Of a DNA stretch of 64,000 nt, positions 1-64,000 are shown in pieces (within the stretch, counting starts at the first letter, position 1; each line of letters opens with the position of its first letter). The translations under genes were made by a program, and so were the position numbers. The stretch covers positions 62,001-126,000 of the forward strand of contig JAVTVY010033773.1 of assembly GCA_036873755.1 (NCBI GenBank), read 5' to 3'. This DNA comes from Hanleya hanleyi. Lineage: Eukaryota > Mollusca > Polyplacophora > Lepidopleurida > Hanleyidae. The notes under the pieces are model-generated. The model saw only the letters and a program-made list of their open reading frames with translations, ran no database searches and had not been told where the DNA came from.

Positions 1-1313
1 TCAGGATTGGTGATGACATGACTCTGTGACATTGGTCGATACTTCATGTAGGAACTATTGCGTCTGTCTTTGTGTCGTTGAAAAGGCACATGTCTAGACA
101 CATTGTTGTTCCTAGACTTGGCTATTGTATGCATTGTCTCGTGATTCTTACATGAAGTATGAACCGTAACAATAGCTGGTTTTTTTCTTATTGTGTCATC
201 ACAGGAAGGCTCGGTCTTAGGCCAAAGCGGATGCATGCAAGCAGCAGACCCAAATCCATGGATGGAAAGTGTCGCAGGTATTTATATTACATGAAAGGAC
301 AGTCCTGCTCGCATTGACAAGGCAAATATACCCCGGTTAATATTACCCACATGATGCCAGGATAACCTAAGGAGTGTGCTTCCCTTGTTATCCTGCTGAT
401 ACTCAGGTGCATTTGCCTTTTGATGTAAGTGGTACTGCAGACAAAGTAATTGCTGTAACTTGTTGCCCTCACTTTTGACCCGACCTTTTGCATTTTCCGT
501 TGATCATGGAAAGAAAAAAGGTCAGCTGAACCAGTGTGCTTAAAAAATCTTTTAGGATAGCATTATGTTTACTGAAATCATGTATCAGCAATGTGAAATT
601 CAGCACCCAGCTAAATAACTATACAGATGCAGTCTCTGATCCTTAACTATATACCACATATTCACCATTGTGTTATTATCTAGATATTCTATGCGTAATC
701 CGTGGATAAGACCTTAAGAGGCCCCCAATTGAGTGAGCAACATGCGTTTTGTGCCATGTCTGTTGCCATGAGGGGAAGATCAATTTCCTCTGCATGATGG
801 CTGTACATGGATTGTCACAGCTCTCCAGCTAATCACTTCGTAGTTATATTGTTGCTTTTTGACCCACATGGTGTTGAATGCGATGTTAAACCCCTGCATA
901 GGAATCTAGCACCATACCGACCTAGCCAAACTTTCCTTGCTAGGACAATGCCAGTACAGGAACTGTGAAATAATCCTGAAACAATCCTGCCCCTCAAACA
1001 GAAGGTGCCCGCTCTCTCCCCTTACAATTAACCACTATACTCCTAGCATTTCTCCATTTCCACCAGGATCTACTCACAGCACGGCCTTTGCATATCAGTC
1101 CAGTACCATACTGATTGAACTATAGGGAATGATCCTACGTCCCCCAACCGGAGAATATATAGTTTGTCGGAGAACTCTGGCTTCCTCCACCTTTCAATCA
1201 TGATATGACTGTTGAAAAGGTCTGAAAAACCAAATAACTGCCTTGTCCACGGCCTTGTCCTTTGGGCTGAGTTGTTTCTGGCTCAACTAAGATGTTCATT
1301 GTATGCCTTGCAG
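1..1313. other. Upstream region, no gene recognised
   Basis: No coding region, RNA gene or repeat family could be supported here. The last bases (tgccttgcag, ending at 1313) look like a splice acceptor just before the first recognised coding exon. An upstream, possibly non-coding exon of the 1.3-10.0 kb gene may therefore lie in this stretch, but I could not locate it. Confidence 0.4.
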
Positions 1314-1326
1314 ACTTTCCTCCAGC

Positions 1327-1609
1327 ATGTCGCTTGAAATTGAAGGTGATGAAAGTGAATATGTTGAAGTGGATGATGATGATGACGACTACAACCGAGA
1401 TGTTGAAATGGATGATGATGATGATGATTACAACCCAGATGTCGAATTGGATGATGATGATGATGATGATTACAACCCAGATGTCGAATTGGATGATGAT
1501 GATGATGATGACTACAACCCAGATGCTGAAATGGATGATGATGAAGATGATGATTATAATCCAGATGTTGAAATGGATGATGATGATGAATCATTTAATA
1601 AGGAGATAG
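1327..1609 (+). CDS. Exon 1: acidic repeat N-terminus
   Basis: The exon encodes about 94 residues dominated by aspartate runs with five YNxDVE/YNPDAE-type units. The underlying DNA is a GATGAT-rich minisatellite, so copy number may vary between alleles. The donor is ATAG|GTAAAT with a phase-1 exit. It matches the entry phase of the exon at 1990. Confidence 0.7.
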
Positions 1610-4600
1610 GTAAATCGAAATCATTACTGCAGGCTCATTTACACATGTCACCGGTAATTGTGTCTCATGCAGTCATTCAATACTTGGAAGGTGGACAGAT
1701 CATCATCAACCACATTCTTTCAGCAAATAAAATATGATGCTGAAATAACAAGATGTGACTTCATATTCTAAATTATAGGCTATATGTTTGACAGAGATGC
1801 TTGATCTAAGCACCCCAAAGAATCATATGAAGTGCCACATTCTTAGCAAAATGGTGCTCGAGCTAATCCAGTAGATTAGTATTTCTATTTGATAGAAATG
1901 TTTGCTGTTAAGAAAAATGCAGTATAATTCAGATTGGTATTTTTATCTTTTCCAGTGTACCTTATTCTTTTATCAACTATTTAATTTAGGTGAAGGCAAT
2001 ACAAAAGCAGATATACAAGTACCTGATGTAGGGACTACAACCAGTGCTCAAAATCTTCAGGTAAATAGTTTGTTTGCCTGTCATGCGGGACTAGTTGTGG
2101 GTCCAGCGGGACTAGTTCGGAGATCAGGTTATTGGAACAGATCCACTATATTCTGTTACAGAGTGGATCTGTCATTCTGCGATAAATCTTTGATCACTGT
2201 TCTTAATATTTGATCCAGCACTCTGGAGAATTTGGCATATCATTTCAACCGAACAGTCACACCAGCTGTAGTAATATATACATTTTTAGGAGATTATAAG
2301 TTTCACTGTCTGCCATTGATGAAATGCGTTGTGCAGTATTGTTTGTTTAATTAACCTCTGTATCGATTCAAAGCCAGATGTGGAAGTAGAAGTTTCACAT
2401 CAATTTATATTTAGAATAGCTATCAGGTTTAAATCAAATTAAGGTTTACAGTACTTCATTGATCCATGCCAGTACTGAAACTTCATGAATGAAGCAGATA
2501 CCTAGCAATTTTTAGGTTTTAGGCTGGAGACTCGGTTTGATCACCCAGCAGGTTAACCATCATCCGCAAGAGATTTAACAAATTCGCCATTTTAGCTTGT
2601 TGAGCTTCTGATAAATTCTGTTATGTGTGCTATCTTACCTTGCCCAGGTTCAGATTTCATATAGTCTTGGAATAAATTGATTCTATATTATATCATTTCA
2701 GACATTAAGCTTTCCTCCAAAAGAAAGTGTACAGGGTCGGAGGCGAGAGTTACAAGTTATGACCTCAAACAACAAGAAAAATGTACGAGTTTGGGACAAA
2801 CAACACTGCTGTGTGTTCTGCATGCAACTAAAATCTAAACTCCCCAGACATTTCGAACAGAAACACAAGGACGAACTGGATGTTGCAAAAGCTCTGTCAT
2901 TTCCTAAGAAATCTAAAGAAAGATTTTGTTTGTTTGAAGAAATCAGAAAAAAAGGAGACTTCGCACACAATTCTGAGGTACTCAAGACATCCAGTGGCAC
3001 TTTGATACCATACAGGAGACCAGCTCAAGGTACATACGAGCCTGCCAGCAGATATATTCCATGTGAGGACTGTCTGGGTTTTTATCTTTCAGTAGATCTT
3101 TGGAAGCACAAAAAAAAGTGTCCTGCTGTGAAAAGCATTGAAGCGAGTCAGTCAGGAAAAACGAGAAGAGGCACCCACCAGTCATCAAGTGCTGCTCTGC
3201 TTCCAGTTTCCGACGAAGCTAAATCGGAAATGAAAAATCAGATCTTGTGCAGAATGACAAATGATGATATTTCCATGGTAACTCGAACTGATAGTCTGAT
3301 CGTTATATATGGATCAAAGCTATTTGCCAAGAATGGTCATGAGAAACACCAACACCAGTACATCAAACAGAAGATGAGAGAATTGGCAAGATTTCTTATT
3401 GCCATGAGGAAGAAAAAATGCAGTGTATGGTCATTATCAGAGTGCATCAATCCAACACTGTTCAAAGATGTTGTTCAGACAGTGAAAGAAGAGTGCAGAT
3501 ATGACACAGAAACTGGCAGGTATGGAATACCTTCCCTTGCACTAAAACTTGGACATTCCCTGAAGAAGTGCTGCAAGTACTTGAAGTCAACAGCCCTACA
3601 AAAACAGGATGCAGAAACCCGACGCAGGGCAGAGGAGTTCAGAGAACTTATTGAAGCCGAATGGGAGTGTGAAATATCAAGTCAGGCCCTTGCAACATTG
3701 CATAACAACACATTCAACAAGCCAAAGCGAATTCCTCTAGCAAATGACATTCGCAAACTGAACAATCACTTACAAGAAAAAGCACAAGAGTACATCAAGA
3801 AACTGGAAGAGAATCATGCAGAAACAAACTGGCAGAATTTATCACACGTCACTCAAGCCCAGTTAGTCTTATTCAATAGACGCAGAGGTGGAGAAATGGA
3901 ACGAATCAAACTCAACCAATATGTGGAGGGAATGGAAGCTGTAAAGCGTCCTATGCAGGAAGAGGTGGCAGCCTCTTTGAGTCCATTCGAGAGAAAGCTG
4001 GCTAAAAAGCTGTCGAGGATTGAAATACGAGGAAAGCGAGGGAGAAAGGTTCCAGTACTCTTCACAAAGCATCATAAGGAACAGATGGAACTTCTGGTAA
4101 AGACTCGAGCATCCTGTGGGATTCCAGAAACAAGTACCTTCTTGTTTTCACGAGCTGCTGATTGTAAGACTCCGTATCGTAGTTCAGATGCTCTGAAACA
4201 ACATGCAGAACTTTGTGGAGCTGAACAGCCACATCTCCTCCAGTCTACAACTTTGAGATTTCATGTTGGAACAGTATCTCAGATCTTGAACCTGAAGGAT
4301 AACGAGCTTGACATACTGGCTGGATTCATGGGGCATGATATCAGAATACATCGGCAGTATTATCGGCTCCCTGAAGATACTCTACAGCTGGCAAAGGTCT
4401 CAAAGATTCTGATGAAAATGGAAAGTGGGCAAATCGAGAAGTACAAAGGGAAGTCTTTGGATGAAATTCAGATCGATGTGGACGGTAAGCTCATATTATT
4501 TGCAGGCATTCAAATTTTGTTAGTCTTTATCTGTTTGGTGACCGGATATTGCGATTTTGTTTAAAACCAAAAACCTGACTGCAGCGCTGCAGATGAGCTG

Positions 4601-7600
4601 TCAAACATCCTCCTAAAAAATTAAGACTGCCCATTGACTGAGGTGTCTACAGCACTCCGCATACAGCTCACTGGAACCACACAATACTGCTGGCCGGTTT
4701 CATGTCCAACCAGGGTTCTCGCTCGGCTATTATATGTGTGAAAGTTGCGTGTTATTGCTTATCTGAGGTTGTTTCCTCTGTGTACTGCGGTTTCCTCCCA
4801 GGCATAGAAAAATCCCAAATTTCTATTTTGTCCTGTGGGCAACTACTGTTTGAAAACCAAGTTGCCCTTCAATTTTGGTTACCCGCTCCCAAATCAAGAA
4901 AATTTTAAAGCATACTTCGAACTCACAGTATAAGTACCATTCTAGAGAAAACTCAGTGAGCTGATTACATGTACAAAATATAAGTCACACAAACTTGGTT
5001 TCTTTAGATATATTTTGATGCAGAGTGTTACATGTAGGTATATTTTCCTAACAAATAAACCGTTTATCCCATCAGCCGGTTGTGCTGGGAAATTTGTTTC
5101 GGAGACTCGATGTATTTCGCGGCGTGAGTTCGACCCTTGTCAGCTCCAGGGGAAATCTTCCTTCCCGCTTTCACATGCTAGAGGCCCCACAGTGGTCGAC
5201 GACTTTTGACTGACCTTTATCGTCACTAATAACAGTGACCAATTGTACTTCTATGAGTAACTTCAGGGGTCGAAAGTAATCATAATTTGTAGTTGCCCAT
5301 TGGGCAAGTGAGTTACTGAAAGTAGTTGCCCATATCAGTTTTAATTTGCCCTTTTTGGTCTGATATGGTACAGAGAAATAAATTTGTCCTCGGACAGGTG
5401 AATGTGCAAAGTCACTTGCTCGCACCAATTTTAGGTTGTCCTGGGCAGCCGGGCAGGCATTATTCCGACCACCGACCCCTGAACTTAAAGCGGGCAGATA
5501 GCACCAGCTAGCCAGCAAATTAGCACCAAGCATTTTTGGAATCACCCCTTCCAAAAAAGTGGTATGATCCACTATTTCAGAAAATGTGGTCGAGTCAAAT
5601 GTCCGGCACTTGTTTGCAGGCTTGCACCAGCCAAAGTACCTCTGGCATTATAATCATCATACCTACATGAGTAAAATTGCAGCAGTATTTCTTCTACTCT
5701 TCTAGATGAGTTGGAGTTGAATGAAGACCATTTACCTTGTGTTCAAAGGCCGTCAGATGACCTTGATGAGACCGATGGTAAGTTGAGTTGTAACATTTAA
5801 TACGACTTTTCATTCCCTTTGTTATTCTCTGTCCAGTCATTGCCAGTGTGCTGGGCAATCCCTCTTTCTGTCCAACCACCTGTTGTCTGTCTTGTGATGA
5901 AGTTCGTTTAACCAAAGGAAAAAATTCTTAACTGTATAGGGACACTCAGGTCAAGTTCTTTCTCACCCTCTTGACAGTTTTATATTTAACCTGAGATGCT
6001 GGTAAGCTAGTCGACAGTGTAATTAATTTTTTTTTTCATATTATGAACTACAGTCAAATCTTCTATCCCTGCATGTAACTTTCCAGTTACCAGACCATGC
6101 CACCATAGATGCCACCAATTCTTTCTGTGCCATGAGATGGTTGTTTTTATAATAACTTTGCATATACTGACATTATGGATTCTTAGCTAATTCGGTATTT
6201 GGATACCTTGCCATGGGAATTCATTGCCTTTTGCGCAAGACATCACATGGTATTTAGCAATAGAGAGACACATGATGGTCAGCCATCACAGTATCAGGAC
6301 ACAACTTGTGGACTGCTCTTTCAAAGGCCCAAACCAAGACCTGTAACGCCACAGATCTTTAATACCCGACAAAACAATGAGAAAAAATGATCATAGGGCT
6401 AATGTAAACGCTCTTGACACCTATGCGGTAGGCTAGCTCAGAGACTTGCTGTCACGACAAGCTATTGTTGTTCTGTTATTAAGTTAAAGATAAGCTTGAT
6501 CTTTCAGCTTGAGAATATGGTATCCCATTAAAGGAGTACTTACCTTATTTCTGAGTGTGACTATATTCATCAGCAATCGTATTCCAAACCTTATGATATA
6601 AAACTTATGTTGATAGAATGTTAAATAAAAGAAATATTGAATATTTTGTTGCCGCCACGGCGTGCACTGGGCGCCGCCATTGCAGCACTGCGTGACGTTT
6701 TTAGATGAGCGGAAGTGAGTGTATACTCATCTAAAAACGTCACAACGTCATGGAGATTTAAGGTTTATCGTGTTGGTCATGCCGATAATTTGCACGAAAA
6801 GGAACCTAGTAAATTCACTGACGTTCTAGTTAATTTTAGTGGTTCAAGTGTAATCATGAAAATGTTTACGAACTTAGAAGCATCGTCGTTCATCTCAAAT
6901 CACTAGACAATTGCAGAGGACACTCTTTTAGTTTACCGCTCTGCTTCAAATTTTGTCCAAACTGAATCGGGCAAGTCTCAGTTGAAAAATTTGGGAAAGA
7001 AAGTCTTCAGTTTGCGGAGATAACCTATTATATCAAACCAATTTCCTTTTAGGAATTACCTCCATGGGATTTGCCGCGCCAGTTTTATCCTCGAATTAAA
7101 ACTTGGACCCAGAGTCATTCAAATGTCCGTAGTTGGAACGTCCCTTGATCAAGCGTTAGCCGTGACGTTGTCCTGAATTCTGACGTCATCAGTCACGTCA
7201 TCCTACAGGCAACATGGCGGCGCCCACATCGACCTCAAGGCAGAAACATTGCTTCACAAATTGTAATAAAAATAATAGGTTATCGCCCTCAACGACAGTA
7301 AAATAGTTGGTTATATTTCTTTAAGAGTCTAACCTTTGTACTAGGAACCTAGATAAAATAAGGTAAGTACTCCTTTAATGAAATCAGGCCGATTGCATGA
7401 CGAAGTACCTGCTAACTACTTGTTGATAAAATGTGAGGAGCCTCATCAGTCAGAGTACATGTAGATCATGAACACACTTCTGCTCAGATGATGATGATGA
7501 CTGTTAATACCTTAATATCTGAACTGCTATTTGCTGGCCCCAAGGGGTCTCCATGTCTCCTTTCCTGTCATATATCACCATTCTCAGATCTCTGCTCTGT

Positions 7601-10016
7601 TTTCTATATCTCTGTATCTGTTCTATTCAACTGTTAGAGTGGCATTTATTCAATTTTCCGATACATATAATCAGTTAGGAGTTCAAGTGGTTATTATAGG
7701 TCATCGCTGTATAGCTAAAATATCACTGAATTCAATGTTCATCAATTTTCTCTCTCTGGCTTATTATAGAGTGATGTTAATAATAATAATTTGAATTATA
7801 GAGTGTAAATGCAACATTAGCTAGAAGTGAAATCTAACTCCGAGGCCTAATTTTGGTTGGTCAGATGACTGTACAAGGCTAAAATTGCATATATTGTAGA
7901 TGACCAAATTTTCTGACGAAAATTGTTTACAGAATACCAGTTTACACTGTTAGCATTGTTTAAACTAGGGTCCATAGAATTACCCAAATGAACCCAAAAT
8001 GTAAGTTATTTTACCCAAATGAAGGCAATATGTACCCAAATGAAGCTAGTATATGCGTAAAAGGATGTCCTGTCATCCGAAAATATAATAAAATCACAAG
8101 AAACCTTATTGATGCAGATGCATCAATGCCGGCGGAAACGTTTGTAGCTTATAATCTGCGTATTACAAGCCGATTACGTGTGCAACTGGTGAATACAGGC
8201 CACGATGCACATTATGGTAAAAAAAACCCATTGATTTGTTTGTTTTCCTTAAAGGTTTGACTTATGTAGTTCGCGCAAGAACCCATCTGGAAAGTGTGGG
8301 GTTAGCCGGAAGTTAAGTGCTTGCTGGCAAAATGTGCACATGAACCGCATGTCAAACTAGGACTTTGAAAGTAAGGTTCTGCGGTTGACGTATTAAGTCA
8401 CTTCATATAGCCTGAGGTAAGAGATCGCGCTGTGGCATTATACAGGACCCATCATCAAGCCACTATTCTTTATTGATGTGTGTCATTGTGAATTAAGCCT
8501 TGATCGGCTTTCTCTACACATCAATCCGATCCGCGTGTTTTACTGTTTCAAGTTTTTAGTAACTCGCAGTTCGATCTCAAACATTTAGCTGCAGACGTAC
8601 ACATGGTACAGGTGGATAACTTGATCATGTATGGTCATCGATTTGGTCTCTCAGCCGTAATAAAATAGTACAAAACGACATTTATTCGATGAATTCATTA
8701 CAACAGAATTAATATTAATGTGTTAACTACGAACGGGTGATACAGTCCTGTCGTTTTACAATATGAAACTAGTTGGATCACTCCACGGCACGTCTGTAAA
8801 GTATGGCTCGAGAAAACACCTGTTACTCGTCCAATATCAAGATGGCCGCTCCCATGTTTATCGAATTCAGATATCCGGCAGCGCTGCGCCTCCGGAAATG
8901 AAATAGGACAGGTGTACTAAATGGCAAAATAAATAGATTCGGCAAAACATGGGAATTCAGCGGCATGTAAAAAGAATGTTTTTCTTTATTCACAGCCGAC
9001 TATAATCATCGCTTCTACTGAGAGAATTGGGACTTCGATTAGTTCATAAAAAACGCAACAGGATGTATTGAAAAAGGCGACCGGGTTCGTTGCGGTTTTG
9101 CTTGGGCGGCTGGGTTTTGTCATAGTTCTCTCCCTTGAAAGTGATCTCCGACTAATAGTTTCATTCCATCGGCAGGTTCATTTTTGGCGAAATTTTGGCA
9201 TTATTCAGTACATCTGGCCTATTTTATTATATTTTCGGATGGCAGGGCTCCTTATACCCACATACTAGCTTCATTTGGGTACATATTGCCTTCATTTGGG
9301 TATATATTGCCTTCATTTGCGTAAAATAACTTACATTTGGGTTCATTTGGGTAATTCTATGGACCGTTAAACTAGAAATATCACAAACATGATACAGTAT
9401 TGCATCATTGTAAAAAACCTGCTGACGTGCAGTGATTTCCTTCGGGTTCTCGTCCACCTTTCATTTGGCCATTGTAATATGACTGACTGTTCGAAGCATC
9501 TTTCTGCCTACCTTCGTTGTAACTCAAACCTGTTCTTAAATAATATGTTATATTCACCTAACATATACTACTCGTCACAGTGCTGCTTACTAATTATTGA
9601 CACGATTAACAATACTGGTATGGTACGTACAGTACAGAATGTTTTAATGCTGCCTTTTTCCAGAGTTTTAACAGTGCTACAAATTTGAATGTTTGTTGAA
9701 ATAGGATACTGTTTAAACATTCACAGGTGAAAGGGAGAAAAGAACTGGAGGTGAAAGGGAGAAAAGAACTGGACGGAAAACCTCCAAGGAAAATTTGATG
9801 CCTGGCAACAAGGGAGAACGCAGGCCCTGGACCACAGAAGAGAAGAATGCCGTGAAAAGACAGTTCAGCAAATTTCTGAGGCTGAGACAGGTTCCTGGAA
9901 AATTAGCATGCGAAGAAGCCATCCGCATGGAACCTGTTTTATCCAGGAGGCCGTGGAAACAGATCAAATTCTGCATCAAAAATATCAACAGCTCGAAGAC
10001 AGTAAACAAGTTTTAG
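1327..10016 (+). CDS. Zinc-finger / tyrosine-recombinase-like / SANT-like protein (five exons)
   Basis: Five exons (1327-1609, 1990-2060, 2702-4484, 5706-5777, 9727-10016) join through canonical GT-AG introns with matching phases. They total 2499 nt, exactly 833 codons including the stop. Residues 1-95 are acidic, with repeated YNPDVE units in aspartate runs. A C2H2 finger lies near residues 155-173 and a C2HC-like finger near 239-258. The core near residues 500-680 has the signature of tyrosine recombinases: an Arg box (FNRRRGGEMERIKL, ~509-522), an LRFHVGT box (~636-642), MGH (~661-663) and a terminal QYY (~670-672). The last exon ends in a SANT/Myb-like module (RRPWTTEEK ... RRPWKQIKF). 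Similar proteins form a large uncharacterised family in aquatic animals (recalled). The function could be a Crypton-like recombinase or its domesticated descendant; DNA binding is very likely. The start at 1327 follows a putative acceptor at 1313. An in-frame ATG at 1303 is the alternative. Confidence 0.8.
1990..2060 (+). CDS. Exon 2
   Basis: A 71-nt exon lies between the acceptor TTTAATTTAG and the donor TTCAG|GTAAAT. It completes a split glycine codon and adds 23 codons (EGNTKADIQVPDVG...). It leaves in phase 0, which is the entry phase of the next exon. Confidence 0.65.
2702..4484 (+). CDS. Exon 3: zinc fingers and recombinase-like core
   Basis: This is the main exon, 594 codons plus one base. 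It enters at TCATTTCAG|ACA and leaves at GACG|GTAAGC. It holds both zinc fingers and the whole tyrosine-recombinase-like core (Arg box near 3863-3904, LRFH box near 4253-4264, MGH at 4328-4336, YY at 4358-4363). If the donor were not used, the frame would run to a stop at 4562-4564. Confidence 0.85.
4485..5705. other. Intron 3, no gene recognised
   Basis: There is no supported coding or RNA feature. A box-B-like string (GAGTTCGACCC, 5125-5135) sits in a stretch (about 5027-5215) that could be a tRNA-derived SINE. No matching A box or clear tail was found, so it is not called. Confidence 0.4.
5706..5777 (+). CDS. Exon 4
   Basis: A 72-nt exon lies between CTCTTCTAG and the donor ACCGATG|GTAAGT. 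It is phase 1 on both sides and encodes an acidic linker (DELELNEDHLPCV...). Confidence 0.65.
6532..7374. mobile_element. MITE-like element with TTAA flanks, inside intron 4
   Basis: The ends are inverted copies: AGGAGTACTTACCTTATTT at 6532 and its reverse complement ending at 7374. Each is flanked directly by TTAA (6528-6531 and 7375-7378). The element is 843 bp and has no coding capacity, so it would be non-autonomous. TTAA duplication is typical of piggyBac-type transposases, but the termini do not start with the usual CCC, so the superfamily is uncertain. Confidence 0.7.
6692..6743. repeat. Perfect 18-bp stem hairpin inside the MITE
   Basis: The sequence GTGACGTTTTTAGATGAG (6692-6709) is followed by a 16-nt loop and its exact reverse complement (6726-6743). 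It lies inside the TTAA-flanked element. It could be a subterminal transposase site or a strong RNA hairpin in the gene's intron. Confidence 0.75.
7969..9365. mobile_element. Non-autonomous DNA transposon with long inverted repeats, in intron 4
   Basis: Inverted repeats of about 85-100 bp start GGTCCATAGAATTACCCAAA at 7969 and end with the reverse complement at 9365. Inside each arm, a CCCAAATGAA motif recurs as short tandem units. A 9-bp direct repeat TTAAACTAG flanks the element (7960-7968 and 9367-9375), with one extra base on the right. The 1.2-kb interior has no recognisable transposase. An 8-9 bp duplication would suit hAT-like insertion, but the termini are not diagnostic. Confidence 0.65.
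9727..10016 (+). CDS. Exon 5: SANT/Myb-like C-terminus and stop
   Basis: The acceptor is ATTCACAG at 9719-9726. The exon starts by completing a glycine codon, then carries a duplicated GERKRTG unit and basic residues. A module follows with spaced tryptophans and a PGK segment (RRPWTTEEK, QVPGKLACEE, RRPWKQIKF). It ends at TAG 10014-10016. From memory, this tail is diagnostic of the protein family named in the whole-gene entry. Confidence 0.8.
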
Positions 10017-10039
10017 ATGGTTAAGAAACATGTTAAATT

Positions 10040-10560
10040 TGTTACTGGTCATTTCCAAATTGATACTACATATACAACCTATTTTATCCAGGTCAAATTC
10101 TAGCATTTGCTATATTTTTTTAAGGATTAAAGTTAGGGTCTTCAAATTCATATTATATATGCAACTGGTGATGTGCTAGAAGCTAGCCTACCAAAAGAAT
10201 AGACCAGAAAATTATTGGAGATGACTATCGTTGATATATATTTCCAAGATAAAATTACTTGAGCTGATTTTGACCTATATAGAAGAGTATATCTAGAGGT
10301 AAAAATATGGTCATGCACTACCAAGAACCTCATCAGTGCCAAATAATTTTAAGCCCCTGGCAAAAGCTGATCTGGCTCGATTTCATATATTTGTAATATG
10401 AGAACTGCAGTCAACCCATCTAGATCATATTTCTGTTAACCTACACTAAAATGTCAAAATTCTAAAAATACGTCTTATGCAATGCATGATTGCTGAATGT
10501 AAACAGTAAGTGATATCTGAGGGGTATTGGAGCCCAATGGGCTATTTTCTTTGTCTATTT
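10040..10560. repeat. Dispersed repeat family A, copy 1
   Basis: The segment, just after the stop codon of the split gene, is similar in order and sequence to about 16,080-17,110. Shared strings include TCAAATTCATATTATATATG, TGCAACTGGTGAT and GGTATTGGAG(C/T)CCAATGGGC. Family A resembles the 'ACCTTGACCTATTTT' repeats I associate with mollusc genomes. It has no coding capacity. Confidence 0.6.
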
Positions 10561-11879
10561 TGGATTCCCATTTGACCTGTTGTCGTGGGCAGATCCGCCA
10601 TATTGGCCGCTTTAGAGAATGTTTTGAACTGGACAACATTCGTTTTCCTTTTACGCTGATACGTTTATCTACGAGGGGAAAGCATTGTAATACAAGACTA
10701 CAAGCCTCAGGATTTCGTTGAGAAATATTCTTGTTGATTTTTAACGATAAAATAGAGATATTGCCCTCGTCTATGTAAGTTCAAAACGGGATCGTATATC
10801 GGCGCCCTGTTAATGATATCAGTGATCCAGTTTTCATTTGATAATTATGTACGGACGTAGGTCAAATTTTGTGTTACGGGATTATATTTCGCCCTTCCAT
10901 TACTTTTAATGTGGCAGCGAATAATCCCGTTTTTTATTGATATTCCTTTTGAATTTCAACCTATTTGTTGACGACAAACGTCTCTGTCCTTGCATGTGGT
11001 CTTTTAGAATTCCCCTTAGTCACACTTCTAACCGGTGGAAATCTACAACCCAGTTATCCCTATAAGTCAAAAGTTATCAAGGAAAAATGATCTTTTTTAC
11101 CTCCATTTTTAGAGAGAGGTTTTCCCTAACCTGTTAGACAGGTCTATTTGGTCCTTGTTGTATTCTTTTTATAAGATAATTCCAGATATATATTGTTCGT
11201 TTTTTTCTGACGAGGTGACAAAGTAATGTTGTTGTTGTTTCAACACTGGCATGCACATACGCTTTAGACATTGTTGCAGATGCCAATCAAAATGTAAATA
11301 TCTATGCGAGTAACCCTTCAAAGGGTACTATTTTTCAATCATGAATACGATAAAACAGAGTTGCAATCTTATGTTGTTATATATGTATTGGGAAATATTA
11401 ACGCCCAATGTATCACCATTTGAGTCTAACTGGGTATCTCAAATTTTGCGTTTCTTTTTCCTGTGCTTTGTCTACCTGGTGAAACAAAGGTTTTTTTTAG
11501 CTGTTTGCAACGTTGTTCTATAGAACGAGGTCATCATGACATCAGTGACTCATTTGACAGCTGTGGGACAAAGATCAAGTTTGTGTACTTTTCCTTTTTC
11601 CTGATCAGCACTATGGGCTTCGCCTTTCACTTTATCGGTCACTTTAGTTTATGTCCTTCTACAGTTAGGTATGGCGTCTCTATGGGCTCCGGATTTCAAT
11701 CAGTAGTACTCTGATGATCGTCGACACTTCTGTTTTTTCAAAACAGCTTTTTGGGCTATGGTTGCGCGGTCTGTCTTCCAAGACCAGGACTTCTCTGAGT
11801 TTCTACTTGAACGTCGTTTTCCCGTGCCTCCTTCAGGTTATTATCAAGAGAGTTCCATAGCTTAGCTCCAATATTGCAT
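10561..11879. other. Non-coding stretch, nothing recognised
   Basis: The stretch is AT-rich with only short chance reading frames. I see no inverted-repeat ends, tandem structure or RNA gene signature. Confidence 0.4.
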
Positions 11880-13233
11880 GCTTTGTTTCAAATATTCTGT
11901 TCTTGGGCATGGTAGGCATATGTTGTTGTTCTCGGTGGATCTTGCGTTTCTATCAGAACATAAATGAATACAGTATTGAGGTATGGAGGGCACAGACTGT
12001 GAGTGATTCTATACATGAAGTCTGCTTTCTGATATTCTGTTCGATCATACACACTAAGCCAGTTTAATTGTTGTAGAAGTGAGCTTGTTGGAGTTAAATA
12101 ATGTGTATTCAGTATGATTCGAGCAGATCGCTTTTGTAGTTTAAAAATTCTATCGATCTGAGAATTGAATGAATTGCCCCAGATTGTGCTACAGTAGTCC
12201 ATGTGAGGAAGGATATAGGCATTACATTGTTTTTGCATCTTTTCTCAGTAAATGTCTATTACGGTAAAGGACACCAAGTTTGGAAGAAATTTTGTTACAA
12301 ATAGAGTAAATGTGAGTGCCAGTTGAGTGACTGTTCAATACAGAGACCCAATATCTGATCTTCGTCAACAGTCTGTAATTCGGTACCATTAATTTTGACC
12401 TTAATGTCTTGCTTTAGTGTCGTTAGGTTGTGTACTGTTGTGAGAAGAATGGTGGTAGATTTATCTATGTTAATAAACATTTTGTTTTAGTGACACCATC
12501 TTTCGCGATGACCTTCAGATCCAGACTGATCAATCTTTCTAATTCAGGTATACTTTTGGCATGGTTATATACAGTTGTATCATCAGCATATAGATCAATG
12601 GTGCTTGAAAGATCACATAATAACAAGTCATTCACAAAGATATTGAATATTAGGGGGCCCAAGAATGGACCCATTCAGAGCATGTACATCAAGTTTGTAA
12701 AGTTTAAGTTTTTCCAGAACAATTTTATGGTTGATCGTACCAAAGGCTTTTTTGAAATCCAGCTTTGCGCATCCGACAAGCTCTCCTTTGTCAATTGATG
12801 ATAACCAAGATTCAACCATTTTTGTGAGAGCACTGTGATATGAATGGTTTGCCCGAAAACCTGATTGGTTATCACAAAGTAAACTGAATTGATATGCATC
12901 AAGATGGTCAAGGGACATATCTTTCAATAATTTTAGAAAGTATTGAAAGTATGGATATTGGTCTGTAGTTTTCTGGCAACTCAGCGTCCAGATTTGAAAA
13001 TGGGAATAACTTTAGCAAGTTTCCATTTTTCCAGAAATACTCCCATTTCAATGCTTTAATAGTTTAATGATATCAGCTGAAGGTTCAGCTGTGATTGCTG
13101 CAGAAAGGTGAAGAAAATGTGGACCTATAAGATCAGGTTTCTTGTAATTCAGGTTTAGTAGGTGTTTGTGCACTTTTTCAATGCTAATTGGAGGAGTGCT
13201 AAATTTATTTGCTTGAGGGACTTTCTCTGACAA
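11880..13233 (-). pseudogene. Decayed non-LTR retrotransposon reverse transcriptase
   Basis: Reading the minus strand from 13,233 down, the blocks follow reverse-transcriptase order. They are a pre-RT segment (LNYKKPDLIGPHFLHL), a QSGFRANHS block, a palm A-like LDFKKAFGTI block, the catalytic YADDT block (near 12,590-12,605), and a C-terminal IDRIFKLQKRSARIIL segment with HMDYCSTIWG. This is the common RT order of Jockey/CR1/RTE-like LINEs. The aspartate of motif A is kept and the YADD box is intact. The coding frame is broken by several frameshifts and stops (between 12,295-12,480, 12,465-12,674 and 12,628-12,927), and no endonuclease domain is seen. It is a dead, truncated copy. Confidence 0.8.
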
Positions 13234-13236
13234 GTT

Positions 13237-14460
13237 TTTAGCTCATCTGAGCCGAAGGACCGATGGACTCATGTCATGGCCTGATTGTCCGTCGTCCATC
13301 GTCCGTCTTGCGTAAACATCTTCTTCTCCGAAACCGCTTGGCCGATTAAGCTGAAACTTGGCGTGCATGTTTTCCCCAATGAGTACACCAGAATTTGTTC
13401 ATGCCGGGTCGATACGATTTTAAATATGGCTGCCATGGCAGCCATCTTGAATTTCCCAGTGAAATCTTGTCATCATTTTTCAGTAACTACTGCATGGATC
13501 TTTCTCAAATTTGGTACACAGGTTCCTCTTGGGGTCTAGTTGTGCAAGATACCTTTTGTGGTATGATTAAAAAATCCAATATGGCCACCAGGCGGCCATC
13601 TTGGATTTGCCGATGAAACATTGTTATCGCGATTTCTCAGGAACTACGTACTGCATCGATCTTTCTCAAATTTGGTACACAGGTTCCCCTTGTGGTTTAG
13701 TTGTGCAAGATACCTTTTGTGGTCTGATTCAAAAATCCAATATGGCCACCAGGTGGCCATCTTGGATTTCCCAATGAAACGTTGTTATTGTGATTTCTCA
13801 AAAACTACTGCGTGGATCTTCCTCAAATTTGGTACACAGGTTCCCCTTAAGGTCTAGTTGTGCAAGATACCTTTTCCGCTCTGATTCGAACATCCGATAT
13901 GGCCACGAGGCGGCCATCTTGGATTTCCCTATTTAACTTCGTTATCATGATTATCAGGAAGTACTGCATGGATCTTTCTCAGATTTAATACACAGGTTCC
14001 CCTTGGGGTCTAGTTGTGCAAGACACTTTTGTGGTCTGATTCAGAAATCCAATATGGCCACCAGGCGGCCATCTTGGATTTCCAGATCAAACATTGTTAT
14101 CGCGATTTCTCAGGAACTACTGCATGGATCTTTCTCAAATTTGGTACAGAGGTTCCCCTTGGAGTCTAGTTGTGCAAGATACAATTTGTGGTCTGATTGA
14201 AAAATCCAATATGGCCATCAGGCGGCCATCTTGGATTTCCCCATGGAACATTGTCATTGCGATTTCTCAGGAACTGCTGCAATGAATCTTTCTCAAATTT
14301 GGTACACAGGTTCCCATTGGGGTCTAGTTGTGCACAATACCTTTTCTGCTCTGACATGTCTGATTCAAAAATCCAATATGGCCACCAGGCGGCCATCTTG
14401 AATCCCCCATGAAACTTTGTTATCGCGATTTTTCAGGAACTGCATTGATCTTTCTCAAAG
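13237..14460. repeat. 157-bp tandem array A with a conserved head
   Basis: The array starts with the head GCTCATCTGAGCCGAAGG and a CGTCCATCGTCCGTC segment. About six units of ~157 bp follow, each containing TTTGGTACACAGGTTCCCC, GTCTAGTTGTGCAAGATAC and AATCCAATATGGCCACC. The same head-plus-array arrangement recurs at 48,184-49,998. Open frames within it are repeat artefacts. Confidence 0.85.
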
Positions 14461-15040
14461 CTTTTTGCTTTTCACTCTTTTTTTCACAGAAGGGCGCACG
14501 ACTTTCCAGAGTGTCATTGAAGAATTCAGTGAATTTCTCTACAGCTTCATTAACATTTTAATCATAGCCCATGGTTTCTCCATTAAATCTAACATAAAGT
14601 TTTCAGGGTTGAAGTTGCTAAGATTACGCTAATTTATTGTTTTGTGATTTTCATTGTTAATTTTTGTTTGATTGTTAATTATGTAGCGATCACGCAGTCG
14701 GTAAGCTCAAGTGAATTCCAGTTACGACAGATAGATTTCAGGCAATCAACATATGAAAACCTAGGGTTGTCAAACGGATTTATCAGCTTGGATAAATAAC
14801 ACACCCTATGCTGTTATATGTTGACCCTGCACCAACGAAGACCAGGAAACACAAACAAGAAGAAACTGAAACTCAAGATGTATTTCTCAGGATAAAATAA
14901 ACTCTTCTTTTATTCGTAAAAGCGTTGTTCAGTGTTGTTTCATCTTGCATAATCTAAATACTAGTGAAATATCTATGCATCCATTGGGTGGAGGCTTGCT
15001 GAAGTGTATGGAAGCTGCGGAATGGCTGTATTTAAATACT
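14461..15040. other. Non-coding stretch, nothing recognised
   Basis: No gene, RNA or repeat structure could be supported between the 157-bp and 66-bp arrays. Confidence 0.35.
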
Positions 15041-15044
15041 GTTA

Positions 15045-15275
15045 AGACCTAATGAGTTCATGGGGTTGACCACTTGAATCTAATATAGGCCGCTGTAGTT
15101 GAATACTGTTAGATCCAATGAGTTCATGGGATTGACCACTTGAATCTAATATAGGCCGCTGTAGTTGAATACTGTTAGACCCAATGAGTTCATGGGGTTG
15201 ACCACTTGAATCTAATATAGGCCGCTGTAGTTGAATACTGTTAGACCCAATGAGTTCATGGGGTTGACCACTGAT
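15045..15275. repeat. 66-bp tandem repeat, about 3.5 units
   Basis: TTGAATCTAATATAGGCCGC begins at 15,074, 15,140 and 15,206, giving an exact 66-bp period. Units differ by only one or two bases, which suggests a recent expansion. Confidence 0.9.
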
Positions 15276-15280
15276 ACATA

Positions 15281-15900
15281 CACAGTATCTAAAACATCAG
15301 GTACCCGATGAATTCAATTTTAGCTGTATACAACTTTCAATACTTCAGAATGCTGTCAAATTGTTGTCTAGCTTCACTTGATGAGGAACTATATGAGAAA
15401 TGTCTATGTAGTCCATTAATCTGACAGTAACCCCATGATTTCGTTGGGTATAAATACCCTGGCTCATACAGGGAGTCAAAGCAGAGTTATGGATTCAGGG
15501 ACATTTAACATTTGATTTGGTTCTGCAGTTATCTTTAAATAAATATGAAGTGCTGCCATACCTCGGGTTTCTGTGGCAGCTCTGTGAAAGAAGTTTTGGG
15601 TCTGTTAGAGGTCTGGAGAGAAAGGTGTGAACTTGGGGCAAATATATGGACCAAGTCCCAGAATAATACAAATCTTCCGCTTTTATACATTTCAGTTCAA
15701 AGCCTCGAACCCAATATGTCTAAGACCAAAAAAAACGTTATATCGCTGAAACTATTCGGAGAATTTGTAGAATTATCTGACAGTAACCCTATTCAGAGTC
15801 ACACTCCCTTAGCAGGGCTTCAATTATGTCCTATATTTTTTTAGTTGTCCTATATTTTCCTATATTTCTAAAAAATGTCCTATATTTTTGCCCCGAGTCT
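15281..15900. other. Non-coding stretch with short GTCCTATATTT repeats
   Basis: Near 15,826-15,890 the string TGTCCTATATTTTT is repeated several times. A similar set (TTGTCCTATAGTTGTCCTAC...) reappears at 17,300-17,345, so the family A repeat between them may have inserted into an older low-complexity tract. No gene is seen. Confidence 0.4.
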
Positions 15901-15904
15901 CTTT

Positions 15905-17110
15905 CAAATTTTTATATTACTTGGTTTTTACCCTTCGGGCATTGCCCGAAGGGTATTGTCGTTGTCAGCGTCTTCTTTCTGTGCGTCTGTCTGTCAGTCT
16001 ATGGACACGAAGAATTAAGAAGAATTATAGCCCGGCATTGTAAATTCATACCACATATGCATCGGGTGAAGGGTCATGTACAAGCCTATTGAAAATGACT
16101 GACCGTGACCTATTTTATCAGGGTCAAATTTTAGTATTTGCTGTATTTTTTGAAGGATTAAATCTTGGGTCTTCATATTCATATTATATATGCAACTGGT
16201 GATTGATTAGAAAGGTCATTTATTCTTTATTATGATATAACAGAAAGAAATAATGCTAGGCTTTCCAAATTAATACCATGTATACATCTGGCAAAGATCC
16301 ACAGGTGTGCTGAAGATGGCTGATCTTGACCTATTTTATCAAAGTCAAAATTTAGTTTTTGCTATTTTTTTTGAAGGTTTGAAGCTAGGGTATCCAAATT
16401 CATATTACTTATGCAACTGGTGATTTACTAGAAGCCTTTCCCAGTTGACTGACCTTGACCTATTCTTTCAAGATCATACATCGTTTATTATGATGTAGTG
16501 TGCAGAAATATATTTAGGCTTTCCGAATTAATACTATGTATACATCTGGCCAAGGTACAGAGGTGTACTGAAGATGATTGACCTTGACCTATTTTTTCAA
16601 GGTCATATACTGTTTATCAGGATATAACATTGAAAAATATCACTGACCTTGACCTATTTTTAAAAGGTTAAATTCAATATGGTAAGTCTAAGATCTCTAA
16701 ATTCATGTTCCATAAACAATTAAGTTAGAACTGACCTGAAAATTGTTGAAGATGATTGACTTTGATCTATACATGTATTTCCAAGATAAAATTTCTTGAT
16801 TATATATACTGAGTATATAGCTCAATCAATGTAGAAAAGTATATTTAGAGCTAAGAATTTAGTCTTGCTCTACCAGGACCTTACTGAAAAAATTTTCCCC
16901 ATCAATTAAGGCCTTGGCAAAAGAGGACCTTGCCCAACTTCCTATGCATTACATACATGAAAGAACTACAGTCAACCCTACTAGATCACATTTTTGTTAA
17001 TCTACTTCTAAAAATACACTGATGATACAATGCATTATTGCTGGGTGTAGACAATAACAGATAGCCGGGAGGTATTGGAGTCCAATGGGCTATGTTCAGG
17101 AGTATATTTC
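15905..17110. repeat. Dispersed repeat family A, copy 2 (longer)
   Basis: The stretch begins with a GGGCATTGCCCGAAGGGTAT palindromic head and carries several degenerate internal units (TGACCTTGACCTATTTT, CATACATCG/ATCTGGC). It ends with GGTATTGGAGTCCAATGGGC near 17,070-17,090. Its 3' two-thirds aligns by eye with 10,040-10,560 in the same orientation. It has no coding capacity. Confidence 0.6.
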
Positions 17111-17640
17111 CAGGTGTATGTTGATGTCGCTTGTCACACAGTCTTGCTCTGATTTTCCACCATGGCATCCTCCGGGCATGCTCACTATGAAGTCTTTCTG
17201 GATAGATATGGTGGATTATCAGAAAAAGGCTCGAACCATACTTCTATGTTTCTTTCAGGTAGGTAATCTGCTAATATGCAACTAATGCCAATTTCAAGAT
17301 TGTCCTATAGTTGTCCTACATTTTGAGTAAAATGTCCTATATCTGTACTGTATTTTTAAGAAAAGGGTCATATTTCCACTGGAGACCAGTTGAAGGCCTG
17401 CCTTAGGCAGTCGATTGACGAAGGCATTGTGCACAAAGTCCACCGGGACCTTGTCCACTGAAACTAGAGGCCAAGAGGCTCAATTTTAAATTGAGGAAAC
17501 AGAACTGAGAGAGCCAATACGTGTTTCCGGATTGGATGTTGGGATGGAGTGAACACTTTAGAGGGCCAAAGAGATAGAGAAAAACCCATAGTTTGATAAA
17601 AACCAAGATTCAGGAGAAAGCAGATCATAAATAGCAGAAT
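17111..17640. other. Non-coding stretch before the satellite
   Basis: Nothing recognisable is seen apart from a short GTCCTATA-type repeat at 17,300-17,345. Frames here are short and unsupported. Confidence 0.35.
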
Positions 17641-17644
17641 CGGA

Positions 17645-20600
17645 TTTATACAGCTCAGTGAGGTCCCCAGTTGTATAGATGAGACTGTTGGTAAGTTGTC
17701 TACAGTCCATCAGTGAATCCTCAGTTGTATAGGTAGAAGTTTGTACAGTCCATCCTGAGTTGCAGTTGTATATATCACAGTCCATTGCTCAAATCCTCAG
17801 TTGTATAGGTAAGGAAGGTGAGTTTAGAGATGTGCACAGTCCACCGGTGAAGCCCTCAGTTGTATAGGTAAGGAAGGCGATATAGAGCTGTGTACAGTCC
17901 ATTAGTGAAGTCCTGTTGTAAAGGTGAGGAAGGTCATATGGAGGTGTGCACAGTCCATCAGTGAAGTCCTCAGTTTTATATGTAAGGAAGGTGATATAGA
18001 GGTGTGCACAGTCCATCAGTGAAGTCCTCAGTTTTATATGTAAGGAAGGTGATATAGAGGTGTGCACAGTCCACCGGTGAAGCCCTTAGTTGTATAGGTA
18101 AGGAAGGCGATATAGAGCTGTGTACAGTCCATTAGTGAAGTCCTCAGTTGTATAGGTAAGGAAGGTCATATAGAGGTGTGCACATTCCATCAGTGAAGTC
18201 CTCAGTTGTATAGGTAAGGAAGGTCATATGGAGGTGTGCACAGTCCATCAGTGAAGTCCTCAGTTGTATAGGTAAGGAAGGTGATATAGAGGTGTGCACA
18301 GTCCATCAGTGATAGTCCTCAGTTGTTAGGTATAGGTAAGGAAGGTCATATAGAGGTGTGTACAGTCCTCAGTTGTACAGTGGAGTCCTCAGTGAAGTGG
18401 ATAGAGGTGTAGGAAGGTCGTGTGTACAGTCCAACAGTGGAGTCCTCAGTTGGATAGGTTAGGAAGGTCGTATAGAGATGTGTACATTCTATCCATGAAG
18501 TCCTCAGTTGGATAGGTAATGAAGGTGAGTTTAGAGGTGTGCACAGTCCATCAGTGAAGCCCTCAGTTGTATAGGTAAGGAAGGCGATGTAGAGGTGTGT
18601 AGAGTGCATTAGTGAAGTCCTCAGTTGTAAAGGTAAGATAGGTAAGGAAGGTCATATAGAGGTGTGCACATTCCATCAGTGAAGTCCTCAGTTGTATAGG
18701 TAAGGAAGGTGATATAGATGTGTGTACAGTCCATCAGTGAAGTCCTCAGTTGTATAGGTAAGAAAGGTGATATAGATGTGTGTACAGCCCATCAGTGAAG
18801 TCCTCAGTTGTATAGGTAAGAAAGGTGATATAGAGGTGTGTACAGTCTATCAGTGAAGTCCTCCGTTGTATAGGTAAGGAAGGTGATATAGGTGTGTGTA
18901 CAGTCCATCAGTGAAGTCCTCAGTTGTATAGGTAAGAAAGGTGATATAGAGGTGTGTACAGTCCATCAGTGAAGTACTCCGTTGTATAGGTAGGGAAGGT
19001 GATATAGATGTGTGTACAGTCCATCAGTGAAGTCCTGAGTTGTATAGGTAAGGAAGGTGATATAGATGTGTGTACAGTCCATCAGTGAAGTCCTCAGTTG
19101 TATAGGTAAGAAAGGTGATATAGAGGTGTGTACAATCCATCAGTGAATTTCTTAGTTGTATAGTTAAGGAAGGTGATATAGATGTGTGTACAGTCCATCA
19201 GTGAAGTCCTCCGTTGTATAGTTCAGGAAGGTGATAGATGTGTGTACCGTCCATCAGTGAAGTCCTCAGTTGTATAGGTAAGGAAGGTGATATAGATATG
19301 TGTACAGTCCATCAGTGAAGTCCTCCGTTGTATAGTTAAGGAAGGTGATATAGATGTGCGTACCACCCATCAGTGAAGTCCTCCGTTCTATAGGTAAGGA
19401 AGGTGATATAGATGTTCGACAGTCCATCAGTGAAGTCCTCAGTTGTATAGGTAAGAAAGGTGATAGAGAGGTGTGTACAGTCTATCAGTGAAGTCCTCAG
19501 TTGTATAGGTAAGATGGGCGCTTAAGGGTTGAACAGTCCATCATTGAAGTCCTCATTTGTATAGGCAAGGAAGGTGATATAGAGGTGTGCACATTCCATC
19601 AGTGAAGTCCTCAGTTTTATATGTAAGGAAGGTGATATAGAGGTGTGCACAGTCCATCAGTGAAGTCCTCAGTTGTATAGGTAAGGAAGGTCATATAGAG
19701 GTGTGTACAGTCCATCAGTGAAGTCCTCAGTTGGATAGGTAAGGAAGGTCGTATAGAGATGTGTACATTCCATCCGTAAAGTCCTCAGTTGGATAGGTAA
19801 TGAAGGTGATTTTAGAGGTGTGCACAGTCCATCAGTGAAGCCCTCAGTTGTATAGGTAAGGAAGGCGATATAGAGGTGTGTAGAGTGCATTAGTGAAGTC
19901 CTCAGTTGTATAGGTAAGATAGGTAAGGAAGGTCATATAGAGGTGCACATTCCATCAGTGAAGTCCTCAGTTGTATAGGTAAGGAAGGTGATATAGATGT
20001 ATGTACAGTCCATCAGTGAAGTCCTCAGTTGTATAGGTAAGGAAGGTGATATAGATGTATGTACAGTCCATCAGTGAAGTCCTCAGTTGTATAGGTAAGA
20101 AAGGTGATATAGATGTGTGTACAGTCCATCAGTGAAGTCCTCAGTTGTATAGGTAAGAAAGGTGATATAGATGTGTGTACAGTCTATCAGTGAAGTCCTC
20201 CGTTGTATAGGTAAGGAAGGTGATATAGATGCGTGTACAGTCCATCAGTGAAGTCCTCAGTTGTATAGGTAAGAAAGGTGATATAGAGGTGTGTACAGTC
20301 CATGAGTGAAGTTCTTAGTTGTATAGTTAAGGAAGGTGATAAAGATGTGTGTACAGTCCATCAGTGAGGTCCTCCGTTGTATAATTAAGGAAGGTGATAT
20401 AGATGTGTGTACCGTCCATCAGTGAAGTCCTCAGTTGTATAGGTAAGGAAGGTGATATAGATGTGTGTACAGTCCATCAGTGAAGTCCTCCGTTGTATAG
20501 TTAAGGAAGGTGATATAGATGTGTGTACCGTCCATCAGTGAAGTCCTCCGTTGTATTGGTAAGGAAGGTGATATAGATGTTCGACAGTCCATCAGTGAAG

Positions 20601-21480
20601 TCCTCAGTTGTATAGGTAAGAAAGGTGATAGAGAGGTGTGTACAGTCCATCAGTGAAGTCCTCAGTTGTATAGGTAAGATGGGCGCTTAAGGGTTGAACA
20701 GTCCATCATTGAAGTCCTCATTTGTATAGGTAAGGAAGGTGATATAGATGTGTGTACAGTTCATCAGTGAAGTCCTCAGTTGTATAGGTAAAAAAGGTGA
20801 TATAGAGGTGTGTACAGTCCATCAGTGTAGTCCTCCGTTGTATAGTTAAGGAAGGTGATATATGTGTGTGTACAGTCCATCATTGAAGTCCTCAGTTGTA
20901 TAGGTAAGGAAGGTGATATAGATGTGTGTACAGTCCTTCAGTGAAGTCCTTTGTTGTATAGTTAAGGAAGGTGATATAGATGTGTGTACTGTCCATCAGT
21001 GAAGTCATCAGTTGTATAGGTAAGGAAGGTGATATAGATGTGTGTACAGTCCACCAGTGAAATCCTCCGTTGTATAGGTAAAAGGGGTGCTAAAGGGTTG
21101 AACAATCCATCATTGAAGTCCTTAGTTGTATAAGTAAGGAAGTTGCAGTAGAGATGTATAGTTTATCGCTGAATTCCTCAGTTGTGTAGGTAAGGAAGGT
21201 GATCTAGAGATTTACACAGTCCATCATTGAAGTCATCAGTTGTATAGGCAAGGAAGGGGATATAGAGGTGTGTGCAGTCCATCAGTGAAGTCCTCGGTTG
21301 TAAAGGTAAGGAAGGGGATATAGAGGTGTGTACGGTCCATCAGTGAAGTCCTTTGTTGCATAGGTTAGGCTGGCGCTGTAGAGATGCATAGTCTATCGGT
21401 GAAGTTATCGGGTGTGTAGGTAAGGAGAGTCGTCGGTAATATACCAGTTTAAGCTGTAGGTCCTCGGTCGAATACCTAAA
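17645..21480. repeat. 58-bp satellite array, about 65 units
   Basis: The unit carries CAGTCCATCAGTGAAGTCCT, CAGTTGTATAGGTAAGGAAG and GTGATATAGAGGTGTGTA, period ~58 bp. Units diverge at both edges and are most homogeneous in the middle. Larger blocks are duplicated: the rare variant AGATGGGCGCTTAAGGGTTG occurs near 19,511 and 20,676, and a variant with a doubled AGATAGGTAAGG occurs near 18,630 and 19,915. This indicates a higher-order repeat of about 1.2-1.3 kb. Small open frames inside are repeat artefacts. Confidence 0.92.
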
Positions 21481-21689
21481 CGTGAATACACCATTAAGTC
21501 CTCACTTGTATGGTACGGGGCCCCTAGGTCCTCGAGGTCCTCGCTTTTTTTTATTGGCATTTTGCATAAACTATCATTGCTGTGTGGACCATCGGTCCTC
21601 GCAGATAGCAAAACAGGCAATAACTTTTGCCTACACTGAATATTAGTGGTGGTCCTCGGAATAGGGGTTCGTAGTCATGGTCCTCGGTT

Positions 21690-23250
21690 GGTGGTGAATG
21701 CGGGTATGTGTGTGTATGCGTGCGTGTGTGTATGTGTGTGTATACGCGTCTGCGTGTATGCGTCTGTGTGTATGTGTGTGCGTGTGCGTGCATGTGCGTG
21801 TGTGTGTATGCGTGTATGTGTGTATGCGTGATGTGGCGGTGATTACGAGCTTGGTAGGATTCTAGATTAACCTGGGAAGGGTGGACTGTTCCATTTGGAC
21901 CAATCAGCGGTCGACAAAAAGAACCAATCAGCGGTCGAACAATCAGCCAATCGATAAGCACCGGGTTTTTCCATGCCTCATGGACTTGGGGTCCCCACGG
22001 CAGGCTTTCGATGCGGTCCGCGCGTGCATCCGGGGACTTCACGTCCGCGCGTCCATCCGGGTACTTCACGTTACGCCTGTGTGTATACGTGTGTAAGCGT
22101 GTGGGTGTGCGTCTGTGTGTATGTGTGTGCGTGTGTATGTGTGCATGTGTGCGTGTAAGTGTATGCGTGTATGTGTGTATATGCGTCTGTGTGTATGCGT
22201 GTGACTGTGTATGCAACCACCACCACAACCACTACCACCACCACCACCATCACCGCCACCACCGGGCGTTGAAGTGCATCAACGCACGGTGGTGGTGGTG
22301 GGAGCTCCCGTGTGGCAGAGCTCTTGGATCGGAGCTCTTGGAGCTCAAAGCCTGTGTAGCTCTGAGCTCGGAAGTGACATTTGCATATGACCTCTGTGAG
22401 GTCACTACCGCTTCCGTTCACGTGACCGGAACTGACCTTTGACCCCTGCGCGCAATTTTTATCCGGTATTGCTAGCGCGCGCAGGGGTCAAAGGTCAGTT
22501 CCAGTCACGTGAACGGAAGCGGAAGTGACCTCACAGAGGTCATATGCAAATGTCACTTCCGAGCTCTGAGCTCCACAGGCTTTGAGCTCCAAGAGCTCCG
22601 ATCCAAGAGCTCTGCCACACGGGAGCTCCCACCATCACCACCGGGCGTTGATGCACGTCAACGCCCGGTGGTGGAGGTGGTGGTGGTGGTGGTGGTGGTA
22701 GTGGTGGTGGTGGTGGTTGCATACACAGTCACACGCATACACACAGACGCATACACACACATACACGCATACACATACACGCACATATACACACATACAC
22801 ACGCACACACATACCCACAGACGCACACCCACACGCATACAGACGTATACACACAGGCGTAACGTGAAGTACCCGGATGGACGCGCGGTCGTGAAGTCCC
22901 CGGATGCACGCGCGGACCGCGTCGAAAACCTGCCGTGGGGACTCCAAGTCCATGAGGCATGGAAAAACGCGGTGCTTATCGATTGGCTGATTGTTCTACC
23001 GCTGATTGGTTCTTTTTCTCGACCGCTGATTGGTCCAAATGGAACTGTCCATCCTTCCCAGGTTAATCTAGAATCCTACCAAGCTCGTAATCATCGCCAC
23101 ATCACGCATACACACATACACGCATACACACACACGCACACACATACACACAGACGCATACACGCACACGCGTATACACACACATACACACACGCACGCG
23201 TACACCCACCCATACACACACGCATACACACTCTCGCAAGCACACACACA
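21690..23250. repeat. Giant inverted repeat (hairpin) with a ~23-nt spacer
   Basis: The left arm (21,832-22,453) and right arm (22,477-23,110) are near-identical reverse complements. They meet at GACCCCTGCGCGC / GCGCGCAGGGGTC around the spacer 22,454-22,476. GT-rich (left) and CA-rich (right) microsatellites extend the complementarity outward to about 21,690 and 23,250. Each arm holds three to four CCAAT/ATTGG boxes in a row (21,900-21,955 and 22,980-23,035), a CACGTGA E-box near the centre and several GAGCTC sites. Confidence 0.9.
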
Positions 23251-23485
23251 GACGCATTCACACACATGCATACACACACGCAGACACCCATACATACACA
23301 TACACGCACACACTTACACATACACGCACACGCGTACACACACACACACGCAAGCCCACGTACACGCGTACACACACCCAAGCACACACACACAGACGTA
23401 TACACACACACGCATACACACGTCCACACACACACACACACTCACACAGATGCATACACACAGACGCAAACACACACACACATGA
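22709..23485. repeat. CA/CG-rich microsatellite tract 1
   Basis: Long runs of alternating ACACGCATACACAC-type sequence are broken between 22,860 and 23,100 by the unique part of the giant hairpin arm. Open frames here translate to His/Thr or Cys/Val repeats and are artefacts. The alternating purine-pyrimidine pattern is prone to Z-DNA. Confidence 0.9.
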
Positions 23486-23586
23486 GAGCTTCTGGACCTG
23501 GGCCTGGTTGAAATCCGGGATGGTGGAACATTCGTGAACATCCTAGGGTACAGGGTGCACCACAGGAGCGTACGCCTGCATACGGA

Positions 23587-23836
23587 GACACACACACATA
23601 CACACAGACGCATACACACACATGCATACACACCCGCACACACACGCATACACCCACATACACACACGCACACCCACACATACACACACATGCATACATG
23701 CATGCACACACAGACGCATACACACACTTGCATACACACACACACGCACGCATACACACACGCATACGCACTTGCATACACACACACACTCACACAGATG
23801 CATACACACAGACGCACACATGCACACACACACACA
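23587..23836. repeat. CA/CG-rich microsatellite tract 2
   Basis: This is the same ACACGCATACAC-type repeat. It lies between two copies of a short unique module (GGGATGGTGGAACATTCGTG at 23,517 and 23,899). Confidence 0.9.
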
Positions 23837-24110
23837 ATATGACTGACTATTCACATGCAGGACATGAGAGCTTCTGGATCTGGGCCTGTTAGAAGTCCGG
23901 GATGGTGGAACATTCGTGAACATCCTAGGGTACAGGATGCACCATGAACTTCCGGTTCCGGTCACGTGACAGTAAACATGGAAAAATCCGGATGTTAAAT
24001 GAAGACCCGGATGTAAAACCATAGTACCCGGATGGAAGAACCCACTGGGAAACCCGAATGTAAAATCCACCGCCCACACATACACACACACACGCCCGCG
24101 AGCGCGCGCG

Positions 24111-24255
24111 GAATGCGGCTCAGACGTACACCAGTACATCTCGGTCCTCGACTTGGGGTAGTTGAACTGAGTGTGCTAAAAATAGATCAACGGCTAGCTT
24201 GCTATAAAAGGGAAACGGCCTGGCCGTTTCATCAGACACTCTGTCAACCACCAAG
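24111..24255 (+). promoter_or_regulatory. TATA promoter of zinc-finger gene copy 1
   Basis: The region shares four blocks with the promoters of the three other copies. They are GTACATCTCGGTCCTCGACT, a CTAAAAATAG box at 24,176-24,185 that fits the MEF2 consensus, TATAAAAG at 24,203-24,210, and the perfect 19-bp palindrome GAAACGGCCTGGCCGTTTC at 24,212-24,230. The TATA-to-ATG distance of about 50 bp implies a very short 5' UTR. The ATG context CACCAAGATG is favourable. Confidence 0.75.
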
Positions 24256-25083
24256 ATGTTCGCTTGTACTACGTGCTCGAAATCATTCACTCGCCGGCAC
24301 GACTTGCGCCGCCATGAGGCTACCAGGCACGATGGAACCGCCTGGTATAGCTGTACGATATGTACAGTGTCGTTTCAGCGCCCAGATCATTTACAGCGCC
24401 ATGAACGTTCAATTCACGGGCCACCCAAGCGTCCATGCGAAGAATGTGGTCAACTCTTCTGTCCTAGTGAAGTTGAGCCCGGGGAGACGAATGTCACTGG
24501 GGATTCGAACACGGAGAGCCCGCCTATACCTACAGTTCAGAAGAGCCTGGATATCCAGCCGGTCCCTAGCATTACTGTTCCCGGTCATACGCCTGACAAC
24601 AACGAACATTTTCTGGAAGATGCGTTGGATGTTCCCAGCGATCTCTTACAGGACGCCTATTCAGTGAGTGACATCTATCGGCGCCATTGGCCCATGATAC
24701 GGCACTGTTTCCACCGTCATCGCCCTATTCAAGATATCTACAATTTCCGACTGACCAACCTCGCCCGTCTACGCAGCTACGTGGAAGCCATCTTCAATGA
24801 CCAAGCTACGCCCTTCAAATTAAATCTGGCGTTTGGTTATGTACTGCAGCATAAGGAGACAGGCCAAGTCCGATACTTTTACCCGAGCAGTAACATCCGG
24901 GTATTTGACCAACCATTTACCATCATTAACCGGGCGTCGCTACAGCCCGTGCTGGACCAAGTGGACCAATTGGATGTCTTGGAATGGGCCTATGAACAGC
25001 GCCCCAACTTGCAATGGGTCGTAGAAAGGGTGACCAATGTTACGTTCTTCGTGACCAAATTACGGAATCTTCCCATCGGGTGA
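24256..25083 (+). CDS. C2H2 zinc-finger protein with PolB-N-like C-terminal domain, copy 1
   Basis: This is an uninterrupted single-exon frame of 275 residues. Two complete C2H2 fingers (C-X2-C-X12-H-X4-H) lie at residues ~4-25 and ~33-54. The third begins CEECGQLF but has lost both histidines, unlike the other three copies. After a Pro/Ser-rich linker comes a domain from residue ~135 to the end. Its landmarks are DIYRRHWPMIRH, FKLNLAFGYVLQHKETG, RYFYPSSNIRVFDQPF, EQRPN and NVTFFVTKL. From memory, such segments occur ahead of the polymerase domain in invertebrate Polinton-type protein-primed DNA polymerase proteins; here the frame stops right after it. The promoter is the family type. A likely role is DNA binding, perhaps an element-encoded regulator (inference). 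Confidence 0.75.
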   Translation: MFACTTCSKSFTRRHDLRRHEATRHDGTAWYSCTICTVSFQRPDHLQRHERSIHGPPKRPCEECGQLFCPSEVEPGETNVTGDSNTESPPIPTVQKSLDIQPVPSITVPGHTPDNNEHFLEDALDVPSDLLQDAYSVSDIYRRHWPMIRHCFHRHRPIQDIYNFRLTNLARLRSYVEAIFNDQATPFKLNLAFGYVLQHKETGQVRYFYPSSNIRVFDQPFTIINRASLQPVLDQVDQLDVLEWAYEQRPNLQWVVERVTNVTFFVTKLRNLPIG

Positions 25084-25346
25084 ATGTATTCACCCATGCA
25101 CTGATAAATACTCAGAATGCGCAAACAACTATTTGAGGATATGTTGCCTCAACGGTATCCTGGCCTCCCTGGCGACGTTTAGAACAAACGGTTCAGAGCG
25201 AACATGGCCGAAGATGAAACTTTCTGAAATGGCGACTTCTGATTGGACAAGAAAAGCCGATAATACATCTAACGGACAGGAACGAATATGACAAATGCAA
25301 ATGGCGGCCTCTGATTGGACAAAAGGCTACTTATATTGTAAACATA

Positions 25347-25396
25347 CCCACGCGGCTCCCGCAGCTTGGGTATGATGTAACATTGGGGAAAATAAA
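25347..25396 (+). promoter_or_regulatory. Stem-loop plus AATAAA module, copy 1
   Basis: An ACCCA ... TGGGT stem closes a GCGGCTCC loop. TATGATGTAA and the polyadenylation hexamer AATAAA (25,391-25,396) follow. The same module appears six more times in the 13.4-kb element. Here it lies 260-310 bp after the zinc-finger gene, on the same strand, and could be its 3' end signal. Two ATTGGAC boxes lie just upstream (25,236 and 25,313). Confidence 0.5.
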
Positions 25397-25509
25397 ATGA
25401 TTGACCTGTCATCCTTGTTGTTGTTCTCTCTCCGGTCTACATGCGACATTGTAAAGAGTACATGTTCATTGAGAGAGAGAGAGAGAGAGAGGGAGAGAAT
25501 TAAGGTTTA

Positions 25510-25770
25510 ACGTCGCATTCCGCAATATTCCAGCTATATAGCGACATGGACAAAGTATGTACATGGATTTGAACAGAGTATGTATACATGGACGTGAACA
25601 GAGTACATGTAGAATGACATGCACAGAGTACATGTAGATGGAAAAGGAACATGTATATTGACAGTATATGTACATGAACAGATTACATGTACAGGCACAT
25701 AGTACATGTGTATGGATATGCTCAGAATACATGGACATGCGCAGAGTACATGTACTCTGTACTTGGTGGC
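25510..25770. repeat. ACATGTAC-rich minisatellite
   Basis: Short degenerate units built on AGAGTACATGTA and GTATGTACATGGA follow a (GA)n run and the string TAACGTCGCATTCCGCAATA. The same ordered set occurs at 33,960-34,150, 36,170-36,350, 41,350-41,560 and 42,270-42,470 in the large element. Confidence 0.75.
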
Positions 25771-25835
25771 GTACCCTATGCCCTACGGGTTATAGGGTAC
25801 AGGGTGCACCACAGAAGCGTGCGCCAGCATACAGC

Positions 25836-26062
25836 GACACACACATGCATACACAAACACAAACACACACGCACACACACGCACACACACACATACAAAC
25901 GCACACACACACCCACGCACACACACACACACGCATAAACACACGCACATGCACGCACACACGCACACACACACGCATAAACACACACGCACATGCACGC
26001 ACGCACACACAGACGCATGCATACGTGCACACACAGACACAGACGCATACACACACACGCAT

Positions 26063-26099
<37 letters not shown>

Positions 26100-26140
26100 C
26101 GCACACACACGCGTACACGCACACACACATACACACATTG
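25836..26140. repeat. CA/CG-rich microsatellite tract 3
   Basis: Runs of ACACACGCACACACGCATAC type follow a third copy of the AGGGTACAGGGTGCACCACA module (25,793). Potential Z-DNA; reading frames here are artefacts. Confidence 0.9.
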
Positions 26141-26209
26141 CGCATTGCGCCGCAAGGTCAATAGGGCTCGAAATGCGCTTTTATACTATTAATCCATCCT
26201 TCACTGCCC

Positions 26210-27110
26210 CAAAATGCCCGCTTTCGCTACTACTCGTATTGATGACGTCACCGATGACGTCACAGATGATGCAAACATCCCTGAAATCGGAGTCTACCCC
26301 CCGAGAGCTACAAAATGACACCTCCCACGACATAATCGGACCAAGGATTGTCCCTCTCTACCCCAAATACCTTCCTTCACTGCCCCAAGATGTCCACTTT
26401 CGCAACTACTCCTACTGATGACGTCACTGATGACGTCACAGATGACGAGAACATCCCTCAAATCGGGATGTACACCCCGAGAGCTACAAAATGACACCTC
26501 CCAGGACGCATTCGGACCAACGATGGTCCCTCTCTACCCCAAATACCTTCCTGCACTGCCACAAATTGTCCACTTTCGCTACTACTCCTACTGATGACGT
26601 CACAGATGACGCGAACATCCCTCAAATCGGGGTCTACACACCGAGAGCTACAAAATGACACCGCCCACGACACAATTGGACCAAGGATGGTCCCTCTCTA
26701 CCCAAAATACCTTCCTGCACTTCCTTAAAATGCCCACTTTCGCTACTACTCGTACTGATGACGTCACCGATGACGTCACAGATGACGCGAACATCCCTCA
26801 AATCGGGTCTACATCCCGAGAGCTACAAAATGACCTCTCCCACCACACAATCGGACCAAGGATGGTCCCTCTCTACCCAAAATACCTTCCTGCACTTCCC
26901 TAAAATGCCCACTTTCGCTACTACTCGTACTGATGACGTCACCGATGACGTCACAGATGAAGCGAACATCCCTAAAATGGAGATGTACACCCCGAGAGCT
27001 ACAAAATGACACCTCCCAGGACGCATTCGGACCAAGGATGGTCCCAGTCTACCCCAAAAACACTTCCATGCACCCTCAAAATGGCCGCTTTACTTACTAC
27101 AAACAACTGC
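26210..27110. repeat. ~175-bp tandem array rich in CRE octamers
   Basis: Five units with a period of 166-177 bp each carry one or two perfect TGACGTCA octamers (the CREB/ATF site) near 26,240, 26,417, 26,590, 26,756 and 26,931. Shared strings are CGAGAGCTACAAAATGACA, TCGGACCAAGGATGGTCCC and CCCACTTTCGCTACTACTCG. The same unit recurs at 35,275-35,870 and 41,850-42,262 in the large element. Confidence 0.88.
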
Positions 27111-27479
27111 GCATGCGCAGATTTACGAGGCTTGCATTTAACAGCACGCCATTCTCACTCTACCCCACACAAGCTTCACTTTGACACCTTCCACGACCCA
27201 TTCGGACCCATAGCGGTCCATCTCTATCCCAAACACACACCCACATACCCCCCAAAATGCCTGCTTTCTATACTACGGCCAGACTGCGCAAACGCAGACT
27301 ATTGAAAACGGACGAACCATTAGCCCAGTGGGATGCTCCTCCACGAGAGCTTCAAAATAAGACCTCATACGACATCATAGGATCATAAGGGGCTCACCTA
27401 GACCCCAAAACGTCCACTCCGTATGGGCCTATACCCCCATAGCCATGCAGTATAGGCCTATGGGCCTACCCAGGCCTCG

Positions 27480-28360
27480 GTGAACTTTTTCCAAAAATTT
27501 CACCGTTTCGCTCCGGGGCCCTTCCCATCGTGTTCTAAATGACGAGACGTGAAAAACAAATCCAAACAACCCATATCACAATGAACGTGTGTGAAATTCC
27601 CAGGATGGACCTATACCCCCCATAGCCAGCCTATAGGCCTATATACAGACCTCGGTGACTTTTTCCAAAAATTTCACCGCTTCGCTCCGGGACCCTTCCC
27701 ATTGTGTTTTTCTCGGTGAGACGAGAAAAACGAGACCCTACAACCCATGGTAAAGCCCACAAATTTTTTTGACCACCCCTCCCCCCATATAGCCAGTATG
27801 GGGCTATATGCACCTATATACAGACCTCGGTGACTTTTTCCCAAAATTTCACCGATTCGCTCCGGGACCCTTCCCATTGTCATTTTCTTGGCGAGACGAG
27901 AAAAACGAGACCCCACAAGCCATAGTAAAGCCCTCAAAATTGTTTGACCACCCATCTCCCCATATAGCCAGTATGGCACTATATGGGACTATATACCGGT
28001 GACTTTTCCCCAAAATTTCACCGATTCGCTCCGCGGCCCCTCCCATTGTATTTTTCTCGGCGAGACGTGAAAAACAAGACCCCACAACCCATAGTAAAGC
28101 CCACCAAAAAATTTGACCACCCCTCCCCCCATATAGCCAGTATGGACTATATGAGCCTATATACAGACCTACCCGGTACTTTTCCAAAAATTTCACCGAT
28201 TCGCTCCGGGACCCTGCCCATCGTGTTTTTCTTGGCGAGACGAGAAAAACGAGACCCCACAACCCATAGTAACACCCACAAAAAAAATTGACCACCCCTC
28301 CCCCCATATAGCCAGTATGAGCCTATATGGGGATATACCCATACAGGCATTTCCCCGTAT
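27480..28360. repeat. Second ~175-bp tandem array, unrelated sequence
   Basis: TTCGCTCCGG recurs near 27,507, 27,681, 27,856, 28,024 and 28,200 (steps 174, 175, 168, 176). Each unit has GACCACCCCTCCCCCCATAT, ATAGCCAGTATGG and a CTCGGCGAGACGAGAAAAAC segment. There is no similarity to the neighbouring CRE array apart from the period. Confidence 0.88.
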
Positions 28361-28387
28361 ATTGTATATTGTACGAGTCCGTGTTCC

Positions 28388-28441
28388 GCTTTTTATTTAT
28401 TTATTTATTTATTTATTATTTATTTATTTATTTATTTATTC
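28388..28441. repeat. (TTTA)n microsatellite
   Basis: A TTTATTTATT run follows GTCCGTGTTCCGCTTTTTAT, the signature string of the ~148-bp units of the large element. Confidence 0.9.
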
Positions 28442-28779
28442 TGTGAAAACACCCATGACCTGACTGAAGAGAGCCTCACTCGGCCCAATGGAACCATGCA
28501 GCGTGGAACTCTTCTGTGTTGGAGGTAGTTTTTGGTCTCTTGAGCTGATGGCGCCATCGTGATGACGTCATCAGTTTATGTGTACTTTCCGGATGTTAAA
28601 AGGTCCCACCAAGAGCTCTGCCACATACCCCACCCGTAGAGAGCCTCACAAAGTTCCCCCTTAAATTTTACCCGGGGGAACAAATAAGTAGGTCAACTTA
28701 ACTTTAAAATGGTAGACTATACTACTGTGCTCCAATGTTAAAATTCCTATGATAGACTTTTGCGTTTAGCTGAAGTGCA

Positions 28780-29600
28780 GTTTTGCTGCAGTTGTCCGCT
28801 GTCATTGGATGATTATGAAACTTGGTACACACGTTTCCTATGATTAAAGGATGTACCTGTGCAATTTAGGAGATGAAATATTGATTTTTGTCCAAATTAT
28901 GGCAAATGATAAGAGTTTTCTGTTTAGGTGAATTGTACATGTAGGCCTCTACATGTATACATGTACATGTACATGGTAAGTTTGCTGCAGTTGTCAGATC
29001 TCTTGGATGATTACGAAACTTAGTACACATGTTTCTTATGATTAGAGGATGTACCTGTGCTATTTTTGAGATGAAATATAAATTTTTCTCCAAATTATGG
29101 CAAATGATAGAGTTTTGCGTTTAGCTGAAGTGCACATGTACATCTATACATCACAGTTTGCTGCAGTTGTCAGCTGTCATTGAATGATTATGAAACTTGG
29201 TACACATGTTTCTTATGATTAGAGGATGTACCTGTGCTATTTAGGAGATGAAATATTAATTTTTGTTCAAATTGTGAGGTTTTGTCTAAGTAATTTGCCA
29301 ATGATAATGTACATGTATATACATGTACACCTGTACATGAAAAGTTTTCTGAAGCTGTCAGCTTTCATTGGATGAGTTTGACACTTGCTACCCAAGTTCA
29401 ATGTGATTTGAAGATGTGCATGTGTTATTTAAGAAATATGACATTAAATATGAATTTTTGTCCTAATTATTGCAGTTTAGACTTTGTATGTTTCCATTGA
29501 TAAGGTTCTTGTTGGGCAAAAATTTACATGTAGATCTGTACATGTCAAGTTTGTTGAACCTTTCGTGGGATGATTATAAAACTTGCTGGACATGTTTCAT
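28780..29600. repeat. Degenerate ~175-195 bp tandem repeat, four units
   Basis: GCAGTTGTCAGCTGTCATTG-type strings recur near 28,787, 28,986, 29,160 and 29,345. Each is followed by ATGAAACTTGGTACACATG and AGGATGTACCTGTGCTATTT. The units are divergent, so this is an old array with no coding potential. Confidence 0.75.
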
Positions 29601-29619
29601 GTTTTCCTAGGTCAGAGCT

Positions 29620-30440
29620 GTCCCGCAGTAATCCCACACAGGACTGGCTTATCCAGCAGTAATCCCACACAGGACTGACCTATCCAGCAGTTACCCAAAT
29701 GGCACTGGCCTATCCAGCGGTAATGCCACACGGGACTGACCTATCCTGCAGTAATCCCAGACCGGATTGGCTTATCCAGCAGTAATCCCACATGGGACTG
29801 GCCTATCCAGCAGTAATCTCACACGGGACTGGCCTATGCAGCAGTAATCTCACACGGGACTGACCTATCTAGAAGTAATATGACACTGGACTGAAATGCA
29901 GCAGTAATCCCACATGGCACTGACCTATCCAGCCATAATCCTACAAGGGACTGACCTATCCTGCTGTAATCCCGCACAGGTTTAGCCTATCCAGCAGTAA
30001 TCCCACACGGGACTGGCCTCCCCAGCCGTAAGCCCACACAGGATTGCCGTATGCAGCAGTAATCCCACACTGGACTGCCTATGCAGCAGTAATCCCACAT
30101 GGGACTGTCCTATCCAGCTTTAATCCCATACGAGACTCATCTATCCAGCAGTAATCCCAGACAGGACCGGCCTATCCAGCAGTAATCCCACTTGGGACTG
30201 GACTATCCTGCAGTAAATCCCACAGGGGACTGGTCTAGTCATCAGTAATAACACACGGGACTGGTCCATCCAGCAGTAATCCTACACAGGACTGGCCTAT
30301 CCAGCAGTAATCTCACATGGGGCTGACCTATCCAGCAGTAATCTCACACTGGACTGCCCTATGCAGCAGTAATACCACGGCACTGACCTATCCATCCTAC
30401 ATGGAATTAACTTATATGCCGTTAATCCTACACGGGACTG
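29620..30440. repeat. 31-bp minisatellite, about 26 units
   Basis: The unit reads approximately CCAGCAGTAATCCCACACGG then GACTGGCCTAT. Units differ at a few positions and some are shortened. No function is evident. Confidence 0.9.
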
Positions 30441-32019
30441 ATGTTATTGTCTGTACCAGATAATCTATTCCACACATTATTGTCTGTACCACATCATCTA
30501 TTCCAGACGTTATTGTTTGCTCTACATGTATGCTTTCAATACTGCTGCAGCTTCGGCGGATGACCCCGTAAGGCGAGATGTTGGGGTTCTCAGAACGCTT
30601 GTTTTCTATCTGGCGGTCACATAGTTCATCATGTTCCCAGAGATGACTTGGTAGGGCTATGACATCATCGCTGTGAAGTATTTTTATCTAATACCGCTCA
30701 AGTCGGTGCTACTGGCCGTGGGGTCGTGTCATTCGAGATGTCCACATGAACATCTACAATCAAAAGCGTGGCTGGGATGCAAATCGTCACAGGGATCACA
30801 GTTAGTTCTTGTGATGTTTTTAGAAGTATGCAGCCAGTCTATTTTTCTGTGGGGTCATATAACTTCTTGGCAGTACCCCGGCATCGTTCTCCGCCAACCG
30901 TTTAATGCGGCGTTTAATAAATTCAATAGTTTTTACTGTTAGTATTTTGTTAGAATTATCATGCAATAGTGGTGGGAGGGTATAGCGTAATCTGACGAAA
31001 AGTGGTCACAACCTAATATCATTACACCATACACAAAAGTAAAGTGTAATTTAATTTATTTTACAATCAAAATCAATTGTTTATGATTTGTTTATCGCTA
31101 TGACCTCTGTACTTGTATATATCACTGACTGGTGATTGTTTTCTTGATTGCTTCGTATTAATTTTCATACAACAATATAAGTAATTGGCGATCTTGTTCT
31201 AGAGTAATTCTAAAAATTATGAAAGAGTGATCTTGTTGATTTGTCCTCACATGTTGGTGACAGATTCAATGTTTCCACCTCTTACTTAGTTATATGCAAG
31301 TATCCTGGTATATAGCAATGCCCTATGCACTTACATGCAAAACTGACTAGTGATTCAATCAATGTCATGACCTCTGTATGCGTTAGTATATAATACTTAA
31401 AGATGATTGGAGAGGTGTAAATGATCTCAATGTTAGTTTGCATATAAAGACTGTCTCACTGTCACAGCTAATTGGTGGATTTGTTCTGATTTAACTAAAT
31501 GAATGAAATTGCAGAATGTGTTTCATAATACGAAAATTTCTCAAAACGGTTAACTGTGTCCCTACATTTCATTATCATTTTCAATTATCGCTGTAATTCT
31601 GTACTATTAAAGGAGTCGTGCATGCGTGCTTTCGTCCCTGCATCTCGGTAGACTGAGTGCGTGAGTGCGTTCGTGCCATTGGGTTGTCGAATATTCCAAT
31701 GAATCCACTTAAGATTAATGCAACAAAAACTAAAGTTATATGGATTCAAGCATAAGCTTTTGATTAACCTGCAGGAAATCATTCTACTGAATTACGAATA
31801 AAAATTTAGGAAAATATGATCGACCATACAACAATGGTGCTGAAGAATCTTAACGCCCATGAGACGAATTCAAGTTCTAAAAGCGCTTATCTTCTAGTTC
31901 TAAAAGTTCTAAAAGAACTCTCTATTCTAAACACTTTTGAAGCCCCCAGAATAAATAATAACAATAAAATGTACTTCAAATTGAAATGGCAATCCGCAAA
32001 ATCAAAAGAGGCCAGTTTA
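30441..32019. other. Non-coding stretch left of the large element
   Basis: No gene is recognised. Around 30,690-30,780 it shares a module with 46,318-46,420 and 46,826-46,915 (TAATACCGCT, GGTGCTA, GGCCGTG, CCACATGAACA, AAAAGCG). The last bases carry the left copy of the TACATA duplication. Confidence 0.4.
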
Positions 32020-32025
32020 TACATA
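32020..32025. repeat. Target-site duplication, left copy (TACATA)
   Basis: TACATA lies immediately before the AGTAGTATATAG terminus and is repeated exactly at 45,436-45,441. A 6-bp duplication is the size made by Polinton/Maverick integrases. Confidence 0.85.
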
Positions 32026-32499
32026 AGTAGTATATAGCGAGCATTACAGCGCAAGTTGACCTGGCGTAAGAATCTGGCGTCGAGGACAAGTGCATTATGG
32101 TACGGGCGAAAACCGGCAAAAGAGTGCGCCGTCTCAAAAAGGACGCCGTCTCATGTGGAGGTCATGTGGAGGTCACGTGATGGTCAAGTGCATGGGGCAT
32201 GTATTCCTCCGCAGTGATGTGGTCTGGCGGTGATGCGGTCTGCCTCCGCGGACAGAAATTAGTCCCCAGACTTCAAATACGCTGCATGTACCGATTGGGT
32301 CGAGTGAGGTGTCAAAGTGAAGCGCTCCTCCAGGACCATATGGAATGCATGTACAGACTTGTATCTGGGTTTTTTCCATCATGCGGCGGTCTCGTGATTA
32401 AGAGTGCATCTACGGACTTGTATGCCGTCCATTCATTTGAGTCGGGGACTTGGGGTCCCTACAGAAGGATTTTGCAAGTCATGGCTGGGTGTATGTAAA

Positions 32500-33720
32500 A
32501 TGATGATTTGTCTCGAAAATATAAAAAGCGGAACACGGACTTTACCCCTACAATGGAGGAAAACCCCTATCAACCCTATCCCAAAGGGCTAATATCGGTC
32601 CCGGGCTTATCGGGTTCTGCCTGGAGTGGGTGTATGTAAATTTAGGATTTGTCCCGAAAATATAAAAAGCGGAACACGGACTTTACCCCTACAATAGAGG
32701 AAAACCCCTATCAACCCTATCTCAAAGGGCGAATATCGGTTCCTGGATTATCGGGGCCTGCTGAGAGAGGTAGGGTGGGGGAGTGGGTGCATGTAAATTG
32801 AGGATTTGTTCCTGAAAATATAAAAAGCGGAACACGGACTTTACCCCTAAAATAGAGGAAAACCCCTATCAACCCTATCCCAAATGGCTAATATCGGTCC
32901 CCGGGCTTATCGGGTTCTGCCTGGAGTGGGTGTATGTAAATTTAGGATTTGTCCCGGAAATATAAAAAGCGGAACACGGACTTTACCCCTACAATAGGAG
33001 AATACTCCTATCAACCCTATCCAAAAGGTCGAATATCGGTCCCCGGGCTTATCGGGTTCTGCTGAGAGAGGTGGGGTGGGGGAGTGGGTGCATGTAAATT
33101 GAGGATTTGTCACCGAAAATATAAAAAGCGGAACACGGACTTTACCCATAAAATAGGGGAAAACTCCTATCAACCACGTCTAGTGGGGCTTATCGGAGCC
33201 TGCCGACAGATGTAGGATGAGAGAGTGGGTGCATGTAAATTGAGGATTTGTCCCGAAAATACAAATATAAAAAGCAGAACACGGACTTTACCCCTACAAT
33301 AGGGGAAATCTCCTATCAACCTTGTGTGTTCTGCTGAGAGAGGTGGGGTGGGGGAGTGGGTGCATGTAAATTGAGGATTTGTCACCGAAAATATAAAAAG
33401 CGGAACACGGACTTTACCCATAAAATAGGGGAAAACTCCTATCAACCACGTCTAGTGGGGCTTATCGGAGCCTGCCGACAGAGGTAGGATGGGGGAGTGG
33501 GTGCATGTAAATTGAGGATTTGTCCCAAAAATATAAAAAGCGGAACACGGACTTTACCCCTACAATAGGGGAAAACACCTATCAACCACGTCTAGTGGGG
33601 CTTATCGGAGCCTGCCGACAGAGCTAGAGTGGGGGAGTGCGTGTATGTAAATTTAGAATTTGCCCCGAAAATATAAAAAGTGGAACACGTACTTTACCCC
33701 TAAAATAGGGGAAACCCCTA
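32500..33720. repeat. ~148-bp tandem units, left arm
   Basis: On the plus strand each unit carries ATATAAAAAGCGGAACACGG and ACTTTACCCCTA, GGGGAAAACTCCTATCAACC, and AGTGGGTGCATGTAAATT. There are about eight units, two of them with TTATCGGGTTCTGC variants. Overlapping 60-100 residue frames are repeat artefacts. Confidence 0.88.
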
Positions 33721-33794
33721 TCAACCAGGTCTAGAGGGCCATGTATAGACCGGAGAGAGAACAACAACAACAACACCAACAAGTGTTCATATAG

Positions 33795-33844
33795 TTTATT
33801 ATCCCTCCCGTACATCATACCCACGATGGAGGAGCCGCGTTGGG
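33795..33844 (-). promoter_or_regulatory. Stem-loop plus AATAAA module, copy 2 (left arm)
   Basis: Read on the minus strand: CCCAACG, loop CGGCTCCTCCAT, CGTGGG, then TATGATGTA and AATAAA (hexamer complement at 33,795-33,800). It mirrors 42,586-42,635. Confidence 0.5.
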
Positions 33845-34156
33845 TTTGTTTACAATACAAGTAGGCTTTTGTCCAATCAGAAGCCGCCATGGCGCTACAT
33901 CTGTCATATTCGTTCTTGCCCGTTAGATGTATTCTCGGCTGCTCTTATCCAATCAAAAAAACATGTACTCTGTTCATGTCCATGTATACATACTCTGTCA
34001 TGTCCATGTACATAAACTCTGTCCATGTCGCTAGATAGCTGAAATATTGCGGAATGCGACGTTAAATCTTAATTGTCTCTCTTCATGTACATGCACTCTA
34101 TCCATGTACATGTTTCTTGTCCATGTCCATGTAGCCTGTCCATGTACATGTACCAT

Positions 34157-35274
34157 TACAAGCGTCTAGTCCGTCATTCATAATCCAGCCGTCGTCCATT
34201 AGAGAATATCCCCGTCCATAATCCAAAGACCTATTCCATATTCCATATAACATTATTAGCACCAAATTCAAAAAGACAATCATAGTATACATAAACATAG
34301 GCTTGTTTTCTGCAAGAGAGAAGCGGTCAACAGTTTTCAATGATGCCGGCAAGACATCATGATGTTCCAAAAATATCAAATCCGTATCGCTGATCAGTAT
34401 TCTTAATCCATAATATTCGTTGTAAAGTCGTCATCTAAAGAATGATGTATCTCAGTCACGCTTTGATTGTGACTGTTCATATGAGTACCATGAGGATCTT
34501 GAAGTACATGGGTTCATACGGCCCCTAGCCCCGGGTTAAGCGGAATTAGACACAAGTTACGAAACGTAGCGCTATAGATCTTGCACGCTACGTTCGTATT
34601 TTGCTATCAGCATGCGATATGTATCGCCAAATTTGAGAAACTTTGAGTGGAGGCGCTTGGTGGAGTAGCCCTGTTTTATAAGTTTCTGCAACAATGTTTT
34701 GTGACGTTGATTAAAATCGTCACATTTAACACAGGATCTAGCAAATGCTACTAAGCGAGATATGTATACGCCATATGCAGGTCCCACTGGAATATTACTG
34801 TCCAGAAAGGGATTGTAATCATCTCTTTTGTCATAAAGTCGACGAGAGAGAAGGCCCGCTTCATTTTTATAGAGATAGAGATCTAAATAGGATGTGCCTG
34901 TAGGGCTATCTGTAGTTTCCTTCAAATCCAGTGAAGGTGGATATATATCCTTCACCGCGTCATTTATATAGCGATTATCCACAGCGAGAAGATCGTCTAT
35001 ATAGCGTTTGGTGAATGAGAAGGAACGGGCTTTGAATGGATCGGTTTTTGAAAGCGCCTGCATATAGTCATATTCATAATAGAACTGATACAGGTCAGCC
35101 AACCGGGTTGCACAATTAGTACCCATTGGAATACCTATATGCTGCTCATATATTGTGTTGCCAAATTCCACATAGATATTTTTAATGAGAAATTCAAGCA
35201 ACTTTATAAACAAAGAAACATCCCATGAATGATATCTCTTGTATGTAGTCTAGCTAAAGAATGCTTGATGGCTT
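34157..35274 (-). mobile_element. 5'-truncated retroelement inserted only in the left arm
   Basis: The right arm runs continuously at the matching site (about 42,265), while the left arm has 1.1 kb of extra sequence between GTACATGTACCAT and CCAAGGGGTGTGTGG. The insert encodes the C-terminal half of a reverse transcriptase on the minus strand, followed by ~415 bp of 3' sequence. A related copy lies at about 51,345-52,425 and a 3' fragment at 55,217-55,306. It must have arrived after the arms became duplicated, or been lost from one arm. Confidence 0.8.
34572..35213 (-). pseudogene. Reverse transcriptase C-terminal fragment (MGTNCA...YIDD family)
   Basis: The frame encodes about 213 residues and keeps GIPMGTNCATRLADLYQF, the catalytic FTKRYIDDLLAV box, SLDLKETTDS, SYLDLYLY, LYDKRDDYN and GPAYGVYISRLVAFAR. 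These are landmarks of a reverse transcriptase family very common in aquatic invertebrates. Whether it is Penelope-like or another clade I cannot decide from the fragment. The fingers and the first catalytic aspartate block are missing because the copy is 5'-truncated, so it cannot be active. It reads on upstream past 35,213 without a good start codon. Confidence 0.75.
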
Positions 35275-35870
35275 CCAAGGGGTGTGTGGAGGTGTGTTTG
35301 GGGTAGAGAGGGACCATCCTTGGTCCGAATACGTCGGGGGGGTGTCATTTTGTAGCTCTCGAGGTATAGATCCGATTTGAGGGATGTCCGCGTCATCTGT
35401 GACGTCATAGGTGACGTCATCAGTACGAGTAGTAGCCAAAGTGGGCATTTTGGGGCAGTGAAGGAAGGTATTTGAGGTAGAGAGGGACCATCCTTGGTCC
35501 GAATGCGTCGTGGGAGGTGTCATTTTGTAGTTCTCGGGGTGTACATTCCGTTGAGAGATGTTCACGTCATCTGTCACGTCATCGGAGACGCCATCAGTAC
35601 GAGTTGTAGCCAAAGTTGGGACATTTTGGGACAGCGAAGGAAGGTATTTGGTGTAGAGATGGACCACTATTGGTCCGAATGCGTCGTGTCGGGTATCAGT
35701 GTGAAGCTCTCGTGGGTCAGACTGGCTTGTTTTCATTGGAGCTCGCGCCAATCGGCGCATGCGCAGTTGGCCAGTGGGTTTTCCCGTCGTTCCTCCATCT
35801 TCCATACGGATAGTGGTCCGAATGGCCCGTGTGGGGTATCAGTGTGAAGCTATCGTGGGTCAGACTGGCT
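35275..35870. repeat. CRE-bearing repeat units, left arm
   Basis: Three units on the minus strand are related to the 26.2-27.1 kb array, with TGACGTCA near 35,400-35,420 and degenerate forms near 35,575. The last unit ends in a variant with GCTCGCGCCAATCGGCGCAT and TCAGTGTGAAGCTCTCGTGG. Confidence 0.8.
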
Positions 35871-36003
35871 TGTTTAAAAAAAAAAGCGGAACACGGACTT
35901 TACCCCTAAAATAGGGGGAACCCGTATCAACCAGGTCTAGAGGGTCATGTATAGACCGGAGAGAGAACAACAACAACAACAACACCAACACGTGTTCATA
36001 TAG

Positions 36004-36054
36004 TTTATTATCCCCTCCCGTACATCATATCTACGATGGAAGAGCCGCGTTGGG
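36004..36054 (-). promoter_or_regulatory. Stem-loop plus AATAAA module, copy 3 (left arm)
   Basis: This is the mirror of 41,669-41,719. The hexamer complement TTTATT is at 36,004-36,009. The distal stem reads ATCTACG, slightly decayed relative to the right arm. Confidence 0.45.
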
Positions 36055-36367
36055 TATGTTAACAATACAAGTAGGCTCTTGTCCAATCAGAAGCCGCCAT
36101 TTGGCGCTGCATCTGTTCTTACCCGTTAGATGTATTCTCGGCTGCTCTTATCCAATAAAAAAAAACATGTACTATGTTGATGTCCATGTATACATACTCT
36201 GTTCATGTCCATGTACATACACTCTGTCCATGTCGCTATATAGCTGAAATATTGCGGAATGCGACGTTAAACCTTAATTCTCTCTCTCTTCATGTACATG
36301 CACTCTATCCATGTACATGTTTCTTGTCCATGCCGCCTGTAGCCTGTCCATGTACATGTACCATCAC

Positions 36368-36886
36368 CAATCTGTATTATACCAAATCTGTCCTGTATTG
36401 TACCATATTTGTCCTCTTTTATACCGTATATGTTCTGTATTATACCAAATCTGTGCTGTATTATAGTATCTGTCCTGTATTATACCAAATCTGTGTTGTA
36501 TTATACCATATCTGTCCTGTATTGTACCATATATGTCCTGTATTATACAATATATGTTCTGTATTATACAATATTTGCCCTCTATTATACCATATCTGTG
36601 CTGTATTATACCATATCTGTCCTGAATTATATCATATCTGTGCTGTATTATACAATATCTGTCCTGTGTTATACAATATCTGTCCTGTATTATACCAAAT
36701 CTGTCCTGTATTGTACCATATTTGTCCTGTATTATACAATATATGTTCTGTATTATACCAAATCTGTGCTGTATTATACAGTATCTGTCCTGTATTATAC
36801 CAAATCTGTGCTGTATTATACCATATCTGTCCTGTATTGTACCATATATGTCCTGTATTATACAATATATGTTCTGTATTATACAA
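36368..36886. repeat. 21-bp minisatellite, left arm
   Basis: Units of CTGTCCTGTATTATACCATAT (21 bp) repeat about 24 times with small variants. Because 21 is a multiple of three, most frames stay open and yield heptapeptide repeats (ICPVLYH-like). The 291-residue frame at 36,174-37,049 is explained by this and is not called as a gene. Confidence 0.9.
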
Positions 36887-36936
36887 TCGGATAGCGGTTG
36901 TCGTGAATAACAACAAGTTCAGCAATGTTCATACAG

Positions 36937-36987
36937 TTTATTATCCCCAATGTTACATCATACCCAGGCTGGGGGAGCCGCCCTGGG
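36937..36987 (-). promoter_or_regulatory. Stem-loop plus AATAAA module, copy 4 (left zinc-finger gene)
   Basis: Minus strand: CCCAGG, loop with GCGGCTCC, CCTGGG, then TATGATGTAACATTGGGG and AATAAA (complement at 36,937-36,942). It lies about 175 bp after the stop of the left zinc-finger gene. A closer AATAAA (complement TTTATT at 37,038-37,043) is an alternative poly(A) signal. Confidence 0.5.
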
Positions 36988-37162
36988 CATGTTTAGTATG
37001 TTCACAGCAAAACAAATTGAAATATCAAACACCATGTTTTATTATTTAACGCACAGTCACATTAGGTACAAGTGTTTACTGAGCTCAAGTCAACGAACAG
37101 CCTGTAGACATATAGAGTATGTACGGCATGTTATGGTATTCATCAGTGCACGGGTGACGCGT

Positions 37163-38050
37163 TCATCCGAGGGGGTTGATCAGTTTAGCCACGAAGAACG
37201 TAACTTTGGTCACCCTCTCCACTGTCCACTTGGTGTTGGGGCGTTGTTGTTGGGCCCATTCCAAGGGGTCCACGGTGTCCAGTTTCCCCAGCATCGTCTC
37301 TAGCGACGCCCGGTTAATGATGGTAAACGGTTGGTCAAATACCCGGATGTTACTGCTCGGGTAAAAGTATCGGATTTGGTCTGTCTCCTTATGTTGCAGC
37401 ACATAATCAAACGCCAGATTCAACTTGAAGGCCGTAGTTTGATCGTTGAAGATGGCTTCCACGTAGATGCGTAGGCGGTCGAGGTCGGTCAGTCGGAAGT
37501 TGTAGATATCTTGAATAGGGCGATGACGGTGGAAACAGTGCCGGATCATGGGCCAATGGCGCCGATAGATGTCACTCACTGGATGGTCTTCGTGTAACAG
37601 ATCACTAGGAACATTTATGGATTCGTCCTCGAAGAGTACTTTGCTCTCCACGCCGTGCAAAATCTGGCCCAAGGTCTTGTCGGAATTTGACTGTTGAATT
37701 AGGGCGACATCATCATCGGCCCTCGTGCGATGGGTGGAAGTTCCAGCTGTCTCGATACTGGTGCCTACGGGCTCCTCTACCTGCAAACGTTGCTGCGGAA
37801 CAGGGTGCCGTGTGCGTTGGTGTCGCAGCAACTGACTGATCAGTTTGAAAAGCCGACCACATTCTTCGCATAGATGCTTGGGTGCCCCATGCACTGTCCG
37901 TTCGTGACACCGTAGACTGTCCAAGCGATTAAATATTTTCCCACACCTCGTACAGCTATACCGGGCGGTTCCGTCGTGCTTGGTAGCCTCATGGCGGCGC
38001 AAGTCGTGCGGACGAGTGAATGATTTCGAGCACGTAGTACAAGTGAACAT
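37163..38050 (-). CDS. C2H2 zinc-finger protein with PolB-N-like domain, left-arm copy
   Basis: This is an intact single-exon frame of 295 residues. Three complete C2H2 fingers (C-X2-C-X12-H-X4-H) lie at about residues 4-25, 33-54 and 61-82. A Thr/Asp-rich linker follows, with VALIQQSNSDKTLGQILHG. The C-terminal domain starts near residue 158 (DIYRRHWPMIRHCFHRH, FKLNLAFDYVLQHKETD, RYFYPSSNIRVFDQPF, QQQRPNTKW, VTKVTFFVAKL). It is the palindromic partner of the gene at 39,674 and differs from it by only a few residues. It is transcribed away from the element centre, head-to-head with the gene at 38,353. A sequence-specific DNA-binding role is suggested by the fingers; the C-terminal domain's role is unknown. 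Confidence 0.78.
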   Translation of the reverse strand: MFTCTTCSKSFTRPHDLRRHEATKHDGTARYSCTRCGKIFNRLDSLRCHERTVHGAPKHLCEECGRLFKLISQLLRHQRTRHPVPQQRLQVEEPVGTSIETAGTSTHRTRADDDVALIQQSNSDKTLGQILHGVESKVLFEDESINVPSDLLHEDHPVSDIYRRHWPMIRHCFHRHRPIQDIYNFRLTDLDRLRIYVEAIFNDQTTAFKLNLAFDYVLQHKETDQIRYFYPSSNIRVFDQPFTIINRASLETMLGKLDTVDPLEWAQQQRPNTKWTVERVTKVTFFVAKLINPLG

Positions 38051-38192
38051 CTTGGTGGCTGACAGAGTGTCTGATGAAACGGCCAGGCCGCTTCGCTTTT
38101 ATAGCACGCTAGCTGATGATCTATTTTTAGTACACTCAGTTCAAGTACCGCCAAGTCGAGGACCGAGATGTACTCGTGTACGTCTGAGCCGC
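38051..38192 (-). promoter_or_regulatory. TATA promoter of left-arm zinc-finger gene
   Basis: Minus-strand blocks are a MEF2-like CTAAAAATAG (complement at 38,121-38,130), TATAAAAG (complement at 38,096-38,103), and the quasi-palindrome GAAGCGGCCTGGCCGTTTC (complement at 38,076-38,094). With the promoter at 38,207 it forms a divergent pair separated by an ACACGCGCGCGCAATGCG stretch. Confidence 0.72.
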
Positions 38193-38206
38193 ATCACACG
38201 CGCGCG

Positions 38207-38352
38207 CAATGCGGCTCAGTCGTACACCAGTACATCTCGGTCCTCGACTTGGGGGTAGTTGAACTGAGTGTGCTAAAAATAGATCACCAGGTAGCGTGCT
38301 ATAAAAGGGAAGCGGCCTGGCCGTTTCATCAGACACTCTGTCAACCACCAAG
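38207..38352 (+). promoter_or_regulatory. TATA promoter of central zinc-finger gene
   Basis: Blocks are GTACATCTCGGTCCTCGACT, CTAAAAATAG at 38,273-38,282, TATAAAAG at 38,300-38,307 and the quasi-palindrome at 38,309-38,327. The ATG follows 45 bp after the TATA box. Confidence 0.72.
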
Positions 38353-39273
38353 ATGTTCACTTGTACTACGTGCTCGAAATCATTCACTCGTCTGCACGAC
38401 TTGCGCCGACATGAGGCTACCAAGCACGACGGAACCGCCCGATATCGCTGTACGATATGTACACTGTCGTTTCAACGCCCAGATCAGTTACAGCGCCATG
38501 AACGTTCAATTCATGGGCCACCCAAGCGTCCATGCGAAGAATGTGGTCGGCTTTTCAAACTGACCAGTCAGTTGCTGCGACACCAACGCACACAACACCC
38601 TGTTCCACAGCCACGTTTGCAGGTAGAGGAGCCTGCAGGCACCAGTATCGAGACAGCAGGAACTTCCATCCATCGTACGAGGACCGATGATGATGATGAT
38701 GTCGCCCTAATTCAACAGTCAAATTCCGACGACAAGACCTTGGACCAGATTTTGTACGACGTGGAGGGCAAAGTACACTTCGCGAACGAAGCCATAAATG
38801 TTCCTAGCGATCTGTTACACGAAGACCATCCAGTGAGTGACATCTATCGGCGCCATTGGCCCATGATCCGGCACCGTTTCCACCGTCATCACCCTATTCA
38901 AGATATCTACAATTTCCGACTGACCAACCTCGCCCGTCTACGCAGCTACGTGGAAGCTACCTTCAACGATCAAACTACGACCTTCAAATTGAATCTGGCG
39001 TTTGGTTATGTGCTGCAGCATAGGGAAGCAGACCAAGTCCGATACTTTTACAAGAGCAGTAACATCCGGATATTTGACCAACCGTTTACCATCACGGATA
39101 GAGCGTCGCTAGAGATGATGCTGGCGAAACTGGACACCGTGGATCCCTTGGAATGGCCCCAACAACAACGCCCTAACACCCAATGGGTCGTAGAGAGGGT
39201 GACCAATGTCACGTTTTTCGTTACCCAAGCTGACCGTCCACCCCATCGGCTGAATGCTTCACCGATGGACTGA
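38353..39273 (+). CDS. C2H2 zinc-finger protein with PolB-N-like domain, central copy (altered C-terminus)
   Basis: This is an intact frame of 306 residues and the only copy outside the palindromic arms. It has three C2H2 fingers near residues 4-25, 33-54 and 61-82. The second finger (CTICTLSFQRPDQLQRHERSIH) matches copy 1 at 24 kb rather than the arm copies, so the finger region looks like a mosaic. The linker has an expanded Asp run from a GAT repeat. The C-terminal domain is conserved up to NVTFFVT. An extra C in the CCC at 39,224-39,226, relative to the other copies, then shifts the frame and replaces the usual short C-terminus with QADRPPHRLNASPMD. A single-base difference in the assembly could also cause this. 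Confidence 0.75.
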   Translation: MFTCTTCSKSFTRLHDLRRHEATKHDGTARYRCTICTLSFQRPDQLQRHERSIHGPPKRPCEECGRLFKLTSQLLRHQRTQHPVPQPRLQVEEPAGTSIETAGTSIHRTRTDDDDDVALIQQSNSDDKTLDQILYDVEGKVHFANEAINVPSDLLHEDHPVSDIYRRHWPMIRHRFHRHHPIQDIYNFRLTNLARLRSYVEATFNDQTTTFKLNLAFGYVLQHREADQVRYFYKSSNIRIFDQPFTITDRASLEMMLAKLDTVDPLEWPQQQRPNTQWVVERVTNVTFFVTQADRPPHRLNASPMD

Positions 39274-39363
39274 TGAATACCATAACATGCCGTACATACT
39301 CTATATGTCTACATGCTGATCGTTGACGGCGTCAACGTCAGGTGTTGGTGGTGGTGTGAGGAT

Positions 39364-39369
39364 AATAAA
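39364..39369 (+). promoter_or_regulatory. Poly(A) signal candidate of the central gene
   Basis: AATAAA lies 91 bp after the stop. The 3' flank up to CTGATCGTTGAC is shared with the right-arm gene. Confidence 0.5.
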
Positions 39370-39527
39370 ACGTGTATTACGCAATGTGACTGATGTTGTT
39401 GATGTCTCTTGGTTGTGTTTATATTGAATGGGTCTGAGCATATTGATGCGATGAGAGGAAGTTTTCGGAGAGAACGTAATTCGACATTGCGCACGGTTGG
39501 ACTCAAACACAAACACACACACACGCG

Positions 39528-39673
39528 CAATGCGGCTCAGACGTACACCAGTACATCTCGGTCCTCGACTTGGCGGTACTTGAACCGAGTGTACTAAAAA
39601 TAGATCACCAGCTAGCGTGCTATAAAAGCGAAGCGGCCTGGCCGTTTCATCAGACACTCTGTCAGCCACCAAG
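39528..39673 (+). promoter_or_regulatory. TATA promoter of right-arm zinc-finger gene
   Basis: CTAAAAATAG is at 39,594-39,603, TATAAAAG at 39,621-39,628 and the quasi-palindrome at 39,630-39,648. The palindromic similarity to the left arm ends at about 39,528, at the GCGCAATGCGGCTCAGACGT string. Confidence 0.72.
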
Positions 39674-40564
39674 ATGTTCACTTGTACTACGTGCTCGAAA
39701 TCATTCACTCGTCCGCACGACTTGCGCCGCCATGAGGCTACCAAGCACGACGGAACCGCCCGGTATAGCTGTACGAGGTGTGGGAAAATATTTAATCTGC
39801 TGGACAGTCTACGGTGTCACGAACGGACAGTGCATGGGGCACCCAAGCATCTATGCGAAGAATGTGGTCGGCTTTTCAAACTGACCAGTCAGTTGCTGCG
39901 ACACCAACGCACACGGCACCCTGTTCCGCAACCACGTTTGCAGGTAAAGGAGCCCGTAGGCACCAGTATCGAGACAGCTGGAACTTCCACCCATCGCACG
40001 AGGGCCGATGATGATGTCGCCCTAATTCAACAGTCAAATTCCGACAACAAGACCTTGGGCCAGATTTTGCACGGCGTGGAGAGCAAAGTACACTTCGCGG
40101 ACGAATCCATAAATGTTCCTAGTGATCTGTTACACGAAGACCATCCAGTGAGTGACATCTATCGGCGCCATTGGCCCATGATCCGGCACTGTTTCCACCG
40201 TCATCGCCCCATTCAAGATATCTACAATTTCCGACTGACCGACCTCGACCGCCTACGCATCTACGTGGAAGCCATCTTCAACGATCAAACTACGGCCTTC
40301 AAGTTGAATCTGGCGTTTGCTTATGTGCTGCAGCATAAGGAGACAGACCAAATCCGATACTTTTACCCGAGCAGTAACATCCGGGTATTTGACCAACCGT
40401 TTACCATCATTAACCGGGCGTCGCTAGAGACGATGCTGGGGAAACTGGACACCGTGGATCCCTTGGAATGGGCCCAACAACAACGCCCCAACACCAAGTG
40501 GACAGTGGAGAGGGTGACCAATGTTACGTTCTTCGTGGCTAAACTGATCAACCCCCTCGGATGA
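39674..40564 (+). CDS. C2H2 zinc-finger protein with PolB-N-like domain, right-arm copy
   Basis: This is an intact frame of 296 residues. Fingers lie at residues 4-25, 33-54 and 61-82, all with C-X2-C-X12-H-X4-H spacing. The linker (83 to ~155) is rich in Thr, Ser and Asp. The C-terminal domain of about 140 residues has DIYRRHWPMIRHCFHRH, FKLNLAFAYVLQHKETD, RYFYPSSNIRVFDQPF and QQQRPNTKW, and ends NVTFFVAKLINPLG. It lies downstream of and parallel to the central gene, 400 bp after that gene's stop. Its own AATAAA is at 40,684-40,689, and a stem-loop/AATAAA module follows at 40,740. The four copies together define the family. I recognise no stand-alone protein of this architecture with known function. 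Confidence 0.78.
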   Translation: MFTCTTCSKSFTRPHDLRRHEATKHDGTARYSCTRCGKIFNLLDSLRCHERTVHGAPKHLCEECGRLFKLTSQLLRHQRTRHPVPQPRLQVKEPVGTSIETAGTSTHRTRADDDVALIQQSNSDNKTLGQILHGVESKVHFADESINVPSDLLHEDHPVSDIYRRHWPMIRHCFHRHRPIQDIYNFRLTDLDRLRIYVEAIFNDQTTAFKLNLAFAYVLQHKETDQIRYFYPSSNIRVFDQPFTIINRASLETMLGKLDTVDPLEWAQQQRPNTKWTVERVTNVTFFVAKLINPLG

Positions 40565-40739
40565 ACGCGTCACCCGTGCACTGATGAATACCATAACATG
40601 CCGTACATACTCTATATGTCTACATGCTGATCGTTGACTTGAGCTCAGTAAACACTTGTACCTAATGTGACTGTGCGTTAAATAATAAAACATGGTGTTT
40701 GATATTTCAATTTGTTTTGCTGTGAACATACTAAACATG

Positions 40740-40790
40740 CCCAGGGCGGCTCCCCCAGCCTGGGTATGACGTAACATTGGGGATAATAAA
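40740..40790 (+). promoter_or_regulatory. Stem-loop plus AATAAA module, copy 5 (right zinc-finger gene)
   Basis: CCCAGG (40,740-40,745) pairs with CCTGGG (40,759-40,764) around a GCGGCTCC loop. AATAAA is at 40,785-40,790. Confidence 0.5.
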
Positions 40791-40837
40791 CTGTATGAAC
40801 ATTGCTGAACTTGTTATTCACGACAACCACTATCCGA

Positions 40838-41352
40838 TTGTATAATACAGAACATATATTGTATAATACAGGACATATATGGTACAATACAGGACTGATA
40901 TGGTATAATACAGCACAGATTTGGTATAATACAGGACAGATACTGTATAATACAGCACAGATTTGGCATAATACAGAACATATATTGTATAATACAGGAC
41001 AAATATGGTACAATACAGGACAGATTTGATATAATACAGGACAGATATTGTATAACACAGGACAGATATTGTATAATACAGCACAGATATGACATAATTC
41101 AGGACAGATATGGTATAATACAGCACAGATATGGTATAATAGAGGGCAAATATTATATAATACAGAACATATATTGTATAATACAGGACATATATGGTAC
41201 AATACAGGACAGATATGGTATAATACAACACAGATTTGGTATAACACAGGACAGATATTATAATACAGCACAGATTTGGTATAATACAGAACATATATGG
41301 TATAAAAGAGGACAAATATGGTACAATACAGGACAGATTTGGTATAATACAG
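40838..41352. repeat. 21-bp minisatellite, right arm
   Basis: This is the mirror of 36,368-36,886, with units of the ATATGGTATAATACAGGACAG type. The 305-residue minus-strand frame at 40,678-41,595 arises from the 21-bp period. Confidence 0.9.
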
Positions 41353-41668
41353 ATTGGTGATGGTACATGTACATGGACAGGCTACAGGCGGCATGGACAA
41401 GAAACATGTACATGGATAGAGTGCATGTACATGAAGAGAGAGGGAATTAAGGTTTAAGGTCGCATTCCGCAATATTTCAGCTATATAGCGACATGGACAG
41501 AGTGTATGTACATGGACATGAACAGAGTATGTATACATGGACATGAACATAGTACATGTTGTTTTTTTATTGGATAAGAGCAGCCGAGAATACATCTAGG
41601 GCAAGAACAGATGCAGCGCCAAAAGGCGGATTCTGATTGGACAAGAGCCTACTTGTATTGTTAACATA

Positions 41669-41719
41669 CCCAACGCGGCTCCTCCATCGTGGGTATGATG
41701 TACGGGAGGGGATAATAAA
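41669..41719 (+). promoter_or_regulatory. Stem-loop plus AATAAA module, copy 6
   Basis: CCCAACG (41,669-41,675) pairs with CGTGGG (41,688-41,693) with one bulged base. TATGATGTA and AATAAA (41,714-41,719) follow. No gene lies directly upstream; an ATTGGAC box does. Confidence 0.45.
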
Positions 41720-41849
41720 CTATATGAACACGTGTTGATGTTGTTGTTGTTTTCTCTCTCCGGTCTATATATGACCCTCTAGACCTGGTTGATAAGGGTT
41801 TCCCCTATTTTAGGGGTAAAGTCCGTGTTCCGCTTTTGTTTAAAAAAAA

Positions 41850-42262
41850 GCCAGTCTGACCCACGAGAGCTTCACACTGATACCCCACACGGGCCATTCG
41901 GACCACTATCCGTATGGAAGACGGAGGAATGACGGGAAAACCCACTGGCCAACTGCGAATGCGCCGATTGGCGCGAGCTCCAATGAAAACAAGCCAGTCT
42001 GACCCACGAGAGCTTCACACTGATACCCCACACGACGCATTCGGACCAATAGTGGTCCATCTCTACACCAAATACCTTCCTTCACTGTCCCAAAATGCCC
42101 ACTTTGGCTACTACTCGTACTGATGAAGTCACCGATGACGTCACAGATGACGCGGACATCCCTCAAATCGGGTCTGTACCCCGAGAGCTACAAAATGACA
42201 TCCCACGACGTATTCGGACCAAGGATGGTCCCTCTCTACCCCAAACACACCTCCACACACCC
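41850..42262. repeat. CRE-bearing repeat units, right arm
   Basis: The region mirrors 35,275-35,870 with fewer units. The TGACGTCA octamer is kept near 42,136, while the first site of the unit has decayed to TGAAGTCA (42,124). Confidence 0.75.
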
Positions 42263-42585
42263 CCTTGGTGATGGTACATGTACATGGCCAGGCTACATGG
42301 ACATGGACAAGAAACATGTACATGGATAGAATGCATGTACATGAAGAGAGAGAATTAAGATTTAACGTCGCATTCCGCAATATTTCAGCTATATAGCGAC
42401 ATGGACAGAGTGTATGTACATGGAAATGAACATAGTATGTATACATGGACATGAACAGAGTACATGTTTTTTTGATTGGATAAGAGCAGCCGAGAATACA
42501 TCTAACGGGCAAGAACGAATATGACAGATGCAGCGCCAAATGGCGGCTTCTGATTGGACAAAAGCCTACTTGTATTGTAAACAAA

Positions 42586-42635
42586 CCCAACGCGGCTCCT
42601 CCATCGTGGGTATGATGTACGGGAGGGATAATAAA
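42586..42635 (+). promoter_or_regulatory. Stem-loop plus AATAAA module, copy 7
   Basis: CCCAACG (42,586-42,592), CGTGGG (42,605-42,610) and AATAAA (42,630-42,635). It sits directly before the 148-bp units. Confidence 0.45.
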
Positions 42636-42719
42636 CTATATGAACACTTGTTGGTGTTGTTGTTGTTGTTCTCTCTCCGGTCTATACATGGCCCTCTAGA
42701 CCTGGTTGATAGGGGTTTC

Positions 42720-44990
42720 CCCTATTTTAGGGGTCAAGTACGCGTTCCACTTTTTATATTTTCGGGGCAAATTCTAAATTTACATACACGCACTCCCCCA
42801 CTCTAGCTCTGTCGGCAGGCTCCGATAAGCCCCACTAGACGTGGTTGATAGGTGTTTTCCCCTATTGTAGGGGTAAAGTCCGTGTTCCGCATTTTATATT
42901 TTCGGGACAAATTCTCAATTTACATGCACCCACTCCCCCATCCCACCTCTGTCGGCAGGCTCCGATAAGCCCCACTAGACGTGGTTGATAGGAGTTTTCC
43001 CCTATTTTATGGGTAAAGTCCGTGTTCCGCTTTTTATATTTTCGGTGACAAATCCTCAATTTACATGCACCCACTCCCCCACCCCACCTCTCTCAGCAGG
43101 TCCCGATAAGCCCGGGGGACCGATATTCGAACTTTTGACAGGAGGTTTCCCCTATTGTAGGGGTAAAGTCCGTGTTCCGCTTTTTATATTTTCGGGACAA
43201 ATCCTCAATTTACATGCACCCACTCTCCCATCCTACATCTGTCGGCAGGCTCCGATAAGCCCCACTAGACGTGGTTGATAGGAGTTTTCCCCTATTTTAG
43301 GGGTAAAGTCCGTGTTCCGCTTTTTACATTTTCGGGGACAAATCCTCAATTTACATGCACCCACTCCCCCACCCTACCTCTCTCAGAAGGCCCCGATAAG
43401 CCCGGGGGACCGATATTCGACCTTTTGGATAGGGTTGATAGGTGTTTCCCCCTATTGTAGGGGTAAAGTCCGTGTTCCGCTTTTTATATTTCCGGGACAA
43501 ATCCTAAATTTACATACACCCACTTCAGGCAGAACCCGATAAGCCCGGGGACCGATATTAGCCATTTGGGATAGGGTTGATAGGGGTTTTCCTCTATTTT
43601 AGGGGTAAAGTCCGTGTTCCGCTTTTTATATTTTCGGGGACAAATCCTCAATTTACATGCACCCACTCCCCCACCCTACCTCTCTCAGCAGGCCTCGATA
43701 AGCCAGGAACCAATATTCGCCCTTTGGGATAGGGTTGATAAGGGTTTTCCTCTATTGTAGGGGTAAAGTCCGTGTTCCGCTTTTTATATTTTCGGGACAA
43801 ATCCTAAATTTACATACACGCACTCCCCCACTCTAGCTCTGTCGGCAGGGTCCGATAAGCCCCAGTAGACGTGGTTGATAGGTGTTTTCCCCTATTGTAG
43901 AGGTAAAGTCCGTGTTCCGCTTTTTATATTTTCGGGACAAATTCTCAATTTACATGCACCCACTCCCCCATCCCACCTCTGTCGGCAGGCTCCGATAAGC
44001 CCCACTAGACGTGGTTGATAGGAGTTTTCCCCTATTTTATAGGTAAAGTCCGTGTTCCGCTTTTTATATTTTCGGTGACAAATCCTCAATTTACATGCAC
44101 CCACTCCCCCACCCCACCTCTCTCAGCAGGTCCCGATAAGCCCGGGGGACCGATATTCGAACTTTTGACAGGAGGTTTCCCCTATTGTAGGGGTAAAGTC
44201 CGTGTTCCGCTTTTTATATTTTCGGGACAAATCCTCAATTTACATGCACCCACTCTCTCATCCTACATCTGTCGGCAGGCTCCGATAAGCCCCACTAGAC
44301 GTGGTTGATAGGAGTTTTTCTATTTTAGGGGTAAAGTCCGTGTTCCGCTTTTTACATTTTCGGGACAAATCCTCAATTTACATGCACCCACTCCCCCACC
44401 CTACCTCTCTCAGAAGGCCCCGATAAGCCCGGGGGACCGATATTCGACCTTTTGGATAGGGTTGATAGGTGTTTCCCCCTATTGTAGGGGTAAAGTCCGT
44501 GTTCCGCTTTTTATATTTCCGGGACAAATCCTAAATTTACATACACCCACTTCAGGCAGAACCCGATAAGCCCGGGGACCGATATTAGCCATTTGGGATA
44601 GGGTTGATAGGGGTTTTCCTCTATTTTAGGGGTAAAGTCCGTGTTCCGCTTTTTATATTTTCGGGGACAAATCCTCAATTTACATGCACCCACTCCCCCA
44701 CCCTACCTCTCTCAGCAGGCCTCGATAAGCCAGGAACCAATATTCGCCCTTTGGGATAGGGTTGATAAGGGTTTTCCTCTATTGTAGGGGTAAAGTCCGT
44801 GTTCCGCTTTTTATATTTTCGGGACAAATCCTAAATTTACATACACCCACTCCAGGCAGAACCCGATAAGCCCGGGGACCGATGTTAGCCCTTTGGGATA
44901 GGGTTGATAGGGGTTTTCCTCCATTGTAGGGGTAAAGTCCGTGTTCCGCTTTTTATATTTTCGAGACAAATCATCATTTTACATACACCC
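42720..44990. repeat. ~148-bp tandem units, right arm, with a ~1-kb higher-order duplication
   Basis: About fifteen units carry GGGTAAAGTCCGTGTTCCGC and TTTTTATATTTTCGGGACAA. Block 42,790-43,790 is repeated almost verbatim at 43,815-44,800, so the array grew by block duplication after the arms separated. Confidence 0.88.
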
Positions 44991-45435
44991 AGCCATGACT
45001 TGCAAAATCCTTCTGTAGGGACCCCAAGTCCCCGACTCAAATGAATGGACGGCATACAAGTCCGTACATACACTCTTAATCACGTGACCGCCGCATGATG
45101 GAAAAAACCCCAGATACAAGTCTGTACATGCATTCCATATGGTCCTGGAGGAGCGCTTCACTTTGACACCTCACTCGACCCAATCGGTACATGCAGCGTA
45201 TTTGAAGTCTGGGGACTAATTTCTGTCCGCGGAGGCAGACCGCATCACCGCCAGACCACATCACTGCGGAGGAATACATGCCCCATGCACTTGACCATCA
45301 CGTGACCTCCACATGACCTCCACATGAGACGGCGCACTCTTTTGCCGGTTTTCGCCCGTGCTATAATGCACTTGACCTCGACGCCAGATTCTTACGCCAG
45401 GTCAACTTGCGCTGTAATGCTCGCTATATACTACT

Positions 45436-45441
45436 TACATA
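45436..45441. repeat. Target-site duplication, right copy (TACATA)
   Basis: TACATA directly follows the ...CTATATACTACT terminus and matches 32,020-32,025. Confidence 0.85.
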
Positions 45442-46120
45442 TCTTTATTCTGTGTGTGCTTGTGTGTGATTTTATCTTGAAACTAGACACTGACATGCCT
45501 ATTTCTTTGCCTTTTAATGTTCCCTTTTCAGATACTGATTTGAGAGTTCTCTAGTTATTTCATCATAAATGTATCTTGCTGTAATGCAGAAGACGTTATC
45601 CGTAATATGAAAAATATTTACTATATGTAATATATGTTTGAAAATAGGTAATATAGAAATGCCATATCTGCCCAGAAATGTACATATCTAACAATTGAAA
45701 CAATGACGCTTTGTAGCAATAAAAGAAAAAGTTATGGACGAGGAAATTCTTTACGGACGACGACTGGCTTCCGATTGTCGGATTTTATGCTTTCACCGGG
45801 CACATCCAAATTACGCAGACGAATGGAACGATTTTTTAAAGCCCGGTGCACACGAGAGCTATCCCCCGAGCCAACGGCTTCCAGTGCTTGTTGTCTCAGG
45901 GAATAGCTCTTGTATGCGGGCAGTTTTTGATGAGATTTTCGCCTCGCGAATCCGTGAGCAATATTATATATCTCTCTTGTTTGATATTCTCACCGCTCAG
46001 CAGTTTTATTCGACCGGCCAATGGAAATGCATCTGATATTCACGTCTGCCATTTGCACTTGGGTAAATATGAATGATCGCAATATCTCGAAGCATGTGCT
46101 CCGCGGGAACTGGTATCAAT
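45442..46120. other. Non-coding stretch with one unassigned 100-codon frame
   Basis: An open frame at 45,734-46,036 (+) has protein-like composition (RRLASDCRILCFHRAHPNYA...), but I recognise no family and found no splice or promoter support. Its first 35 bases resemble the 3' tail of the reverse-transcriptase element (GGAAATTCTTTA, GACGACG). It is left uncalled. Confidence 0.3.
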
Positions 46121-46125
46121 TATGT

Positions 46126-47045
46126 TGGCATTGTGGGAAGTTGATGCTGGGTCGACATCGGGCCTTACAGACTAGTCTTTTGTGTTAAATTCCGTCATTT
46201 TCATCTGCCGACGATACAGCTCACCAATCCCCAGTGTACGAGTTGTCACAGCGATACAGCTCACCAATTACCAATATACGAGTTGTCAGAGCATTTCCTT
46301 CATAGCTCTCTAAATTCGTATCTAATACCGCTTATGCCGGTGCTAGGGGCCGTGTGGTCATGTCATCCAAGTTGCCACATGAACAGGTACAATAAAAGCG
46401 TACCTGAGATACAGCAGATATCACGAATCGTTAGATTCTTGGTATGTGCTTTAGAAAAAGTTAACCAAAAGACTATACTGTGAAGTCATGTGGCTCTGTC
46501 AGTATGTCGGCACCTCTTCCCACTTCCCTTATATGTGTTGTAATTTTTACCTGTATATGGCGAAATTCTACTGGTGGACGTTTCGTCCCCGATGCCCGCC
46601 CCCTGTACAGACCTTTTGCTCTTTGATATATGCTGGCATTGTGGGAAGTTGATGCTGGGTCGACATCGGGCCTTACAGACTAGTCTTTTGTGTTAAATGC
46701 CATCGTTGTCATCTGACGACTATACAGCTCACCAACCCTCAGTGTACGAGTTGTCACAGCGACACAGCTCACCAATTACCAATATACGAGTTGTCAGAGC
46801 ATTCCCATCATAGCTCTCTAGATTTGTATCTAATACCGCTTATGCCGGTGCTAGAAGCCGTGTGGTCATGGCATCCAAGTTGCCACATGAACAGGTACAA
46901 TAAAAGCGTACCTGAGATACAACACATATTACGAATCATTAGATCCTTGGTATGTGCTTTAGAATAGGTTAACCAGAACTGTGAGGTCATGTGGCTCTGT
47001 CAGCCTGTCGGCACCTCTTCCCACTTCCCTTATATGTGTTGTAAG
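46126..47045. repeat. 508-bp tandem duplication
   Basis: TGGCATTGTGGGAAGTTGAT begins at 46,126 and 46,634. Both copies run through CTCACCAATTACCAATATAC and CTTCCCACTTCCCTTATATG. The copies differ by scattered substitutions. A related single module lies at 30,690-30,780. Confidence 0.85.
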
Positions 47046-47474
47046 TTTGCTCATCGTGTGCACTAAAACCACATGAGAGCTATCTCCTGAGACAACAGAC
47101 ACTTGAAGCCTTTAGTCGAGAGTTTGTCTCTTGTCTGCACCGGACTAAAGTACCGACATCCATTTATGTAGCCTAACGTGTCAATTTCAAAGGAAGATAA
47201 CCCCTTCCTACATCAACATTTTATCCCTGTCTATTACTGTCTTATTCTTATCTCCTTTTCTCATAAGCCAGACGAGAAATTGTATTTTGTTCACTTCCAA
47301 TTCCTGCTGTTCCATGCAGCACATATGCTACGCTGGCTACAACAAGGCTACGTGCCTATTCGATTCGCAACGACCCATATGGTGGATGGAAAATATATAT
47401 TCATTAAGTTGCCGTTAACTGGTTTACTCAACGCTACCTCGCAAACATACCGACCCAATGAAGATTAGTGACAT

Positions 47475-47965
47475 CCTTCAATCTAGGTAAACCAAGATGG
47501 TAAATCTGGGGAATACCATCTAGACGTAACGCTATGAAAACTTCGTGCAAAAGGTTCGACGGTATTCCACGAGATCCCATAATAAGCCAATCACAATCAT
47601 TTCAACCTTTTCTTTCTGAAAATGATTGACGTTTACTTCAAGGAGATTAACATCTTCGCCCGGCACAGTCTTTTGATATTTTCTACCCCTAACAAAGCCA
47701 GACTTTTCGGCGGGAGTAAACTCTTTGATATCCACGGACCCTGTCTGGAAATGATGCCATATTTGGAAACTGTTTCAGGATAATGTTTGTATATTAGACC
47801 ACGAGCTACCGTGTGTAATTACTGTGGGCGTGATTTTGAAATAGTTACAACCAGCTATCCATCTGATTGGCTAACAATAGTAGTTTCAACTTGCACGGGA
47901 TTTATATAGGGCTGAATTCAGATATAATATTCCGTGATTACTCAGTTTACTGAGATTGTGACATC
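47475..47965. repeat. Dispersed element B, copy 1
   Basis: This ~490-bp segment recurs inverted at about 57,655-58,135. It holds an open frame conserved between copies (see next entry) and a string TCAGATATAATATTC at one end. The element type is unknown. Confidence 0.75.
47532..47777 (-). CDS. Unassigned conserved coding fragment of element B, copy 1
   Basis: About 80 codons are open (SFQIWHHFQTGSVDIKEF... ending TKFS). The copy at 57,832 keeps the same frame with no indel. By eye its changes are largely conservative (Val/Ile, Asp/Asn, Glu/Asp), with a few radical ones. An upstream TGA in both copies implies an exon or a truncated fragment. I do not recognise the family. Confidence 0.35.
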
Positions 47966-48183
47966 CTTCAGCTGTTGGCTGTAAGCATTCAAAAATAGAT
48001 CTTGTATGTTCCTATACTGCTTGAATCCAAGATGATCAAATCTGTCCTGAATTGCATTAATAATTCGATATAGGACATCAAAGTATTGACAGTGAATGTT
48101 GCGCCGTGTCTGCGCGAAGTGCGCAATTGCATCGTCCAGTTCGTCTGAGCATATCGCGGTTACGCGAGAATTTGCTCCATCAA

Positions 48184-49998
48184 GTTTTTAGCCCACCATC
48201 ACCAGATCGCTTTTCGTCCGTGGTCCGTCGTCAGTCAGTCGTCCGTCAGTCGTCCGTCCGTAAACAATTCTTGTTATCGCGATTTCTCAGGAACTACTGT
48301 GTGGATCTTTCTGAAATTTGGTACACAGGTTCCCCTTGGGGTCTAGTTGTGCAAGATACCTTTTCTGGTTCGATACGAAAATCCAATATGGCCACCAGGC
48401 AGCCATCTTGGATTTCCCCATGAAACCTTGTAATCGCGATTTCTCGGGAACTACTGCGTGGATCTTTCTCAAATTTGGTACACAGGTTTCCCTTGGGGTA
48501 TAGTTGTGCAAGATACCTTTTCTGGTCCGATTCGAAAATCCAATATGGCCATCAGGCGGCCATCTTGGATTTCTCCATGAAACCTTGTTATCGCGATTTC
48601 TCAGGAACTACTGCATGGATCTTTCTCAAATTTGGTACACAGATTCCCCTTGGGGTCTAGTTGTGCAAGATACCTTTTCTGGTCCGATTTGAAAATCCAA
48701 TATGGCAACAAGGCAGCCATCTTTGATTTCCCCATGAAACTTTGTTATTGTCATTCCTCAGGAAATATTTCATGGATCTTTCTCAAATTTGGTACACAGC
48801 TTCCCCCTAGGGTCTAGTTGTGCAAGATATCTTTTTCGGTCCGAATCAAAAATCCAATATGGCCACCAGGCGGCCATCTTAGATTTCCCCATGAAACCTT
48901 GTTATTGCTATTTCTCGGGAACTACTGCATGGGTCTTTCTCAGATTCGGTACACAGGTTCCCCTTGGGGTTTAATTGTGCAAGATATCTTTTCTGGTCTG
49001 ATTCGAAAATCCAATATGGCCACCAAGCAGCCATCTTGGATTTCCCCATGAAACCTTGTTATCGCAATTGCTCAGGAACTACTGCATGAATCATTCTCAA
49101 GTTTGGTACACAGGTTTCCCTTGAGGTCTAGTTGTGCAAGATACCTTTCGGGTCCGATTCGAAAATCCAATATGGCAACAAGGCGGCCATCTTGGATTTC
49201 CTCGTGAAACCTTGTTATCGCTATTTATCAGGAACTACCGCATGGATCTTTCTCCAATTTGGTACACAGGTTCCCCTTGGGGTCTAGTTGTGCAAGATAC
49301 ATTTTCTGGTCCGATTCGAAAATCCAATATGGCCACAAGGCAGCCATCTTGGATTTCCCCATGAAACTTTGTTATTGTCATTTCTCAGGAAGTATTGCAT
49401 GGATCTTTCTCAAATTTGGTACACAGGTTAAGGTCTAGTTGTGCAAGATACCTTTTTCGGTCCGAATCGAAAATCCAATATGCCCACCAGGCGGCCATCT
49501 TAGATTTTCCCATGAAGCTTTGTTAATGCGATTTCTCAGGAACTACTGCACGGATCTTTGTCAAATTTGGTACACAGCTTCCCCTTAGGGTCTAGTTGTG
49601 CAAAATACCCTTTTCGGTCCGATTCGAAAATCCAATATGGCCACCAGGCGCCCATGTTGGATTTCCCCTTGAAACATAGTTCTCGTGAATTCTCACAAGG
49701 CAGCCATCTTGGATTTCCCCATGAAACTTTATTGTCATTTCTCAGGAAGTATTGCATGGATTTTTCTCAAATTTGGTACACAGATTCCCCTTAGGGTCTA
49801 GTTGTGCAAGATACCTTTTTCTTTCCGATTCGAAAATCCAATATGGCCACAAGGCGGCCATCTTTGATCCCCCCATGCAACTTTGTTGTCGTGATTTCTC
49901 AGGAAGTACTGCATGGATCTTTCTCAAATTTGGTACATAGGTTCCCCTTGGGGTCTAGTTGTGCAAAATATCCTTTTTGGTCCGATTCGAAAATCCAA
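48184..49998. repeat. 157-bp tandem array B with the same kind of head
   Basis: The head TTTTTAGCCCACCATCACC and CGTCCGTCAGTCGTCCGTC is followed by about eleven 157-bp units (AATCCAATATGGC near 48,379, 48,536, 48,693, 48,850, 49,007, 49,164, 49,321 and on). It matches array A at 13,237. Frames inside are repeat artefacts. Confidence 0.9.
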
Positions 49999-51340
49999 GT
50001 TACGTTTCAAATTAATACGGTATTCCCCAGTTGTGACGTTGCATCACACGGTGGGACATATTCTATATAGAGAATATCCATACCTTCACCTTCCATATCA
50101 AGTGGTTCAAATAATTCGGAATTAAAATGTATTTCTTCAAATTTTAAATCAGTTTCTTTAGTCCAGTGAACTGACCCACTGTTTCGTCTGCCGACGGGTC
50201 GGCTACATGAAGGGACGTCACTCTTGTGACACAACGTAACAAGTCGACAATTGTAGACTACTGCGTGTTTCGATCCAAGGGAGATAATCAGGATTCAGAC
50301 ACTTTCGAAGTTCAACATTACTGCGCGGGTCCCTTCAGTATTAAGTATTGTATCATCTTACTATTTTCGAGCATGGTATCTTAAAAGAGATATCTCAAAC
50401 TAGCCCAGTAAACGGAACAGAATTCGTTCCTAATTATAAAATCTTAAGTATGTTTCATAGCTCATGCCAAAGAGTCGGAGAGATTTGTCTTCGCTTCCGG
50501 TACCCAATGATGACACTTGCCAAAAAAATACTACAAAAAAAAAGACGAAGGATCCTCCGGACATTCACTTTCAGACTAACTTTTCTCTTGTGCTATAACA
50601 ACCGGCGTAAGTACAGTTTCTAGAAATCTTGAAACTCATTAAACTTAGAAAGATGATATCTTGTTGTTTTCCAGTGTCCCTTTTTCGATCTTTTTCGCTC
50701 AGATTCGAAATTCTGTAAACAAAATTACAAATCAATCGTTTGTTCTTAGTAACAATGGACAAAAAGACCCTCTTGTCATTAGCTTACAATTATCGGGCAA
50801 TGGTGGGCGCTAAGATCCTTCAGGATCTCTCGTTGTGAGTTGGCATGTGACACAACTTTCTGATAAAACTAAAACTAGTCGAAAGTTTTAACGGTCAGTG
50901 CCGCGTGCCTGGACTGTTTTGCTGAGATTGTCACCAAGTTTCAGAACGAGATAGAACAGTGATATTCTAAAGAATAAAATTTCCGCAATTGGTACTGAAC
51001 ACAAACATTCCCAGATTTGACGTCAGCCTCTTTGAGGTACTGCAGTGCTTCATCTCACAAGTTGTTCAGAACCATATAATTACTCAAAATACCCGAGAGA
51101 TAGTTTGAACGAACGGTCCATTGTGTTGGACGAAGAGCCCGGAGTATTGCTGGCGAAGCCTTTATGATGGAGATTTTGGATTATGAATCACACCAATAAA
51201 ATAATTAAAATGTTGTGAAATTAAATAATATAAGGGCGATGTGTTCTAGTATTGAGAAATGATGTGAATTATAGACATTCTTAGGAGGACTTGTATCGGT
51301 ATATCGGTGTTATCTGATCGCCTATATATTAATGTCAGAA
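49999..51340. other. Non-coding stretch, nothing recognised
   Basis: The longest minus-strand frame (50,007-50,234) has plausible composition but no recognised motif or supporting signal. Confidence 0.35.
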
Positions 51341-51344
51341 GCCA

Positions 51345-52425
51345 TAAATCATTCTTTAGCTCTACTACATACATGTACAAGGGATATCATTCATGGGATG
51401 TTTCTTTGTTTATAGAGTTGCATGAATTCCTCATTAATAATATGTAGGTACTTAATTTCTCATTAATAATATGTAGGTACATATAGGTATTTCAATGGGT
51501 AATAATTTGTGCACCCTTTTTGGTTGACCTATTTCTGTTCTCTTCTGAATACGACTATATGCAGACGCTTTAAAAACAGATAATTGTTGTGGATAATCTC
51601 TATATAAATGACCAAGTGAAAGATATATATCCACCTTCACTGGATTTGAAGGAAACTACAGATAACCCTAGCAGCACATCTTATTTATACCTATATCTGT
51701 ATAAAGATGAAGCGGGCCGTCTCTCTCGTCGACTTTACGACAAAAGAGATGATTACAATTTCGACATCGTAAACTATCCCTATCTGGTGAGCAATATATC
51801 AGAGGGATCTGCATAGAGCCTATACATATCTCGCCTATTAAATTTGCTATAACCTGTATTAAATATGACGGTTATAATCAACGACACAAAACATTATTGC
51901 TGAAACTTATAAAACAGGGCTATATCATCAAGCGCCTCCACTCGAAGTTTCTCAAATTTGGCGATACATATCGCATGCTGATAGCAAAATTCGAGCGTAG
52001 CGTGCAAGATCTATGGCAGTACGTTTCGTAACTTGTGTGTAATAACTGAGACACGTGGCCGTATGAATCGGTGTATTTCAAGATCATCATAGTGTACATA
52101 TGAACAGACACCATCAAAGCGTGACTGAGATACATCCTTCTTTAGATGACGACTTTACAACGAAAAGCATATGGATTAAGAATACTGATCAGCGATACGG
52201 ATTTGATATTTTTGGAACATGATAATGTCTTGCTGGCAACATTGAAAACTGTTGACCGCTTCTTTATAGCAGGAAACTAGAGTTTTATGTATACTATGAT
52301 TTATTCTTTTAATTTGGTGCTTGTGCTATTGTATGATTTAGATATTTGGATTATGGACGTGGAAATTCTTTAATAGACGACGGCTGAATATTGAATGACG
52401 GACTAGACGCTTGTAGTTCTCTAAC
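51345..52425 (+). pseudogene. Second copy of the MGTNCA/YIDD reverse-transcriptase element, degraded
   Basis: The sequence is similar to the minus strand of 34,157-35,274. It keeps IYPPSLDLKETTDN, SYLYLYLYKDEAG and RLYDKRDDYN, then, after frame breaks, KFLKFGDTYRMLIAKFERS and the shared 3' sequence GATACGGATTTGATATTTTT. The region with the catalytic YIDD box is missing or scrambled between 51,500 and 51,590. It is older and more damaged than the copy in the large element. Confidence 0.75.
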
Positions 52426-55215
52426 AGAGAACCTGTTATAGGTTTATCAGCATCACAGCCTGCTGATATTCAGGCACGTTTGAAATAATCATAGGATTTG
52501 TGAAATTAATGTTGTATTTAAAAACGAACTAGTACCAGAAATATGAGACATGAAAATAGACGAATTGTGAACTTGTTGATTCAAAGTGCATTGCTTCGAA
52601 AACGTTATCTTGACGAAGTGTAGTAAATAAGATATGTCTTAAACAAATAGCCAGTATATAGTAAATTGCTGTTCATGTTTCGGTATAATCTTTAGACAAT
52701 ACTATGTTTCATGTCTCTTCCATAGGTGGTCATTGTTATCAATGTTTTTTTGCAAAGATACAGAAAGTACTTGCAAGGGACTCTTCCATCTTGGACAGAC
52801 TTTCATCAAGTTCTAGTCCACTACAAACTGAGTAACTTGTAGTTTGTCTAGAGAGGAAGGAGATTATGCGTGAATATTAAACAAGCAAACATAATTATTA
52901 ATAAGCAAAAACGAAATTCATATATATAAAAATCGTCAATAAAAAATGTTTAGGTTTGGATGCAAATAAAGGAGTTATTTGATGTCGATATGACGCAAAC
53001 GCATATGATATTGAACAGCATACGACTTATTGGAAATTTTACATGAACTGGCAATTGTGTCAACGAATTTCTACCTTCACAGATTCAAGTGTAGACAGAT
53101 TGATACTTGTTTTTTCCTTTTAGGGGCAAGAAAGTCGCAGAGGTGAGCGGCTTTACAGGACGTTTTGTATTGAAATAATTATAGGATTGTGAAATGAATG
53201 TTGTATTCTGAACTTATCTAATATTAGGAACAGAGACACGAAAATTGCTCAAATGTGAATTTGTGAAATTAAAAATTGTTATACTTTGCAGTCAAGAATA
53301 TTGATTCATGGCTAATATGCATGGGGTTAGAAAATGTCTGAATCTTTCAAAAATTGTCATATATGGTACCAAAGACGTAACAGAGTTAGTCATCGATAGA
53401 GATTAATCGGAGTTAAGAGCATTGTATTGGAGAACATGTCAGAGTAAATGATTTTGGTGAGAGGTTTTGGTAAATTCTTCTTTTTTGGCAAGTCATACAG
53501 GGGTTTAAATGGAACTGGCGTCTTGAAACACAAGCTGCAATGAATATTAATCGAGAGAAAATTTTAATGTCTGATAATTGGACTTCGTTGATCCTGCACA
53601 ATCCAATTTAGATTTTGCAGGCTATGACAAATAGAGCAATTAAATTTGGAAGATTTTCCTCAAATACGAACTCGGATTTTGAGACAAAAATCAGTACATT
53701 CCTGACGTTATGAAAACTCGTTCTAGATTCAAGAAATTGCTTATTCTTGTATGTGTTTGAAGTTCAGTTAAGTTCTAGACAGTAGTTAAAATATGCGACT
53801 TAGTGAAATACCTATGAGACTATAAGAACAAGCTGCGGCCAACTCAGATGAGTTATTTCTTTGAGCTGAACTGCCATCACAGCTCCCGAGCTACGTATCT
53901 AATTTCGCTTAAGCCAATAATTTTAGACACACGGGGTATATATGGAGCAACTGTAGGTTAGTTTTGTCCATTAATTCTAATATTCTACACGTTGATCAGC
54001 AAGGATAGAATATTATTTTACAAGATAGTGATAGATGAATAAAGACAGTAATGGATACAGTGCCATATATATTGTATATGCGGACAGAGGACATCCAATA
54101 CCACTTAGATCAAAGTATCAGCAACAATGTTCTCTACTTCATAAGCACCAAAAGGGATCACAAAATCCTCTCCCACTAACCAAAAACTAATACGACCTGC
54201 TCGTGATTTGAGACATCTGCCAATTCATCCACCGTGACTCATATGAACGGTGGGTTATGGTTAGATATGATGATGTTATGAATATTTGTCTCGAAAGGAC
54301 ACAAAGTATTTCTATTTGAATGTCATGAGAAACATATATTTGTGATGTTTTCTGCAACCAGAATAGGACAGAAGGATCGTCACATCCACGCAAAACGAGA
54401 AGCAAGCGTTTTCTTCCCAAAATCTCTGAATGGAAAAGCAGATTCGGCAGGTTCGAGAACCCTACCGAATGAATGGGGAGATTTGTTTGTACGGTGTTCC
54501 ATACTTGCAGATTTTCCATCGAATTGTGCCATTTTAGAAGCATGAAATATTTGGCCCAAAATATGATGAAGGCAACATAAACATTTTTGGATAAGGAGGA
54601 ACATAGAACTGCCCCATGGGAAGCTATGGCGGCCATTTTCCAAAAGGACCACCAGATGTTTATGCTGGGCCAGTTAGGCGCAGCTAGCTTTGCATTATTT
54701 ATCAACACTACTTCGTTACATTTGTTGTTTTTGAAAACAGTATAGTAATATAATACCACAGTAGGACAAGACAGTAATATTTAATTATTTAAAGAATGAA
54801 AATAATAATAAATAGTGAACCAGATTATGTGAATTTTTCGAAAGATTTTGAACCAAAGCTCACACGAAATTAGACACGGCTCAAAGGGTCTAACGGCGTT
54901 GGGAGAGCAATGAGATATGTAGGCCGTAACAATCACTTTCCAAGGGAGTTCAAGGCAAGGCTTTTTATGGCCGTTTCTTTATGTTGCTCTGAATATTAAC
55001 GTGATAGTAATTAAGGTTACCTCCCCAGCAAATGCGAACAGATTTATCTTGGTTGTTCAGCTGACCTCGTCTTATCGAGATGGGCTACTCAGGTGAATTA
55101 TTGTTCATTTTTTATATTTTATTTCTTTTCTTGCAATTTTCGGTATGATAGAACTTACTTAAGGAGGCCGTTGTGGTAATACATGCCCCTATTCGAGAAG
55201 TGGAAATCCAGAAAA
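52426..55215. other. Long non-coding stretch
   Basis: No gene is recognised. Two diverged copies of a ~150-bp module (TTGAAATAATCATAGGATTT at 52,479; TTGAAATAATTATAGGATTG at 53,170) are about 690 bp apart. The long minus-strand frame at 54,187-54,759 has no recognisable motif and is not called. Confidence 0.35.
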
Positions 55216-55216
55216 T

Positions 55217-55306
55217 TCAGTCGTCGTCCATTAAAGAATATCCGCGTCCATAATCCAAACACCCTTTCCATATTCCATATAACAGCATTAGCACCAAATT
55301 CAACAA
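55217..55306 (-). repeat. 3'-end fragment of the reverse-transcriptase element
   Basis: GTCGTCCATTAAAGAATATC and CATATTCCATATAACAGCAT match 34,190-34,270. Only about 90 bp of the 3' sequence remains. Confidence 0.65.
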
Positions 55307-55378
55307 GCAGCCAGAGGATGCTAAGTCCCCCGCCGAAATGGCAGCAATATTTTTTAGCATTGTTGGTCTCCGGGGGAT

Positions 55379-55895
55379 TAGCTAAATAATAAATAGCCCT
55401 CACGAGTATGAGGGCTATAGGTCGGCCCCAGTCACCTCCAGCGAGGGTTTTAGATAATTTTATTACGAATCACCCACCTCTGAAACTGCCGTACATCTAA
55501 TCTCTATCCCCTCCTGCGCACTATTTTAAAATCTTGCGCACTATTGTGAAATAGTGACGCATATATCGCCGTCTGAATTTTCCAGTCGAAAACTTCAACT
55601 CTCTACGCGCCATATTGGTGACTTCACTGTATATGTTTGCTGGGCCGTTTGCAATTGAACATGGCGCGTATAAAGTGGAAGTTGTCGACTGGAAAATTCA
55701 GACGGCGATATATTCGTTACTATTTCACAATAGTGCGCAAGATTTTAAAATAGTGCGCAGGAGGGGATAGAGATTAGATATACGGCAGTTTCAGAGGTGG
55801 GTGATTCGTAATAAAATTATCTAAAACCCTCGCTGGAGGTGACTGGGGCCGACCTATAGCCCTCATACTGGTGAGGGTTATATATTATTTAGCTA
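55379..55895. mobile_element. Foldback MITE with ~235-bp inverted arms
   Basis: The left end TAGCTAAATAATAAATAGCC and the right end ...ATTATTTAGCTA are inverted copies. Complementarity continues through GAGGGTTTTAGATAATTTTA, GCGCACTATTTTAAAATC and GACTGGAAAATTCAGACGGC to a ~50-bp centre. There is no coding capacity. The flanking duplication is short and ambiguous (TTA/TAG). Confidence 0.8.
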
Positions 55896-56029
55896 GGGGG
55901 ATATACATGAGGGAGGCAACTGCTACTTCATAGGCGTTGGATGCCGAAGGGTCTTTCTGCCTTCCCAAGTTTTAAAATCAACTCAGAACGGTTGACTGAA
56001 CGTTTTTTTATTTTGCTTCTGTAATATAG

Positions 56030-56870
56030 TTTCCATGCAGTGAAGCATGGAAATTATGTAACCGAGAAGCGACCCCAAGTGACATCTCAAGGCATATTAT
56101 CTGCAAACCAAATTTGACGAGAAGCTGAATGCATACCCAATCTATTGTCTGGAAACCAAATTTTAAATTTGCCGTCAGATGTCGCCACCTGTAGGTTCAA
56201 GTGGGCGAAACACAATTTCAAGGATCATCTCATGACATGGTCTATCAGCATACGAACTTTGGGAAGAATCTGAAAAGGGGTTATTGCCCGGAAACCAAAT
56301 TTAGATTTGTATGCACAAGTGGGCGAAACGCAATCCCAAGCGACATGATATGTCATGATATATTCATACCAGATTTAAGAAGAATCTGACGAGCGGTTCT
56401 CAAGTTATTACCCGGAAACAAATTTGGGATTTTACCACCATGTGGCGCCACCTGTAAGGGCAAGTGAGTGCAAGGCAATCCCATGCAATATCTCCTGGCA
56501 TGGTACATGCATGCTAAATTTGAGAAGAATCATTAGGAAAAACATCATTAACATGGCCCCATAAGATGCATTGAGGGTAGGTACACACATACCAAATTTA
56601 AAAGAATCCATTAAGGTCCAACAGTTACTGTCCGGAAATGCAATTTTACCTTGTCCCTCAGGTAGCGCCACGTGTAGGAAGATAGGCATAAAAAATAATC
56701 CCAACCGAGATCTTGAGGCAAGATCCCTTGACATTGGAAATAGAAAATGTTAACTTGGCCTACAGGTGGCGCCACCTATGAGCAGATCGACAAGAAAAAC
56801 AATACCAAGTGAAACCTTCAGGTAAGGTACATGTATACCAAACTTGGTAAGAATTCATTCAAGTATTAAC
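56030..56870. repeat. Degenerate tandem repeat with GGCGCCACCT boxes
   Basis: About six diverged units of 120-150 bp carry AAGTGGGCGAAACACAAT, CCAAATTTGAGAAGAATC, CCGGAAACCAAATTT and GTGGCGCCACCTGTAG. The array is old and non-coding. Confidence 0.7.
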
Positions 56871-57560
56871 ATGAAATGCAGGCAAGCACCTAAAAGGTGC
56901 GTGGACCCGTCAGCCTGTTTTTTTTTGTCAAGTAGGATTAGGGCTGCATCTAGAGCCAATTTAGGGAAAACGTATGGGCGCCCAAAACTCAAATGAAACA
57001 AAAAACGAAACTGTTGTTGTTGTTCAATTTGAAAGGATTCCTGAGGGAAATACTCCCAGAAAAAGCTCCTGGAAGCCTCAATATCGATCCCATTGCATAG
57101 TTGGGTATTGAATTTCATATTAATAAACCTCTGTTTTGTGATTGATCACAGGCTCTTTGTGCCTAAATTCACTAAAAAAATTGAACCCTCAATAATGAAT
57201 CACGAAAAGGAACTGGGAGTTTGGGATCGAAACCAGCAAAAAGCTCCAGGTATGCAAACTGGTTCAAAATTGCACAGAGTCAGGCTAAAATGGGCTCTCC
57301 TAATCAGTCGTTTTAAATTATTTTCAAGGTACAGTCACATGTTTGGTGACAAAACTTGAGCATTATGTTGTACCAGTTGAATGTGTGGACACAAATATGG
57401 TTCATGCAAAAGTTTTAGGATAAATCATATGATGTAGAATACAGTGATTTAACAGCAAAATTGAAGAAAAATGTTGTCCTTCATTTAAGGCGACACGAAA
57501 TTCAAACTTACAAGAGTTCGATACTGCAGGGATTCCCCTGCCAGTTATTTCATATTATAC
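56865..57560. repeat. Segmental duplication, copy 1 (uninterrupted)
   Basis: The segment from AAATGCAGGCAAGCACCTAA to GATTCCCCTGCCAGTTATTT matches 58,260-59,180. This copy lacks the two insertions seen in copy 2 and so acts as an empty-site reference. Confidence 0.85.
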
Positions 57561-57654
57561 TTCTGAAATAAAACATGGTTTGTGCAAAAGCTTTCGGATA
57601 AATCGATGTAGCAAGATGCAAACCTAACAGGGGTCCGATGCAATCTCAGTAAAC

Positions 57655-58135
57655 TTCGATATAATATCACAGAATATTATATCTGAATTCAGCCCTATAT
57701 ATAAATCCCGTGCGAGTTGAAACTACTATTGCTAGCCAATCAGATGGATAGCTGGTTGTAACTATTTCAAAATCACGCCCACAGTAATTACACACGGTAG
57801 CTCGTGGTCTAATATATAAACATTATTCTGAAATAGTTTCCAAATATGGCATCATTTCCAGACAGGGCCCATAAACATCAAAGAGTTTACTCCCGCCGAA
57901 AAGTCTGGCTTTGTTAGGGGTAGAAAATATCAAAAGATTGTGCCGTGCAAAGATATTAATCTCCTTGAAGTAAACGTCAATCATTGTCAGAGCGAAAAGG
58001 TTGAAATGGTCGTGATTGGCTTATTATGGGATCTCGTAGAATATCGGCCAACATTTCGCACGAAGTTTTCATATCGTTACGTCTAGATGGTATTCCCCTG
58101 ATTTACCATCTTGGTTGGGTTACCTAGATTAGGAG
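57655..58135. repeat. Dispersed element B, copy 2
   Basis: The segment is inverted relative to 47,475-47,965, from GAATATTATATCTGAATTCA to TACCATCTTGGTTGGGTTAC. It lies between the two segmental-duplication copies. Confidence 0.75.
57832..58086 (+). CDS. Unassigned conserved coding fragment of element B, copy 2
   Basis: The fragment has 84 codons to TAG at 58,084-58,086 (SFQIWHHFQTGPINIKEF..., ending KFSYRYV). It aligns without gaps to the fragment at 47,532-47,777. The family is unknown. Confidence 0.35.
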   Translation, partial: NSFQIWHHFQTGPINIKEFTPAEKSGFVRGRKYQKIVPCKDINLLEVNVNHCQSEKVEMVVIGLLWDLVEYRPTFRTKFSYRYV

Positions 58136-58259
58136 TTGATGCTGCGAGAACCCCGCGCCGGTTATTTCCTCTTGTACTTCTGAAATAAAACTCTGTTTCA
58201 GAAACTTTTTTCGGCATGCCTCGCATAATACATATTCCAAGTATCGACCAACAAGTAAC

Positions 58260-59180
58260 ATGAATTGCAGGCAAGCACCTAAAAGGTGCGTGGACCCGTC
58301 AGCCTGTTTTTTTTTTGTCAAGTAGGATCAGGGCTGCATCTAGAGCCAGTTTAGTTCCGGAAAACGTATGGGCGCCCAAAACTCAAATGAAACAAAAAAC
58401 GAAACTGTTGTTGTTGTTGTTGTTCAATTTGAAAGGATTTCTGAAGGAAATACTCCTAGAAAAAGCTTCTCGAAGCCTCAATATCGATCCCATTGCATAG
58501 CTGGGTATTGAATTTCATGTTAATAAACCTCTGTTTTGTGATTGATCACAGGCTCTTTGTGCCTAAATTCACTAAAAAAATTGGACCCTCAATAATGAAT
58601 TACGAAAAGGAACTGGGAGTTTGGGATCGGAACCAGCAAAAAATCCCTGGATACAGCCTTGCGGATACAGTTTGTGTGGTTTCTGTAATGTATATAATAG
58701 ACTTCGTTTTCACGTGAGTGGTGTGCTGGGATTACAGCATGCAAGAAAGTGTAGCTTTATCAGTGGCAATTTATGCATTGCACAAGTGTGATAACAAGTT
58801 AATGGCATAGAATCACAATGATTGACACAAGCCCACCATTATCATTATTGGGGGGGGGGGGGCATAAGCTCCAGGTATGCAAACTGGTTCAAAATTGCAC
58901 AGAGTCAGGCTAAAATGGGCTCTCCTAATCACTCGTTTTAAATAATTTCCAAGGTACAGTCACATGTTTGGTGACAAAAATTGAAGCATTATGTTGTACC
59001 AGTTAAATGTGTGGACACAAATATGGTTCATGCAAAAGTTTTAGGATAAATCATATGATGTAGAATACAATGATTTAACAGCAAATTGAAGAAAAATGTT
59101 GTCCTTCATTTAAGGCCACGCAAAATTCAAACTAACAGGTGTTCGATACTACAGGGATTCCCCTGCCAGTTATTTCATAG
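58260..59180. repeat. Segmental duplication, copy 2 (interrupted)
   Basis: This is the same sequence as 56,865-57,560, split by a ~215-bp insert (about 58,645-58,860, ending in a G run) after CAGCAAAAA. An LTR retrotransposon cuts it right after TTATTTCATA. Confidence 0.85.
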
Positions 59181-59472
59181 TGTAACGGTTAACCGTTTGT
59201 GTATAGGACTGTTCGAATCAGAGGGGGGGAGGGCGTGTCACCGCTGGAAGGGTGGAAGAGCCCGTGATGGAAGAGCCAGTGGTCGGAAATGCATTCCCCC
59301 GTATTTCTCGCTTACCAGAGCGAGATAGGTGTTGCCCTTTACGTGGAACATTCTTTACGAATTATGGATTGGGATGTCATTCTCATTTATGGACTATGAA
59401 CTGTAATTTCGCTGTGAAGGCGATTTTTCGTGTTTGGCGAAACGTCTCCGGTTGGCGGAGAGTGGCACGGGC

Positions 59473-59480
59473 TATATAAA
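59473..59480 (+). promoter_or_regulatory. LTR TATA box
   Basis: TATATAAA lies 292 bp into the LTR and is repeated at 62,642-62,649. It probably sets the U3/R boundary near 59,505. Confidence 0.55.
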
Positions 59481-60397
59481 CTCGTGCAACTTTACATGTG
59501 GAGGGGGGGGGGGGGGGCAGACCAGAAAGACAGGGCTAGAGAAAGCACGTCCAGGTACAGCCTGTAACTTCCGATTTTAGCGTAATTTACGGTTGGGCCG
59601 TAAATGCAGTGTTTTGGCCTGGGAGTCTAAAAGCTTGTAAACTCCTGTAGTTAGTGTAACCTGTAAAAACACGCCAATCCAATGAGAATTTGCCAGCTCG
59701 CATTTTCGGTGTGGAAACGTGTTTGTGGTTATACTATAGTGTAGGAAACACGACAGCGCGGCGTGTCTAAGATAGTTGTGGGGTATCCTATAATACTGTA
59801 ATGAGACATGTTTTTGCCCGTAGCACATTCTGGCAATTTGCATGGTCTGACTTCGGTATAGAATAAGGCTTTTAGGTCTATACCAGTAGGTTGATAATTT
59901 CGACACTGTTTTGCTGAGCTAATCCCGCGGCACTGGGACTAAAGTCGCAATATTTATGTGTCGATCTTGTTGATCGTGAAGCGGTATATGACGATAGATA
60001 GGGATTCCCTCCACCCCCAGAGATATGCAACTGCACCACATACAGAGATAAATAAGCCAAGCTTCCCCCTGCCATAATCCAACGACGTATCGTGTAGCCT
60101 GTTAATTCGGCGCAGACGGCCGTGCAACGCTATACGGGACGAAGACGGTCGCAGCTATTACAGCCGGGCGGTGTGGTCAAGGCACCGAGCGGGCAAGCTG
60201 TTTTCGTCGAGAAACGTCGGTAAACTGGGCCGGGCGCTCCGGTTGCAAGAAAGGCACAGATTACAGATCACAATACAGAGGTATACAAGGCATAGATCAC
60301 AGCCCATACAGAAAAGACAAGCCAAGATACAAGGTACAGCACAGACAGACTTCTCCTCCCGAGAAACGCCGATAAATGGTGAAATTGGACAGATCTG

Positions 60398-60510
60398 CGG
60401 CCAGGTCGCAGAAGGTCGCAGAAATCTGCGACCGGGTCGCAGAAGGTCGTAGAAGCTCGCGACCGGGTCGCAGAAGGTCGTAGAAGCTCGCGACCAGGTC
60501 GCAGGGGGTC
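60398..60510. repeat. GGTCGCAGAAGGTCGCAGAA tandem repeat in the LTR
   Basis: Short units of GGTCGCAGAA, CTGCGACCGGGTCGCAG and a related GCTCGCGACC type, many with internal dyad symmetry. The 3' LTR has fewer units (63,570-63,655), so unit number changes between LTRs of one insertion. Confidence 0.85.
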
Positions 60511-60839
60511 GCCAACGACAGTTGACATACAGTAATGATGTTTCATTGGTACCAGATGAAATGGTAATACAATATATACCCAAGTAAATGTCCTGACGGC
60601 CACGGAAAGCGAGCTGTACGTGGTCCTTACCTGAGAGATCGTCGTGAAGTTGTGTAGTCACAGGCCGTGTCTATAGACGGGTCGTAGCAGCCGTGAGGGT
60701 TGAGACGCCGTGCTATACTTACCTGTGCGGGAAGCAGACTGGTGAGCTGACAAGTTAGGGTCAGGCTCCGACGACTTGGGGGTGAAGAAGACGACGGGCT
60801 GCCACATCCGTGGAGAGGCTCCAACGACTGGGGGTATAT

Positions 60840-61160
60840 AGTGAGAGAGCGTTACCGCGTAACGTTCCAACGGGCCGTGACGTTTCAGCGACTTGGTGCC
60901 ATATCTGGAGAGAGCGTCACTGCCGTGACGCTCCAACGCCTGAGGGTATATATATATTGGGGAGAACGTTACCGCCGTAACGTTCCAACGGGCCTTGACG
61001 TTTCAACGACTGGGTGTCGTATCTGGAGAGAGCGATATATCCTTAACGTTCCGACGACTGGGTGTCGTATCTGGAGAGAGCGTTATATCCTTAACGTTCC
61101 GACGACGGGGTGCCATCCCTGGAGAGAGCGTTACATCCGTAACGTTCCAACGACGGAGGA
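60840..61160. repeat. ~58-60 bp tandem repeat in the LTR
   Basis: GAGAGAGCGTTA...CCGTAACGTTCCAACG-type units occur about five times, with TATATCCTTAACGTTCCGAC variants. Confidence 0.8.
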
Positions 61161-61829
61161 AGAGAAGGGCCAGCAGCCAGGCCGCCCTTATACCCAGAAG
61201 AGAAGTGCCAGCAACCAGGCCGCCCTTATCACGTACAGATATAAAGCACTATATTAACTATAAAGCTATATGCATACACCCCCATATATATTATTGATAT
61301 ATATAACATCAAGCTTAACTGCACACACTCTCTTCTATTGTCCACATATACATCAAGGGTACGTATCCGTTAACCTTATATGCACACACTCTCTCACCTC
61401 AAGGGTACGTATCCGTTAACCTTATATGCACATACCGGGTGTGTGTGTCCGTTAACTTTATGTGCACACACCCTCTCACATCACGTGTATATATACATCA
61501 AGTTTATTTGCATACACTCTCCTAGTGTCTGTACATATATGTAAATATCCTAACGTTACATCTCCTTAGACACTCTGTCTAAGTCACGCGGTTCTACGCT
61601 ATTATTTGTAACCGCGTATACTATTTGTGCAGAATATACCATATTGACCTTTACATTAGCGTCAGTCATCCTTGTAGGGTTGTGATCATCTCTTCGATCC
61701 CCGGATCTTTACTAGTGAAGGGGCTAACTACGGTGACGGCCAGAATGCCAGTGGGCAATCCCGGTTATTGATTCGTTTTCTCGTAAACACAACGACTGGT
61801 CCTGCTCGTACACGTTATACGTAGAAAAC

Positions 61830-61847
61830 TGGTGGCAGCGGTGGGAT
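61830..61847 (+). other. Primer binding site
   Basis: TGGTGGCAGCGGTGGGAT directly follows the 5' LTR and begins with TGG, the complement of a tRNA CCA end. This kind of PBS is common in animal Gypsy-like elements. Confidence 0.6.
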
Positions 61848-61889
61848 CTGGCCTGATCTACAACAGAAGAGAACAACCGACTACTAGAG

Positions 61890-62123
61890 ATGACCGACAA
61901 CGACGTGCCGACAACGCCGGATAGCGAGGTTGAGGATGAGCGCGAGGAAGTGGCCGAGGGTGAGGCAGCCCCCACACACGCGACGACGACCCGCGGTCGG
62001 CGAGTGGTGAAGCCTCGTCGTGATGGGAGCAGGAGCCCCAGGAAACCGAAGAGGGGAGAAGCCGGACCCCTCCAGCTGAGCGCACCGCCCAGTGGACCTA
62101 ATGTCGTGGGGCGGCTCTGCTAG
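61890..62123 (+). pseudogene. Truncated gag-like leader ORF
   Basis: The frame starts 43 bp after the PBS and encodes 77 residues. It starts acidic (SEVEDEREEVAEGEAAP), turns basic (RRVVKPRRDGSRSPRKPKR), and ends soon after. A 17-bp direct repeat TGGACCTAATGTCGTGG (62,093-62,109 and 62,155-62,171) flanks the point where the frame ends, which suggests rearrangement of a formerly longer gag-pol region. A second frame before the PPT reads GGRPPGNFAGPDGP, possibly a remnant of the pol C-terminus. Confidence 0.5.
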
Positions 62124-62354
62124 CCGCCCATGTAATTCTGTGAAGGAAATCTGTTGGACCTAATGTCGTGGTGGCCCGGCCAGACCGCCGGAGGGCGGCC
62201 ACCTGGTAATTTCGCCGGCCCTGATGGCCCGTAATTGGCGAGCCGTTTCGTAGAGAGTAGTTCGAACTGTACAACTGGAACTGTAACGCCACCCTGGACG
62301 GAGGGACCCGTACGGCCATGACGGGGACGTCATGATTTGGAAAGGCGGGGGCAG

Positions 62355-64000
62355 TGTAACGGTTAACCGTTTGTGTATAGGACTGTTCGAATCAGAGGGG
62401 GGCGTGTCACCGCTGGAAGGGTGGAAGAGCCCGTGATGGAAGAGCCAGTGGTCGGAAATGCATTCCCCCGTATTTCTCGCTTACTAGAGCGAGATAGGTG
62501 TTGCCCTTTACGTGGAACATTCTTTACGAATTATGGATTGGGATGTCATTCTCATTTATGGACTATGAACTGTAATTTCGCTGTGAAGGCGATTTTTCGT
62601 GTTTGGCGAAACGTCTCCGGTTGGCGGAGAGTGGCACGGGCTATATAAACTCGTGCAACTTTACATGTGGAGGGGGTGGGGGGGGGCAGACCAGAAAGAC
62701 AGGGCTAGAGAAAGCACGTCCAGGTACAGCCTGTAACTTCCGATTTTAGCGTAATTTACGGTTGGGCCGTAAATGCAGTGTTTTGGCCTGGGAGTCTAAA
62801 AGCTTGTAAACTCCTGTAGTTAGTGTAACCTGTAAAAACACGCCAATCCAATGAGAATTTGCCAGCTCGCATTTTCGGTGTGGAAACGTGTTTGTGGTTA
62901 TACTATAGTGTAGGAAACACGACAGCGTGGCGTGTCTAAGATAGTTGTGGGGTATTCTATAATACTGTAATGAGACATGTTTTTGCCCGTAGCACATTCT
63001 GGCAATTTGCATGGTCTGACTTCGGTATAGAATAAGGCTTTTAGGTCTATACCAGTAGGTTGATAATTTCGACACTGTTTTGCTGAGCTAATCCCGCGGC
63101 ACTGGGACTAAAGTCGCAATATTTATGTGTCGATCTTGTTGATCGTGAAGCGGTATATGACGATAGATAGGGATTCCCTCCAACCCCAGAGATATGCAAC
63201 TGCACTACATACAGAGATAAATAAGCCAAGCTTCCCCCTGCCATAATCCAACGACGTATCGTGTAGCCTGTTAATTCGGCGCAGACGGCCGTGCAACGCT
63301 ATACGGGACGAAGACGGTCGCAGCTATTACAGCCGGGCGGTGTGGTCAAGGCACCGAGCGGGTAGGCTGTTTTCGTCGAGAAACGTCGGTAAACTGGGCC
63401 GGGCACTCCGGTTGCAAGAAAGGCACAGATTACAGATCACAGTACAGTAGTATACAAGGCATAGATCACAGCCCATACAGAAAAGACAAGCCAAGATACA
63501 AGGTACAGCACAGACAGACTTCTCCTCCCGAGAAACGTCGATAAACGGTGAAATTGGACAGATCTGCGGCCAGGTCGCAGAAGGTCGCAGAAGGTCGCAG
63601 AAATCTGCGACCGGGTCGCAGAAGGTCGCAGAAGTTCGCGACCAGGTCGCAGGGGATCGCCAACGACAGTTGACATAAAGTAATGATGTTTCATTGGTAC
63701 CAGATGAAATGGTAATACAATATATACCCAAGTAAATGTCCTGACGGCCACGGAAAGCGAGCTGTACGTGGTCCTTACCTGAGAGATCGTCGTGAAGTTG
63801 TGTAGTCACAGGCCGTGTCTATAGACGGGTCGCAGCAGCCGTGAGGGTTGAGACGCCGTGCTATACTTACCTGTGCGGGAAGCAGACTGGTGAGCTGACA
63901 AGTTAGGGTCAGGCTTCGACGACTTGGGGGTGAAGAAGACGACGGGCTGCCACATCCGTGGAGAGGCTCCAACGACTGGGGGTATATATTGAGAGAGCGT
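62355..64000 (+). repeat. 3' LTR, partial (runs off the window)
   Basis: The repeat matches 59,181-60,850 to the last base of the window, with small indels and a few substitutions (for example CGACAGCGTGGCG against CGACAGCGCGGCG). Confidence 0.8.

Follow-up and report, generated by a model that had tools for sequence, protein, structure and literature searches.

A palindromic, non-autonomous Polinton derivative in the genome of Hanleya hanleyi and its possible origin by mirroring of one element end

The window analysed here, a 64,000-nt stretch of the genome of the mollusc Hanleya hanleyi (Polyplacophora; contig JAVTVY010033773.1, positions 62,001–126,000), carries a palindromic element of 13,410 bp (nt 32026–45435) that is supported as a derivative of the Polinton/Maverick group (Polintoviruses). 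Its most probable origin, to which we assign a probability of roughly 0.55, is that one end of a Polinton was mirrored by snap-back synthesis in a linear replicating molecule, and that the resulting non-autonomous element was integrated as a finished palindrome. The element has Polinton ends and target-site duplications (TSDs), similar palindromes recur at separate sites, relatives carry a hairpin between their arms, in three of the four palindromes testable the two arms of an element are each other's nearest match, and genes other than the one found here are also mirrored.

The bounds of the element were set by its ends and TSDs. An exact TACATA hexamer lies on both sides (nt 32020–32025 and 45436–45441), and the 17-mer AGTAGTATATAGCGAGC, a terminus common to the gene-bearing Polintons of this genome, is present at the left end (nt 32026–32042, + strand) and inverted at the right end (nt 45419–45435, − strand), which confirms the duplication and inverted termini described in the initial annotation (strands are given where assigned). 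The left arm (nt 32026–38194, +) and right arm (nt 39530–45435, −) are 94–97% identical in their main blocks (94% for 32024–33726 versus 45437–43733; 97% for 35471–38194 versus 42245–39530). The inverted arms of about 6 kb reported previously hold in that mirror symmetry around the midpoint extends over 90.2% of the element, but the symmetry is broken by an insertion, by unequal array lengths and by an unpaired third gene copy. The 1.1-kb insertion (nt 34160–35275, −; relatives at 51338–52415) is absent from the right arm and includes an ORF (nt 34572–35249) which, from its motif, we take to be reverse transcriptase-like, and which gave no Pfam match. The subterminal arrays of an approximately 140-bp repeat differ in length, the right (nt 42692–44991) being longer than the left (nt 32486–33738), and each arm also has a tandem array of a 21-bp unit (nt 36372–36884 and 40840–41352). 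The arms are not just enlarged terminal repeats, as they hold the gene.

This gene is present as three open frames. Frame A (nt 37163–38098, −; 311 aa) is directed toward the left end and specifies three C2H2 fingers and a domain resembling the N-terminal region of PolB; its mirror partner, frame C (nt 39626–40564, +; 312 aa; 98.3% DNA identity), is directed toward the right end. The central frame B (nt 38305–39273, +; 322 aa) has no mirror partner and shows about 89% DNA identity to both. Within the central segment (nt 38195–39529), A and B meet at 38201/38202 without a spacer, a joint that may be the scar of a deletion which removed a fourth gene copy together with a central hairpin. The finger-fused domain is 60–62% identical to the PolB N-terminal region of two other elements with the same termini (C22295 and C5705), and this resemblance rules out a stand-alone host zinc-finger gene. 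Its predicted structure had a mean pLDDT of 68.3 and a best PDB match at E 0.083. The initial annotation, which saw only a zinc-finger gene and no replication or capsid genes, was right about the fingers and about the genes searched for, but overlooked the fused domain, by which the retained gene is itself related to replication.

The 17-mer occurs at 105 places in the 2.48-Gb genome while the reversed control occurs at none, so its presence at the element ends is not due to chance. Flanking hexamers of 21 element end pairs matched at 6/6 positions in 12, at 5/6 in six and at 4/6 in three, compared with 0, 3 and 26, respectively, among 420 mismatched pairings. Other copies with the same termini and 6-bp duplications, proposed earlier as a check, exist. 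Elements of this genome that share these ends and duplications carry genes for integrase, PolB, ATPase or capsid-type proteins, and these bear out the Polinton/Maverick origin first suggested. An rve integrase is found in six of them (C22295, C17693, C2404, C14814, C4091 and C6750) and PF03175 in C5705; the match of the packaging ATPase to Pfam is below the curated cut-off, and a double-jelly-roll (DJR-like) Pfam domain was detected in one homologue of the capsid-type protein. Of the 120 matches listed for that protein, those with names include marine invertebrates, at no more than 56% identity; a COX1 search gave 0 matches. The window element shares with Polintons the 6-bp duplications, AG...CT ends and inverted terminal repeats, but a tblastn search of it returned no integrase, ATPase, PolB core, capsid-type gene or either of two further proteins. 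Since the rve integrase is absent from the element and present in relatives with the same ends, the element is a derivative rather than an autonomous Polinton.

Mirroring was measured in 20 elements, and covered 84.8–99.7% of the length in seven, 55.7–78.9% in four, 10.0% in C41309 and 5.3–23.6% in the other eight, the longest non-palindromic elements, against 90.2% in the window element. The six other elements at or above 84.8% have AGTAG-type ends and occupy different sites, so the window element is not a unique oddity. At least 17 convergent end pairs on the same contig were obtained from 100 of the 105 places with the 17-mer; 16 were measured (the outer C14390 pair was left out), of which three (the window, C28747 and C32592) are at least 84.8% mirrored. 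C39729, C24922 and C42445 were chosen for their divergent gene pairs, and the sample gives no palindrome frequency. Within the window's subfamily, ends are defined for five palindromes, each at a different site. Their duplications are identical in the window, C39729 (ATCGCT), C24922 (GATCAC) and the inner element of C14390 (ACACTG), and match at 5/6 positions in C42445 (GTGGTC/GTGGGC); because they match on both sides, each palindrome must have entered its site already finished. All of them except the window element have AGTAG-type ends distinct from the 17-mer. A literature search (titles and abstract openings, longer result sets in part) found no palindromic Polinton.

Three gene contents are mirrored: the finger/PolB-N gene, a second finger gene (C28747), and CARD with PC4 (C32592). 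C32592 has an inward CARD gene at both ends, whereas the full-length C22295 has one inward at one end only and PolB at the other; the two CARD genes are just 44% identical. Similarly, the finger/PolB-N gene is found in both halves of the palindromes but, directed outward, at only one end of the gene-bearing C14814. No direct progenitor with subterminal repeats matching the window arm was found, and C14814 shares the gene region but not those repeats at the DNA level. Each half of C28747 matches the single-copy element C41309 over a stretch that begins at the hairpin and takes in the gene. The end stretch shared by C28747 and the right end of C41309 is, however, part of a 508-bp terminal repeat present at both ends of C17693, so that the ends of C28747 do not by themselves prove a one-end origin. 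The relatives point to several steps, in an order that we infer: the gene was duplicated in tandem, the end was mirrored, the arms were homogenised and central parts were deleted. The earlier phrase 'amplified by inverted duplication' is too simple.

A 178-nt hairpin between the arms is kept in relatives, whole (C39729, C14390), as a 155-nt form (C28747) or in part (C42445, C24922, C47620 and C35987), and has been lost from the window copy. The C32592 palindrome lacks it. C41309 carries the hairpin without wider symmetry, and at one of four further hairpin loci the inverted flanks extend for only 54 bp. In a tree, the two arms of the same element were closest relatives in three of four testable palindromes, with support of 100 (window), 100 (C42445) and 98 (C39729), and several deeper branches were weakly supported (45–86). 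The arms of C24922 do not cluster, and its left copy resembles a chimera of two gene copies.

Under the preferred reading, one Polinton-type end, comprising the terminus, subterminal repeats and outward finger/PolB-N gene, would be copied in mirror image, probably by snap-back synthesis on the displaced single strand of a linear molecule replicating from a presumed protein primer. The two ends of the product would be the same original end, and in the window's family the mirror point would lie beside or inside the 178-nt hairpin upstream of the gene. Having retained both terminal sites, the palindrome could be integrated as a unit by a Polinton integrase, presumably supplied in trans, with 6-bp duplications, and then be amplified. 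No replication intermediate was observed, and the unclustered arms of C24922, the lack of a hairpin in C32592 and the low identity between the C32592 and C22295 CARD genes speak against this scheme. The hairpin might also be a product of mirroring rather than its cause, and C41309 could be a deletion derivative.

Comparable products are known from viruses. Symmetric palindromic defective genomes of adenovirus have one end mirror-duplicated in protein-primed linear DNA; the papers listed by our literature search included none on them. Adeno-associated virus (AAV), a parvovirus, primes its replication from a hairpin. The snapback genomes of AAV, a class of defective interfering DNA, are self-complementary molecules derived from the left or right part of the genome, symmetric or asymmetric, and the left form includes a promoter and part of the replication gene (PMC8235507). 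They are comparable to the window palindrome as mirrored parts of a linear genome but, unlike the case here, the passages drawn on mention no family of chromosomal palindromes flanked by target-site duplications (PMC8235507). Errors in the strand-displacement replication of a linear genome could leave just such traces, mobile one-end palindromes with matched duplications at each site, and sequence data allow these to be counted and dated. That Polintons replicate as linear molecules from a protein primer is deduced from the genes they carry and, to our knowledge, has never been directly watched; if mirroring is regular, these palindromes would preserve fossil traces of such replication in animals. 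A wider proposal, which we consider doubtful, is that mirroring is a regular output of Polinton replication: one-end snap-back molecules would be thrown off continually, with the turn made at a conserved hairpin in one family, and molecules carrying the finger/PolB-N, second finger or CARD gene would survive as satellite palindromes, living off and perhaps regulating autonomous elements.

The main competing explanation, rather unlikely but deserving some weight, is a chromosomal origin, in which two elements inserted head to head, or unequal or inverted recombination with gene conversion lengthened the terminal repeats, before the product moved by cut-and-paste. A similar origin has been proposed for Foldback-like elements, and other superfamilies are known to include Foldback-type elements whose inverted repeats are long. 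The elements of intermediate symmetry (C19930, 76.2%; C20290, 78.9%; C23001, 66.0%; C28433, 55.7%) would fit such stepwise growth, and the homogeneity of arms within an element is also compatible with chromosomal gene conversion. Against it, the matching duplications at five sites imply that the palindrome is older than each insertion, a gene that gene-bearing relatives have at a single end occurs in both palindrome halves, and among the few loci read there were no intermediates with two inner ends face to face. Foldback/Galileo-type transposons have very long, internally repetitive inverted repeats around small unique centres, together with termini of the P-superfamily transposase type and target duplications that are longer. 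The window element differs in having a gene in its arms, the ends of rve-integrase Polintons and 6-bp duplications.

Selection for function is improbable as the source of the symmetry. It would have a central bidirectional promoter driving two finger/PolB-N regulators, or paired transcripts silencing relatives, and is consistent with the position of the centre between divergent genes and with the 95–100% identity to the query of the best 40 of 798 candidate hairpin places (a selection that includes the query and is biased to those most alike). Finger ORFs are open in 112 of 132 scored matches (a sample biased to intact copies), and across ten open frames (copies interrupted by stops were excluded) dN/dS was 0.40–0.44 for pairs including the most distant copy, but it was 0.52–0.62 for the remaining pairs that involve the old window copy and reached 1.12 among close copies. 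Moreover, the mirrored gene content varies between palindromes, the genes of the CARD palindrome are convergent, and selection leaves the formation of the mirror unexplained.

Palindromes are difficult to assemble, and an assembler could have duplicated one arm in reverse, but this is very improbable: the arms differ by 3–6%, with unequal arrays and an insertion in only one of them, the flanks carry matching duplications, and the layout is common to separate loci. The visible failure is also opposite in direction. In a young-looking subfamily (39 gene matches at 566.5–566.7 bits, minus the divergent pair of C33851), 12 of 37 copies have a contig end 412–524 bp upstream of the gene, at about the position of the palindrome centre, while none of 21 copies tested downstream has a contig end within 1.5 kb. 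The first batch (n = 33) gave 10 ends in the interval and 17 more than 1.5 kb away; in the second (n = 4), C38284 ends at 448 bp and C5330 at 505 bp, with C4199 and C16366 far off. As contigs of this subfamily tend to stop near the centre, palindromes may explain some assembly breaks. An unrelated transposon with termini alike by chance is extremely improbable, for although other eukaryotic transposons also make 6-bp duplications, the very same 17-bp ends occur on elements that have Polinton gene sets, and the reversed control gave nothing.

Outside the element, the window carries an older copy of the finger/PolB-N gene (nt 24208–25083, +) and a 173-nt hairpin (nt 22379–22551) of the same module as the palindrome centres, which itself forms the centre of another palindrome, 1.5 kb long (nt 21708–23209).

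The element occupies window positions 32026-45435, where the TACATA duplication and inverted termini reported in the initial annotation are both present: TACATA flanks it at left and right, and the termini, AGTAGTATATAGCGAGC, are inverted relative to each other. The palindromic layout was likewise recovered by self-comparison, with 94% identity between the arms over 32024-33726 and 45437-43733 and 97% over 35471-38194 and 42245-39530; about its own middle, 90.2% of the element is mirrored. Arrays of ~140-bp repeats lie near the ends of both arms, with a 21-bp array deeper inside. A 1.1-kb insertion confined to the left arm contains a frame that, from its motif, we take to be reverse transcriptase-like; it had no match in Pfam. 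Such frames are recurrent in or near these elements (window 34572-35249 and 51338-52415; fetched loci L014:9638-9964 and L018:3546-4237), and in C22295, another contig of the assembly, one adjoins the PolB frame. The centre carries one gene three times, in the order A (37163-38098, minus strand), B (38305-39273, plus) and C (39626-40564, plus), and the A/B joint at 38201/38202 has zero spacer.

Two of the checks proposed at the outset, a genome search for shared termini with 6-bp duplications and a comparison with gene-bearing Polintons, gave positive results. The terminal 17-mer occurs 105 times in the 2.48-Gb assembly (where the window is C29129:62001-126000) and its reversed control not at all. 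From 100 of the 105 places listed, 16 further convergent same-contig end pairs were fetched; with the window and four later finds they make 21 pairs, whose flanking hexamers are identical in 12, differ at one base in six and at two in three. Among 420 mismatched control pairings, the corresponding numbers were 0, 3 and 26. Integrase and ATPase genes are present in same-ended C22295, C2404, C14814, C17693, C4091 and C6750, all but C17693 also carrying a capsid-type gene, and PolB was found in C22295 and C5705, both same-ended. In Pfam, tested frames of same-ended elements matched rve, Chromo and DNA_pol_B_2 above the cut-off and the A32/FtsK-like ATPase below it. The capsid-type query protein itself had no Pfam match; it has many homologues, one with a DJR-like domain.

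The zinc-finger gene that the element was said to have kept does begin with three C2H2 fingers in frames A, B and C, but its second half resembles the PolB N-terminal region of C22295 and C5705 (60-62% identity). Two database proteins fuse fingers, a PolB-N-like region and a further segment, presumably the next segment of PolB, in one frame, and the stop of frames A and C falls exactly where the PolB reading frame continues. Since gene-bearing C14814 has a related finger gene near its integrase-side end, oriented outward, and the DNA match to it extends ~300 bp beyond the window stop codon, the short form is probably a separate Polinton gene and no local accident. Copies are abundant genome-wide: 132 matches were scored of 46,832 first-look candidates, and 112 of these lack an in-frame stop, in a scoring that favours intact copies. 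Pairs that include the most distant copy gave dN/dS values of 0.40-0.44; the values were 0.52-0.62 in the remaining pairs that include the old copy in the window, and they reached 1.12 between close copies, so that constraint is weak at most; any benefit from the gene would be putative. A subfamily with 39 matches (C8700, C15230, C19418 and others) is probably a recent burst, as its scores are near-identical (566.5-566.7 bits).

Palindromes of the same kind recur in C39729 (duplication ATCGCT), C24922 (GATCAC), C42445 (GTGGTC/GTGGGC) and the inner element of C14390 (ACACTG), with ends that are AGTAG-type, yet unlike the window 17-mer. The inner C14390 palindrome is nested inside the two ends of a different element, and the hexamers flanking that outer element agree at just 4 of 6 positions. 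Portions of both arms and the centre are found in C47620 and C35987. Two palindromes carry other genes: a second finger gene in C28747 (99.7% mirrored) and a gene encoding both a CARD and a PC4 domain in C32592 (84.8%). In the other 13 of 20 measured elements, the mirrored fraction was 5.3-23.6% (n = 8), 10.0% (C41309) or, in four short elements, 55.7-78.9%. Because matched duplications occur at different sites, each palindrome entered its own site already palindromic, and the sequences point to a mobile family that inserts as a finished palindrome. An assembly artefact is argued against, since the arms differ and the flanking duplications match.

The second finger gene (L024:1374-2018) encodes one C2H2 finger in ~215 aa and occurs in the short same-ended elements L032, L033, L035 and L037, where none of the other Polinton genes searched for is complete; an integrase fragment lies immediately outside the L035 element end. 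In C37189 (L018:2564-8555), it flanks a 961-bp self-palindrome (4853-5812) on both sides, interrupted by insertions, possibly a further old palindrome. The CARD and PC4-like fusion gene is Polinton-borne at L013:831-2243 and L036:1096-2325 and 5415-6645, and is mirrored in C32592; with the RING-type genes near it in L013, it resembles an accessory set related to apoptosis or immunity.

The fullest layout is that of C39729, with two gene copies per side (C', B' / B, C, primes marking mirror partners), the right inner one interrupted by an insertion. Its centre is a 1,310-bp self-palindrome, the middle of which (4411.5) falls on a 178-nt hairpin at 4324-4501 (-152 kcal/mol, RNA parameters). The hairpin between the arms is complete in C14390, present as a 155-nt version in C28747 and partial in C42445, C24922, C47620 and C35987; the window element has neither hairpin nor B'. 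A 1.5-kb palindrome beside it (21708-23209) is also centred on this hairpin (22379-22551) and, with an old gene copy (24208-25083) and repeats (26191-27100), looks like a decayed relative. Genome-wide there were 798 hairpin candidates, of which the best 40 were scored, at 95-100% identity (one being the query). Inverted flanks at the next four fetched from these were complete over 357-402 bp at two, in broken pieces at one and only 54 bp at one. In C41309, the hairpin adjoins one terminal repeat without wider symmetry, which may be a pre-mirroring state or a deletion product.

The palindromes look like two copies of a single Polinton end; DNA comparison found no direct progenitor. In C32592 a CARD gene points inward at each end; full-length C22295 carries such a gene, also inward, at just one of its ends, with PolB at the opposite end (CARD proteins 44% identical). 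The window arm runs from its end through repeats to an outward finger gene, as does the left end of C14814, in whose right half a search found no finger gene. The part of single-copy C41309 that extends from the hairpin across the gene has a counterpart in each half of C28747, one of them in mirror image, and the C28747 ends match the rightmost 227 bp of C41309, reaching beyond its 161-bp repeat. That stretch also lies at either end of C17693, within a terminal repeat of 508 bp, so the C28747 ends alone prove nothing about end origin.

The best-supported mechanism is snap-back mirroring with integration in trans. During strand-displacement replication of a linear, putatively protein-primed Polinton molecule, snap-back synthesis would mirror one end, and the palindrome would retain two functional ends for an integrase supplied in trans. 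The main rival explanation is chromosomal recombination of inverted copies. Adenovirus provides a comparable class of mirrored genomes. The snapback genomes of AAV are a documented parallel to a mirrored Polinton end, its self-complementary genomes being described as arising from either moiety, symmetric or asymmetric (PMC8235507). The initial annotation knew of no Polinton derivative with such a layout, and open-literature searches on Polinton palindromes, non-autonomous or inverted-repeat Mavericks and snapback or defective-interfering Polintons returned none among the matches listed, subscription journals and repeat databases being outside their scope.

A tree built from 15 gene segments pairs the arms of an element with each other as closest kin in three of four cases (window, support 100; C42445, 100; C39729, 98), several deeper branches having support of just 45-86. 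The exception is C24922, whose left copy looks chimeric between outer and inner gene copies. This clustering, with the shared centre, suggests that one arm served as template for the other, or that the arms were homogenised, once the subfamily had spread. Upstream of the gene, the contig stops at a distance of 412-524 bp in 10 of 33 finger-gene subfamily copies with near-identical scores and within 1.5 kb in 16 of them; downstream, 0 of 21 tested stop within 1.5 kb. Four further copies added two in the 412-524 bp interval (448 and 505 bp), giving 12 of 37. These ends would mark places where assembly broke down in the middle of palindromes that are younger and more perfect.

Inside the C37189 element, two long neighbouring frames of 359 and 1226 aa (L019:1172-5910) look like an inserted gag-pol retroelement. 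The window also holds arrays with units of 58 bp (17804-20390), 31 bp (29610-30418) and ~157 bp (13464-14393 and 48114-50025).
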